DNA of 64,000 nucleotides, taken from Dioscorea cayenensis subsp. rotundata. Its lineage: Eukaryota; Streptophyta; Magnoliopsida; Dioscoreales; Dioscoreaceae. Below are positions 1 through 64,000 of this stretch, one piece after another. A program made the translations under genes and the position numbers. Within the stretch, counting starts at the first letter, position 1. Every line of letters starts with the position of its first letter. Under the pieces are notes generated by a model. The model did not search any database and was not told the origin of the DNA. It saw only the letters and a list, made by a program, of their open reading frames with translations. The DNA lies in NCBI RefSeq assembly GCF_009730915.1, contig NC_052484.1, forward strand, positions 1,860,001 through 1,924,000, written 5' to 3'.

Positions 1-210
1 AAGCTTGTGTGGCAAGTTTTTTAAGTATATATGGGTTTTCTAAACTCATTATTTTTCACAAATATTACTTGTAATTTTTGTAATAAAGTTTGATGTTTTT
101 AATTTGAGTCTTGGTGTTTTACATATACATTCAACACAAAATAAACATAAGAACTACTGTATTTTAATTAAATTAAATGGGTTGTTTATGGTATAAATTT
201 TTATTATCAG

Positions 211-261
211 GTTATACAAGCGGAAAAAGGCTCCAATTTTTGGAGTGGAGAAGATCAATAA
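211..261 (+). CDS. Last exon of an upstream MATE transporter gene (3' end only)
   Basis: After a TTATTATCAG acceptor, 17 codons including TAA encode VIQAEKGSNFWSGEDQ. This matches the last exon of the complete MATE gene at 15553-15603 (VAVAERRLQFWSGEDQ): same length, same phase 0, same tail WSGEDQ. The bases before it (about 90-210) also resemble the last intron of that gene (the shared words TTGAGTCTTGGTGT and TTTTAATTAAATTAAA are present in both), so introns as well as exons were duplicated. The rest of this gene lies left of the window. MATE proteins are membrane antiporters that export organic solutes or xenobiotics. It is either a tandem duplicate of the downstream gene or a remnant of one; the window cannot tell which. 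Confidence 0.85.
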   Translation, partial: VIQAEKGSNFWSGEDQ

Positions 262-703
262 ACAAAAATGGGTAGAATGATTTGATTAAAATACTCAAAA
301 CTTTAATTGTTGTAATTTATTTGTAAATTAAATTGTTTAGTGCAGGGCGCCACTTATTGTAATTTGTTACAATTAAATTGTTTTACTGACACCATGACAT
401 TAATTGTTGTGATTTAATTAACTTGTATATTTTTATTGTATTATTTATTTTAATATTTAATTTATTACATATATATATATTTTTATTTATCTCTTTCCTC
501 AAGAGTGGTATTTTATTCATTTCCCAATTCTATACTTAAGAGTTCAAAATTTGACCATTATTATTCATATATATATATTGATTTATTTTGATTTTGATTT
601 TATTTATTTATTCTTGAGAGAAATGTGGACAAGTGCGAATAGGATTTAAATTCTCTATTTTAAATTAGAGAGAGGTCCACCCAAAGGAGTGAATTGGTCC
701 ATG
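262..703. other. AT-rich spacer, 3' flank of the first MATE copy
   Basis: I see no gene here. Directly after the stop codon the sequence still resembles the 3' flank of the second MATE copy (after 15603), for example a shared run ATTGTTGT...TTTAATTAA, so the duplicated segment extends past the coding end. The remainder is AT-rich with short (TA)n tracts. Confidence 0.5.
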
Positions 704-712
704 CTCATCTTA

Positions 713-869
713 TGAGTAAAATTTTTGGTAGGTTACTTATCTTATGCCCTTTTTCAAAAAGGTATCTCACTTTTAATTTGTATCAAAAAGGTATCCAAAG
801 TTGTGTTTTTATTTCAACGGCAGGTGACCCTGACCAAAGTCGATCATTTAAGCTGATGTGGCTGTTGAG
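713..869 (+). repeat. Left terminal inverted repeat of the MULE
   Basis: It begins TGAGTAAAATTTTTGG and ends GCTGATGTGGCTGTTGAG. The reverse complement of 7425-7581 matches over the full 157 bases without a gap. The 9 bp before it (704-712) are the left target duplication. Small open frames here are TIR shadows, not genes. Confidence 0.9.
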
Positions 870-1349
870 TCATCTGGTGTATTCCAACCTGGTTTCTATC
901 TAGCTGCTAAGTCATTTGGTTTGTACCACATCAAAACAAATGATAGGCTGAGTGAGATGAAGCCATTGTGCCACGCGTCAGAGAACCCCTTTCGCGGGAA
1001 TCTCGAATTTGGACAGTGGGTTCGTTGTCTTGACCAGGCGGAGATTGCGATAGACAAAGCTTAGGGTTTTGTGCGAACTGTGAATCGGGTGAAGGAGCGC
1101 TGTCGGCTGAAGCTCAGTTGGCTCTCCAACGTAGATGGCGGTTAACTGGGAGATTCGGCGTGAGGGTGAGGAAGCATCGGACTCATCGTAAGTCATTTTT
1201 CTTTTTCGATGAGATGTGATGCTTGTGTTTGTTGTGATGAGCAAAGTGGCTTCAAGAAGCTTCGATGTGTTTATATACGCCTAGATGTACATCACATTGT
1301 TGATGTCCTATTGTTTTAGTGTGTTAATGTCAGTGGGGGTCTTAGTTGA

Positions 1350-1870
1350 GTGAAATAATTAGGTTGTTATGGTTTTGTTATGGTTTTATTGTTTTTGAAT
1401 CCCATTCTGTTGATGGCATTTACCCGAGTGATTGTGTTGTAGTTTAATTCCCACCCGATTGAAAAAAAATAGGAAACTTTCTTACCCTCAATCATTTGTC
1501 TTGGCAATCAGTTCCCCATTTTGTCTATTCTAGTTGCATATTCAATTGAGTTATTAGTTTGTCCTGCTCCTTTTCTTTTTGTGTGGTGTGTGAAATAATT
1601 AGGTTGTTATGGTGAATGCCATTCGTTGATGTCATTTACCCGAGTGATTGTGTTGTAGTTTAATTCCCAATCGATTGAAAAAAATAGGAAACTTTCTTAC
1701 CCCCAATCATTTGTCTTGGCAATCAGTTCCACATTTTGTCTATTCTAGTTGCATATTCAATTGAGTTATTAGTTTGTCCTGCTCCTTTTCTTTTAGTGTG
1801 TTAATGTCAGTGGGGGTCTTAGTTGTGTGAAATAATTAGGTTGTTATGGTTTTATTGTTTTTGAATCCCA
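1350..1870 (+). repeat. Direct repeat of about 240 bp, two and a bit copies, inside the MULE
   Basis: The word GTGAAATAATTAGGTTGTT starts at 1350, 1590 and 1827, giving spacings of 240 and 237 bp. Between them the same order of segments recurs (ACCCGAGTGATTGTGTTGTAG, AGGAAACTTTCTTACCC, TTGTCTTGGCAATCAGTTCC). It lies upstream of the transposase coding region, in what is probably its leader or first intron. Confidence 0.85.
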
Positions 1871-2172
1871 TTTTGGTGACTAACTATGCTGCTTATTATT
1901 GTCTACATATATTTAAGTGGCCATTGCTAATCTCAATTGTAGCCTCAATTATAAATGTCCTGTTTTTTTTTATGTACATGTTATTACCCTACCATAATTG
2001 AGCAGAAAAATACTTTTTGTTACACTTCAAATCAGATTTTTGTTTGTTCTTCAATTGATTGTGGCCAAATGATATATGCCATATGATTTAATTACTTCCT
2101 AGTTTTTCAGTTTTAGATTGTGTCTATATAGTTGATTTTTAATTAATTTACTGAAATGCATGCTTTATTACA

Positions 2173-5100
2173 GTGCCAGATGCTGAATTGTTCACAATAA
2201 GGCTTCATTACAGATTGGATGAGATAGAAGGGTTTGCTGGTTACATAGATTACTGCTGTGCTGACCAAATATCTAGACTAGAACTAGTTAGCATGGCCAA
2301 GGAGTTTGGTTTGGATGTAGAGGGCTTCTCAATTGGATGGTTGGATGGAAGGACTGGTGTGGGGGTTTATAATGAGATAAAAACTGATTTAGAAGCCTTA
2401 GACATGGCCACGTCTGTTGGGAGTACTAAGGAGACATGGGTGTATATCAATCTTCCTAGTGGTGGGCACCCTTCAGATCATGACATTGGGACAACAGAAG
2501 ATGATCATGCAAATGTGGGGCTATTGAAAGATATAGAAGATGATGGAGATGATATTATGGATGATGCAAAATTGGAGGAAATTATAGTTGGTGGTCAAGG
2601 GAAGGAAAAGAATGTTGATGAGGTGTGGGATTTCCATGACTCTGATTATAGTTTCAGTGATAAATCTGATGATGAACCCCTGGGGAATGAAGATAGGTCA
2701 CAAGAAGAACCCATAGGCAAGTATGGAGCACATGCTAGTGCTGGCCTTGATGATGAGGGTGATTTAGACAACTTACAGTCTACATCTTCTACAGATGAGG
2801 AAGATTTAGCTCCACCCAAGTGTAGATATCCTGAATTTAATGGGGATGTTGACATGGAGAACCCCATTTTAGAATTGGCATGAAATTCCGAGATTTCAAA
2901 CAGTTCAAAAAGGCAGTCAGAAATTATGGGATTAAGAATCGATATGTGATGAATTTTAGGCCAAACACCAAGAAGAAATGCAAGGCCTATTGTAAGAAGG
3001 GATGTCCTTTCTACTTGTGGGCATCACCCATGGTGAGGGACAAAGCCACAGTACAAATTAAAACAGGTGTGCTTGAGCACGAGTGCTCTAGGGATCATAA
3101 TAACAGGCATATCAGTGCAGACTGGATTACAAGGCATTATTTAGAGCAGTTCAGGGCAGATCCAACTTGGAAAATAACTGGGATCATACAAGCTGTGAAA
3201 ACAAATCAAGAAGTAGAAATCAGCAGGCTTAAGGCATACAGGGCTAAGTGTTTAGCACAGAGGTGGTTTTTTTTTCTTTATAAATCTTTTGTTGTATTAA
3301 CCTTCGCATGTCTTCTAAATTTTTTTTTTTGTGTATGGTTGTTGTTTTCAAGGATCATTGATGGTGATGAGGAGACACAGATCCACATGTTGCATGACTA
3401 TAGGTTGGAGTTGATGAGGACACATCATGGATCAACTATCATCATTGACTGCAGTGAAGGAGTGTTTCAAGGTATGTATGTCTGTCTTGCCCTTCTGAGG
3501 GCTGGTTTCCTGGCAGGTTGCAGGAAAATTGTGTCACTTGATGGATGCTGGCTCAAAGGATTGTATGGAGGCCAGTTATTATCTGCTGTTGGGATAGATG
3601 GCAATGACTGCATCTATCCCATAGCATGGTCTATGGTCAATAGAGAAACCAAAGAGAGTTGGACCAAGTTTCTACAAGTGTTGAAACAGGATCTGAGGAT
3701 CATTGACAACCAAGATTGGGCATTCATGTCAGACAGACAGAAGGTGAGGAACATTCTTTTATTAAATCTGTGTATAAGTATTTGCTTTCATATCTGTATC
3801 ATTGGTTCCTGTTATTTATTTGATTGGATTTGCAACCAATAAGTACATTAGTTCTTTGTTAAACTGTTCTGATTTAGGTTTCTAACAGAATTTTATTAAA
3901 TCTGTGTAAAGCTATTTGCTTTGATGTTAATTAAATTGTTGTTAGATGAATTGCTTATTTATTTGATTGGATTTGCAACCAATAAGTACATTAGTAAACT
4001 GTTCTGATTTAGGTTTCTAACAAAATTTTATTAAATCTGTGTATAACTATTTGCTTTGATGTTAATTAAATTGTTTTTAGATGAATTGCTTATTTATTTG
4101 ATTGGATTTTCAACCAATAAGTACATTAGTAAACTGTTCTGATTTAGGTTTCTAACAGAATTTTATTAAATCTGTGTATAACTATTTGCTTTGATGTTAA
4201 TTAAATTGTTTTTAGATGAATTGCTTATTTATTTGATTGGATTTTCAACCAATAAGTACATTAGTAAACTGTTCTGATTTAGGTTTCTAATAGAATTTTA
4301 TTAAATCTGTGTATAACTATTTGCTTTGATGTTAATTAAATTGTTTTTAGATGAATTGCTTATTTATTTGATTGGATTTTCAACCAATAAGTACATTAGT
4401 TCCCTGTTAAATCAAATCTCTAAATTAATTTGCTCTTACCAATGGTTTCTAACAGAATTTTTTTCTTTCTTTTTATTTTTTCTTGGCATGTGTTGTGATT
4501 ATGGGTTGATGGGTATGGTTCACTTGACTATTTTTACACTAGGGTTTGATGCCCGCACTAGTTGATATTTTGCCAAACAGTGAGCACCGGTACTGTCTTA
4601 GGCACATTCACACCAATTTGAAAAAGGACTTTAGAGGAAAAGCCATTAAGGACCAACTTTGGTCATGTGCTAAGGCTTCTTACCTTGCTGCCTTTGAGAG
4701 AGCAATGGAGGGGTTGAAAGGGATGTCTTTAGGGGTATTTGAGTTCATGAAAAAGATAGAACCAAAACATTGGAGTAGATCACACTTCCACACCCAATTT
4801 AAGTGTGACATCTTACTAAATAACCTTTGTGAGGTTTTCAACAGTAATATATTAGAAGCTAGGGTTAAGGGGGTCCTGACAATGAACGAAATGATAAGAA
4901 CACAATTAATGAAGAGGATCCAAAAGAGGAGAGATGCCATGCATAGGGTGACAACCACACATTGCCCCAAGATATTAAAAAAGCTTGAGAAATCCAAATA
5001 ACATAGCTGGTACTATAATACTACATGGTCGGGAGGGGACAAGTGCCAAGTTGTTAGTCCTGATGGTCAATTTGTGGTCAACAAAGCAGAGTCCAAGTGT

Positions 5101-6071
5101 TCATGTAGAAGGTGGCAGCTTAGTGGGATCCCTTGTAGTCACTTAATTTCAGTCCTGTATTACAATAGGGAGAAGTCTGAGGACTACCTTCACCCTTGTT
5201 ACAAAGTCAGTACCTACATGTCAACATATAGGCACATCCTTCACCCTACTCATGATAGGGATTCTTTGCCAAGGAGTGATCATCCTCCCATCATCCCACC
5301 ACATCCAATAAACAAGAGAAAGGGCAGGAAAACCATGCTTAGGAGAAGGGAGTTTGGTGAAACAAGTGGCTACAACAAGGGAAAGGTGAGTAAGAAAGGT
5401 ATGAGGATGACTTGCAGTGTTTGTGGTGCACAAGGTCACAATAAAAGGTTCCATGGTGTGGACTTCCCTTCTAGGAAGAAGGGAAATTCATCTAACATAG
5501 ATACACCAAACCAGTCACAGGTTAGAATTTGCATTGTTTGTGTTAATTACTATTGGAGCTGTCCATGAGTTTGATGACACATTTATGTGCTTCACTGCAG
5601 TTTTTTACAGTTCCTGTTTGTGGTGCATCATATGGAAAATCACCTGCCACACAATTGCCAAATCCACAAGTGGAAGATCGAGTATGTGAACCTCTCAATT
5701 TATTTTGTAACTTGTGTTGTAATAATTAATTTATGATTAGTTCCCTAATGGCTCAATTGTAGGTATTCAATGCACATACACAGAGATCTGCAGAATGCAG
5801 TCAGGTGACAAGAGCATACCAAGTTAGGGTTAGCAAAAAAGCACAGGTGAGTTAATTATTTTTAGAATATTTTGAATACTGTTGCAATTTTTTTATTATT
5901 AATAGATTGGATTAATTCTACTTTCCAGGCAGCTCAATATAGACAAAGACAAACAATCAAACCATTACAACCAGCTCAAGTTAAAAACAAAGAAGGGGGG
6001 AATCCAACATACCCAAATGTGCTGACAAGAAGAGGAAGATCTGGTTGCCACCAGGGGTTGGAGGCCATTGA
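2173..6071 (+). pseudogene. MULE transposase (MuDR family), frameshifted and with an internal stop
   Basis: The coding parts follow the MuDR/MULE order. 2174-2880 holds an N-terminal ligand-like region and an acidic linker. 2880-3262 is the MuDR DNA-binding region (begins MKFRDFKQFKKAVRNYGI). 3353-3743 carries the MULE catalytic core (SLDGCWLKG, FMSDRQK). 4543-5520 completes it (YCLRHIHTN, AAFERAMEGLK) and adds a SWIM-type finger (CSCRRWQLSGIPCSH) and a zinc knuckle. Later exons end in the family-typical tail KKRKIWLPPGVGGH with TGA at 6069-6071. Introns: 3263-3352 (90 bp, in frame) and 3744-4542. Lesions: the first two blocks are out of frame by one missing base at 2880, TAA at 4999-5001 interrupts an otherwise continuous frame, and the last exon changes frame near the G6 run at 5995-6000. 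The true start exon upstream of 2173 is not identified. Confidence 0.85.
3758..4405 (+). repeat. Tandem array of a 135 bp unit in the transposase intron
   Basis: The word ATTAAATCTGTGTA recurs at 3761, 3895, 4030, 4165 and 4300, so the period is 134-135 bp with nearly five copies. The unit includes TTATTTATTTGATTGGATTT and CCAATAAGTACATTAGT. The array fills most of the 3744-4542 intron. The inner copies are almost identical, which points to recent expansion. Confidence 0.92.
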
Positions 6072-7424
6072 CCAATTACCATTATGAGAGAGTTGCTATG
6101 CAACTGCAACTGCAGTCTTATTGGTTCTATGTATTTTGTATAGAATTTTGGTGCTTCACTGGTTCTAGGTATGTTGTAAAAACTGCAATATTTTGGAAAA
6201 CTGTTTCCAGAATGTCAGTTCAATTTTGTAAACTTGCAGACTTATAATTCTGTGGGCTTGGTATTATGTAAACCTGCAGATAAGAGGGTTAGAATTCTGC
6301 ACACTTATTATGCAACTGCAGTCTTACTAGTTCTATGTATTTTGTATAGAATTCTGGTGCTTCATTGGTTATATGTATGTTGTAAAGACTTCAATATTCT
6401 AGAAACAGTTCAATTTTGTAAACCTGCAGACTTAGAATTCTGCAGGCTTGGTATTATGTAAACCTGTAGATGAGAGGTTTAGAATTCTGTAGACCTAGCA
6501 CACAATTTTGTAAAAAAATTAATTACCATTGAATCAATAGCATATACAGCTTTTTAATTCAGCTTTTTTTCCAGTTTTTTGTAGTGTTCATACAAAAAAG
6601 ATTAAAATGCATACCCACTTTCATTATAGAATAGCATACTTAACAGCCAGTTTTTTCTTCTCCAGATTTTATGGTGTCCATACCCAAATTAATCTCACTG
6701 CAATTTTCTCCAGTTTTTTTTCCTGCTGTTTTTGTAATGTCCAGGTGAAATCTTTAAAAAAATTTGTGCAGTTAATTCAATCCAAAATGAAGATGAGTCT
6801 TATACATTCAGGTTGGAGTGAGTTAATATTTGGTTTTTTTTTGTCAGTATAACATCAGACCAAAATAAAATTCATACTCAAATTCAAAACACAAACACAT
6901 CCATTCATTGAAATCCTACCCTCATTGTTGTGGTACATCAAAGTTATTTTAAACTTAATCAATATGAAAGACAACACAATACACAATGAACCCTAAATCT
7001 ATACCCGCAACCAGCATTCCAGCATCAACCATGCTAAGCCCGCAGATTGAATCAACCAATATGATTTTATAGACAAAATTATGGGACTAAACAATATGAT
7101 CTTGCTACCTAAAAAAAAGAATTAAAACAAACAAGAAAAAAACAAAAACAACTTCCTCCCTCCGTTGCAATCTAGGTTTTGTGCTCTCTCTCCCTTCAAT
7201 TCACTCAACCCTCCTCCTTCTCCAGATCTATATTGCCCGGCCTTCTCTTCTCGAATGAGAGGAATTGCATCTGTTTTTCCGGTGGAGAAATGATGGAAAT
7301 CCATATTGCCTGGCCTCCTCTTCTCAGATGAAAGGGTAGTCCAAGGTGAAGTCCACGTGGCCAGAGTGAAGTCCACATGGTTATTGGGTGATATGGCTTT
7401 GCTAGCGTGGCAACAAAACAATGC
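6072..7424. other. MULE 3' non-coding region with internal duplications
   Basis: I see no coding sequence here. A segment containing CAACTGCAGTCTTA...TTCTATGTATTTTGTATAGAATT occurs near 6105 and again near 6310, and the phrase around AACCTGCAGACTTAGAATTCTG recurs to about 6490. A shorter CCAGTTTTTT-containing unit recurs between 6560 and 6740. Open frames on the minus strand near 7122-7517 overlap the TIR and are not convincing genes. Confidence 0.6.
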
Positions 7425-7581
7425 CCTCAACGGCCACATCAGCTTAAATGACCGGATTTGGTCAGGGTCACCTGCCGTTGAAATAAAAACACAAATGTGG
7501 ATACCTTTTTGATACAAATTAAAGGTGGAATACCTTTTTGAAAAAAATCATAAGATAGGTAACCTACCAAAAAATTTACTC
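7425..7581 (-). repeat. Right terminal inverted repeat of the MULE
   Basis: Read on the minus strand it begins GGAGTAAATTTTTTGGTA and ends GATGTGGCCGTTGAG, mirroring the left end. The following 9 bp (7582-7590) are the right target duplication and differ from the left copy at one position. Confidence 0.9.
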
Positions 7582-7698
7582 CTCATCATATAGTGGTTTT
7601 TGGAATTATCTGTATAAAATCAAAATTAAAAATTTTGTAAAGTACCTATGGAAGTGTAAATGCAAATAAAAAGTTTTGTTAGGAGTGCATATACAATA

Positions 7699-7699
7699 A

Positions 7700-7731
<32 letters not shown>
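7699..7731. repeat. (TA)n microsatellite
   Basis: An uninterrupted TA run of about 16 units lies just outside the MULE. It is one of many such tracts in the window. Confidence 0.9.
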
Positions 7732-7733
<2 letters not shown>

Positions 7734-7916
7734 CCATATTTGGACCAACCCATGTGACCATGTGCAGTGAAGGGTTCACATAGTAAGCCTTTGCAATTAT
7801 TATTATACTAATGATCAAAAAGTCTATTGGTAACTCGGCCTAAGTTACAAGCTTTTATAAATGATGAGAGTTTAAAATATGGGTGAAAATATATTTTTAT
7901 AAATATGAATAGTAAT

Positions 7917-8322
7917 TAGATCTGACCACGGTTCAGTTTTGGTTTCGGTTCGGTTCTGGTTCAAAATTGCCGATTCCGATTTTATAAATTATAGAACCAA
8001 AACCAAACCGTAGTCTTAAGGTTCCGGTTTTATGTTCGGTTCCAGTTCAGTTCTAAATAATTTGATTCCAAATAATTTAATTATGATCATTAAAATATAT
8101 AAAAAATTATATTATATATACTTTTATTTTAAAAAATAAAAATAGAACCGGAATCGGTGGTTCCGATTCGGTCGGGTTCTGGTTTTCAACTCATAAGAAC
8201 TTTAAAGTTTCGGTTCAAGGTTTCAGTTTAGAACCAAAACCGTTTTTACAGTTCTGGTTCAATTTTCAATAGTGCTAATTCTGGTTTATTTTACGGTTTG
8301 AACCGAATCGACGTCAGGTCTA
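7917..8322. mobile_element. hAT-like MITE rich in GGTTCGG motifs
   Basis: The ends form a short terminal inverted repeat, TAGATCTGAC at the left and GTCAGGTCTA at the right (one mismatch when inverted). The flanks carry an 8 bp target duplication with one mismatch, ATAGTAAT (7909-7916) and GTAGTAAT (8323-8330). The interior is built of alternating GGTTCGGTTC and GAACCAAAACC words that pair with each other, so the whole element can fold back. It has no coding capacity. An 8 bp duplication is typical of hAT elements. Confidence 0.75.
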
Positions 8323-8741
8323 GTAGTAATTATGTGAGTGTGGTTTCCGTGCCCTATTTGAGTGTGGATACTATTTTTACCTGTTCCGTTTAGGTTTGCG
8401 GATATTTTTTTGCTTTTTTTAAGATGCTTAGTCGCTTATTTTGACCCAAAAAAAACATTAATATTTTTTTATTATTATTATTTTTTTGTTTTTATAAATG
8501 TGATCTATGCAAGTGCAAATGCAAATAAAAAAAGTTATGTTTAGTGTGCATATGCAAAAGCAAAAAGAAAAAATTATTTCCACACTGGGACCATCCCATA
8601 ACCCATGTGAACATGTCCATCAATGTGTTCATCATGCATAATCCCTTGCATTATTATTATTATTATTATTATTGGAAAAGTAAAAAGTGGAAGGGCATTT
8701 TAGAAATAAGATTTAAACACAGGGGGTTTTTAATAATTTAC

Positions 8742-8742
<1 letters not shown>

Positions 8743-8786
<44 letters not shown>
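8743..8786 (+). repeat. Compound (TA)n(GA)n microsatellite in the MATE promoter or 5' leader
   Basis: A TA run passes directly into a GA run of about 14 units and ends 27 bases before the MATE start codon. GA-rich tracts just upstream of the ATG are common in plant 5' leaders and may bind GAGA-type factors; that role is inference. Confidence 0.85.
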
Positions 8787-8788
<2 letters not shown>

Positions 8789-8813
8789 CACTGAGAGTGA
8801 GAGTTAGAGAGCA

Positions 8814-11800
8814 ATGGAGGAGGAGAGAGGTCTCGTGGAGAAGACGAAGGGAAGCGGAGGAGAAGATGAGCTCCAGGTGAGGACCTTCAATGATGCGATT
8901 AGGGTTTTCACCGAGGAATCCAAGAAGCAGTGGATGTTGGTGGCGCCGATCGCCATGACCGCTCTCTTCACCTACGGCATCAACTCTTCCGTCCAGATAT
9001 TCGCCGGCCAGCTCAGTGCTCTCCAGCTCTCCGCCGTCTCCACCGCCCTCACTCTCTGCTCCAATTTAACTTCTGGCTTCCTGGTTAGGGCTCAAAGATC
9101 TCACTCATCTCCTCTTGTTCCCATTTTGTTCCTTGATTTCACATCGTGATGATTTAGGCCCGGGTTTGAAGGTTTTTTAATTAGGGTTTGGGTCTAATTT
9201 TGAAGGAATTATTATCAGTGTGGATTTTTCTAGGGATTTGGTAAAGATTTCATTCATGGATTTATTTAGGGATTATAATTGGGGGAAAAAAATTATATTT
9301 TTAAAAATATCAGGTCCCTGATAAATTTCAAAATCTTCTTTAAATGTTGATTCTTGAAAATTAAATTTTTTTTTTTAAAACTCCCTTTCTCGTCCGCAAC
9401 TCTGCCTCGCGAGCTCACCGGGCGCCGGTGCAAGAGCTCCTGCTGGAGCGTACCCGTGAACTCGCCGGTGCCAGCGGGAGCTCGTTACCGGCACACTACT
9501 TGAGGTCCCGCCGGAGCCTTGGCGAGGGGAAGTGGGAGGAGAGGGATGATATATTGGCAATTTAAAATTATTTAAATTATAATTAATATATATATATATG
9601 GATAAACATCATCTTATAAGTACAGTATTAATTTAAGTGCTATAGTGAGACATAATAAAAGATTAATTAAATTAATTAATTTTATTTATAATGATTTAGA
9701 TTAAATTACTATGTATTCCACCTCCCATTAGTAGTAAACGTTCTCATATGATCCTTCGTGTATATATATATATTGAAACGTGGAATGAATTATAAAGATT
9801 TGTAGTGAAAAGTATAACATTGGAATACAATGAATTTGGGGAGAAAAGCAGAGATGATTGAGTCCGCCGATAAGCAACTAGTGGTTGGTAATAGCTCACG
9901 TGGTCCATTGGCTAAGTAGAGGCGTACTATTGATATAGAACCAGAGGTTGGTTGCTCAAGCAATCCTTATGGGACAAAATAAATTATTCATATAGGACAA
10001 ACACTGTGGGGTCTTTCTACTTTTCTAGTAATTTGATATTTGCATGTGTTAGTGTGTTACCCTTTAAAAATATTTTATTGTTTTAGAATATTTTTTATGC
10101 ACTCATTTAACTCATTTCCCTACTGTAGAAAGAGAGTTGAGGTTGTAGTTTGCTTACATTTATTATAATATATATATATAGCATAATAAATCTAGTTTTG
10201 TCACTAGTTTGTTATAGAATTTAGGTTTACAAATAGTTAGGATAAAAAATAATAAAAATATTAGACAAAGGGGAAGCAAGTTTAACAATATGCTAATTAA
10301 TTTGTTATTACTGGTTTAAAAATGTACAAAATTTCAGAGAAAAGCTTGAAAGTTTTGTTTGTAAATTAATAGTAAGAATGTAACTTTGATAGTCTAGATT
10401 TTTTTTTCCCTCAATTTTTAAGGGGCACAAATTTAAAACTTTTTTTATGTACTGTACATACTGTGTACCTTTCATATGTTTATTGTATTAAAATGACAAA
10501 AGATGATATTATATGGATGGAAATGATTGAAAGAAAGCATGGTAAAAGTTGGTGGCATTGTTTTTTGTCTTTATAAAAAACTTATGTTAATTGATGCAAA
10601 TAATGGTTTTGTTATATGCAAATTTAGAATTTACCAAAGAACAAAGGACATGAGTGTTAGTGCCTCACAATATATAAGAGGCCACTCCTTATGAAAACCA
10701 CCACCTTGAAGTTTTGTTTTTTTGTTTTAAAATATTTCATATTCTTCCTAACAATGAAATCAATCATAATCAACATTAGTCTTTTACCCTTAGAATGAAA
10801 TAAGCTTGAATTTAACCGTTTCAGTGGGGGTGATCATTCATGGCTGATGATTTGAACACTGAGAATGTTGGTAATATTGTGTGTGTGTGTTTGCAACACA
10901 TTGTTGCAAATAGAGTTGTTGATTTGTGTTGGTTGATTTGTGAAACAAAAGTAACATGGAACAGCTCAGCATGGGGAGTGCTCTAGAGACGCTAAGCGGA
11001 CAAGCGGTTGGAGCAGGGCAAGTAGGCATGCTCAGCATTTATATGCAACGTACATGGATCATCCTCATCATCTCCTCCATCCTCATGTTACCGATCTTTA
11101 TCTTTGCGACCCCCATCCTCTCCATCCTTGGCCAACAACCTGATATAGCCTTCCTCGCTGGCCGCTTTGCCCTTCTCATTCTCCCCCACCAATTTGCCAT
11201 GGCCATTTCCTACCCTTCCCAAAAGTTCCTCCTAACTCAGAGTAAGGTCCTGCCTCTTGCATTCATTGCTTTCATATCTCTTGCTCTTCATCTTTGTGCG
11301 CTTTGGTTCTTCACCTCTGTCTTGGAATGGGGCTCAACCGGGGCAGCTATAGCCTTTGATGTGTCTTCATGTGCAATGGCTATATTTCAAGTGATCTACA
11401 TTATGCTTTGGTGCAAGGATGCATGGAATGGTTTTTCATGGTTTGCTTTCAAGGACTTGTGGCCTTTCATGAAGCTCTCTCTTTCATCTGCTTTCATGCT
11501 TCTCTTGACTGATTGGTATGGTGCTCTTGTGGTGTTTCTCGCTGGCCTCCTAAACAATGCACAGGTTACAGTTGCATCAGTCTCCATATGGTATGGTTTA
11601 TAGTTGTTTTTTTTTCTTTTTTTCATATAATTAAATGGGATTTGGTATAAAAACAAGAAGCCAGCAGTTAGTCCCATGGATCAGCTTCATGAAACCTTCC
11701 CCTCTGTATTGTTCTACTAAGTGCCAATGCTAGATTTTGACCCAGTATTATCTATGCTCGGAATTCTAAATTACTCAATTATACTAATGGGTAATATTAA

Positions 11801-14800
11801 AACACATTTAATGGTAGACAGATCTTGATTGATCAGTTGCTTGTTTTATGGATGTACTGTATAAAAAAAATCCTCTCTCTATTCATTAGGGTTTATTGAT
11901 TATGTTACTATCATAATTAAAATGTAGTAACTAAAAGAACAGGACAAAGGAGAGAAACTTGATTCATTCTCTTCAAGTTTTTGCTTGTGCCTAATGAGAT
12001 TGCTCTACCAAATTATGCAACTTGTATGGCCGAGACTATTATGTGTATTAGAATTATTTATTCATGATCCTATGTAAAAGCCAAAAGATTAGATAAACTA
12101 AGAAACATATCATTTCATAAAATTTATGCCAAATGCCTTTTAGTCTATTTCTTCATCTTCTTCATCATTCTGCCCTTCTTTATGGGGCATCTACTGGCTG
12201 TCTAAAGTACATGTCTATACCATCAATTGAATGGGATTTGATGTCTTCTAAAATTAATGAACCTCTGAGGCATGGGACCACTTTGAAGGAAACTCTGGCA
12301 TACACATATCTGCTTGGGGAATTTTTTGCCGGGAAATTTCCATTTGTACCATTGTAAAGGGTTATAACTGTTTTTATATCTATATAAAATTCATTTTTGT
12401 GTAAAAGGGTATTTTGGGTTTAAAAAAATACTGTGTCAACGATGACATGCTTGTTGTTTTCTCAGGCTGAACATAACTACTTGGGAGTATATGTTGGTCA
12501 CTGGATTCATGTCAGCAACAAGGTGCACAAAATGCTATTTATTGATGATGACATTTTTAATGCTCACTTCAATTAATTTAATAAATATTGGTTTGAATAT
12601 ATAATCCTGGTACGCTGTATGCATTCTTTGTTTTCCATCAGTGTGAGGCTGTCAAATGAGCTTGGATCAGGCCGGCCGAGGGCGGGGAAGTACGCGATTA
12701 TCGTTTCTGCCTTGACAACACTATTCATCGGGCTTTTCTCATCTGCACTGATCTTAGCAAGCTGGAACAAGTTCCCACTGTTGTTCACCAGCAGCAAAGA
12801 AGTTCAAGATTCAGCTTCTACTGCAGTTTACCTTCTTGCCACTTCCGTAATGATTATTTGCATTCAATCAACATTGACAGGTAATTTAGTTTTGTTAATT
12901 ACCTTAATATTGTTTATATACACCTCTCCGATATTGGAAATTCATTGATACTCTTTTTTTTAAATGATATTTACTTATATGCTCCTATGTAATCATCCAC
13001 CATCATAAAACCAATGTAGTCATTTTGTTTATTAATTTTCATCTACTTGACGGTGCCCAAGAGCTCTGTAATTATAAAGGTATATTAGCAGAAAAGTCGA
13101 ATATTGTTTTAGCTGCATTATATAAACCAAAGGTTTTTTACTCACTACCTTCTAATTTTTAAAACATTCCTTGGCATTCATCCGGCGTAACTCTTGATGT
13201 TTGAACATAAACTAAAAAAAAAAAATTATTTTAATTCAGTTTAAAACATCAAAAGTTATTTTAGAGGTTGCAAATAAAATTAAATTGTAGGAGCTGGTGG
13301 CAAATGAAAACCTCTGTAAAAAAATTTTTTCTTCTCATGCATTGATTTCAATCAATTGATGAATTATGAGCAGGAGCAATCACTGGAAGCGGATGGCAAG
13401 GTCTTGTTGCTTATATTAACTTAGGTTGCTATTATCTCCTTGGCCTTCCTCTTGGTGCTGCTTTTGGATTTCTCTTTCATTGGGACTGGCAGGTCTTTTT
13501 CTCTTTCTCTTTTCTCCATCTTGACTTTTTAAACGTTTGGCTTGATTAAGACTTCATCCTAAATTGATCTAAACCAATATGTGAGCATCTCTATCTAATG
13601 ATATGTATAGTATGCTTAACATATGTAGCATTATACATACATATACTATTTATTTTATCATAGAGATTGGTAAAGTGTTCTATATATTTATAATTATCAG
13701 GTGGGCTTATAGCTATTATTTTCCAGAAAAAAATTAATCATTTATTTTGTATTAATTAAATGATATTACACATGTTTATTGCATGGTTTGATAAACGTTG
13801 AGTAGGGGTGATAATGGGTCTGGGTCGGGGCGGGGCCGGGGGCGGGGAGGCCCTTCCCGGTCCCGGCGATGGGGAGGCCCTTCCCGGTCCCGGCGATGGG
13901 GATTCCCTATCCCCGATTCCCCGACGGAGGGAATTTGCTTCCCCATCCTCATCCGCGCAGGGATTCTCTATTTGCAAATATACTATTACATTTTAGGACA
14001 TGAAAACTATACATAGATATATACATAAAAATATGATAACATCAAAAATATTCAACATAGAGCTCTCATATCTTATTTTAATTGTTATTAGTTTAAAATA
14101 AATAGTTTATGTGATTAGTCCAATTAACTTAAAATTAGAGATTTTTATATCATTACTTAAGCTTTGGAGTTTTTTAATGTTAGAAACAATTATACACACA
14201 TATATTTAATCAAGTCGGGATCCTTACGGGAGCGGGGAAACAACCCCGTTTAGGTTACGGGGACTGATTGACCCCTGTCCCGCCCCCACGGGAGAGGAAT
14301 TCGGGGAATCCTCGTTCCTGTCGGGTCGGATCCCCGTGGGGATCGGGGATTCTCCGTCCCCATTACCACCCCTAACATTGAGGTTAGAACTCTAATTCAA
14401 CCTTTGCAACTTGCTATTGCACTCCTTTTGTTTATCTAAACTGTGGGGTTTTGTACTTAGGGAATATGGACTGGAACGATGTGTGGTAGCATAACTCAGA
14501 CTTTGGTTCTCATAATCATGGTTTGTAAGACCAACTGGAAGGGTCAGGTGAGGATTCCTCTTTTGTTTTTTTTTTTCTATGATTTTAATTTTTATTTTTT
14601 TAATGCACATCTTATCTATATGTATAGATAGATCATCATGTAAGGACGTCAAATATTGGGATCTATAGAGTAACCTATAGGTAACCGTTGGATTAATATT
14701 CCACGGCTACGAAAATCCATTTATGAAATAGTATTAAACAGTATCACAAAATAATTATTTATAATAACTCTGTACAGCATCCATATAAATAATAGCCATC

Positions 14801-15603
14801 TTATCATCATTCAATAGTTGTAAACAAACATCCCTAGTGAATAGTATGTGTATTTATATACATATGCATATGACGTAAACACACATATATATATAGCTTA
14901 TGCATCTACACATAATCTAGGGGCGTGTATACCGTGATGGTTAGATACAATCTTTTTTATATAAAATAATTATTATATAATCTCTGCACATCTCATATAA
15001 TAACAACGATCAAATGATCACCGCTAGATAATAATTTAATGACTGTTGTAAGTATGTTTTTAGATTTTTTACTTTAAAAAATTTAAAGACTTATCTAGAT
15101 ATTATATACATTATATATATATATATATATATATATATAACTGAAAATCATGTTCAAGTATTAGTTCAAAGCTTATGTGCAAAGTCCCTCTATTGTATAT
15201 ATATTCATAAGGCATTTTGACTTGCGATTCCTTACTTCTCAAGTATTATTTGAATATTGTCTTGTAAGAAATTTTTTGATGTTTTAATTTGAGTCTTGGT
15301 GTATTATGTTTATACACGTGCGCAAAATAAGCTTAAAAATATTACCGTAACCATAGTTTAGTAGTAAGATATTTGATTTTCATATGAGATGTTGAATGGT
15401 TGATTCTCTTTTAATACATGGTTAAAACTTAAAAAGAAAAATATGTGTGAGAGGGTGATTTGTCCGCTTTGTAAAAAGGAAAAAAAAACCCTAAAAATTC
15501 TGTATTTTAATTAAATTAAACAAACTATTTATGGTATAAAATTTTAATGCAGGTTGCAGTAGCTGAAAGAAGACTCCAATTTTGGAGTGGAGAAGATCAA
15601 TAG
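8814..15603 (+). CDS. MATE efflux family transporter (DTX type), complete, seven exons
   Basis: Exons: 8814-9083, 10965-11590, 12466-12522, 12642-12880, 13374-13492, 14461-14547 and 15553-15603. All introns are GT-AG, phases are continuous, and the total is 1449 bp or 482 residues, the usual MATE length. The N-terminus is acidic and cytosolic (MEEERGLVEKTK). After EESKKQWMLVAPIAMTALF come twelve predicted membrane segments in two halves. Family-conserved stretches are GSALETLSGQAVGAGQ, YMQRTW, SVRLSNELGSGRP and GSGWQGLVAYINLGCYY. MATE proteins are proton- or sodium-coupled exporters of flavonoids, alkaloids, organic acids or xenobiotics in plasma membrane or tonoplast; the substrate cannot be told here. 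The start is the first ATG after a GA-rich leader. The intron bodies carry a GC-rich island (intron 1) and a hAT-like MITE (intron 5). A tandem copy ends at 261. Confidence 0.93.
9384..9550. other. GC-rich island inside MATE intron 1, origin unknown
   Basis: About 165 bases with many CG dinucleotides (CTCGCGAGCTCACCGGGCG, CCGGAGCCTTGGCGAGG) interrupt a strongly AT-rich intron. A short open frame runs on the minus strand, but I recognise no protein in it. No clear terminal repeats are visible. It may be a captured gene fragment or part of an inserted element. Confidence 0.45.
13803..14374. mobile_element. GC-rich hAT-like MITE in MATE intron 5
   Basis: It begins TAGGGGTGATAATGGG and ends CCCCATTACCACCCCTA, an inverted pair with one mismatch in the first 16 bases. 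An 8 bp target duplication with one mismatch flanks it: ACGTTGAG (13795-13802) and ACATTGAG (14375-14382). Both ends are G/C-run rich (CGGGGCGGGG, CCCGCCCCCACGGG) and surround an AT-rich centre. The left arm contains a 28-base tandem duplication, GGGGAGGCCCTTCCCGGTCC and its continuation. It has no coding capacity; open frames in the arms are low complexity. Confidence 0.8.
14655..14885 (+). repeat. (TA)n-associated dispersed element, family 2, copy 1 (in MATE intron 6)
   Basis: It shares an ordered set of words with 41205-41440 and with the reverse complement of 42000-42260: CCATTTATGAA, TATTAAACAGTA, TATAAATAATAGCCAT, GTAAACAAACATC and a tail running into a TA tract. Copies are flanked on at least one side by (TA)n. 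No terminal inverted repeats or coding frames are visible. A further TA-bounded segment follows at about 14925-15110. Confidence 0.6.
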
Positions 15604-16239
15604 ACAACAGAATGATGTCATTGAGTGCTTAATTAAATTGGTATTAAGGACATCAATTATTGTAATTTATTCACAATAAATTGTATTCTTAAACATTAAG
15701 ACATCCATTGTTGTGTTTTAATTAAATTATATTATTGTTGTATTGTATTATTTATATGAACATTTATATTTTATAATTATTAATTACATATTCTCTTGTT
15801 TTAGTGAGTTAGTCCCTCTGTCATTTTTATTTGTTTAATTTTAGAGTTTTTTCTTTCTATTTAATTATTCATTTAGAAAATTTATGAAACATTAAATATT
15901 GCTTTTCATATTTATTTTTTATAATTAATATATTTTTATAATTTTTAATAAATAATATTCAACTAGATATATTATTAAATTATATTTTTAAATAATGATA
16001 ATTTTGAAAAATAAATATAATTTTTTTTATAAATTTTAAAATTACTAATTAATTTTAATTAATTTTTTATTTTATGTGAATTAATTAAAATGGATAAATA
16101 AAAATCTAAAAAAATATTATTTAATTAATAATTTATTCATTTAAAGAGTGATTTTTTATTCAACGAATATAAATTTATTTACATAAAAAAATCATTATAT
16201 ATATATATATATGTATGTATCACTATATGTATATATATA

Positions 16240-16545
16240 GAGCATCGATCCTCTACACATGTGAATATATATATATAGAGCATTGATCCTCTACGCATGT
16301 TCACAGATTCGTAATCTGTGAATGTTGCTCTGGGCTGTTGGATTTCAATCCAACGGTTCTGCACTATTTAGTGAACAGTACATAGTGCTTATAAACAGTG
16401 TACAGTAAAAGATAGAATGAACAATATTTTCCAAAATTAGATTAATCAACCCAATTAACACAAGATTAACTCTCACTATACATTATCTTAATTCTACTGT
16501 TGATGTCTGTGGACGTCTGTGTACGTCCACAAAAACCCTTTTCTC
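16240..16545 (+). mobile_element. Micron-like hairpin element in (TA)n, copy A (with a 5' fragment in front)
   Basis: The full copy is 16278-16545, lying between a TA tract and another TA tract. A 26-base fragment of its 5' end precedes it at 16240-16265. It starts GAGCATTGATCCTCTACGC and ends ACAAAAACCCTTTTCTC. Three hairpins are visible: 10 bp stem TTCACAGATT/AATCTGTGAA (16300-16322), 8 bp stem GTTGGATT/AATCCAAC (16337-16354) and 8 bp stem GTGGACGT/ACGTCCAC (16509-16530). Copies B and C keep all three stems in the same order. It has no coding capacity and no long TIRs. The architecture resembles rice Micron elements, which sit in TA microsatellites. Confidence 0.75.
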
Positions 16546-16562
16546 ATATATATATATATATA

Positions 16563-16866
16563 CTCCTTTTGTCCCTTTTGTTTTGAAGCTATTCTTTGTT
16601 ACTTTTTACTTATCAAATTAGAAATTTTGTACAGTATTAAATAACTTTTCCCAAATTTACCCTTTAATTTAATGTACTTATACAATTTTCAATAAAACAA
16701 ATCAACTAAATATTAAATTATACTTACCATAAGTGTGGTTTTAAATAGGGATAATTTTGTAAAGTAATAGATTTTTATAAAATATAAGTAATTAATTAAT
16801 TTTAACTAATTTTTTTTTAATCGGTGTGAATTAGTTAAATGTGATAACTAAACAAAATAGAGGAGT
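16563..16866. mobile_element. Stowaway-like MITE
   Basis: It begins CTCCTTTTGTCCCTTTTG and ends ACAAAATAGAGGAG, approximately inverted, with TA on both sides as expected for the Tc1/mariner-related Stowaway group. The reverse complement of 20505-20822 matches it through most of the interior (CAGTATTAAATAA, ATTTACTCTTTAATTTA, TTTTCAATAAA, GTGTGAATTAG). A more decayed relative may lie at about 15790-16110 (AGTCCCTCTGTCATTTT). Confidence 0.65.
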
Positions 16867-17099
16867 ATATCCAATAATTGTGAAATTATATATATATATT
16901 GTTTATCATACTCAGTATCATAGACCAAATGTGTGAGGATTTTACAATTATTGGATTTGAATACTGATCTACAGGACGGCCGTCGTTAGATTTCTTATGC
17001 GCCTAACATGATCCACCCTCTATATATATATATTTAATCTTAATTTTATCCCCCAAAATTCACTGTTTTGAAAACTTCGTTCTGGGAAAGACATTTGGC

Positions 17100-18170
17100 G
17101 ATTTATAATTGGGTAAATGTTGAACATAAGTTAATTAATAACACTACCAAGTACCAACACCACCTAATCCTCCTTCTCACCGTCCTCTTCGCCAAACCCT
17201 ATCCCTAGCTGGTGCCGGCACGATCCTCTTCTCGAGATCTCCTCTCAACCCCTCTGCTTTCTCTCTTCAAACTCTTCCTCCTTTTCTCTCCTCCTCCTTG
17301 ATCTTCTTTTCAATGATTTCAGACATAGCAACGGGGACATTCTTTGAGATTCGGACTTCTGATGAGCCGATCAAAGATCGGCGACCTGCTAGCGATGTGC
17401 AGCTTCGATGATTCCTTTTCTAGGAATCGATGCTATGTGCGAGCAGAAATTCGTAGTGAAGGAAAGGAGCCATACAGAAATTGATATTTCTGTTCTCCTG
17501 ATGATCATGGCCGGCACTGGAAGCAGAAAGGTTTAATCGCTTCTTGAAATTGTTGGGTGTGTTAGGGTTTTGTTTAATCATTTACTTGATTTCTTTGTTC
17601 ATAGACATGGAGGATTGTTGGGTGTGTTCTGTCGCTGCTTCAAGAGCTATTGAGCCATATTGATTGTATTCTTTGATTATTTATCAAATTTCATTGGTTG
17701 TGTCCAATCCCTCATTCTTTTAATTAGGGTATCAGCATCAGAGATGAGGGAGAGGATTGGGTCGGTGACTCCAAAAGTGGTGGCAAAGAAACTCTCCATC
17801 TGTACCTTCCACGTGTTCTGTTTGCAGCTCTATCGATCGTTGACACACAAGAAAGTATGACATCTCTTCAGTTTTAGTGCTTATTTTTTCTTGACTGGGA
17901 AAGGGAGACGTCCGTCGGGAGTAGATGGGAGATGGGAGTGAGAGACTGAGAAGGAGAATAAGAGCGGTGGTGGTCAACGAGCCATCCATGGGTTACTGAA
18001 GAAGAAGAAGAAGAAGAAGAAGAAGAAGAAGAAGATGATGAGATCATGGGAAGTGAAATGTTCAATGAAATGACAAAGTGGTGTGTAGCGTGGGGATAGT
18101 GCCGTGGGTATACTCTAGCGTTGTTGCTTTCTCTTTCTCTCTTTATTTTTATCTGCGTTTGCAAAAACTT
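17100..18170. other. GC-richer island with possible transcribed remnant, not identified
   Basis: This stretch has gene-like composition (CTCCTTCTCACCGTCCTC, CTGGTGCCGGCACGATCC) in AT-rich spacer. Short open frames on both strands could be pieces of exons, such as a 32-codon frame starting MISDIATGTFFEIRTSDEP near 17312. I recognise no family and cannot link the pieces by splice sites. A (GAA)n run lies at about 17998-18034. It may be a leader or non-coding transcript, a gene fragment carried by a transposon, or a decayed gene. Confidence 0.4.
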
Positions 18171-18179
18171 TCAGGATGA

Positions 18180-20270
18180 TGAATTTTTAGTTTGAAAAAT
18201 GAAATTTGGATGTCATATAAAATGTTTTTTTTATTGATACCCATATTTATTAATTTTATTAAAAACAAAAAAATCAGTTTATAAGTCAGATACGTTGAAT
18301 GATGTTAATTGATTATCCTTTTATATTTTTAAATTTAAATGAGGTGATAAAACGGTATTGTTGTTGGTGTGGAGATAAGGTGGTGATGAAGTTGGTGTAT
18401 GATTGAGTAGATTTTGGATGTATATAAAAAATTTATTTAATTTAAACGAGAAGAGAAAGAGGGATTTACTCATATGGTAGAAAGTTTTTAATAGTTTTTT
18501 GTTTTTTTTTTAAATATTAAAGTTTGGTTAAACTACTCTTCTTGCAAAAAGGTCCATTTAGAGGGATTATGAATTTTTTTGGGGGAGTTAATATATCCAA
18601 ACCTATATTGGAGCATGTCAACATTTGGATTTTTTTAAGTGCTAATTTATTTTAATTTCTTTTGACAAATTAGTAATAAACATTTTTTTTTATTTATTTT
18701 AATTTTTCTTCTAAAAGTGAATTTAAAATTTAGTTTTGTTAGTTTAAGAAGAACCTAATACAATATTTTTTCTCTTCATTTTTTAAGTTAATTTAAATAT
18801 TTTTTATTTTTATTTTAAATTTGGTTTTATTTGTTTGGTTTTGTTCCGTAGAGGTATAAAGTTAGAGAGAAAGATATATTTTCTTCATTTTTTACATTAT
18901 ATTTTTCGCTCTCATAATTAGTATTTAAGATTTGATTTTGTTAGGTTTAATTTTGCGTCACTAGCATACCGGCGGTGATTAAGAAACAAATGTTGAAATG
19001 AAAAAAAATATTTATTAATGTTTGGCTGCATGAGTTAAAATGTGCAAAAACATCCACTATTATGGGAAAAAAATTTAGGGATAATTTCCTGAATCAGAAA
19101 AACATGCATACGATAAACATGTCAAAATTTACAATACAGATTTGGTAGTGATGTTGACCCAGATTTTGTACACATGTCAATCCAAGACTGAAGAAAGAAT
19201 AAAAAATTACAACATCAATTATCAGCCAAACAAACCCCACAATGCAAGACACTAGGCCAAACCAAGAGATAAGGGAGCAAGCATCCTCCATGAAAATTGT
19301 TTTAAACATACCAGATTTTTTTTTCATAAAAATTGTTTTAAACAACATATATGGAGGTTTGTGTCTTAATAATGTTCCGCCAACCCAATAAGAAGATGGC
19401 TCACTATCATAACTGATATGAATCGAAGAAAAGTAGATATTGTGGTCAAACAAGGGGATTTGATTTGACTTTAACGTCTAACTTGCACTTATTTCTACAA
19501 CTTGCCAAAAGAATTAGGTGTTTCTTCCAATCTTATGTCCATATAATAAAATAAAATCATATCTAGACATATTTGTATAGAATTTGTTGAGAGGTGTTGT
19601 CATATAACCCACAAAATCTTTTGCTACGTAAACCATTAAATTTTTTGTTCATGTAATTGTTATTTACTACCCACTTATAGACAGAGTCAGAGTATTAGTA
19701 TAAATTATTATATTATAATTTAGTTTTTTTTAAACCGGAATTCATCACCTCCCTCTTATAAAAAAATATTATTTGAAGCCATTATTTGTTATTCTCATTT
19801 AGATATTAAGTAAAAAAGATTAACTAAGCAAGTAATAATTGAACGATCTCTCTCTCTCACTCTGTTGTTTCTCTATTCCTGCAGATCAGTGTACCATCAA
19901 AAATTATTTTTCCTTTCAAAACATTGAAATGAAATCATTTTCATTATTCAATAAATAATATAACATATTCCAGAAATATATTTCTCAACCTTTCACATCT
20001 TGCAAATATACTTCTCATATTGAAAACGATTTACAAAAAAAATGACATGAACAAATTTTTTTTCAAAATTTATACTATCTTTGTAATCTTCCTTTTAGAT
20101 ATGATTAACCCGCAGCGTTAGCGCCGGTACATAAATCTAGATATATATATATATATATATACTCATTAAATAAAGGGTATAGCATGATGTAATCCATTAA
20201 AAATCCAACGGTTGAGGATCATCATTTTCTGAATTTGAATTTATGAATGCACGAGAAACACATGCTCGTA
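18180..20270. other. AT-rich spacer without recognised gene
   Basis: I find no supported coding region. Open frames on the minus strand near 19094-19453 have no recognisable similarity and poor composition. A TA-bounded segment at about 20160-20275 contains AATCCAACGG, a word also found in the hairpin elements, and may be a further fragment of that family. Confidence 0.5.
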
Positions 20271-20278
20271 TATATATA

Positions 20279-20494
20279 GAAAAGGGTTTTTGTGGACGTA
20301 CACGGACATTTACAGACAGCAACAGCAATTGAGTAGGAAAAAAATACTGTTCATCCCACTTTTTTACTGTACATTATTTATAAACACAGTATTATTGTTC
20401 ACTGAATAGTGCAAAACAGTTGAATTGAAATCCAATGGCCCAGAAACAACGTTCACAGATTATGAATTTGTGAACGTGCGTAGAGGATCGATGC
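20279..20494 (-). mobile_element. Micron-like hairpin element in (TA)n, copy B
   Basis: Read on the minus strand it starts GCATCGATCCTCTACGCACG and ends ACAAAAACCCTTTTC, and it is bounded by TA tracts on both sides. It keeps stem 1 with mismatches (GTTCACAAATT/AATCTGTGAAC), the TTGGATTTCAATTCAA word of hairpin 2 and the terminal GTCCGTGTACGTCCAC region. Between hairpins 2 and 3 it matches copy A in TGCACTATTCAGTGAACA and TGTACAGTAAAA. Confidence 0.72.
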
Positions 20495-20504
20495 ATATAT
20501 ATAT

Positions 20505-20822
20505 ACTTTCTCTGTTTTTCTTAGTTTTTAACTTTATCTAATTCACACTGATTAAATAAAATTAGTTAAAAATAATTGATTATTTATATTTTATAAAAAA
20601 ATTTATTACTTCTCAAAACTATTCCTATTTAAAACTCCATTAGTAGAGTATATAATTTAATGCTTAGTTGATTGTAATTTATTGAAAATTATATAAGTAT
20701 AATAAATTAAAGAGTAAATTTAGAAAGAATTATTTAATACTGTATAAAGTTTTTAATGTGGCAAGTAAAAAAGAACATAGAAGAGTTTCAAAATGTAACA
20801 ACTAAAAAAAACAGATAAAATA
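20505..20822 (-). mobile_element. Stowaway-like MITE, diverged, minus orientation
   Basis: The reverse complement aligns with 16563-16866 over most of its length. The ends are CTTTCTCTGTTTTTCTTAG on the left and CTAAAAAAAACAGATAAAA on the right, an imperfect inverted pair within TA-rich flanks. It directly abuts hairpin copy B, as copy A is abutted by its relative, but the order and orientation do not fit one inverted duplication. Confidence 0.55.
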
Positions 20823-21255
20823 TATATATATATATATATATATAATAGACACTTGCATTTAAATTTTGGTTCAATGATTATGTTTGCATCACTATATAAA
20901 TACTATTTATCACACTAAATATTATAAATAAAATATTATTTATCATACCAAACACAATAAATAAAACAAATAATACTTTATAGCCATTGAATTTGAATCC
21001 AACGTCATATCTTTGAATTTCTTTGTCCTTAGATTTCGTATATAAATTTGTGCACGTAAATGACCCACTCTCATATATATATATATATATATATATAAAT
21101 ATAATATCAGAGTTTTACAGGGGTGTAAATGTGAAAAGGAAGAAAAATAGAAGGCAAGTTTGCCACGTTTATGTCATCCTAACACTGCAAGCAAAGTAAA
21201 AGGAAGGAAGAAAGGTGGAAGCTTTGAGCGAGCAATCCAATCTTGATCCCCAACC

Positions 21256-22546
21256 ATGTCGTCTCCCAGCAAGCGCCGTGAGATGGACCTCATGAAGCTG
21301 TAGATTCTCTTCAGATCTTCTCCTTTTTTGTGTTTTTTTCAGTGATTCTTTTGGTTTTCTGGTTTGATTTTTATGGGGGTTTTCTTTTCGTAGAATGATG
21401 AGTGATTACAAGGTGGAGATGATCAATGATGGAATGCAAGAGTTCTTTGTTGATTTTCATGGTCCCAATGACAGTATGTTACTCTTTATCCTCTCTCTCT
21501 CTCTCTCTCTCTCTCTTGGTTTCCTTTTTGATTTTGCAATGCATGGAGTTTATTGGAAGTGATTTTGTGTTTTTTCTCTTTTGGGTGATTTGTATGGTTT
21601 GTTTCTGTTTCTGGATCATTTTTTTATAAGAAAGTTTGGATCTTTGTTAGATTTTTATATCAGAGTTATGAAAACTTGATTTTTTTATGTGATTTTTCTC
21701 TTGTTTGGATTAGGGATTTGGATTTAATTTTGGTGATTTTTTATTTGTTTTGTTGTGGGATTATTTGATAGGTTTGTATCAAGGGGGAGTTTGGAGGGTG
21801 AAAGTTGAACTCCCTGATGCTTATCCTTACAAGTCTCCATCCATTGGTTTTGTCAATAAGATGTATCATCCTAATGTTGATGAAATGTGAGCTTTTGATG
21901 TAATAGATCTCACATTATTTCACTGATTAGAGTAAGATTTTAGAACAATGATGATGTTTGTGGATTTCAGGTCTGGTTCTGTTTGCTTGGATGTTATCAA
22001 TCAAACTTGGAGCCCTATGTTTGGTGAGATATTGTTTATCAAACCCTGTTTAGCATTATATTTATTGGTTGCTTTTCTTGTCAATTACAAGTGTTTTTGA
22101 TTGTTTCATTTTAATTTATCAGATCTTGTGAATGTTTTCGAAGTCTTCCTACCACAACTTTTGTTATATCCTAATCCTTCTGATCCATTGAATGGAGAGG
22201 CTGCAGCTCTGATGATGCGTGATCGACCTATTTATGAGCAAAGGGTGAAAGGTGAAGTTAACATTTTTAATTTTTTGTTTCTGTTTGTACAAAATTATTG
22301 TTAAGGATGAGTATGAGCATAACATGTTTGTTAAGTGATTGAACGGGAACTGACCATTGATTCGACTCCTTCCTTTAGGCTTGATTGTATTTCTGAGCTG
22401 CCATTGTATTCTTTTGTGAGCAAATGATTAAGCTTATGATAGATTTAAGTTTTCTTTTTTAATGTTTATTGTAGGTTGTTACGGTGAACTAATCGAACAA
22501 AAAATTGTGCATGGTGAATTAAACTTGCTTGGTTGTTTTATATATG

Positions 22547-22578
<32 letters not shown>

Positions 22579-23615
22579 CTTAAATGTAGAAGACCTCCAT
22601 TGATTTACATGCATGGTGATGTTGGAGGAAAAGATGTGTCGAGCTTGTGCATGTGTATGTTCTTTGTCTGCCTATATTACTTGGTGAATTGGCGAGATAT
22701 TTAATTCAATTTAGTGATTTGTTTGTCTTTGAGATGAAACATGTCTGCAATAACAAAACTAAGTTTTCGGGTCTTGAGACAATCATCATAATTGTCCAAA
22801 AGTATTAGCTTGAAATTGTTTATAGGACATCAACTCTGATGATCAATAGAGAAATGACATGCACCTTTTGTTTCAATGTTAGTTAATGTCTTCACTAACA
22901 TGTATGTCGATTAGTGTTAAATTAGTGTTAAACTAACCATTCCGTGATTTTTAGATGTTATCACTTTATGTCTTTCTTAAATTAAGTTGATATAACTTGT
23001 ATGTAATTTGCTTCAGTTCCCGTTGTTGTTTATTATTGAGAAATTCATTAATCCTAATACTTCAATTCGTGTATTTCATGAAACTTTCTTTTCTTCGAAT
23101 AACAAGTTGTATCATCTTTTATTTTAGTGTATTTGAGTACCTAATAGTCTTATATCGGTTAATTTTAGTAAATATGAATTTAAACATATAACTTTTGCTT
23201 TTTCATCCTATTAGCTTAAGCTTATGGATTGAATTGAGCTCAGATACTACGCATTTAACACCGTATCAAAGCTTAGTTTCTCTAGTTTGTTTGGAACATG
23301 GTGAAAATCAATTAATTTGGAAAATACGCATTTGAATATATAAGTCTGGATTTATCATTTGAACAACTTAAGTTTTTAGCCCACATAATATGTTTGGCAT
23401 AAACCGGACAAATTTGTTTATGTAAAAGACTTTATCAATTTTTTTTTTTTTAATTTAGTGTTTTACTATTTTATCATCCAGAATACTGTGAAAAATACGC
23501 AAAGCCGGAGGATATCGGTGCGCCTTCGGAGGAGAAATCGAGCGACGACGAAGAGCTAAGCGATGCGGAATACGATTCCGGTGATGACGCTGTGGTTGGC
23601 AAAGCAGACCTTTAG
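21256..23615 (+). CDS. UBC5: E2 ubiquitin-conjugating enzyme, UBC4/5/6 (yeast Ubc8, UBE2H) type
   Basis: Exons: 21256-21299, 21394-21473, 21772-21886, 21971-22023, 22123-22251 and 23482-23615; total 555 bp, 184 residues. All introns are GT-AG with continuous phases. The protein starts [20 protein letters not shown] and has the UBC fold through about residue 150. The active-site cysteine is Cys85 in [15 protein letters not shown], after the HPNVDE motif, which carries Met where plant relatives usually have Leu. The C-terminal tail is acidic ([17 protein letters not shown]), typical of this E2 group. It accepts ubiquitin from E1 and passes it on with E3 ligases in cytosol and nucleus. The plant clade has several near-identical members, so the number in the symbol is approximate. 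The last intron (1.2 kb) contains a TA tract at about 22550. Confidence 0.95.
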
Positions 23616-23824
23616 CTTCAAATCATTGACTCTTCTCTGTACATTGTGATTCAATTTCATAAAGAAAATGAATGTCTCATTCAACACAGTTTCATTCATC
23701 ATTGTAAATAATTGTGTGTACTCTTTCATGGTATCATGTTTGTACTCTGATTCAAATTGTTAAAAATAAAATTTAACTTAAAACTCTGTATTAAGTTCCA
23801 TTTGCAAAATGATGTGTATATTGT

Positions 23825-23859
<35 letters not shown>

Positions 23860-26800
23860 TATTGTGTTTTATGATTGTCGAAATTGTTAAAATGACTACT
23901 TTACCCTTATTTTTATTATTTATAAGGGGTTTTTATTATTATTATTTTACATGTATTCCTCTTGTAAAAATCTTGAATTACTTTTGTATCTTTATAAATT
24001 ATTATTTTATAAAAATTTTTGAATTTATTTTAAATTGTTTTAATTGTAGGGGTATTTTATGGGTATGCAAACAAATACATAAATTAGAAAAGGTATGGTT
24101 ATAGTTTTTGAATTAACAAAGAGCTTTTTTTATGATTAAAATTAAGAATAAAAATGAGTTATTTTACTTTCCATTTAGAAAATAGTTTTTTTTTAAGCCA
24201 TCAATAAAAGTAACAAAGTTTTTTCCTTCATTAGATAAAAATGAGCAATTTTGCTCTTTGTTCCAATATTTTTTTTAATCCTTCAATAAAAAGAAAAAAA
24301 AAATTCTTTTCCTGATTACAAAATGAATTTTTTTAGTATATTTCAAAAGAACCAAAATGAACTTAAAAAGAAAAACTTGGATAAAATTTCAAATAATAAA
24401 TACAAAAACCATGAATTAAATAAACCTTTTGATTTGGATTATTAAGTACAACTCCCTAGAAATCTAACAAGCTCCATTCCAACCACCACATGATTCATGA
24501 AACCTTAAATAAATAAATAAATAAATAGACGACAATTATAAAAAAAAAATAGATAAAAGGTGAAAGTGCATTTTAGTCTATAAATTATACCTTTTAATTC
24601 AGTATAATTTTTTAATTTTAAGAAATACTTCATTTTGATTTTTAAAATAATAAAAAAATACAAAAAATAGTTTTTGAACTAGATTAAAAAGGAGTGATTT
24701 TACTCCCTAAATTCAAAAACAGTCCTTGAACTTTTTTCTCTTTTTTTTAATCCTTTAACAAAAATAGCAATTTAGATTTTCACAGAACAAACTTGGATAG
24801 AAATTCAAATAATAAATACACAACCAATGAATTAAATTTACCACATGATTCATGAAACCCTAAACCAACAATAAAAAAATTAAAGTTTAATCCACTCCAT
24901 TAATGATCAAGTACCAACTTTATTGGTGATTGGGAAATTATTAATAGGTCCTCTGAACCCTAACCCTAGGCCATGGGCTCTAATTAGGGTTTATTTTATT
25001 GTAATCTTCCAGCTTAGTTGCTGTACTTATTTTAAAACCAAGAGTTTATGGTTCTCATTATGTGGTTGACTGCTTTACAGATGTAGTCTAACATGAGAGC
25101 CACCACCTTCCAACATGGCTCAAGAACCAAGATATTAATCAATATATATATACATATTGGACTTTGTTTTTACATTTATATCCCTTGCTAAAAATATAAC
25201 TGATATTTTAAGTATAATATTGATATGTCTTTCTACATATGTTTGTCAATTTGATGCTCAAACACAGGAAAGGTGAGTGAATTAATTTTTATACTAGAGA
25301 AATAAGGAGAAAAGTTTGAAATAAATAATCAAGTTTTGTGTTAGTTCAGGAATGATATATGATTGATTTTTCCTAATTTAGAGACTTAATGATTTTTTTT
25401 TAAGTGATAAGCGTTGTTAGTCAAAGAACATGCATGCACCGGTTTCAATGACTTGCAGATTTATTAGAGATAAATCCCTTTTATGCAAACTGGAGTGGAG
25501 GAAAAGTACTCTTTGGACAGTCTTTTCACTGGGTTTTTTGTGCATTGTGAGTTGAGGGGCTCGAACTCCAAAGTCATAATTCATAAGGCACGGTGGGTAT
25601 CACTAGGGTATGCCCAAGTTCCTTAATGAAGGATTTCATGAACTAAGTTGATTAAAAAAATATTTACATTAACTTATATATATATATATATATATAATAG
25701 ATATAAAACATTTTTAAACTAGAGAAATAAGGAGAAAAGTTTGAAATAAATAATCAAACTTTGTATTAATTCAGGAATGATATATGATTGATTTTTCGTA
25801 ATTTAGAGATTTAATAAATTTTGCTTTTATGAAAGTGGCAAGCAATATTAATTATAGGATATTGAGGTACTAGTTACGGTGACTTATAAACTTTTTAGGG
25901 ATAAATCTCCTATTATGCGATTCTGGATAGGAGGAAAAGTACTCCTTGCACAGACCTCCAATATTTCATGACTTAAATTGATTAAAAAGTTGTATATATA
26001 TATATATAGAAAAATTCATAATTATTTATATTTAAAAATATTAGAGATACATTAAGCATATATAAGTACTCAAAAATTGATTTGATATCTAAAAAACATT
26101 ATCATCAAAGCGAAAAAATAAAAATAAAAAGAGTAAAAAGAAAGAAAGGAGGCTAATATATATATTGTTATGAGAAAAAACCACTTCAATGAAGAGAGAA
26201 AAAATAGCTTTGTATATACATGTACCAATAAATAAATAAATAAATAAATAATCATCCAAGAATGGTGGCCATATGCATAACCTTATATTTTTAAGGGGGT
26301 ATATAAGTAATTTTGTTAAGATTATTTTAGGTAGAACATTTTGAATCTCATTCAAGTATGAAGGAGATTAATGAATGAATAGTGTGTATGAAATTTCAAG
26401 GAGGCATACACATTTAGGGTTCTTTATTAGGGGACCCTCTTCCTAACTGTGTGCCATGTGTGTCTCTTAATCTTAAATTCATTGAGCTTTACTAGTGTAC
26501 AAAAGATGCATGTGTTCTCAAGGCAGAAGCATCTTCCCTCCATCCTTAAATTGCTTGTTTTAGGATTTTTAAATTTTCAGTTGGATCGAAGAATACAAAG
26601 TATATAACACCTAAATATACACTATAATTGTAAATTATATCGTGCTAGTACATAACATATAATTCGAACAAATAATTAAGACTGAGTATTTCACTGATTT
26701 TTATAATTATTTTTTTATTAATATATGATTTTTTTCTCTCATTTTATTTTTATCAGACGAATGAATACTATGCATATATTTACAGATGATGAAAAAATAT

Positions 26801-27440
26801 TTGTATTATCACATCAATAAGCATAATCATATAGGTGAAAAAAAAAATAATTTTTCCACATAATGTATTACAAATAAAATAAAATAAACTAAATAAAAGT
26901 ATTGAAATTATGAACTTAATATTCTTAAAAATAACCATTTTTATTATATCTTCTTAATAAAAATATCTTAAATGACAACATGTCAAATATTCAATTAAAA
27001 CATAAATAAGATACAGGATGAAATTAAACTCTCGATCTTGAAAAATAAGATAAAAATGAAATACCAACTAAACTAGATCAATTTTATGTCGATTTATTTT
27101 AATTTATTAGTTTAAAAACAGAAAACAAAAAACAAAAAACAAAAATTCTATCAAAAAAGAAACTGATGTTAGAATGTGAAACAAGAGTTTGAAAGTCAAA
27201 CATTGTGGGAGTTAAATCAGAATAATGAATGCATATTGTGGAGTTTAGTGCACCTGTCTTTGTCCTTGCACTATATAACTTTTTTCACTTTTCTCTGAAA
27301 CTTTTCTTCTGATCACTCATCCACTAGACTTTCTCAAGAGACAAAAACAAACATATATAACTGATTTCATTCTTTCATTGTGTTATGTTTCTTTTCAATG
27401 GACCACTGAGTTTAATTTTAAAATTTTTATATATTGTTGG
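23616..27440. other. AT-rich spacer between UBC and the TIR-NBARC-TPR gene
   Basis: I find no supported gene. It holds (TA)n tracts (about 23827-23855, 25676-25697 and 25995-26008), a (TAAA)n run at about 26230-26250, and the direct repeat listed separately. Open frames on the minus strand around 26070-26355 are low-complexity Phe/Tyr/Leu strings from T- and A-runs. Confidence 0.6.
25290..25955 (+). repeat. Diverged direct repeat of about 230 bp
   Basis: A block starting CTAGAGAAATAAGGAGAAAA occurs at about 25293 and 25717. Both copies continue through GTTTGAAATAAATAATCAA, CAGGAATGATATATGATTG, GATAAATC and AGGAAAAGTACTC. The spacer between them contains a TA tract. The copies differ by substitutions and small indels, so the duplication is not recent. 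The element type is unknown. Confidence 0.75.
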
Positions 27441-27442
27441 TC

Positions 27443-27764
27443 AAAATATCAAAATAGCCCCTCTATTTTATATTTTTTTGCTTTTTTTAGTCCCTCTAAT
27501 ATAAAATATATTTTTTTTGGTCTCGTATTTTCACATTTTTATTTTTTTGGTCTTTATAATTGACGGATCTGCCTTTTGATCCTTCCAGCTGATAAATTGG
27601 AGAGACAAAAAAAAGAAAAATATATAAATATGAGGACCAAAAAGAGCGGATTTTACAACTAAAGGATGAAAATGTATAAATACGAGGACTAAAAAGGTGA
27701 ATTTTATATTAGAGGGACTAAAAAGGATGAAATCGTAAAATAGAAATGACCATTTTGATATTTA
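27443..27764. mobile_element. Foldback element upstream of the TIR-NBARC-TPR gene
   Basis: The left end AAAATATCAAAATAGCCCCT and the right end, inverted AAATATCAAAATGGTCATTT, pair. Further inside, TAGTCCCTCTAATATAAAA pairs with its inverse TTTTATATTAGAGGGACTA, and TGGTCTCGTATTT with its relatives on the other arm. The element is about 320 bp without coding capacity. I could not find a convincing target duplication, so the class is open. Confidence 0.7.
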
Positions 27765-27839
27765 CACCCGTGAGTTATTGGTGTAAATTATTATTGATTT
27801 GTAATTTCTTTGTTTTTCAGGGGGGTTTGTGTAATATGG

Positions 27840-28601
27840 GATCTGATCTTGAAATATATATATATATATATAAAGAGAAGAGTTGCTTTTGCTTTGAAGG
27901 TTTGAGAGAAGAAGAAGAAGAAGAAGGAATTTTTCTTTTTGGTGAGTTTTCGATTTTATTTTTGCAGGAAAAGAAGGAATTGGAGAAAAAATGTGAGTTT
28001 ATTCTGTTTCTTTTTAATCAAAATCTTAACTTTTTGCATGATTGTGAAGTTTTTTTGTTGTGTTTGTTTGAGTGTTTGTTTTTTGTGTGTTTGATTCTTG
28101 GAATGTGTTTGTTACTGCTGGGACTATTGAAAAGTTTGGATTTTTTAATGAATAGAAATGAGAAGTTTGTGATCTTTGAGTTTGGTGGTCTTTGTTTGCT
28201 GAAAAACTTCAGATCTGGAACTTAGTTGATGGATTTTTTTAGGTTTCATTGATGAATGTTCTGTGTTTCTCTTGTTGAATGTGAATTTCTGGACTGTAGA
28301 TACCAAAAGATTTGATTTTTATTACTATTTAAGTGTTTTTATTTGGTGTTTATGTGTTGATTTCTTTTATTAGAATGCTATAAGTTTCAATTTGGGTTTA
28401 TTATTTTTCTCCCAAAAATGCTTGTGAGACGGTGAACTAGATCTTTAGGGATTGGAAAACCTCAGTGTTTGCTAATAGAATTAGATCTTGTTCTAGTGTT
28501 TTCATTGAATGAATTCATTTGATGTTTCAGAGGGTATCCTTGTATAGAATGCATGGAAATTCCAAGATTTTGAGAGCTGGATACCGAATGAAAATGGATA
28601 T
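27840..28601 (+). promoter_or_regulatory. Probable 5' leader with introns of the TIR-NBARC-TPR gene
   Basis: A TATA-like run at about 27857-27871 is followed by a GAAGAA-rich leader. Plausible leader splice sites are a GTGAGT donor near 27940 and a TTTTGCAG acceptor near 27968, then a further acceptor TGTTTCAG at about 28529 just before the coding exon. The open frame across this stretch (start near 27746) is low complexity and not supported as protein. Transcript data would decide. Confidence 0.45.
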
Positions 28602-31553
28602 ATGGAGCTTGAACAAGAAAGCTCCAAGCTGCCCGGCGCTTTATCCGCCACGGCCTCAAGAAATCTCTCGTCGTCTTCTTCGGCATTTGTATCTGCAAGT
28701 CAGTCTCCGTTCTTCTCTCCACGCTCTCCCCAGTTCAATGTATCTGAGATAATCCGATCAGACGATGCAAACTCTTCAACCTGCAATGTTACAAGTGGTG
28801 ATCCTCTTAGTTCCAGTGCTTTAATCCGACGATTGGAATCTTCGTCCAATGCCAAATTTCTGGCATCTGATTCCCCTTGTAATCCAATTTGCGATGCCGA
28901 TGTTTGTAGTGGTCAAGGAACAAGTAATGCTGATACGAGGCGACGAGAGAAACAGAAGAAAATTTTGAGAAGTCCCGGGAAGTGTTCACTTGCTCCGTCT
29001 TCAACATCGGTTTCTTCAACTAGCAGGATAAGGAGTTGTGATGTGTACATAGGCTTTCATGGCCGGAAACCATCTTTGCTTCGATTTGTTAAATGGCTTC
29101 GCGCGGAGTTGGAAATGCAAGGGATTTGCTGTTTTGCATCGGATACAGCTCGATGCAGGAATTCCCGGAGCCATGATGCTGTGGAAAGGATGATGAATTC
29201 GGCTTCGTTTGGAGTTGTGATTCTTACAAAGAAGTCGTTTGGGAATCCTTACAGCATTGAGGAACTCAGGAACTTCTTGGGCAGGAAGACTTTGGTTCCT
29301 ATATTTTTTGATTTGAGTTTTGTCGATTGTCTCGCCAGAGATATAATTGAGCGGAGGGGAGAATTGTGGGAGAGGCATGGTGGTGAATTGTGGATGCTTT
29401 ATGGTGGAGTAGAGAAGGAATGGCGAGACGCTGTGGAAGGGCTTTCGAGAGTGATAGACTTGCAGTTGGAGGCGAATGATGGTAATTTGAGGGAATGTAT
29501 ATTCAAAACGGTGACACTTTTGGCTACAAGAATGGGACGGCGAAACATGGTTGATCAGGTGAACAGGTGGAGGGAGCAGTCGGAAAAGGAGGAGTTTCCT
29601 TTTCCTCGAAATGAAGAATTTGTCGGACGGATAAAAGAACTCTCTGAGCTTGAGCTTATTCTGTTTGGAGATGTCAGTGGTGATGCTGAAAGAGAATACT
29701 TTGAACTCAAAACAAAGCATAAGCGAAAGAGTTTGAAGATTGGGAAGGCTGAGCACCGGCGAGAAGAAGAAAGTACTAAAGATCAGCAGTCCGAGAGCAG
29801 TAACAAAGGGAAAGATCCGATCATTTGGATGAAGTCTGACAAGGAAATTGAGATGCAGAGAGTGGTTGGTGGCACTCCGCAGAGGAGTTTCCGAACTTTT
29901 AGAACGAAAAGTGGAGGGAAATATAGAAGGAAAAGATCGGTGAAAATCTTGTATGGGAAAGGCATTGCTTGTGTTTCGGGAGACTCGGGGATTGGAAAGA
30001 CTGAATTGGTTTTGGAATATGCTTACCGGTTCTCACAAAGGTACAAGATGGTTCTTTGGGTCGGTGGCGAAACAAGATACATTAGGCAGAGCTATTTGAA
30101 TCTTCGTACTTTTTTGGAAGTCGATTTGAGCACTGAAAATCACTCTCTTGAAAAAGGGAAAGGGAAGTGTTTCGAAGAGCAAGAAGAGGATGCCATTGCC
30201 AAAGTACGGAAGGAGCTCATGCGCGACATTCCTTTCTTAGTTGTGATCGATAATTTGGAGAATGAGAAGGACTGGTGGGATCAAAAGGTTGTGATGGATC
30301 TTCTCCCTCGATTCGGTGGTGAGACTCACTTCATAATTACAACTCGCCTTCCTAAGATAATGAACTTGGAGCCAATGAAACTTTCATACTTATCGGGTAT
30401 GGAGGCGATGACTCTGATGAAGGGAAGTGTCAAGGACTACCCAATTATGGAAATTGATGCTCTCCGTGTGATCGAAGAGAAACTCGGCAGGCTTACACTT
30501 GGTCTTGGAATTGTTGGAGCGATACTTTCCGAGCTCCCGATCACTCCAAGCAGACTCCTCGACACTATAAACAAAATGCCAGTCAGAGATTTGGTGTGGT
30601 CTGATCGACAATCTGTAATTCTCAGACGCCCGCCTTTTCTCATGCAACTTATCGATGTTTGTCTTTCGATATTTGATCATGCAGATGGGCCGCGGAGCTT
30701 AGCGAGCAGAATGGTTCAGGTGAGCGGTTGGTTTGCTCCAGCCGCTATTCCAATCCCGCTTTTAGCAATGGCCGCACACAAAGTTCCCGGGAAGCATCAT
30801 GGCGCTCGAGTCTGGAAAAAATTCCTCCGAGCAATAACTTGCAGCTTCACATCATCTCGAATCAAAAGGTCAGAATTCGAAGCATCTTCAATGCTGACAA
30901 GATTTGGCATTGCAAAAACCTGCACCAAACCTGACAGCGTCCAATTTCACGAGATCATAAAGCTGTATGCTCGGAAAAGAGGATCAATTCGAGTAGCTCA
31001 AGCCGTCGTTCAAGCAATTTGCCTCAGAAGCTCACTATCTCTATGTTTCGAACACCAATGGGCAGCATGCTTCATGCTCTTCGGTTTCAGTACCGATCCG
31101 GCGATCGTGCAGTTAAAACCATCAGAATTGTTGTTCTTTGTCAAGCGTGTCGCTCTACCTCTCGCCATTCACACATTCATCACATTCTCTCGTTGCGCTG
31201 CCGCATTAGAATTACTTCGTCTTTCCACCGATGCTTTAGAAAATGCCGCAGAAGCCATGGTCACACAAGCAGTAAAATGGCTTAAACGATCTTATTGCTT
31301 TACCGGACCGATACATTCCGATGTTCGATACACATATCTTTGGCAAGAATTGGCACTGTTGAAAGCTACATTACTAGAAACAAGAGCGAAACTAATGCTT
31401 CGAGGCGGGCAATACAGCATCGGCGAAGACCTTATTCAGAATGCAATATTTATCAGATCATCGATACACGGCGACCATCATCCTGACACGATATCGGCTC
31501 GCGAAACTCTTAGTAAACTCACTCGTCTTCTCACAAACTTTCAAGTTACTTGA
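28602..31553 (+). CDS. TIR-NBARC-TPR protein of the conserved XTNX (TNP) class, intronless CDS
   Basis: One 983-codon frame. Residues 1-145 are Ser-rich and low complexity. A TIR domain begins at Cys146 (CDVYIGFHGRKP) and contains SFGVVILTKKSF and NPYSIEELRNFLGRK; the Glu in IEEL lies where TIR NADases have their catalytic Glu. The NB-ARC-like NTPase follows: Walker A GDSGIGKT at 460-467, kinase-2-like FLVVIDN at 545-551, and TTR at 580-582. The C-terminus is helical and ends in a TPR-like unit with GDHHPDT, as in kinesin-light-chain-type repeats. There is no LRR. This is the ancient low-copy XTNX/TNP class found in both monocots and dicots, distinct from classical TNL resistance proteins. 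Its function is poorly known; a role in signalling or cell death is inference. A nearby upstream ATG at 28594 is out of frame. A long minus-strand frame at 29016-29756 is a shadow. Confidence 0.93.
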   Translation: MELEQESSKLPGALSATASRNLSSSSSAFVSASQSPFFSPRSPQFNVSEIIRSDDANSSTCNVTSGDPLSSSALIRRLESSSNAKFLASDSPCNPICDADVCSGQGTSNADTRRREKQKKILRSPGKCSLAPSSTSVSSTSRIRSCDVYIGFHGRKPSLLRFVKWLRAELEMQGICCFASDTARCRNSRSHDAVERMMNSASFGVVILTKKSFGNPYSIEELRNFLGRKTLVPIFFDLSFVDCLARDIIERRGELWERHGGELWMLYGGVEKEWRDAVEGLSRVIDLQLEANDGNLRECIFKTVTLLATRMGRRNMVDQVNRWREQSEKEEFPFPRNEEFVGRIKELSELELILFGDVSGDAEREYFELKTKHKRKSLKIGKAEHRREEESTKDQQSESSNKGKDPIIWMKSDKEIEMQRVVGGTPQRSFRTFRTKSGGKYRRKRSVKILYGKGIACVSGDSGIGKTELVLEYAYRFSQRYKMVLWVGGETRYIRQSYLNLRTFLEVDLSTENHSLEKGKGKCFEEQEEDAIAKVRKELMRDIPFLVVIDNLENEKDWWDQKVVMDLLPRFGGETHFIITTRLPKIMNLEPMKLSYLSGMEAMTLMKGSVKDYPIMEIDALRVIEEKLGRLTLGLGIVGAILSELPITPSRLLDTINKMPVRDLVWSDRQSVILRRPPFLMQLIDVCLSIFDHADGPRSLASRMVQVSGWFAPAAIPIPLLAMAAHKVPGKHHGARVWKKFLRAITCSFTSSRIKRSEFEASSMLTRFGIAKTCTKPDSVQFHEIIKLYARKRGSIRVAQAVVQAICLRSSLSLCFEHQWAACFMLFGFSTDPAIVQLKPSELLFFVKRVALPLAIHTFITFSRCAAALELLRLSTDALENAAEAMVTQAVKWLKRSYCFTGPIHSDVRYTYLWQELALLKATLLETRAKLMLRGGQYSIGEDLIQNAIFIRSSIHGDHHPDTISARETLSKLTRLLTNFQVT

Positions 31554-32023
31554 CTCTTTTTGTAAAATTTTCCTTCATAGTTAGCAATGTATTCTTTGAT
31601 TCAGTTTCTCTTCAAATAATAGCAAAGTTTTCAGAAACATTTTTGTTTCATCTCTTTAATTGAAACTTATTTTTTCCTAAATTTGATTCAAAGTTGTATA
31701 TGATCTTTTTGCATAGATGGTTAATTTCACTTTTTGAGAAAATTGCTTGCATAATCTTGTAGGAGTTGGTAATTGCTTTCAGGCTGTTGTAAGTATTATA
31801 TTTGTGCATATACTGCTATAAAACACTATTAATTGTTTGTATACCTCTGTTGTTAAAAATCAAATTTTTTTTAAAAAAAATCTGTAACTATTAAAAATCA
31901 ATTAATGTGCTTTGTTTTTGAAAAACTATCAATTTTATTTGATAGGAATTTAATTTTTTTAAAAATTAAATGGTATGATTTATATTTAGTTTTATAATTT
32001 ACATTTTATCGTTAACCAAAAGA

Positions 32024-32107
32024 GTCAGGATGGCCGAGTGGTCTAAGGCGCCAGACTCAAGTTCTGGTCCTCGTGAGAGGGCGTGGGTTCAAATCCCACT
32101 TCTGACA
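32024..32107 (+). tRNA. tRNA-Leu(CAA): tRNA-Leu (anticodon CAA), intronless
   Basis: 84 bp class II tRNA. The acceptor stem pairs GTCAGGA with TTCTGAC (one G-T pair) and the discriminator base is A at 32107. The A-box is TGGCCGAGTGG. The anticodon arm is CCAGA-CTCAAGT-TCTGG, giving CAA. The long variable arm CCTCGTGAGAGG is typical of tRNA-Leu. The T arm and B-box include GGGTTCAAATCCC. A short T run (ATTTTTAG) follows within ten bases as a Pol III terminator. Confidence 0.97.
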
Positions 32108-32114
32108 TAATTTT

Positions 32115-34950
32115 TAGTTTAAAACCTAAAGCTTTTTTGTATGTACATTTATATCAATTAAAGTTATTTTCTTAGTTTTTTTATTTCTTAATTATTTTAA
32201 ATAATCATTTTTATTGTTTTATTTACAACATGGTCTTTTGTAGTTTATAGTTTTATTATTTTAAAAATAAAACATGTTTTTTTTAAGATAAGCAGTTAGA
32301 CCGTTAAAAGAATTAAAGGCATGCATAAGTTTTAGAGAAGCAAATAAAGAGGTCCACGTACATGTGGATGCTAGAATTATCTACATATAACTATATTACT
32401 CATTTTTCCAAAATTGTGAAAAAACCATAATTCGAAATCAAACCACATTTGAAAGGTTTTAATAGGACTCAACCACCAATAAAACGATTTCCTCGTTATT
32501 TTAAAAATAAAATATTAGACAATGATTTCTATTGCTCATAAGTCAAACAAAATATTAGCACTTATAAATAAAATAAAAATTTGATGAGTTATTCCATCAA
32601 AAATAATTAAAAAGAAAATAATACCAAATCATTCATGTCTTTGATTTCTTTTTATGTGACATATGAGCCGACATTAATACTTTTTTTTTTCTACTCTTCA
32701 AATTTATCTACGTTTCTTTAACTAATTTAATGTTTTAATAATTTTATTAATTTATGTAATTAATGCAATTTATGAGTATCCATAAAAAAGTAATAATATA
32801 AATAATTTGAAGACAATTAAAAAAATTTATAATTAATATAAATATATACATATTTTTGTTTGAAAATTTAATGTAGTAGATAATCAAGTTTTTATTGCCT
32901 ATTTGGTATTCATTAGATTTTATAACTTAAAGTTTGATATTATGTTGTTATATAAAAAATTAAATAAAATTTCTAAAGACTTACTTTATATTTCATTTTG
33001 AGGATACATTTTAATAGAAATATCAAAAATATCTCTAGTCCCTAGTGACGATGAGGGTGCGATGGGGTGACACTAAATGCAATCTTACAGATATAGTCAC
33101 AAAAAAGACCGAACTAATTATAACTTAATTTTGATCATAAGGTTCTAAAACTACCCAAGCCTTTTTGGTTTTTTTCTATTCATTAATTTTAATGAAATTT
33201 ATTATTCAATATCTAATAGTTAATTCAGTTTAAATTTAATTTGATGATATGTGTACATGAAATCATGTAAACACTTGATTTATATTATTATCTTCATAAA
33301 ACATACCAGAATAACTCTAATAACACTAAAATATATTGATATTTTAGATAGAATTGAGACATTTGATTCCCTTTAGTGGGCAAAGCCATGGATTCTACTT
33401 CCGGGAATTAACTTGATTCAATTTAGACTTTGGGAAAATACTAGTGGAAAAAACTAGAGAAAAAAATATTTTAAAAATGATGGAAAGAAAAAAGTAAATG
33501 AAAAGGTTACAAAAGCCGGCTTTTAATTAGTCAAAGTGTCAAACACAAAAGAACAATCCCTCACATCCAAACTTAATACATATAAATAAAAATTTTTGGG
33601 TCTTTGCTTCATCCAAAGAAAATTGGATTGTAACTCTTTCATTTGGTTTGGATTCTTATTATTATTATTATTATTATTATTTGACAAATGCAAACTAGTG
33701 TGTATGCAGTCAGGGACATACATGTGCACGGGATAATATCAGTTTGCATGTACACCCTCACGCGGCTGACATGGTTATTGAGTTGTAAGCTCATTTTCAC
33801 AGCTGGGGACCTTTGCCACTATTGCACATTTTAAATTCGGACAATAAAAACCTTAAAAACCAAGTCTTACACAATGGGTCAATACTTCTAGATCAAAGAC
33901 ACTAGGTAGTTGGTTTGTATTTAAAGTACGGACTTATTCTATATACTAAAATGTATAAGTTTTAATTAATAAATTTAAATAATTGGACTATGTCTAACTG
34001 ATATTATTATTTTTAGTCAATTTAAACCAATTTTATTAAAAAAATCAGAAAAAAAATGGGGATGAGTTTTAAGGGATATGTTTTAAGTTTTGTATTATTA
34101 ACCACAGATTTTGTTTATACATACTACTCTTATTTGTTGTCTATTGTTATAATAACCTAATATTTTTACTTCAACAATGCATCCAAGATGCTATTATCTT
34201 TATGCCAGTATATATATTTTTCCTAATTATTTATCTATAGTTTGGTTAAATGATATATCAAGCTCAAATCCTTAACTTTTAAGCACATAATAAATATTTT
34301 CCATTCTAAAATCAAGGAAAATAATGCTATGTGATTGGAAATAACTCCATATAAAGTATTCAAATCATCATGTGTTGAAATTACAGTCATAGCAGCCAAC
34401 ACTAATCATATAGATGAATCAAACTAGGATTTGTTGTCTTGTAAACCTTTTTTATTTCATGTCTAAGTTCATCCCCCAAGTTAGGATTTTTTTTTAATAA
34501 AAAAGAAATAATCACACCTACCATTGCATAATAATAGTCATCAAATCATTAAAAAATTTTTGATGAAATTAATTACTGTCACAAAATAGCAAGTGACCTA
34601 AGATAAACAACTCATATAATTTAAAATTCACAGTTAAATTGGTTATTGTCATATCTCGTCAAATGACATTAGAGAAACTAATAAAAGAAATTATATTTTT
34701 AATAAAACATTCTAATTTTACATATGATTTTTCTAACTCGCATAAATGTTTTATATCGGTTGCTAACTACTATGTCATCAAGTGACTAATTGCCTTGACC
34801 TTCATGCACTTGGCAAACGTTAACCCTTATATATAGTCTTATAACTTTATGAAAACATATTTTCAATAATAGCCACCCCAATCTAGTCACTGCAATTGAC
34901 TTCTGGATCCATTATTTTTATTCAATGGGGCAAAGTTTATTATATATATA
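32115..34950. other. AT-rich spacer without recognised gene
   Basis: I find no supported coding region or clear element ends. A (TTA)n run lies at about 33655-33680. Short open frames nearby are composition artefacts. Confidence 0.6.
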
Positions 34951-34958
34951 TATATATA

Positions 34959-35233
34959 GAAAAGGTTCTCTGTGGACGTGCATACACGTCCACAGAGCGC
35001 TACAGGAATACTAATCTTTAGCTTCAGTGAGAGCTAATCCTAGATTAATGAATTCATTAGTTTTAATTTTTGGTTTCTATCTGCGATCCCACTTTTTATC
35101 GCTATTCTGCTTTTATAAAGTCGCGATAGCATGATGTTTATTAAATAGTGTCCGAATCAGCTGGATCGAAATCCAGTCTGTCCGAAAGAACGCTCACGAT
35201 TTTTAATCATGAGCGTACGATGTAGGATTGATC

Positions 35234-35236
<3 letters not shown>
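34959..35236 (-). mobile_element. Micron-like hairpin element in (TA)n, copy C
   Basis: It is bounded by TA tracts on both sides; the right one (about 35237-35276) is among the longest in the window. Read on the minus strand it starts GAGGATCAATCCTACATCG and ends CAGAGAACCTTTTC. It is the most divergent copy, yet stem 1 is kept by compensating changes (CGCTCATGATT/AATCGTGAGCG), hairpin 2 is CTGGATTTCGATCCAG, and hairpin 3 is GTGGACGT/ACGTCCAC with a six-base loop. Sequence changed while pairing stayed, which suggests the hairpins matter. Confidence 0.72.
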
Positions 35237-35278
<42 letters not shown>

Positions 35279-35892
35279 ATTTTAATAGGACAAATGATAA
35301 AAAAAATTAAAAAAATTCATAACTATGTATACAATAATGACTTTATGAGCATAATGAATATTTTAAATTTTAGTGGAGGCAACAACCTCTACTAACTTCC
35401 ATGTAGATCCGTCCCCTAATTGTTTTTATGAGAAGTTTACTTTTCTCCTAAAGTTATGAGTCTATTTTACTAGATTTTTTTATAAAAGATAAATTAGTCA
35501 ATTTTAATATATGTCCACCAAAACGGACCAAGCCTCACTGGTTATTCATTTTAATTAATGTTGTAAGAAGTAATTGGTTCCTTAACCTATCACTTACAAA
35601 AGAAAGACTTCTTATATGAGGTGGTTAGCCTTATAAACTCTACCACTTAAGTTGATTTGATAGCCATAAACCAATAACAAGTACATGAAACATACACCAT
35701 GTACAACATGTGGTTTACACAAAACTCCTTTCAAACAAGGGAAGCTGCCAAACTCAATGGTCCAAAATGCTAAAAAGTAAAGCAAGTTGGTTGTGAGTGA
35801 GTCCATAATAATTTCCCTTCTATCATTCTATAAATATACATTGTTTTTAGCCATAAACTCATCCACATCTCATCAAGAGAAAGCAAGAAAGA

Positions 35893-38800
35893 ATGGCAAG
35901 GTTGATGATGGAGATGATTAGAAAGGGAAGTAGGAAGCTATGTCTCTTGGAGAGAAGAACAAACTCATCAATCTTCTCCTTCTCCACTGAGACAGCATCA
36001 ACCACTTATCATCATCCTCAAAGTATCATCAAGGATCTCTCTAGAAGTAACATCAAGAGTGATGCCACAAAGGTAAGCTCTCTCCTCCCCCTTCTCTCTT
36101 TATATATATATATATATTTTTTTTGTAAAAATATAGATAATAAAAACTTCAACAAAGTCTTCAATCAACAAACAACTAGAGAGTACTTTATAAAATTATA
36201 ATATTTTTTGGATCACTCATTGTACAATAAAAGAGTTGATATTTCATTTTTCAAATTGAATATAAAACTTTCGGATATGTAATTTGTCTATATTTAAAAA
36301 AAATTAAATAAATATATTTTTTCAATGGATATAATTTTTTTTTAAAATGGATCAATTATATATATACATATATAATTATTTATTATTTTCTTTATATTGA
36401 ATATGAGAAAAAAAAACAGAACCATAAAATAATGGCAAACAAATAAAAATAACAAAATATAAAGACTAAGTTTTAGCTTTTTTTTCAAGAGGTAAAATAT
36501 TATTTTTCTTTCTCTAGATTAAACTAAAATGTTTTAAATTGGTTTTTATTAAAACTTAAGAAATTTTGTATTTATATAACATATATATATATATATATAT
36601 ATTTTGATGACAGATGATTGGGAAGACACCAATGGTGTTCTTGAACAGAGTTAGTGAAGGATGTGAAGCAAGAGTAGCTGTCAAGTTGGAAATGATGCAA
36701 CCCACATGCAGTGTTAAGGACAGGTAAATAAAATAGAATTCTTTATTTATTTATAAATATGATAAAATAAAATAAATTCACTGTTTATTTACTATTTTAT
36801 TCTTTCTTTATTTGCCTATTGAAAAGAAGAATGAATTATTTAATACATATATGTATTTTTTATTTTTTACCCCTCATTGTTACCAAACCTACTCACTATT
36901 CTTATTCTTTTTCCTTTTAAAAATATTTCTTATGATAAGGACCAAAAAGGAATGGTTGAAGTGTTATTTTCATTAAAATTTATTTGGCATGTGATAATTG
37001 AGAAATGAAACATTCTTTACATACTTTTTTTTTATTTTTTATAGAAATCATATTTCTTACTTTATTTAGTTTCTAAGATATCATATTTGTAGAATTGACA
37101 TGATAAATGTGGGCGTGCTTAATATGGAGGAGATTGTTTAGAATAATTATGTTAATAAAATTTTTCTCCCTAAAACTGTATGGGACTAACGGCAATGATT
37201 TTTTAATTTATTAGTACTAAGTCTTCTACGTAAAATATTTATGTTTTTGTCAAAGATGCGAGTTCAAATATGGTTGTTCATTTTAGAAAGAGTGATTTGA
37301 AGTGAGGAAATGGGGAAGTGTCACTTCTTCAAAGTCGGAATAAGTGATATCACTTCTAGCACTTCTAATGTTCATTTGTTAGAATGTGAGAATATAAATA
37401 AAAATTTAGGTGTTATATGAAGTTATATGAGTTTTAAAAAAAAATTTGGAAGTGAGAGGAAGTGCGTTTTTATAGATTGTCCCCTTTTTTAGTAAAAAAA
37501 AACTGTCAAAATGTATATAGTTTAAAATCCACTTTCGTCAGGAAGTGAAGGAAGTGTCACTTCCCCTATTTTCAGGACAAATGAAACATATAAAAGTAGG
37601 GAAGTCAACTCCATTTATTCTGATTTCCCTAGCACTTCCTCTCAAATGAAGAGTATGCCGAGATATTAACTCTTATCTATGTAAGTGTTGGTTTTCTTGC
37701 ATCTCATCAAAAATAAATAAATTAAATTTTAACTAAGTCAAATAGTAGTCATGCAATCTTAAAGAGTCATTATTCCTTATGGGAATCAAATTTATTTCAT
37801 GGAATGCAATGTATCTGACCATTTTTGCCTAGCACTATAATTGATGTTGGATCTAGATCCAATTATAAAATGAAAATAAATAAGTCCTAAAAAAAAAATG
37901 TTTTCAAGGCATATCTAGTGTAGGTTGACTCATTTGTAAAATTTCCTGATATACCCTTGGACATCTTTTTTTACCAATTTACACTCTAAAATAAATATTC
38001 TTGAAACTTTGAAATACCAAAATTTTTTACTTTTGTTTTGTTTTATTTTTTGTTTGCTTTTGTTTTTTTACAACATGAATAAACCACCTAAACACATTTT
38101 TAATCAAATGTTTTAACTGTTCAATTACTGCTCCAATGGCAAAATATCAAATATTTAATAATATTTTCAATTTATTAAATGTTTGCATATATTTGAAATT
38201 ATAATTATAATTATCATTGTTATTTAATAAAAAAACAAACACAAAAAATATAGCACAGTAATAATTGAATTTTTTTAGTATAAATAATTATTAATTATTA
38301 GTTATTTATTTATTTAGAATTTTGGAGTTTACTTGGCTGTTCAATTTTAGGGTCCTATAATTTATCTTAAATAATATATACATTTGAAATTATTACACCA
38401 AATAAAAGTTATCTTATTAAACTTGGGACTATTTCATGACAGGCCTTCAGTTGCCATGATTGAGGATGCAGAGAAGAAAGGCTTAATAACACCCGACAAG
38501 GTGTGTTATTGCTAATTAAACATATAATTAGTAAAGTTTTTCGATTGAATTAAGTCAAAATTATATAAGTTTTTGTATCTGTACATCGAAGGATGTATCA
38601 AAATTTAGTTAAAATAGTAAATATGTTTGGTTTGCATCTAACAATGTGTATAAATAAACAGACGACGTTGATTGAACCAACATCGGGGAACATGGGGATC
38701 GGTTTGGCGTTCATGGCGGCGCTAAAAGGATACAAGCTTGTGTTGACAATGCCGTCGTATACGAGCATTGAGAGGAGGGTGACTATGCGAGCTTTTGGCG

Positions 38801-40816
38801 CGAATCTAGTGCTTACCGACCCGACTAAAGGTATGGGAGGGACAGTGAAGAAGGCTTATGAACTCATGGACTCTTATCCTGATGCTTTCATGCTTCAACA
38901 GTTTGAAAATCCTGCCAATGTCAAGGTACATTGTCTTAACTCTTGTTGTTTGTTGTTAGTTTTTTCTGATTAATTCAATGCAGTTCAAGTTCTTTAGATC
39001 AATTTTATTAGTTTTTCATTAATGTTAATGAAAATATAATGAATGACAAAACAAGAACACACAAATTTACATGAGAGACAAAATCGAGAAAAATCAAAAT
39101 AGCATTATGTTGAAAATTGAGCAGAATGGTAAGCCGGGTTGATTTGGATTTAGTTTGAGCCGTCGCCCGTCGCTTTACTTTGTTGCTTCTTAGGAACAAT
39201 ATAATTGCTTGAATTCTCTAAACAAGTCCATACAAGTGCTGATCTCTCAAACTTTCATATTTCGCGGCGCAAGCTTTTCGAGTCAGCTCAAAAAAAAATT
39301 GGGGCACTTTAACTGTTATTATTCAATCTATTTTTAATAAATTCAATGTTTCGGTACATGTTAATTTATTGCCAAGTGAACATTTGTTTATTAACTGCAT
39401 ATAACAAAGTTCATTGGTAATTTTATGCAACCAATTTTCTTTAGATTAATATAATGGATTGATGTTAATTTATTTCAGATTCTAATTATATCCCAATCAT
39501 CACTAGTTACATGCATCAATGGATGTTAATTTATAGTTCATATTGAACTAAAACACAATGAATGAAACAGGTTCACTTTGAGACAACAGGGCCAGAGATA
39601 TGGAATGATACTTGCGGTGAAGTCGATATTTTTGTGATGGGAATAGGGAGCGGAGGAACGGTAAGCGGAGTTGGTCAATATCTTAAATCCAAGAACCCGA
39701 ATGTTAAGGTATCAGCTTCATCAAATTCTTAGTCACATGAGAATTTCGTATTTTCTATGTATATATCAACCTAATCAAGATAAAAACGATAATAATTTAA
39801 TCTGAAGTTTTATATCGGTGTTTAGATTTACGGAGTCGAGCCAGCAGAAAGTAATATATTGAATGGAGGAAAACCGGGTACGCGAAAATTGAGCTCAAGA
39901 GCTAAATGAAGTTCAGTAGAGTTATCGGTTTTCATCGTCTTGATGTCTAGTTATGTAAAACACAGGTCCTCATCATATTACCGGAAATGGTGTCGGATTC
40001 AAGCCGAAGATTTTGGATATGGATGTAATGGAGAAAGTTCTTGAGGCAAGTTAATTATCTAAATTTTTTTTCTGAAACTGTTTTATATCATACATAAAAT
40101 TTCTGATTCTTTGCTTTGCACACAATCTTTCAGGTATCTAGTGAAGATGCAGTTAAAATGGCCAGAGAATTGGCACTCAAAGAGGGTCTCATGGTAATTT
40201 TCCTTTTGTCGGTTTCTCATTATTTATTTCATTGGTAATTAAATTTATCTAACTTGAAAGTTTAAACTGATCGTCTTATTTTTTGTTTCCGTTTAGAGTA
40301 ATGCTATTTATCCTGAAATAGTATCCCAAATGCAACCTCGGAGGTGGGGTTGCTTGAATAGCATTACTCCATTTGTTTATAATCCAAATTTTATGCAATT
40401 TATTAACGAGCTTAATTACTGACATTTCTTCTTATAAATGAGCTCAAAGAGAGGTTTTCGATAACTATTTTTTCTTGATTTTTAACAATATATTTGTTAA
40501 ATGAGTACGATGTAGGCCGGGATATCGTCGGGAGCAAACACAGTTGCAGCATTAAGGCTCGCAAAAATGCCGGAAAACAAAGGAAAACTTATTGTGGTAA
40601 TTAACTAAACATGTTATGTTTATTAGTTTTTATATCTCGTGATATTAAAAATACGAAATATGAAATATGAAATACGAAATATGAAATACGAAAATTTATT
40701 CTGTGTTCTGAATGCAGACTGTGCTTCCAAGTTTTGGAGAGAGGTACTTGTCATCAGTGTTGTTCCAACAACTGAGAGAAGAGGCTGAGAAGATGGAACC
40801 AGTTGAAGTTAATTAG
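35893..40816 (+). CDS. CAS1: Beta-cyanoalanine synthase / cysteine synthase, mitochondrial (CYSC1 type)
   Basis: Exons: 35893-36072, 36614-36723, 38443-38500, 38662-38925, 39571-39708, 39826-39877, 39966-40045, 40134-40193, 40516-40596 and 40718-40816; 1122 bp, 373 residues. Intron 7 has a GC donor (GAG|GCAAGT); the rest are GT-AG. The Arg-rich N-terminus (about 1-50) looks like a mitochondrial presequence. PLP enzyme features are Lys95 in CSVKDRPSVAM, the substrate loop TSGNMGIG (123-130) and the phosphate loop GIGSGGT (228-234). The segments [27 protein letters not shown] and [21 protein letters not shown] are typical of the plant CYSC1 branch. This enzyme turns cysteine plus cyanide into cyanoalanine and sulfide and clears cyanide made during ethylene synthesis. 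An OAS-TL assignment is less likely. The leader has a TATA-like CTATAAATATA near 35829. Confidence 0.95.
37290..37670. repeat. Possible foldback element in CAS intron 2
   Basis: Many copies of AGGAAGTG and its inverse CACTTCC are clustered here (GGAAGTGTCACTTC near 37315, GGAAGTGTCACTTCC near 37555, GCACTTCCTCTCAAATGA near 37635). The arms pair in pieces, but I could not define exact ends or a target duplication. Confidence 0.4.
40296..40369. repeat. 74 bp miniature inverted-repeat insertion in CAS intron 8
   Basis: The ends are perfect 13 bp inverted repeats, GAGTAATGCTATT and AATAGCATTACTC, around a 48-base centre. The composition differs from the surrounding intron. No clear target duplication was found. 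It could be a very short MITE or a deletion derivative. Confidence 0.6.
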
Positions 40817-43190
40817 CCTCGAAACCGATTAATTATGATTGAGATTAAGATAAAATTATCGAGATTAATTTCATTGATCTCTAAAAGTTTTCATGGTTTT
40901 AGTGTTCCTTATTGTTTTGGTGATGCATTTTCTCTGTTCTTCAACTAGTTTAAATTTAAGTGTGCTTTGTATTGTGATGTAATTTAAATTTCAAATTAGT
41001 TTTTTTGCATTATATTACATATCAAAGTTTCTATTGATATGATTGACATATTTATATACCCATGCGAAAGACTAAATTATCTTTTTATCTACTCTTTGAT
41101 ACATCATAAAAGAGTGAAAATGAAAAGAAAGTATAAAGGGTAGATATGACTTTTTATGTATAATTTTTAAGTTGATATTTAATATAACAGTACTTAAACA
41201 AATATAATTTTTTATACAAATTGTAATAATTACCCACTTTTGTTGGGTTATACAAATAATTTTCTCTAATTACTACGATCGGTTTATGAACAGTTATTAT
41301 CAACAATGTTATATAGTAATTACATACGTTATTTACATAAACAATAGCCATTGAATTATTATTTAATTATTGTAAATAAACATCTCTAGTAAACAGTTAT
41401 CTATGTACGTATACAAATGACTTAAACACATTATATATATATTATATAAAGTTATTAGCCGTAAAAGTCTCAATCTAATAATAAATATAAGATTAGATTA
41501 TGTGACATGACAATAATGACATTCACAAATATCATTCAATAATTTGCTATTATAAATTTTTTTCTTTTTTAAACCCAACATAAAATAAATTATGCATATG
41601 GACCTTGCTTGGATGTGTATACATATATACAAGACATGAAACATTTGAAAAAATAAAATAATTTTTTTATTATACAATTTCAATTAAATGATTTTTATTT
41701 TTTTATATAAAAAAATCTAAAATGATTTAAATGACAAATTTGAAAACTCACATCAGTTTTTTTTTTACTAATTTTAATTCTATTATATGGTTTTTTTGGG
41801 AGAATATTCCAACTAATTAACTACTTTTCTTAAAAATAAACATATTTTAAACTTTTTTTTAGCATGAAGTTAGAAACTTTTAAATTTACATAAATAGTAT
41901 AAATTTCTCAAAAATAGATAAAATCCTAAATTAGTGATTTAATTCATACCCAAATTTTTATTTATTTATTTATTTTTATAATAATATATATATAGGGTTT
42001 AATCTAGAAATGTAAGCAAATACACAATTCATTACTTACAATCATAGGATGATGATTTAATAGTTATTATTTATATAGACGTTATGCATAATTACTGTGT
42101 ATGATTATTGCGTGACATTATTCAATACTATTTTGTACTGTTTAATATTATTCATAAATGGATGATAGCTGTTAGATACTAATTCAAGTATTACTATAAA
42201 CATCTCTAAATTTAAAATTTATGGATGTCATAGATATATGTGCATGTATATATAAACCTACAAATCATTAATTATAAAAATTGCAAGGGTATATATACAA
42301 AGAGGACCAATGTATGACAAATCTTCATATGTCCATCTTTGAATCCAAAGGCTTCAAATCATCCATTTTTGTTATTAAGAATAACTTCAACAATAACTAT
42401 TCAAGTGTGTATGTAAATTGTAAACAATGTTATGAACAGTGCACTATTCAATGAAAAAAAAAGTGAGACAATATTTTTAAACATAACAATGCCCACCCAA
42501 CCATTAAAGTGCATCAATAGAGTTTTGAGCACTATTTAATTACACTGTTTGCATATGTTTTAATAAAAAAAAATTGTTCGTATTCACTCAAACTTTCATA
42601 AAAAAAATCGTTAGACTATTTCATATTTCAAAAAAAAAAAAATTTTACACTATTTGACCGCTTATTTTTTAGTACTAAATGCTCTTTAGTATTTTTAAAT
42701 AGAAATATAAAATAGTAAAACAAAATTAAAATATTAAATAAAAATGTTACATATTAAATAAAAATTATGTAATTACACATAAATATATAATATTAAATAA
42801 AATATATATTTTTAAAAATACGAAATATATTTCATAAGCAGATAAAATTAAATTTTTAAATAAAATAATTTGACAATATGAGTTGCATGAATTGAAAAAT
42901 ATCAAATATGTAAATTGAAAAAAAAGATTGTTTGGTAAAATTCAGAGAGATTTAAAAAAGTTACAAGATTAATAAATAAGTTTTACTTTAATAAATTTTT
43001 GTGTACCTGTCTCTTTACCCTTATTTTTTTTTAATTTTATTTTTTATATACAAATATTATACAAAAATATCCGGAGAGAATGGGTCCCATTATAAAATTA
43101 CTCAATATGGACCCCACAGTACAGCTAATAAAAACTCACCACGTCATCAAACTATATATATAGATATATATAAAGTTAAGGGGTTGTTTT
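40817..43190. other. AT-rich spacer with two family-2 (TA)n-associated elements
   Basis: I find no gene. Segment 41205-41440 (plus) and segment 42000-42260 (minus) match the element at 14655-14885 in word order. Both abut TA tracts. The minus copy is flanked by ATATATATAGGG on the left and ATGTATATATA on the right. The rest is A/T-run sequence. Confidence 0.55.
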
Positions 43191-43562
43191 AAAAAAAAAA
43201 CCCTCTTAAAAGCTCTTCAAGAGTTCAGCATTTCCCCCAAAGTTCTTATCTTTGGCCTCATCGCCGCTGAGTGATCGCGAGGTAATTCGAGAAATCGAGA
43301 ATTTTAGTCTTCATTTTTGATGAAATTTATCTCTTGAAAGATCACATCTTCTGTGTCTTTTTGTGAATTTTTCTTGGATTTTTTGAAATTTTCTCGTCCA
43401 TGATTTGAATTATCCAAAAATCGCTATAAAGGCTTCGCCTTTGGTCCTCTTTTTCTCCGAAGGTTGTTCGCTGTTTTTCGTCTCGTTGATCGGTGTTGGT
43501 CCCTTTTTGGGGTGATTTGGTTGTTTTCTCAGAGGTTGGTGAAGTTTTCAGGTGGTAATTCG

Positions 43563-46500
43563 ATGGCTCGTTTGGTTCTGACGTGCAAAAGTTCGAGTTT
43601 GGTGAAGCGAGGGGTTTTCGGGATGTTCTCGTCCTTCCATCTGGTTATCAGCACCCATTTCTTTCTCTGATTGTCTTTGATACATTGAACCTCCATTCAA
43701 GTAGTTGTTTTGATGTGGGTTTTCGATTTTTTTTCATTGTTTTTGCTACATTTTTGTGTTCTTTGTTTTGTCACTGTAGTGAGATGAAGCTATTGTTATT
43801 GTTATTTGGAGGGTTTTGGTTGCATTGAGGAAAAGAAAAGCAAAGATGATGAAATGGAAAAATTGAAGAAAATTATATTTACTGGCGATTTTCTTACTTT
43901 GCTTATCCGTCTTGTTTTCGACTCTTAAAAAGTTCTATTTTTTGTTTCTCCCCCCTTTTCTCTATCTTCCTGGATCCAAAATACCCAAAATTGTGCCATT
44001 TATGAGTACTTTGACACTAGAAAGTTCCACATGCATTGGTTCCATTCTTTTGTTGTTTGAAAGTTGTTTAACGTTCAGATAATTGTAGACCATAATGCTA
44101 CCATTTATTAGGCTCTTGAAATGCAATTTTTGATGTTTTGTTGTATTAGTTGACGCTTGAAGACTACTTGCTTTATGATACTTGAATGGTCCTTATGCAT
44201 TTGATTCACTTTTTTTTGTCGGTAGAAAGTTGTGTAACGTTCATCTAACCAACATGATTCCCTCTTCAATGTATACCCCAAATGGTTACATTTATTAGGT
44301 TCTGCAGTGCAATTTTTGTCTCTTTAGAGAATGATGGTTGATTTTGGCTTATTGTTTAACCTTTTTTTGAAGATTACTTGCTTTGTGACCCTTGAAAGTT
44401 TGGTATTCATTTGTTTCATTCTTTTGTTAGTAGAATGTTGTGTCACGTTTACGGTTTATCTAACCCACATTATTCCCTCTTTGACATATGAACGTTATGG
44501 TAAATTTTGGATAGACATGGGTGCTTAGAAGGCCCAAAATGAAACATCCTTGATGATTGGTTCTCTGATTGTGATCTTTTATTAATTGCCTTAAAAATTT
44601 CATTAGGTAATTCATTGAAATGTTTTTATTGCTTCACTATGGTTTTCTCCCAAATGGTGGATGTCATTTTGCTATTCTACAGAAATCATAATCTCCAGAT
44701 TCTTACTGCTTGCTCATACTGTTTGGTGAATAACATTTTTTTTTTTTTCTGATTCAGGGTGCTACGTATGCTTCTATAAGTTGCCCGAAAAGTATAAGTT
44801 TCAGGGGAAATTTTAACACCAAAAAAGAGGAGGTTAGTCACAATGATAATTCTCCTTTCTAATAGCAAAACATCTAGCTTGATAGCTAATACTAAAATAA
44901 GCTTCAATATCAGAAACTAGCAATGTTATAGAATTTTTTGATCTACAGGAAGCACGATTTGGTGTAATAGCCATGAAAATTTTGTTGTTTATTAGCCTCT
45001 TTATATATATGTATACATATTTCTTTTACAAAATTTATTTGCTAGAACTAAAAGTTGAATTATCTGATTATACACAAAAATTGTAGAAGTTTACTCTAGA
45101 TATTCGAAAATGACATTACAAGATAATGGTATTGAAAGGGATTACTTTATTATTATTTAAAAATTATATTAAAAAACCATGCCCACTTTTCATATGAAGC
45201 GCATAGCTAAAAAGGATTTCTGGGACAGTGTGCTATTGTACCTCTGAGATCAAGATTCATTCATGAAAGTCATGCAGTAAGCAATATTCCTAGGGGGCCG
45301 TCATATAAATCCTGAATTATTATTGATTATAAATTCTGAACTGTTTATTTTTGCATCTATACTCTCGTAATCAATTCCTTTTAAATGATCATCGAGTTTA
45401 CAGTGCTACAATCGGATTTTGGTGCTCACTTGCTTGCCTACATATTTTGTAGGCTGCTCATCGGAGAAGTGGTTTGTCATTTTCAGCTCCATCTGTAAGT
45501 CATCAACTCTGGAATGTTTGTGTTTATTATCACAAAAATTAGTTTGGTCTGGACGAGCAGAAGTTTGGCATGATATTCTCCGCTGGGTTCTGTTTCATCA
45601 TCAATTTTCTATTTGTGAAATATTTTCACTTGTTAGGGGGATGCCTTTCTAGTGAAGAATCCTTCTATTCGTTGGATATATTTTCTTGATTACCATTTAT
45701 GATGATGACAACAAAATGTTTCTGATTTTATTTCAGAAGATTAATTTGAACAGTAGAAGGTTAATTTGTTCCGTGGCCACTGAACCTCCACCAGCTCAAG
45801 TTGAAGATTCAGAAATGGATACCCCTAAAGAGGTTTTTCTGAAGGACTACAAGATGCCAGATTATTACTTTGAGAAGGTGAAATAATTATGTATCAGTGT
45901 CATGGTCACTTTCTATTTTGTGCTGTATGCTATTTGTGGTTGTTGCTTTCTGTAGCTTCTTTATTTCTGTGTTTTTTTTTATCTGCATTCCTCATATGAT
46001 GACCAATTTAGTGCATTAATTGAATTTCTGATTAAGATCTGCAAAAAGATCTAAATTTAGCACCATTCTTTACCTCTTTGAATATTTGATTGGCTGTCTT
46101 TTTATTAATAAATCAGTCTTTGATTTTTTGACATTCGATTATTAATTTTTTAATTGTACTCTTTTCACTACTTTAGGTGGATCTAAGCTTTACGCTTGGT
46201 GAGGACAAGACAATAGTTGCATCAAGCATTACAGTATCTCCTCGAATAGAAGGTGCGTGATATTGTTTAAAAAAAATTTCTTGAAGCATTTTCTCTTATG
46301 ATTAACATTTAGCATCTGATCTGTGTTTTTGTAATTAATTGGCTATTATATATACATATTGTCAGCTGTCCAATCTGTGTCATATGACATCTCTTTACCA
46401 TTGCCGCTGATGCTTTGTTACATGTATTTAGGTACTCCTTGCCCTTTGGTTCTTCATGGGGTTGATCTTAAGCTATTATCAATTAAAGTTGATGGGAAGG

Positions 46501-49500
46501 AACTTAAGGTAATTATCTACACCCTTTTTTACCTGTAAGATGATTACTTTGTAGTTTTTTGCTTATTATTTTTTAAAAGTTAATTTAACATAGTGTATGA
46601 ATTCACTTTGAGTGATAATTGCTTACTAACAAATTGATCATGTAAATGTGAACATCAATGAAGTAAATTTGTCATAAAAAATCCTAGCAATGTTTGGCAA
46701 TGCTTAAAATATAGCATTTGAGAACAACTCATCAACCACATGTTGATTTGATTTAAGACATTTATGGCTAAGGTATAATATGCATAAAGTATATATACCT
46801 ATAATGGCTGTATGGTTTGTTCCCAAGTTGAGGTTGTAGAAATGCTGAATGAAAGCCTTAGCAAGTGAACTTATTTGATCAGACTTATTTAGCTTTATGA
46901 AAGCTATGTTTGAATATTGAAAGGTGCAGCTTGCCACATCCTTAGCTCTTTGTTTGCACCAATTAGGTTTTTGGTTGTTGCCATATACTTTAGCAACTTA
47001 AATAGTGTCTCACACTCTCTTTATCTCTGAAATGTTTTGCCTATTACTCTGAATTTTAAACCCCATCACGCTTGATAGAAAGTCATCTAGCTTTTTCCAA
47101 AGGAACTAAATCTTCTGTTGAAACATGTTTGTTCTTTTCAACACAGACTGTTTTTATTTTGCTTTATTTATTTATTTGTTTGCAACTCTAAATGATGCAG
47201 AAAGAAGATTATCATATGACTTCACGTCATCTGACATTGTCGGCACCACCTACCACCACATTTACTCTGGAAATTGTTACAGAAATACACCCTGAGAATA
47301 ATACATCCTTAGAGGTATGATAATTTTGATTCTATTAATTTGTTTGCCTGTTTGAAAAATAATCTGCTTTTGTTGTTTCCAGGGACTTTACAAGTCAAGT
47401 GGGAACTTCTGTACACAGTGTGAAGCAGAAGGTTTCCGGAAGATCACCTTTTATCAGGTTTTTTTCATGCATAGAGCTGTTAGTTAACTAATATCTTGTG
47501 GCAATTCCACAATTATCTCATGGGGAGCTTAGACAAACATTGTTTCATTTTCTCTTACTTGGACAAAGACCTGGAATGTTTTTTGCCTTACCAGCTAATT
47601 TTGCTATGATGTTTTTCTGACTGGTGTTAATACGCAATTGCTTTTTTAGGATCGCCCTGATGTCATGGCAAGATATACTTGCCGCATTGAAGCAGATAAA
47701 ACCCTCTATCCGGTGCTGCTATCAAATGGAAATCTAGTAGAACAAGGGGACCTAGAGGTGAGCACTTTGTCATTTGAATTTATACTTCTGGTTTAGAATT
47801 TCCAAGATCTGTTGGTGAATTTAAAGTTTTATTAGTTGCATTCCTGATTGTTTCATGGCTTGCAGGGTGGAAGGCACTATGCTATTTGGGAGGACCCTTA
47901 CAAGAAACCCAGTTACTTGTTTGCATTAGTTGCTGGACAACTAGAAAGCAGAGATGATTCCTTTATCACATGTTCTGGTAAGAATGTTGTCTTGAGAATC
48001 TGGACTCCATCCCAAGATGTACCAAAAACAGCCCATGCAATGTATTCTCTCAAGGCTGCAATGAAATGGGATGAGGAAGTTAGTATCTTTGTTCTGTTAT
48101 TTCACGTCATTATTGCCTTTTTTCCATTAGATTTTCGAGTCATGGCTGATTTTTCATTCTGCAACAGGTCTTTGGTCTTGAATATGATCTCAATTTGTTC
48201 AATATTGTGGCTGTTCCAGATTTTAATATGTAAATTTCGTTGATTTAATCATCAACTGCCTTTAAAAGTTTCTGCTTCTTTTTTTTTTTTTTAATTATGT
48301 TTAAATTATTAACTAAATTTTCCGTTTCTTTTTGAAGGGGAGCCATGGAAAACAAAAGTTTAAATGTATGCTTGATGATAATTTTTTCAGCTAATGTATT
48401 CTTGCTATACTCCCCTTCACTGAGATTTTAATGTATGTCTGCAGATCTTCAATTCTAAACTTGTCTTGGCATCCCCAGAAACTGCAACAGATGGTGACTA
48501 TGCAGCAATATTGGGAGTAATTGGTCATGAGGTAGCTTCTTTCACCAAATAACTCTTATATGGTAACTTCAATGGTCCTATTTTATTCTTATAAAACTTT
48601 TGATTCTATGCCGAAATGGTTTTGTTTCACTTGCAGTATTTCCACAACTGGACAGGAAACAGGTCCGAGTTACTTTCTCAATGCCATCATGTGTTTATTG
48701 TATCAGGGATATCGCAAGTATTTTGCATGAGTTATTTTAGTCCATATTACATGCATTGCTTGGAAAATTGCCAGCTATGTTCAGTGCACCTGAGTTGAAA
48801 ATTTTGGGCCTTCCACATGAATCAATTATGGGTTTTGAGTTGCAGCACCTTTTTAATAGTCATTTTTTCATCTAATTATTATAGGGTGACTTGTCGTGAC
48901 TGGTTTCAGCTAAGTTTAAAAGAAGGACTTACAGTCTTCAGAGATCAGGTTAGGATTTTACTAAAAGCAGACCTTTTTTTTGCTGTCTGCTTATCTGCTG
49001 TATATTCTTCAGTCTTCTAACTTTTGTATTTTACCATGGTTCATGGGCGCAGGAGTTCTCATCTGACATGGGCAGTCGAACTGTAAAACGCATAGCTGAT
49101 GTTTCAAGACTTCGGAATTATCAATTTCCACAGGTTATTCTTTGGCCATTGGTTTGTGTGTTTTTCTTTTTCCTATTGAGCATTTTCTGCAATTGAAGGA
49201 AAGTGAAGGTGTCTCCTTTTGCATATATGATGATGGCTTGATGTGGATAAATATAGCCAGTCAGCTAATTGGGTTTGTATGTTTTTCTTAGAAAACCTCG
49301 TGTTTCTTAGGTATCTGGATTGGTAGTACGTTAAAATTTAGCACCAAGCACTTAATGGTTTTCAAATAAAAATTTTCACTCCTATATAGTATCTTTCTGC
49401 GATCAAATCTATCCAACTCTGAAAAGTTAAATATTTAACGGTTCAGATTTCTAGTCAAGGATATTAAATTCAATCTAAGTTTTTCTTTGTCGCACTTCAT

Positions 49501-52500
49501 TTGTTAGTCGCATTGGTTGCTTATAATCAAATTGAAGATTTATCTTTCAAGTTTGCTTGAGCACATTGCTTAATATATTTGCTTATTGGCCGCTGCTGTT
49601 CTTGTAAGAATGAATTAGTCTTTTGATTTTGTTTTTAATGTAGAATGAATGAAACCTCAAATAAATACTATAGAATTGCAGAAAATATTCATTTCTCCAA
49701 ATCTTCTGTCATTCCATACCTAGCTGAACAAGAAAAAGGGACGAGGAAGGGTGTATCTACTTTTTCCTGTCTTGTTTTTTTTCTTTGCTATAACTTTGCA
49801 GCATTGCCACCTGTAGCAGGCCTTTAATTTGCCACTGCACTTGGTTAATTTTTATTCCATGCAAATTTTGTTACTTTATTAAGTAACCCAAATCACTTAA
49901 GTGACTTAATAGATGAAAATTTATTCTGAGACCTTGCCTAACGACAGTTTCATTTGGAAACATGCTCTTGGCATATGAGATTGGCCATCTCAAAGATCAT
50001 GTTCTCATTGCATGTGCTTATTTGTTGCCGTGGACATCACAGTATTACTAACAGGCTTTGCTGCTCAACATTTTTTTTCACAACCTTTGTTGGCTTGGTT
50101 GTTGATTTGTAATTTATTCATTGATAGCATGAGTAGTTGTTTATACTGGTTTTTCTCATATTCTCAGGATGCAAGTCCCATGGCTCACCCTGTACGACCA
50201 CATTCATATATCAAGGTACTACATAGTTTTTGTTGTTATTCTTAAGTGAAAGAGTAAGTTTTCTGTTTTGATAAAGTAATTGCTGGAGCTAACATTGATT
50301 CTGTTTTTTCTTCTGACAGATGGACAACTTCTATACTGGTGTGTCTTGACTGTTCCTAGTCTTTGCTTAATTGTGTTTGAAACTCCTGCTTGGATTTATT
50401 TCTTTGAAGTACCTTTCTGTTCTAATTTTGGTGGTGTTATCTTGGCCTGCATGGAAACTTCATTTTATCATAATCTTCTGTCTGACATCTGCTCTCAACA
50501 CAGTCACGGTATGTTTCTCTTTTTTTTTTCCTTTTTTTTAATAATACTAATCTTTCAGTTTGACTTGCATCTTTACATTGTAAAACTTGATACCTTTTCT
50601 AAACTAATGTCATCTTTGTTTGGGAAATTTGGTGTTTCCTTACATCTGGCCGGTACATTGTTGCGGACAGGTCTATGAGAAGGTTAATACTGCTCTCCTG
50701 TGTTTGTTAACTGTATTGTTTTTTTTATTTTTTTTATTTATAATTCCAGTGGATTTAATACTGGTCCTTTGATAAGAGTTTTCTACTTTGTGATGTTAAA
50801 TCAGGGTGCTGAAGTTGTTAGAATGTACAAGACCCTGCTTGGAACTGAAGGATTTCGAAAGGTAAATTCATGATCACTTGCTGTATTCTTGTATTTCTCA
50901 TCAGTTGTGGAGTCTTTGTCTTCTTGCCTGTCTGATTCAATGTTCTTTAATTAGGTTTCGTTCCATGCCATATTCATTTGAATTATTTTGTTGTTTCAGG
51001 GCATGGATCTTTACTTCCAAAGACATGATGGACAAGCTGTAACTTGTGAAGATTTCTTTGCTGCCATGCGAGATGCGAATAATGCTGATTTCTCCAATTT
51101 CTTACTATGGTATGCAGAGAAGACTCAGCCTTTTTATGCATGAATTTTTGTAAAATAGAGGGGCTAATTTTGACACTGTTATGGCAATGCAGGTACTCTC
51201 AAGCAGGAATACCTTATGTTACAGTTACCTCATCCTATAACCCTGATGCATGCACATACTCCTTGAAGTTCAGGTAATGTGTACGTAACATAAACTTGTG
51301 TGTAGTTTGTGCCCTTTCAAGTGTTACTACTATTTCCATTCTTTTTCGGCATTTATCAGTTAGCTCTGGGTTAGACCTGCATGTATAATTCTAACTGTTG
51401 TACACCACTTTTTCAGTCAAGATGTGCCACCTACTGCAGGACAACCAGTGAAAGAACCTATGTTTATTCCTGTAGCTGTTGGATTACTTGACTCCAGTGG
51501 AAAGGATATGCTGCTGACCTCTATTTATAATGAGGGACTGCTGCAGAAATTTGATCAGCCAACATCAACTATTGTTCTTAAAGTCACCAAGGTTGGTTTC
51601 AATTTTTGTTTTATTTGTTTCTTGGGAAATTTTATAGGGATCTATCTTTCTTGTATGTTCCACTGTGGAACCATTTGGATGTAATGGGTTTTGCCCAATT
51701 GAGTTAGTTTGGTAGATATATTAATTCGTGTATAATTCCCTGATATCTTTGTATGTGGCACCCTTAACATGTTCCCCTAGCCAGCGTTATCATCATGCAT
51801 ATGTTAGTACTTCTTCCAATTATTTTCGTCGTATATGAAAAATGTCTTCTTTTTATGTGTTTCTCCTACTTGATGGTGGTTTGTTATTGTCAGAATTCTA
51901 TTCTGGTATTTATTATGTTTAATATTGTCTTCTCATGTTAATGTTAACTTAATTTTGTATTTTTCAGAAGGAAGAAGAATTTGTTTTCGCTGATATACCT
52001 GAGAAGCCAATCCCTTCCCTGTTGCGTGGTTACAGTGCTCCTATTCGTCTTGATTCTGATCTTACAGACAGTGATCTATTTTTCTTACTGGCACATGATT
52101 CAGATGAGTTCAACCGGTATGCTTTCCAAAAATTTGAAATATTCGTTTCATAATATCAAGAAATTTGATTTGATTTAACTTTTTCTCGTTGTGTGTGGTT
52201 CAGATGGGAAGCCGGCCAAGTATTGGCAAGGAAACTGATGCTTAACTTAGTGGCTGATTTTCAGCAGAACAAAGATTTGATCCTAAACCAGAAGTTTGTC
52301 AATGGGATCAGAAGCATATTATGTGACTCCAGCTTGGATAAAGTATGTACGATAATTTCCCTCTTGATTCAGAATAAATTATTATTCTCTGAAATGGTTG
52401 CATTGATTTCTTTTTTGTAGGAATTTATTTCAAAAGCAATTACATTGCCCGGTGAAGGTGAAATAATGGACATGATGAAAGTTGCTGATCCAGATGCCGT

Positions 52501-54009
52501 TCATGCTGTTCGCACTTTCATTAAAAAGCAACTTGCACTTGAGCTAAAAGAAGAGCTTCTTGCAACTGTAAGTTCTTTTTATCTCTTTAACTTTCTTCAT
52601 CGAATATCAGCTTTTGTTATGATTTCTTGTTGTCTACATTTAAGCACTGCATGATATTTCGCCTCCATGAATATTCTCTATGTAACAACTGAGAAAGAAA
52701 AACATTACTCATGTTGCAAGTATTGTTTGCTGTCTTTTGCTTTGATGTGAAAATGCCTTTCCAAGCTAGAATTTCTTACTGTTTATTGCTCCAGTGTCTT
52801 GGGAAAACTGCGGTTTTTTTAACCATTTGATTTGGTACTGTTTTCAGGTGAAGAACAACAGAAGTGATGAGCCTTATGTCTTCGATCATCAGAGTTTGGC
52901 CCAACGTGCTTTAAAAAACACAGCTCTTGGTACCATTCATCAGAATCATGTTACAATTTCAGTTTTGTCGCTAGAGTTGAAATATATAAATTAGCTTCTA
53001 ACATTTGGTTTATATGATATCTTCTGAGCAGTCTATCTTGCATCCCTCGATGAACCTGAAACCACTGAATTTGCATTGTCTGAATACAAAGCTGCTACAA
53101 ACATGACCGAGCAATTCGCAGCTCTCGTGGCCTTATCTCAAAATCCCGGCCAAGTTCGTGATGAGGCACTCTCTGATTTCTACAACAAGTGGCAGCATGA
53201 CTATTTGGTGAGATTCCAATACTTACCAAGCTTGAATCATTTTTATGTTTAATATTGTTTTAAACTCCTTGATCATGTTCTTTTCTGGACAGGTTGTGAG
53301 TAAATGGTTTGCTCTTCAATCTTCATCGGATATTCCTGGAAACGTCGCAAATGTTCAGGAAACTATTAGAGCATCCTGCATTCGATTTGCGCAACCCAAA
53401 CAAAGCATGCTATAAATTCATTTTCACTCACTTATTTCAAAATCCATCCTTTTCATAAACCAAGTTCTGATCTGGTGTTTCTTCAGGTATACTCTCTGAT
53501 TGGTGGATTTTGCGGATCGCCTGTCAATTTCCATGCAAAAGACGGATCAGGCTACAAATTTCTCGGAGGTCTTGTGTTGCAACTGGATAAAATAAATCCT
53601 CAGGTGAGTTTCATTTTTCCGAACAAACCCGATCCATGATCATCTGATCAATATGAGCTTCTAATAACAGGTGGCATCTCGCATGGTGTCCGCTTTCTCG
53701 AGGTGGAGGCGCTACGACGAAACCCGTCAATCTCTTGCTAAGGTATTTTCTCGAGTTAATCCATAAATTCATTTCGACTCGCTTAGACAATTGCGATGAT
53801 GCCGCTGAAATTATATATATCAGATTTCTGATCTTTTCCGGCTAATTACATTCGATATGTTTCTTTTTCCGGCTTGATGTAAATTATTTTGTGGCTTATA
53901 ATTTCGATGTCGATATTGTGTTGTACAGGCACAATTGGAGAAGATAATGTCTGCCAATGGACTATCTGAGAATGTGTATGAGATTGCTTCCAAAAGTTTG
54001 GCTGCATGA
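43563..54009 (+). CDS. M1 metallo-aminopeptidase, PepN type, organelle-targeted; one frameshift near the 3' end
   Basis: 33 exons: 43563-43643, 44758-44832, 45453-45494, 45737-45877, 46177-46252, 46432-46508, 47201-47314, 47383-47457, 47650-47757, 47866-48078, 48168-48229, 48338-48365, 48445-48531, 48637-48662, 48885-48948, 49053-49133, 50168-50215, 50320-50338, 50504-50508, 50671-50682, 50805-50861, 51000-51109, 51193-51273, 51417-51591, 51968-52116, 52204-52342, 52421-52567, 52848-52929, 53032-53207, 53293-53404, 53487-53603, 53671-53742 and 53929-54009. Without one extra base it gives about 976 residues, the family length. Residues 1 to about 85 are a basic, Ser-rich presumed chloroplast transit peptide. 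The substrate-binding GAMEN is 356-360, the zinc site HExxH is 392-396 with Glu415 as third ligand. It trims peptides from the N-terminus. An extra G at 53358-53359 shifts the frame after residue about 871. Intron 30 appears to start with GC. Confidence 0.9.
50504..50508 (+). other. 5-nt microexon of the PepN-type aminopeptidase gene
   Basis: The bases TCACG lie between an acceptor ending CAACACAG and a donor GTATGTTT. Exon 18 ends with a single G (50338), so G+TC and ACG read Val-Thr, and the next exon (50671-50682, GTCTATGAGAAG) reads VYEK. The joined product NFYTVTVYEKGAEVVRM is the conserved M1/PepN segment. Skipping the microexon shifts the frame. Support comes only from splice sites and family conservation. 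Confidence 0.85.
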
Positions 54010-54610
54010 TTTCTGAAAATGTCTGCAAGGGTTTCTGGCTTATTGAAATCTTTTTTAATCTTAAGTCTTTTATGTTTTAATTGGCTTTTTATATAATAGT
54101 TGTTATTATGTGAGACTATTTTGCCATAAATGCTGGATAAAGTTCAATTAAATGGCAATTGGGACTTTTTTTTAAAAAAATTTTAATTTTTTTTTTTGAG
54201 TTATTGATGTCTTTGCAATTGATTTTAATTGTCTGATTTGAATTGTTTTTGGCTTATAAATTATTATTGCTTTTTTTCCCTTATTGATAAAAAAATGATT
54301 TTTTTTTCTTTTGCATATATATATATATATAATATACTGCTGTAAAACCAAATAGTACACATTTTTTTTATAAAGTTAGTTATTAGATCGACTGAAAAAT
54401 TGGCACCTATTAATGGTTTATGATTTTTTTTATTAAATTATTTAATTATCTAATAAATGAATGAATGATAAATATAATGATTATATAAATAAATACATGT
54501 GTAAAACTCTGAAAAATGAATAAAATACTTGAAAAAAAAAAAGAATGATATAATGACTTGGATCATAAAAAAGGAAGAATTGGGGAAAATTTTCAAATAT
54601 ATATATATAT

Positions 54611-55170
54611 ACACATTTTCTCAAAGCTAAATTTTTAAGACGTTTGCAGATTTTCAATCTGCGGAGGTCTCTAAGGCTGTTGAATATTAATCCAATAGTG
54701 TTGTAAATTCAGTTTAGTCTCACATCGCCTAATTGAGGGGGAGTCTATGTGCATATATGTGGGGGGCAATCTCACTCTATCAGGCCAGTCTTTTGGGGAT
54801 GTGGGTCCCCCGCTGTGTGTAACATTAGTGCTTTCATTGAGAGCAGGTGGTGTCGACTGGGTGAGGGGCTGACCAGCGAAGTCTTCTGACCAGTAGAGGG
54901 GATGACCAGGGAGGGTTCTGACCAGGGACAAACCTGAGTGAAGCGCTGCTGAGTGAAGTGTCGTTGAGTTAAGCGTACCTGATCTGACAAGGACGTCGGG
55001 TCTGATCGGGGGAGCAATGTTGCAAACCTGGTTTAGTCCTACATCGCCTACTTGAGGGGGAGTCCATGTGCATATATGTGGGGGGCAACCTCACCCTATC
55101 AGACCGGTCTTTTGGGGTTGTGGGTCTCCAGCTGTGTGCAACAAATAGCCTCCAAAATCCCTTATTCTCT

Positions 55171-55173
<3 letters not shown>
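54611..55173 (+). mobile_element. Micron-like hairpin element, short copy D, interrupted by a TRIM
   Basis: Without the insertion, a short segment between two TA tracts remains: 54611-54698 plus 55149-55173. It keeps hairpin 1 as GCAGATTTTCAATCTGC (54646-54662), a degenerate hairpin 2 region GTTGAATATTAATCCAATAG and a tail AAATCCCTTATTCTCTCAC running into TA repeats, like the AACCCTTTTCTC tail of copy A. Hairpin 3 is missing, so this is a shortened or diverged copy. Confidence 0.55.
54699..55143 (+). mobile_element. TRIM (terminal-repeat retrotransposon in miniature), complete
   Basis: Two direct repeats of exactly 126 bp, 54699-54824 and 55018-55143, both begin TGTTG and end CAACA or TAACA, with about 87% identity by hand count. 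The element is 445 bp and is flanked by a perfect 5 bp target duplication AATAG (54694-54698 and 55144-55148). The 193 bp interior has no coding frame. It begins with a possible primer-binding stretch (TTAGTGCTTTCATTGAGAG) and ends with a purine tract (CGGGGGAGCAA) just before the right LTR. It must depend on proteins of other LTR elements. It sits inside hairpin element D. Confidence 0.9.

Positions 55174-55219
<46 letters not shown>
55160..55219. repeat. Long (TA)n microsatellite
   Basis: A TA run of over 20 units starts right after hairpin element D. It matches the pattern that these elements are flanked by TA tracts. Confidence 0.9.
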
Positions 55220-55222
<3 letters not shown>

Positions 55223-55595
55223 TTTACTAAAAATACCTATATTCTCAAAACTATTAGATTAGCCTCCAATTAATTCTAAAATATTCACTTGTTCTCTCCT
55301 TCTCATTGATTACCTTATATTTTTTTTTTATTATCTGCAGATTTCTTATTCTATGTATATATAATTGCACCATATTATTATTTTACAATCACTGAGCTAT
55401 TTACGGTGTAGTCGTTATGTAACGGAATTCACAAAACATGGATTTAATTAATATTAATAAAAAAATATTAAGCAAAAGAAATAGCTAATGAAATTAGTAT
55501 TAATATTTTGTTTTAAAAAATTATTAAATTTATTTATCTCAATAATTAAATATATTATATAAAATATCTGGGTTAGAACACCAAGCCATGGTTTA

Positions 55596-58010
55596 ATGGC
55601 GAGCGAGCTTCGTGCTAATGGAGCTCTCTTCTCGTTCCTCTCTCTTCTCCTTCTCCTCCTTCTCTTCGTCTCCATTGAGGTCTCGGAGGCTAAGAGAAGG
55701 GTGAGCATCCCTGATGAGCTTGACGACGTGGTGGACGACGAAGAAGACGAGGATTGGAAGCAATGGGGCCAGCCAAAGACCACCAAAGACGAAGCCTCGG
55801 AACCGCCTGTTGATTTCTCCAAGATGAGCCTGGAGGAGATGCAAGCTGAGATTTCCCGGAGCCAGACCGGACCTTCCTTCGGTTTCGTCAAGCTCCGCCT
55901 CGGTGTCACTCGTTCTAGGGTAATTTACTGTTTCTTTTTGTTCCTGTTTTGAAAATTTCTGATTTTTTTATTGTGATTTTGAGCATTTTTGTTTTTTGAT
56001 GTTAAAAAGTTGGCATTTTGTTGTATGGATTGTGATGTTTGGAGAGGGATTATGGCGGAAATTAAAATTGTGACCTTGAAGTGCTTCATTTAAAGAAATC
56101 AAAGATATCTGAGGTTTTGTTACCATTGTTATCAATGTCGTGGCTGTTGTTTTGTTAGTATCAAAGTGCATTTTGTGGTTTTAGGAATTGTAATTTCTCT
56201 AGGGTTTGCAAAGAACGGTAAAAACTAAACCCTAATTAGTGTTAAGAAGAGAGCTTTTAAAATAAATTTTAGCAACTTTGTAATAGTTTTGAGTTTTGAC
56301 TAGTTATTTTGCAGTAATAAAGTGCATTCTGGGGTTTCATCCGGGTAGATTTTACAAGATAAAGGACAATGTGGACTGAAGCTAAACCCTAATTAGTGTG
56401 AAGAAGAGTGCCTTCAAAACAAGTTGTTATTAGTGTTGTGATAGTTTTGAATTTTGACTGAAGCTTTCTCAGTCACAAAGTGCATTTTTGGGTTTTAGGT
56501 ATTCTACTCTCTAGGGTTTCAATTGGCAAGATTTCACAAGAAAAGGGACAAAGTGGACTGGGAGTAGTCTGTCGTAAGTGTCGAAAAAAGAGCGTTTAAA
56601 ATTAAGTTCCTATCAATGTTGTAATAGTTTGGGTTGATGTTTTCTTAGTAACATAATGCATTATTGGGTTTTAGGTATTCTACTCTCTCTGGAGTTCTCA
56701 TTTGGCTAGATTTCACAAGAAAAGAACAATGCTGACTGAAGCTAAAACCTAATTAGTGTGAATAAATGGTTATAAAATAAGTTGGTAAATGTTAATTTGT
56801 TTAAAGAGTCACAGATTATGCAAATTACTTGAATGCTTTTGATATAATTTGTTCTTGGGTTTTCATTGGATAGTTTTCTCAAAGCAAGATCAATATCAAC
56901 TTAAACCAAAGCCCTAGTTAGTGTGTGAGCAAAGTATTGTTATAATTGCTAGTTAAAATGTTAAATTGAAGAAAAAAAATGACAGATGATCCTGATTGTT
57001 GCAGTGCAATATCATGAAATACTCTTGTCAATGTTATACTATATTGTGATTTTTTCGGCAGCCATATCTGATGTGGTTAATGCAAAGAAAATTTTGATGG
57101 TTCTTGTGGTTACAATTACTTCCAAAGGACATCTTTCTCATAATTTGTCACTAATATTTGCTCAAACTTTTATCTGCATGTTATGTTTAAAATTTTTGTA
57201 TTCTTCAGGGTTGCATAGCAGTAATTTGATGTTCTCAATGACTAGTTTTATAGCTGCTATTGTGCTTTGGTGCCTTTTGATTCCATATCAGTTTTATATA
57301 TGCTGTTTTGTGGATAGAAACAAACAAAAGGAGTAATGCTTTTTGTCTTTCACATTTCATGGTGTGTTTCATTTCCGTGTTTTACGAATGTTCTCAGTTT
57401 TTTACTTTTTCTATGTATATTCCACGGTCATTGTTTGTTTTGGCTATTTTATTTGACCTTAGAGGGATGTTTTTCCATTTTCTTTATCTTCACTGTGTTT
57501 ATCAGTGTTGATCTTATGCTTAATTTGAAGTTATGAACATCCGCACTAATATACAGTTTTTAAGTCATATGTTTACACTCAAAAGAAAACTTCGGTTTGA
57601 TGCGGTGCTGAAAATTTTCAGGAGGATGTACCTTTAATAGCGATGAAATGGAGCAAGATACTCCGGACTGGATCTATCGAGGGCAAGTTCATGGCTGTTG
57701 ATAAGAATACGATCATGTTCAGTATGGAGAAGGGACAGGACACAAAAGAGGTAACAATCAAATTCTATATATTGGAAATTAATTTAGTTCTGAATCACCG
57801 AAAGAGTTAAACATGGTATTGAATTCGTATTTTCAATTGTTTTGTCAGTTGAAGGATTTCATCTTGAGTCAACCGGAGGCATATGAAATAAAAATCGGTG
57901 ATCAACTTCATCGAAGACCAGGCGATCCTCCTCTCGATGAAATTATCGGGTCATTGAATCGCGAGAAAAGTAACAATGGCATGCATGATTCTATTAAAGA
58001 TGAGTTTTAG
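55596..58010 (+). CDS. MESD-domain protein (LDLR chaperone homologue), secretory
   Basis: Exons: 55596-55919, 57622-57750 and 57849-58010; 615 bp, 204 residues, GT-AG introns in phase 0. The N-terminus is a signal peptide: MASELRANG, then a long Leu/Phe core ending SIEVSEA before KRR. An acidic linker (DELDDVVDDEEDEDW) leads to WKQWGQP, then the conserved Mesd-type fold: GFVKLRLGVTR, VPLIAMKWSKILRTG, NTIMFSMEKGQD and LSQPEAYEIKIGDQ. In animals MESD is an ER chaperone for LDL-receptor-family beta-propellers. Plants lack those receptors, so the client of the plant protein is not known. No C-terminal KDEL-like signal is seen; it ends IKDEF. Intron 1 (1.7 kb) carries a degenerate tandem repeat. 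Confidence 0.88.
56160..56930 (+). repeat. Degenerate tandem repeat of about 165 bp in MESD intron 1
   Basis: The ordered words GTGCATTNTNGGGTTT, AGATTTCACAAGAAAAG, GGACTGAAGCTAAACCC, AATTAGTGTGAAGAA and TTGTAATAGTTTGG recur four to five times at spacings of roughly 150-170 bp. Units differ by many substitutions and indels, so the array is old. Confidence 0.75.
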
Positions 58011-58254
58011 GGTTTGTTGATTTGGTGATGTTCTTCACAAGGACAAGAGATTGAAGAGAAGAATGCTTCCATTAACAATGACATAAAAAAGTTTCTTTGA
58101 TGTAAACACCCCTGAAATATTTCATGATGTCTTCTCATTTACATTCTTTTTTTTTCAAAAAAATAAAAATTGTTGTATGGCCAACTTTCTTTATATTTTT
58201 TCAGAAATTTTCCATAATTGGGAAGTGTGAGTATAATAATTGGTAGAAATTTGC

Positions 58255-58296
<42 letters not shown>

Positions 58297-58740
58297 AGTA
58301 ACCTCATAAAAATCATAATTGTATATATACATCCACATATTTTTAATAAATTTTACAAATCAACATTAGTAGGTGAGAAAAATAATGATGAAAATTAAAT
58401 GCTAAAAACTTTTGTTTGATATTTTGTGAGGGTATAAATGGAATTTCATATAGGAATGTTTTAATATATATATGCGAAAATAGTAAGTGATTGAGAGGCA
58501 AAGAAATAGATATATAAACAGTATCAATAACAGTGTCAAAAATTTGTATTGATTTAGTTACTATTACTCAAAAATCGACAGTTCAGAAAATAAAATACTG
58601 TAATACTATTTTATATAGTGTAATTTAGATATGAATTACTATTTATTATAGTAAATTGTGATGTTGAACTGTTGTTTTTCAATTTAATAGTTTAATACGA
58701 ACTCTACCGTAAATATTATACTGACATTTCTAGATGATGT

Positions 58741-58780
<40 letters not shown>
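58011..58780. other. AT-rich spacer with two long (TA)n tracts
   Basis: This is the 3' flank of the MESD gene, then AT-rich spacer. TA tracts lie at about 58261-58293 and 58747-58778. Around 58500-58720 there are words such as ACAGTATCAATAACAGTGTC, but no hairpin family member that I can align. Confidence 0.5.
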
Positions 58781-58782
<2 letters not shown>

Positions 58783-58784
58783 AG

Positions 58785-58962
58785 ATTAAGTATGAGGAAA
58801 AATTTTTCATTTAGAAGGGGCCCACACAGAGTTTCTCATCCACACACGTGTCACACAAAATCAAGCCTAACAAGAAGATGAGTTATGAGGATAAATTTTA
58901 ATTTAGTAGGGGCCCACACAGACTTTCTCATCCAGACACGTGTCATACAAAATCAAGCCTAA
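58785..58962 (+). promoter_or_regulatory. Duplicated promoter module with ABRE/G-box cores upstream of the UPF0496 gene
   Basis: A unit of about 90 bp is repeated in tandem. Both copies contain TATGAGGA, AGGGGCCCACACAGA, TTTCTCATCCA, ACACGTGTC and CAAAATCAAGCCTAACA. The ACACGTGTC palindromic core is an ABRE/G-box type site for bZIP factors; copies are at about 58844 and 58936. GGGCCCAC resembles a TCP/site-II element. The module lies about 420-600 bp upstream of the start codon at 59382. ABA or stress control is inference. Confidence 0.65.
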
Positions 58963-59381
58963 CACCACAAGAAACCAAGGAAATGATCTTCCATAGCACC
59001 AAATCAAGCAATCAAACGGCTGAGATCAAATCAGAGCATGCTTTAAGATTACTCCCATGACACGATAAGAACGTGGAGTAAGTGCCACTCTTTTTCTTCC
59101 TTCCAAGCCACCTCCAAATCATTTCCTTTTAAATCCATTTCCTTCAAATCTCTAAAGCTTTATAAGTTATAACAATTGAAATCCAAGAAAACCAGAGAAC
59201 TTTTTTTATAATCATTCATTCATTCATTCAATCAATCAATCAATCAATCTTCAATGAATCACAAACAAGAAGAGATCACATTATATTAATCTTTTGGAAG
59301 AAGAACACAATACAAAAAGTTTCTCTCATTCTTTTTCTTCTTCTTCATTTTGATCTCATTGGACAAGATTGAGAACCAGAC

Positions 59382-59652
59382 ATGTTCATGAAGTTCATCT
59401 TGTCTCCATGCTCCAAACTTCTTACAAGAAAAGGTATCTACTCATCTCTTTAATTATCTATTTGTTATATATTTCTATATATGTACATAGTTTACATATG
59501 TTGTAAACATTCATTTTGATAAAATTATACCTTGTATTCATTTTTGATCTTTTCTAAACTTTATGCATGTAGGGATTTTGATAAGAAGTAATTTTCCTCA
59601 ATCTATGTGATTAGGGTTTTGATAATATTGTTATATACTTGCATCTATGCAT

Positions 59653-59698
<46 letters not shown>

Positions 59699-59845
59699 AT
59701 GAGCTTACGTTTTGAGAACATGTGTAGATTTTGAATCTAAGTAGATCCCCTTCTCTCATCGTCTCCGTGTCTCTCTCCCCCTTTGCTGTATCTCTCATAT
59801 ATTTTTTAAATTTATGGATGTTTTACTAACCTCAACAGATGACTT

Positions 59846-59887
<42 letters not shown>

Positions 59888-61265
59888 TGTGGACATACGT
59901 AGATTTTGAAACTATATGTAGATCCCCTTCTCTCTCTCATATTTTTTAAAATCTATGGACATTCTATTAAACATCAACAAACATCAATAGATAACTTAAA
60001 TCTTACAACGAAACATCAACTTTTCAGTTGGTGAGATTCAAATTCAAGAAAATATAATGCCTCTTTTATTATTGTGATATTTAGATACATATACACGGAA
60101 AATATATTTTTATACCACGGTTATGACTATGACTAAAGAGTTAGTATTTTATTTATCTCCTAGCTCGATCATATAATTTGTCCATATTATATATATATAT
60201 ATATATATTGATTTATGATCTTGAACCGATAACACAGATACATGCGATAAAATCCCTCCAATACCTACGACAACAAGTAGTAATCTTCGTGAAGAATACG
60301 CGAATGCTTTTCGCACTGAATCCTACCTAGACTTCTGGTCTCGTGTTCTCGACATATCCTCCATCCCTCACTCCCCTTCCTCCTCCTCCGCCGTCCGTCT
60401 TCCCTCCTACCGTCTTTTTGTCGATACTCTCCTCGACCCCGACCAATCTACCGCAACTCTAATAATCTCCCATGCACATAAAGCTCCATCACCACGATGA
60501 CCACCACCTCCTCCTCTCCGACTTTCTTCTCCGAAACCTCCAATGCTTCCCTTTTATGTAGTCTACTATTAAAAGACATCGAATCGATTCGAATAAATTA
60601 CAATCACCTCAAAACTACCCTCAACACTTCTAGTTCTAGTCTCACCATTGACAATTCTCATCTCTTTGAATTCTCTAAAACTCTCTCACCAAGACCTCAC
60701 TTCATCTCAGTCCAAGAAGCTGTTTCTAACCTCCTCAACAAGCTTGAAAAAAGCCGAAAAAAGGCGGCAACTAAACTCAAACTCATCAACAGAATAAAAA
60801 AAGCCTTAGGATTGATATTCATTGCTGTCACGGCTGCAGCCTCAGTTATCGGAGTTTTCATAGCTTTGCATGCATTGCTTGCACTAATTGCATTGCCGAG
60901 CTTTTCTCCGGTGAGCTCAAGGTGGCTCCGGCGAGCTCTGGCTCAGCTTGATGTTGCTACAAAAGGTGCTTTATATATTAAATAGAGACCTTGATACTGT
61001 TGGTAGGTTGGTGGATAGGGTGCAAGATGAGTTGGAGAATGTGTTGGCTTTGTTGAGGCTTTGTTTGGAGATGGCCGGAGATCGCCGGCGGCGAGTGACG
61101 GAGGAGGTTGTCCGGCAGCTCAAGAAGAGTGATGTTAGTTTTAAACAGAAGTTGGATGAGCTTGAGGAACACTTGTATCTTTGTTTCATGACTATTAACA
61201 AAGCTAGAAACTTAGTGATCAAAGAAGTGGTAGGGAATAAAGGTAGAGAAAAAAGGAAAGAATAA
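59382..61265 (+). CDS. UPF0496 (DUF677) family membrane protein, with three one-base frameshifts
   Basis: Exon 1 is 59382-59433 ([17 protein letters not shown]); exon 2 is 60238-61265. The conserved order of the family is present: [53 protein letters not shown], a hydrophobic double-span [20 protein letters not shown]..., then [30 protein letters not shown] and [18 protein letters not shown]. These parts are in three successive frames. Each switch fits one extra base in a short run: AAA at 60480-60482, TTT at 60523-60525 and TTT at 60970-60972. Ignoring those three bases gives about 358 residues, the normal family length. There is no GT in the first two regions to allow introns. UPF0496 members (for example BPS1-like and At14a-like proteins) are membrane-associated with unclear roles. 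It may be a recent pseudogene or an intact gene with sequence errors. Confidence 0.8.
59440..60237 (+). repeat. Intron of the UPF0496 gene with three long (TA)n tracts
   Basis: TA runs lie at about 59658-59696, 59850-59884 and 60189-60209. Two of them precede similar sequence (GATATGAGCTTACG... and GAGTGTGGACATACG, each followed by TAGATTTTGAA and GTAGATCCCCTTCTCTC), so a TA-linked unit of about 190 bp is duplicated in tandem. Confidence 0.7.
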
Positions 61266-61768
61266 TTTTTATTCTCAATATAATTTAATTATTTGTTTGT
61301 TTGTGATTTTTTATGTTTTATTCTTTTGATTTGTTGTAATTAATTTGTGTATTTTAGACAAAGTTTGTGGGGGTTGTAAAACTTGTATTAGTTATGTTAT
61401 TTTTCTTAGATAAATTGCATTTTTAATATATGTATATATGTTGATAATTTTCAGGAGTACATAAATAAACATGATTTTAATCAATGTACAAAAAAACAGT
61501 AGTAGAGTTATATAAGCAAAATTTTTATTATAATTATTATATTGTAAATGTAAATAAGAAATGAACTAAAAAACCCTACAAATTCCCTTTTTCTCACCTT
61601 TTTTTTAAAAAAAACATTACACTGAGAAAATTACAAGGAAACAACATTCAATGAAGAAAAGAACTTGTCACCTTTAGAATTTTCGAAAAATGATCATCAA
61701 TGCCCGAACTCGAAATACATGAAATGTCTATTATACAAGTAGCCAAATTAAAAATTATAACATCAAAA
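61266..61768. other. Intergenic region between convergent genes (UPF0496 and IMP2 3' ends)
   Basis: The two genes face each other here, so this holds both 3' untranslated regions. On the plus strand AATAAT- and TTTTTATGTTTTA-type poly(A) signal sequence follows the stop; the IMP2 3' region occupies about 61600-61768. I see no other feature. Confidence 0.55.
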
Positions 61769-63521
61769 TCAGTATGGAGGAGTCCTCCCTGTTGGTACCT
61801 TTCTCTCAATTGCACCAATTCTGTGGGGTGGCCAAATGACATGAGTCACTCTCCCTTTAACAAGCCCTAATGGAATCTGCAAACATGAATTCTAAGTCAT
61901 ACACAAGATGAAATAACTATCAATTCATTCATCAGTCACAGACTCACAAAAGTTTCAACATTTTTTCATTTCTTTTATCAATCCTAAACTCTTGCAAACA
62001 GAGTTCATTCAGTTGATACTTTACGATATTACTGTCAAACGGCACAAACGGCCGGCTCACAAAAGTGTAACAGTCAAAACACCCAACATTATAATTATCT
62101 CTGTGTGCATCAAATTTTACAACAATCACTTCAAGTGAATAGTGCACAAATGTTAATAGTAGCTTTGTATCAATCTTCAATTTCAGAATGATTTACAGTC
62201 ATATTCTGTGTTACCCATCACTCATAAGGGCATTATAGCGCCGCCATGTACTCCACACTTTTAAAGAGACTTTGTATCAATCCTTAAATTCAGACAAGTT
62301 TTTTACTGTCGCATTATCTGCATCACCCATCACTTAGACTTAATAGAGAAGTTTAGTATGACATACAATCCACACATGTTCATAACAACAATTTTGGACA
62401 ATCATTATATACTATCTGTCTGTTACATTCTGTGTGTTACTCATCACTTTGACATCCAACACTAGTGTCACATATAAACCACATGTTGACTCTGTACCAA
62501 TATGCAATTTCAGATACTCGTTCTAATGCCACATTCAGTGTACCCATTACTTCAACATAAAAAAGCTTAAGAGTATTGCGTGTGATCCACACAAGTTTAT
62601 GGGGGAGTTTGCATCAATCTTCAATTTCAGACAAACATTTCATTCTAATATATGCATTTGGAACATTTAACTGCACATTCAAACATCAAATAGGTTTAAA
62701 GAATGATGATATTATGATTAAGATATATAATAATTTCAGAAAATTCATGAGGAACAAGGTGGTTTTCTCAACATTCAGTCCGGTATCAATCACCCTATGA
62801 CTTAATTGCCACAAACTTCTATCCTTTAAATAATCAAACCTAGACCTACATGATCGATTAGTATAATTAGCATTCATGCTAAGAAATAGGCTTTGTGACT
62901 AAAACAAAGGAAAGCAAGGTGCAAACTTACAGGACCAAAAGATCTCGAGTCCAAACTACAAGCTGAATTGTCACCCTCCACCCAGCAATGCCCTTCTGGA
63001 ATTTTCAACATCTCAGAAGACTCAGGAATTTGGATCCACTGGCCAGGCAAAGCAATTAATCTCTTGACCAAGTTCCTCTTGTGGTTATCCGGAGCCCTAT
63101 AATCAGAGCAGATAGACACAAAATTATTACATAACACAACATGTGAGTTACCATGAATAATTTAAAAGGAAATCCTGTACTTAACTGGAATATTATCACA
63201 TCGCCTAGTGAGAATTTGTACCGCTCAAGACAGAACCTTTCGGCCAACACAAGATCACCTGCAGTCATTCTAATTCAGTACAAATAGATTAACTTGAGTC
63301 CTCCCCATTCAATTCTTCATAACCTTAATGACAAGCCAGATGAAACAAAATTCACCTTTCAGGGAACCCGGAAAAGTTGCAGGAGTTGTTTGAAATGTAG
63401 GATACATGGAGCTGCCTCTTATGGAGCTAACAGTCACATATCGATCTGAAATTGTAATCCCGATCAGAGCACCAGTCACAGTCCTCTTTGTGAGTTGCCA
63501 CAAGAAGTTCTGTGATCCCAT
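61769..63521 (-). CDS. IMP2: Mitochondrial inner membrane protease subunit 2 (IMP2), S26 signal peptidase family
   Basis: Exons on the minus strand: 63521-63356, 63258-63186, 63096-62931 and 61876-61769; 513 bp, 170 residues, GT-AG introns with continuous phases. It starts MGSQNFLWQLTKRTVTGALI, a basic stretch followed by a single membrane anchor. The catalytic Ser38 lies in RGSSMYPTF, and the general-base Lys91 in NLVKRLIALPGQW. The family motif GDNSACSLDSRSFGP and the tail VKGRVTHVIWPPHRIG complete the fold. IMP2 removes bipartite sorting signals from proteins reaching the intermembrane space. The start codon sits two bases after a TTTTAG acceptor, so the first exon is an untranslated leader upstream (to the right). 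Ser replaces the usual Asp before the catalytic Ser, a mild variation. Confidence 0.93.
62160..62660 (-). repeat. Degenerate tandem repeat of about 115 bp in IMP2 intron 3
   Basis: Words TTTGTATCAATCTTCAATTTCAGA, ATTCTGTGTTACCCATCACT and CCACACATGTT recur near 62165, 62270, 62390, 62490 and 62610 with imperfect spacing. The units are heavily mutated, so the array is old. Confidence 0.65.
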
Positions 63522-64000
63522 ACCTAAAATTTCAGCCAGCGAACATGTCAATGTCGACAAGAAAACACAGCAGGAAAATAAAAACAACCGCAAAAATGAA
63601 CAAGAGAACAATCATTTGGTCTAACTCAACAAATACTTGCTCTAACTCAACAAACACAAACACACTGCATTTCAAAAGGTGGGCAACTCCACATTTTGGT
63701 GCCCAATTGGTATGTTGTGACAAATTAGAGAGACTATAACCCAAGGAAGAATTACTGGATTGCTTCTTTCTTTGATTTTCAGTCAATATGCAATAAGAAA
63801 ACCCTAAAATTTTATCATGATGGGTTATTAACCACAATCATCAACACTAAATTAATGGCAACATTTCTGAAAGAAATCGCTCACAGAGATTAAAAAACAG
63901 ACATACTATGAACTAAAGAAGAATACCAGGTAGCTTCCTTCCCTGATTCACCCAATGTTCAATGGAAAACCCTAAAACTAATACCAAAAATTGAAAAGAA
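63522..64000 (-). promoter_or_regulatory. 5' leader intron and probable upstream region of IMP2
   Basis: The acceptor TTTTAG directly before the start codon shows a leader intron. The leader exon and promoter probably lie within or beyond the right edge. Short open frames here on both strands have no recognisable similarity. Confidence 0.5.

Follow-up and report, generated by a model that had tools for sequence, protein, structure and literature searches.

Small mobile elements in TA microsatellites of the yam genome resemble Mutator-derived mini-transposons and carry an odd TA phase

Three short elements (copies A, B, and C) found in the stretch of DNA analyzed here (the window, 64,000 nucleotides) very probably belong to a family of Mutator-like elements (MULEs) as MITE-like members without autonomy, and were inserted by a 9-bp staggered cut. 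The three copies belong to one dispersed family of small, non-coding mobile elements that resides mostly in (TA)n. The family looks like a new one of a known kind, the Mutator-like mini-transposons, rather than the product of a new mechanism.

The preliminary description of the window reported three elements placed directly between TA tracts and all three were confirmed. Copy A (16278-16545, plus strand) is full length with GAG...CTC termini and lies between TA tracts at 16265-16277 and 16546-16562, with an odd TA phase; its flanks matched at 9 of 9 bases at a duplication length (k) of 9 and did not match at k = 8 or k = 10. Copy B (20279-20494, minus strand) is internally deleted, has TA instead of TC after the element, and is bordered by TA tracts on its 3' (20269-20278) and 5' (20495-20505) sides. 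Copy C (34957 or 34959 to 35236, minus strand), the sequence differences of which largely resemble assembly error, has TA tracts at 34941-34958 (3' side) and 35237-35276 (5' side). Pairwise identity was 84% for A and B, 62% for A and C, and 64% for B and C. An nhmmer profile made from the three recovered each copy at E values of 1.9e-60 or better, which is expected when all three copies are built into the profile.

The family was surveyed genome-wide with short end motifs. The exact 3' end motif had 44 matches and the 5' end motif (two or fewer mismatches) had 58, and the reversed control pattern of each had none. Copies were dispersed over many contigs and had precise common ends and mostly differing flanks. 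Among 60 distinct full-length copies, a set that contains duplicated loci (L028/L034, L065/L075, L068/L076, and probably also L007/L008), (TA)4 was present on both sides of 38, on one side of 15 and on neither side of seven; by comparison, 2.0% of the 20-mers in the window contain (TA)4. Thus, the expectation that copies elsewhere would also have TA flanks was borne out, 53 of the 60 copies having (TA)4 on one flank or both, and most copies (38 of 60) have (TA)n on both sides, as is typical of the group of elements that target TA microsatellites.

The GAG...CTC termini were intact in 31 of the 60 full-length copies. The elements had been described as lacking terminal inverted repeats (TIRs), but a degenerate TIR was detected, with a mean of 12.4 matches over 23 positions in 27 related copies compared to 5.5 (sd 2.05) in shuffled sequences. 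The repeat is short and imperfect, with matches at 4-15 of the 23 positions, and the TIRs that define MULE-derived MITEs are present here in degenerate form.

Target duplications were analyzed in the 31 copies with intact GAG...CTC termini, of which 11 have pure TA flanks and 20 have imperfect flanks. A 9-bp duplication is invisible by eye in a TA tract, yet it is kept as an odd TA phase. The phase across the element was odd in all 11 copies flanked on each side by a pure TA 9-mer, with no even case, and both the A...A and the T...T class were represented. Insertion of the Tc1/mariner type leaves a 2-bp TA duplication, that is, an even phase, and was rejected as none of the 11 copies had one. 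Nine of the 20 copies with imperfect flanks (seven loci when duplicates were counted once) had 8 or 9 matching bases out of nine at k = 9; the controls gave one match at k = 8, one at k = 10, and 9.7% at k = 9 with swapped flanks, chance matches being raised by the AT-rich surroundings. The duplication was perfect (9/9) in L076 (TTACAATAT), L044 (TTTATATAA), L009, and L077. The other 11 copies matched at seven or fewer of 9 bases at 9 bp and included L091, whose flanks matched at 10 of 10 bases at k = 10, i.e., a 10-bp rather than a 9-bp duplication. The phase was odd in nine of 10 copies with altered ends and in 12 of 13 pairs of motif hits joined by coordinates, which are mostly the same loci as in the other phase counts. 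The single even pair comes from the flanks on either side of L078, an array of three copies, and not from one element. The claim that the elements lack the usual target duplication is therefore not upheld, and the duplications agree with the 8-11 bp (mostly 9 bp) of MULE-derived MITEs.

The GAG/CTC ends, the degenerate TIR and the 9-bp duplication favor a MULE over both a Helitron and an element with a 2-bp TA duplication. We infer that the element is mobilized in trans by a MULE transposase of the mudrA type, which would recognize both ends by GAG and an adjoining degenerate inverted repeat (about 23 bp) leading into a subterminal hairpin on each side. The hairpins may function in end recognition or may be relics of longer TIRs. 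The element would be moved by cut-and-paste and inserted through a 9-bp staggered cut, preferably in (TA)n, and repair would then yield the duplication that the TA tract hides but records as its odd phase.

The preliminary description likened the elements to rice Micron and also pointed to Helitron/Helentron-type elements; the mobile, (TA)n-resident family has stood, and the Helitron lead has not. A non-autonomous Helitron/Helentron-type element, transferred by a rolling circle with hairpin 3 as the terminator, would account for the largely asymmetric ends, a 3' hairpin that stops 14 nt from the end and the tandem copies. Helitrons, however, are not known to make a target duplication and canonically begin with TC and end with CTRR, whereas the present family has a 9-bp duplication with its odd phase, GAG...CTC termini and a degenerate TIR, making this origin extremely improbable. 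We give equally little credence to the idea that the copies are non-mobile fragments spread by segmental duplication or as a TA-associated satellite: duplicated loci do exist (L065/L075, L068/L076, and L107-L109), but the family occupies many contigs with shared precise ends and mostly different flanks. A third route, modeled for SaTar elements in PMC5907723, has MULE-derived circles with TA filler recombining homologously into TA tracts with no staggered cut. The head-to-tail triple array L078 with its TATAT linkers, the clusters of copies on contigs C234 and C18, and the presence of (TA)4 beside 53 of 60 copies fit such circles. However, the odd phase of all 11 strict copies, in both the A...A and T...T classes, is a direct outcome of a 9-bp cut, while circles would require an odd-length filler in both phases, which is possible, and the copies in imperfect DNA show 9-bp repeats with the same ends. 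Circle recombination is thus rather improbable for this family. Within the MULE interpretation, it is conceivable, though doubtful, that the family represents a TA-targeting lineage without long symmetric TIRs, recognized via two different subterminal hairpins and inserted by staggered cut throughout, with no circle recombination. If so, TA-phase parity would be a general proof of a staggered cut for SaTar-type families in any genome.

The hairpins are real and conserved in the family. Folded as single-stranded DNA, the hairpins of copies A and C had z scores of -2.5 to -7.0. In copy A (plus strand), these are hairpin 1 at 16300-16322 (fold of 16278-16340, z -3.43), hairpin 2 (TTGGATT/AATCCAA) at 16336-16355 (z -2.45), and hairpin 3 at 16508-16531, 14 nt from the 3' end (z -4.21). 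In copy C (minus strand), hairpins 1 (35190-35216) and 2 (35161-35176) had a joint z of -4.86 in the fold of 35160-35236, and hairpin 3 (34968-34997) had a z of -6.97. The hairpin 3 pattern (three or fewer mismatches) matched at A, B, and C, with five matches on both strands and none expected from shuffles, and had no matches in viral contigs.

The sequence of copy C had been read as diverged with pairing kept through compensating changes, but its differences look largely like assembly errors. At the duplicated loci L065 and L075, 36 of 173 columns differed in the 5' part of the element compared to two of 1,037 elsewhere, which disfavors simple decay as the cause of C's divergence, and copy C lacks ACAGT/ACTGT, as do L066 and two copies of L078. 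No second assembled locus of copy C was found for comparison. CWG methylation is a conjectural cause of the errors; 41 of the 56 differences in C fall outside CAG/CTG. Real compensatory evolution of selected stems is an unlikely explanation, although the hairpins of C fold as well as those of A or better. RNAalifold analysis of 46 copies gave only a four-pair structure, and the stems were then named and their pairs counted; reading the counted stems off member copies favors pairing. The proportion of paired cells (89.7%) was above all 500 shuffles (mean 88.5) and all slid versions (21.6-36.8%). Both-sided changes occurred in 16 cells compared with 11.3 in the shuffles, of which 46 of 500 reached 16. 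On the other side, pairs with both-sided change (10 vs. 9.2; 212 of 500), pair types (40 vs. 41.2), and the covariation score (0.106 vs. 0.101; 62 of 500) were close to the shuffled values. Covariation within the family was thus barely above shuffles, with two diverged subfamilies as exceptions: both arms of hairpin 3 were altered in L107 and L108 (GTGGAC/GTCCAC to GGGGAC/GTCCCC; L109 is decayed), and, by eye, both arms of hairpin 1 in L111 (CACAG/CTGTG to TATAG/CTATA). In inverted repeats, consensus errors that arise symmetrically on both strands can mimic compensatory evolution, and such changes should be interpreted with caution.

MULE transposases (PF10551) are abundant in the genome (150 scored among 3,312 candidates). 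No autonomous MULE with the ends of the family was found among the end-motif loci examined (all but nine of the 47 5' motif hits in one set and all but C1507 in another, with open frames listed for L088-L096); the loci were short, truncated, rearranged, or interrupted copies, such as L066/L069. By eye, none of 11 extra 5' ends had a PF10551 hit nearby among the 150 listed of 3,312 candidates. The single MULE in the window was rejected as a partner, its TIR having no significant match to the family. The 1.2-kb L097/L074 was read as a copy carrying an insertion rather than as an autonomous element, and L089, considered as a long element, had a 3' end only in the stretch examined.

Similar families have been reported. 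In Medicago truncatula, MuTAnT elements are non-autonomous, mostly 200-300 bp long, hairpin-forming, and located in (TA)n; 14 of 218 copies lie outside perfect TA, and these show a 9-nt duplication. Their TIRs average 47 bp and measure 144 bp in the type copy, their ends are GGGG/CCCC, and they have a putative autonomous relative (PMC4486113). The yam family resembles MuTAnT in TA targeting, small size, 9-bp duplication, and hairpins. It differs in having GAG ends, separate hairpins, and a degenerate, roughly 23-bp TIR, and no partner was found for it in the loci examined. The SaTar elements of guayule and rice are small, microsatellite-flanked, non-autonomous, often arrayed, and classed as MULE-derived, and rice Micron was reclassified among them as rSaTar2, with none of 510 copies tabled as flanked by a target duplication (PMC5907723). 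By description rather than by sequence, the present family resembles these in size, microsatellite flanks, non-autonomy, and arrays, but differs from Micron in its detected duplication. Ac-mMITEs of pineapple likewise have TA-microsatellite flanks, 9/10-bp duplications in those copies not flanked by microsatellites on both sides, and no reported autonomous element, but, with 21,994 full-length copies, they far outnumber the yam family and are defined as MITEs by their TIRs (PMC8449440). A duplication within a repeat escapes direct reading, which makes staggered cutting and circle recombination (PMC5907723) hard to tell apart for MULE-derived elements that enter TA microsatellites. TA phase is unchanged by 2-bp slippage and thus offers a simple test from assembled genomes, which in the present family favors an ordinary 9-bp cut.

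The window comes from the nuclear DNA of a plant, and the sole match of an Rfam scan of it at the gathering threshold was a tRNA (32024-32107). Two further sequences between TA tracts were overlooked in the preliminary description. A truncated 26-bp 5'-end fragment of the family (16240-16265, plus strand), just upstream of copy A, has the exact 5' motif with a TA flank (C14:1876232) and a weak nhmmer match (E 0.1). A possible diverged relative lies beside copy B (20162-20268, minus strand; weak profile match, E 0.81).

Gene content and element types of the window (C14:1860001-1924000) mark it as nuclear DNA of a plant. Copies A (16278-16545, plus strand), B (20279-20494, minus strand) and C (34957/34959-35236, minus strand) were found by direct reading of the sequence to lie between TA tracts, and in each of them hairpins 1, 2 and 3 follow one another ahead of a CCTTTTC end, both as stated in the preliminary description. 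Pairwise identity among the three was 62-84%, and the hairpins of A and C folded better than shuffled sequences (z -2.5 to -7.0). The hairpin-3 pattern matched only these three copies in the window (five matches counting both strands; none expected). More TA-bounded segments with a motif like hairpin 2 occur at 20845-21072 and 16900-17020 and are possibly further relatives. Two adjoining TA-flanked segments (59696-59849 and 59885-60187), whose common blocks are 70-86% identical, form an array of a second, unrelated-looking TA-flanked family.

Searches of the genome (584 Mb in 2,249 contigs) gave family copy numbers that are lower bounds. Copy A as the query yielded at least 45 matches (40 of 251 candidates scored) and copy C at least 50 (40 of 66 candidates scored). 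The exact 3' end motif occurred 44 times and the 5' end motif, allowing up to two mismatches, 58 times; shorter 3' and 5' motifs combined with an 8-base A/T flank gave 28 and 47 genome matches. Reversed control patterns gave 0 matches for each of these motifs. The two main subfamilies are a GAGCAT-type, as in copy A, and a GAGGAT-type, as in copy C. A third, diverged form, some 400 bp long (loci L107-L109, C18:23316470-23323770), keeps the family 5' part while its 3' hairpin is another one; a fourth variant was present in L111 and in L106, a short cluster on contig C234. Flanks were counted for matches in loci L001-L109 and the window that began no later than model position 5 and reached at least position 264; partial or rearranged matches (e.g., L027, L029, L036/L051, L038, L039, L048/L054, L055) were left out, and duplicates were merged when the element and its 25-bp flanks were identical, which reduced 78 matches to 60 distinct copies. 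(TA)4 was detected within 20 bp on both sides of 38 of these 60 copies, on one side of 15 and on neither side of 7; the background is 2.0% of window 20-mers.

With element boundaries defined as GAG...CTC, both ends were intact in 31 of the 60 distinct copies. The elements had been described as having neither TIRs nor the usual target duplication, and both statements need revision. Positions 4-26 of the 5' end, compared with the complement of the 3' end, agreed at a mean of 12.4 of 23 positions (range 4-15) in 27 copies, which are related and so not 27 independent tests, vs. 5.5 (sd 2.05) in the shuffled control, revealing a degenerate terminal repeat. Among the 20 intact copies with flanks other than pure TA, nine agreed in at least 8 of the 9 bases (k=9), two of which are duplicate loci (L034, of L028, and L068, of L076). 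The same rule gave 5 copies at k=7, 1 at k=8, 1 at k=10 and 4 at k=11, and flanks swapped among copies matched at k=9 in 9.7% of cases. Counting against a 9-bp duplication, the fit at that length was 5/9 in L045, L010, L017 and L098, 6/9 in L078, L065, L075, L013 and L012, and 7/9 in L102; L091 scored 3 at 9 bp, yet 10/10 at 10 bp.

Pure-TA 9-mers flanked 11 of the 31 intact copies on both sides, and in all 11 the last upstream base was identical to the first downstream base (odd phase). The opposite phase would be expected if the elements had inserted with no duplication or had duplicated 2 bp of TA, and slippage by whole TA units leaves the phase unchanged. A misplaced element end does not explain the odd phase because both classes, A-element-A and T-element-T, occur among the pure-TA copies. 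Copies with altered ends had the odd phase in 9 of 10 cases (L023 was even). The pairing of short-motif matches, largely from the same loci as these phase counts, was odd in 12 of 13, the even pair consisting of the flanks on either side of L078, an array of three copies.

Common ends, a degenerate TIR, a 9-bp duplication, TA preference and tandem or head-to-head arrangements were all observed for the family. MuTAnT is of the same kind as the yam family: most of its 218 copies lie within (TA)n, the 14 located outside perfect TA carry 9-nt duplications, and it has a putative autonomous relative (PMC4486113). The SaTar paper classes Micron as MULE-derived and doubts cut-and-paste for many microsatellite copies (PMC5907723), and the pineapple Ac-mMITEs have 9/10-bp duplications and no autonomous element (PMC8449440). 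Use of the TA phase as a test was not seen in the parts consulted of the MuTAnT, SaTar and Ac-mMITE papers, and we do not claim novelty for it.

A putative MULE transposase, assigned from the duplication type and precedent without a matching partner, would act in trans on the family elements and make a staggered cut of 9 bp at the target; the hairpins may be part of end recognition, or relics. MULE transposase domains are very common in the genome (150 scored of 3,312 candidates), and none of the listed domains (150 of 3,312) was near 11 extra 5' ends compared by eye. Three loci were read among 12 further 5' ends: L110 and L111 are short copies, and L112 (C14:1953700-1953990) is a short TA-bounded unit whose family match is confined to its first 15 bases; it is otherwise unalignable, unusually rich in GCG-like words, and possibly a badly assembled copy. 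A MuDR-type MULE in the window (714-7581) has 156-nt TIRs (91%), DBD_Tnp_Mut, MULE and SWIM domains, GAGTAA ends and a 10-bp target duplication (CTCATCTTAT/CTCATCATAT, 9/10 bases). Its TIR had no significant match to the family, and its domains are spread over several frames (introns or damage). On its downstream side, the non-TA insertion L076 adjoins an open frame that by eye resembles the N-terminal coding part of a hAT-type transposase with a BED zinc finger.

Pairing was evaluated in an alignment (A2) of 46 copies, namely 45 of 49 references (without L008, L025, L034 and L057) and copy B, some of them suspected of assembly error. The named stems were paired in 89.7% of cells vs. 88.5% in shuffles (0/500 as high), although relatedness by itself may exceed such shuffles; slid stem versions were paired in 21.6-36.8%. 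Both-sided change affected 10 stem pairs vs. 9.2 in shuffles (212/500) and 16 cells vs. 11.3 (46/500), further pair types numbered 40 vs. 41.2, and the covariation score was 0.106 vs. 0.101 (62/500). The stems are thus maintained, but chiefly through conservation of their sequence, and any sign of compensation is weak at best. Outside A2, L107 and L108 carry GGGGAC/GTCCCC in place of the family GTGGAC/GTCCAC (L109 is decayed), L108 folds at z -5.0, and hairpin 1 of L111 reads, by eye, TATAG/CTATA vs. CACAG/CTGTG in the family. These double-arm changes are better support for selection on pairing than A2. The proposed test for stem covariation was largely negative for the family itself, L107/L108 and L111 being diverged exceptions.

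Compensating changes had been proposed for copy C in particular, whose divergence we now read mostly as a probable, not proven, assembly error. ACAGT/ACTGT is absent from copy C, L066 and two copies of L078, and occurs three to eight times in each of the other 42 copies, save L063 (2) and L077 (1). Loci L065 (C11) and L075 (C23) differ at 36 of 173 columns in the 5' part of the element and at only 2 of the remaining 1,037, in the style of CAG/CGA and CTG/TCG; the differing stretch is L065:1501-1661, and L068 and L076 differ in like style. Clustered differences between near-identical loci suggest systematic consensus errors in the assembly, and a motif-wise error would hit both inverted-repeat arms alike, so that pairing survives; it is on these patterns and this preservation of pairing that the reading of copy C rests. 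This reading has its limits: 41 of the 56 differences in copy C lie outside CAG/CTG, copy C has no second assembled locus for comparison, and gene conversion is a possible alternative source of its divergence. The flanks of the near-identical loci L028 and L034 also contain clustered changes of the CAG/CGA and CTG/TCG style, which are partly outside the element.

Several loci contain joined copies. Three copies lie head-to-tail with TATAT linkers in L078 (C8:21667435-21668252), a tandem that may reflect either circles or insertion next to a copy already in place. L048 (C15:8591098-8591586) and L067 are head-to-head pairs of copies without parts of their 5' ends. L045 (C8:21405388-21405788) is made up of arrayed tiny copies with linkers of TTTTT, their 5' ends fused directly to their 3' ends.
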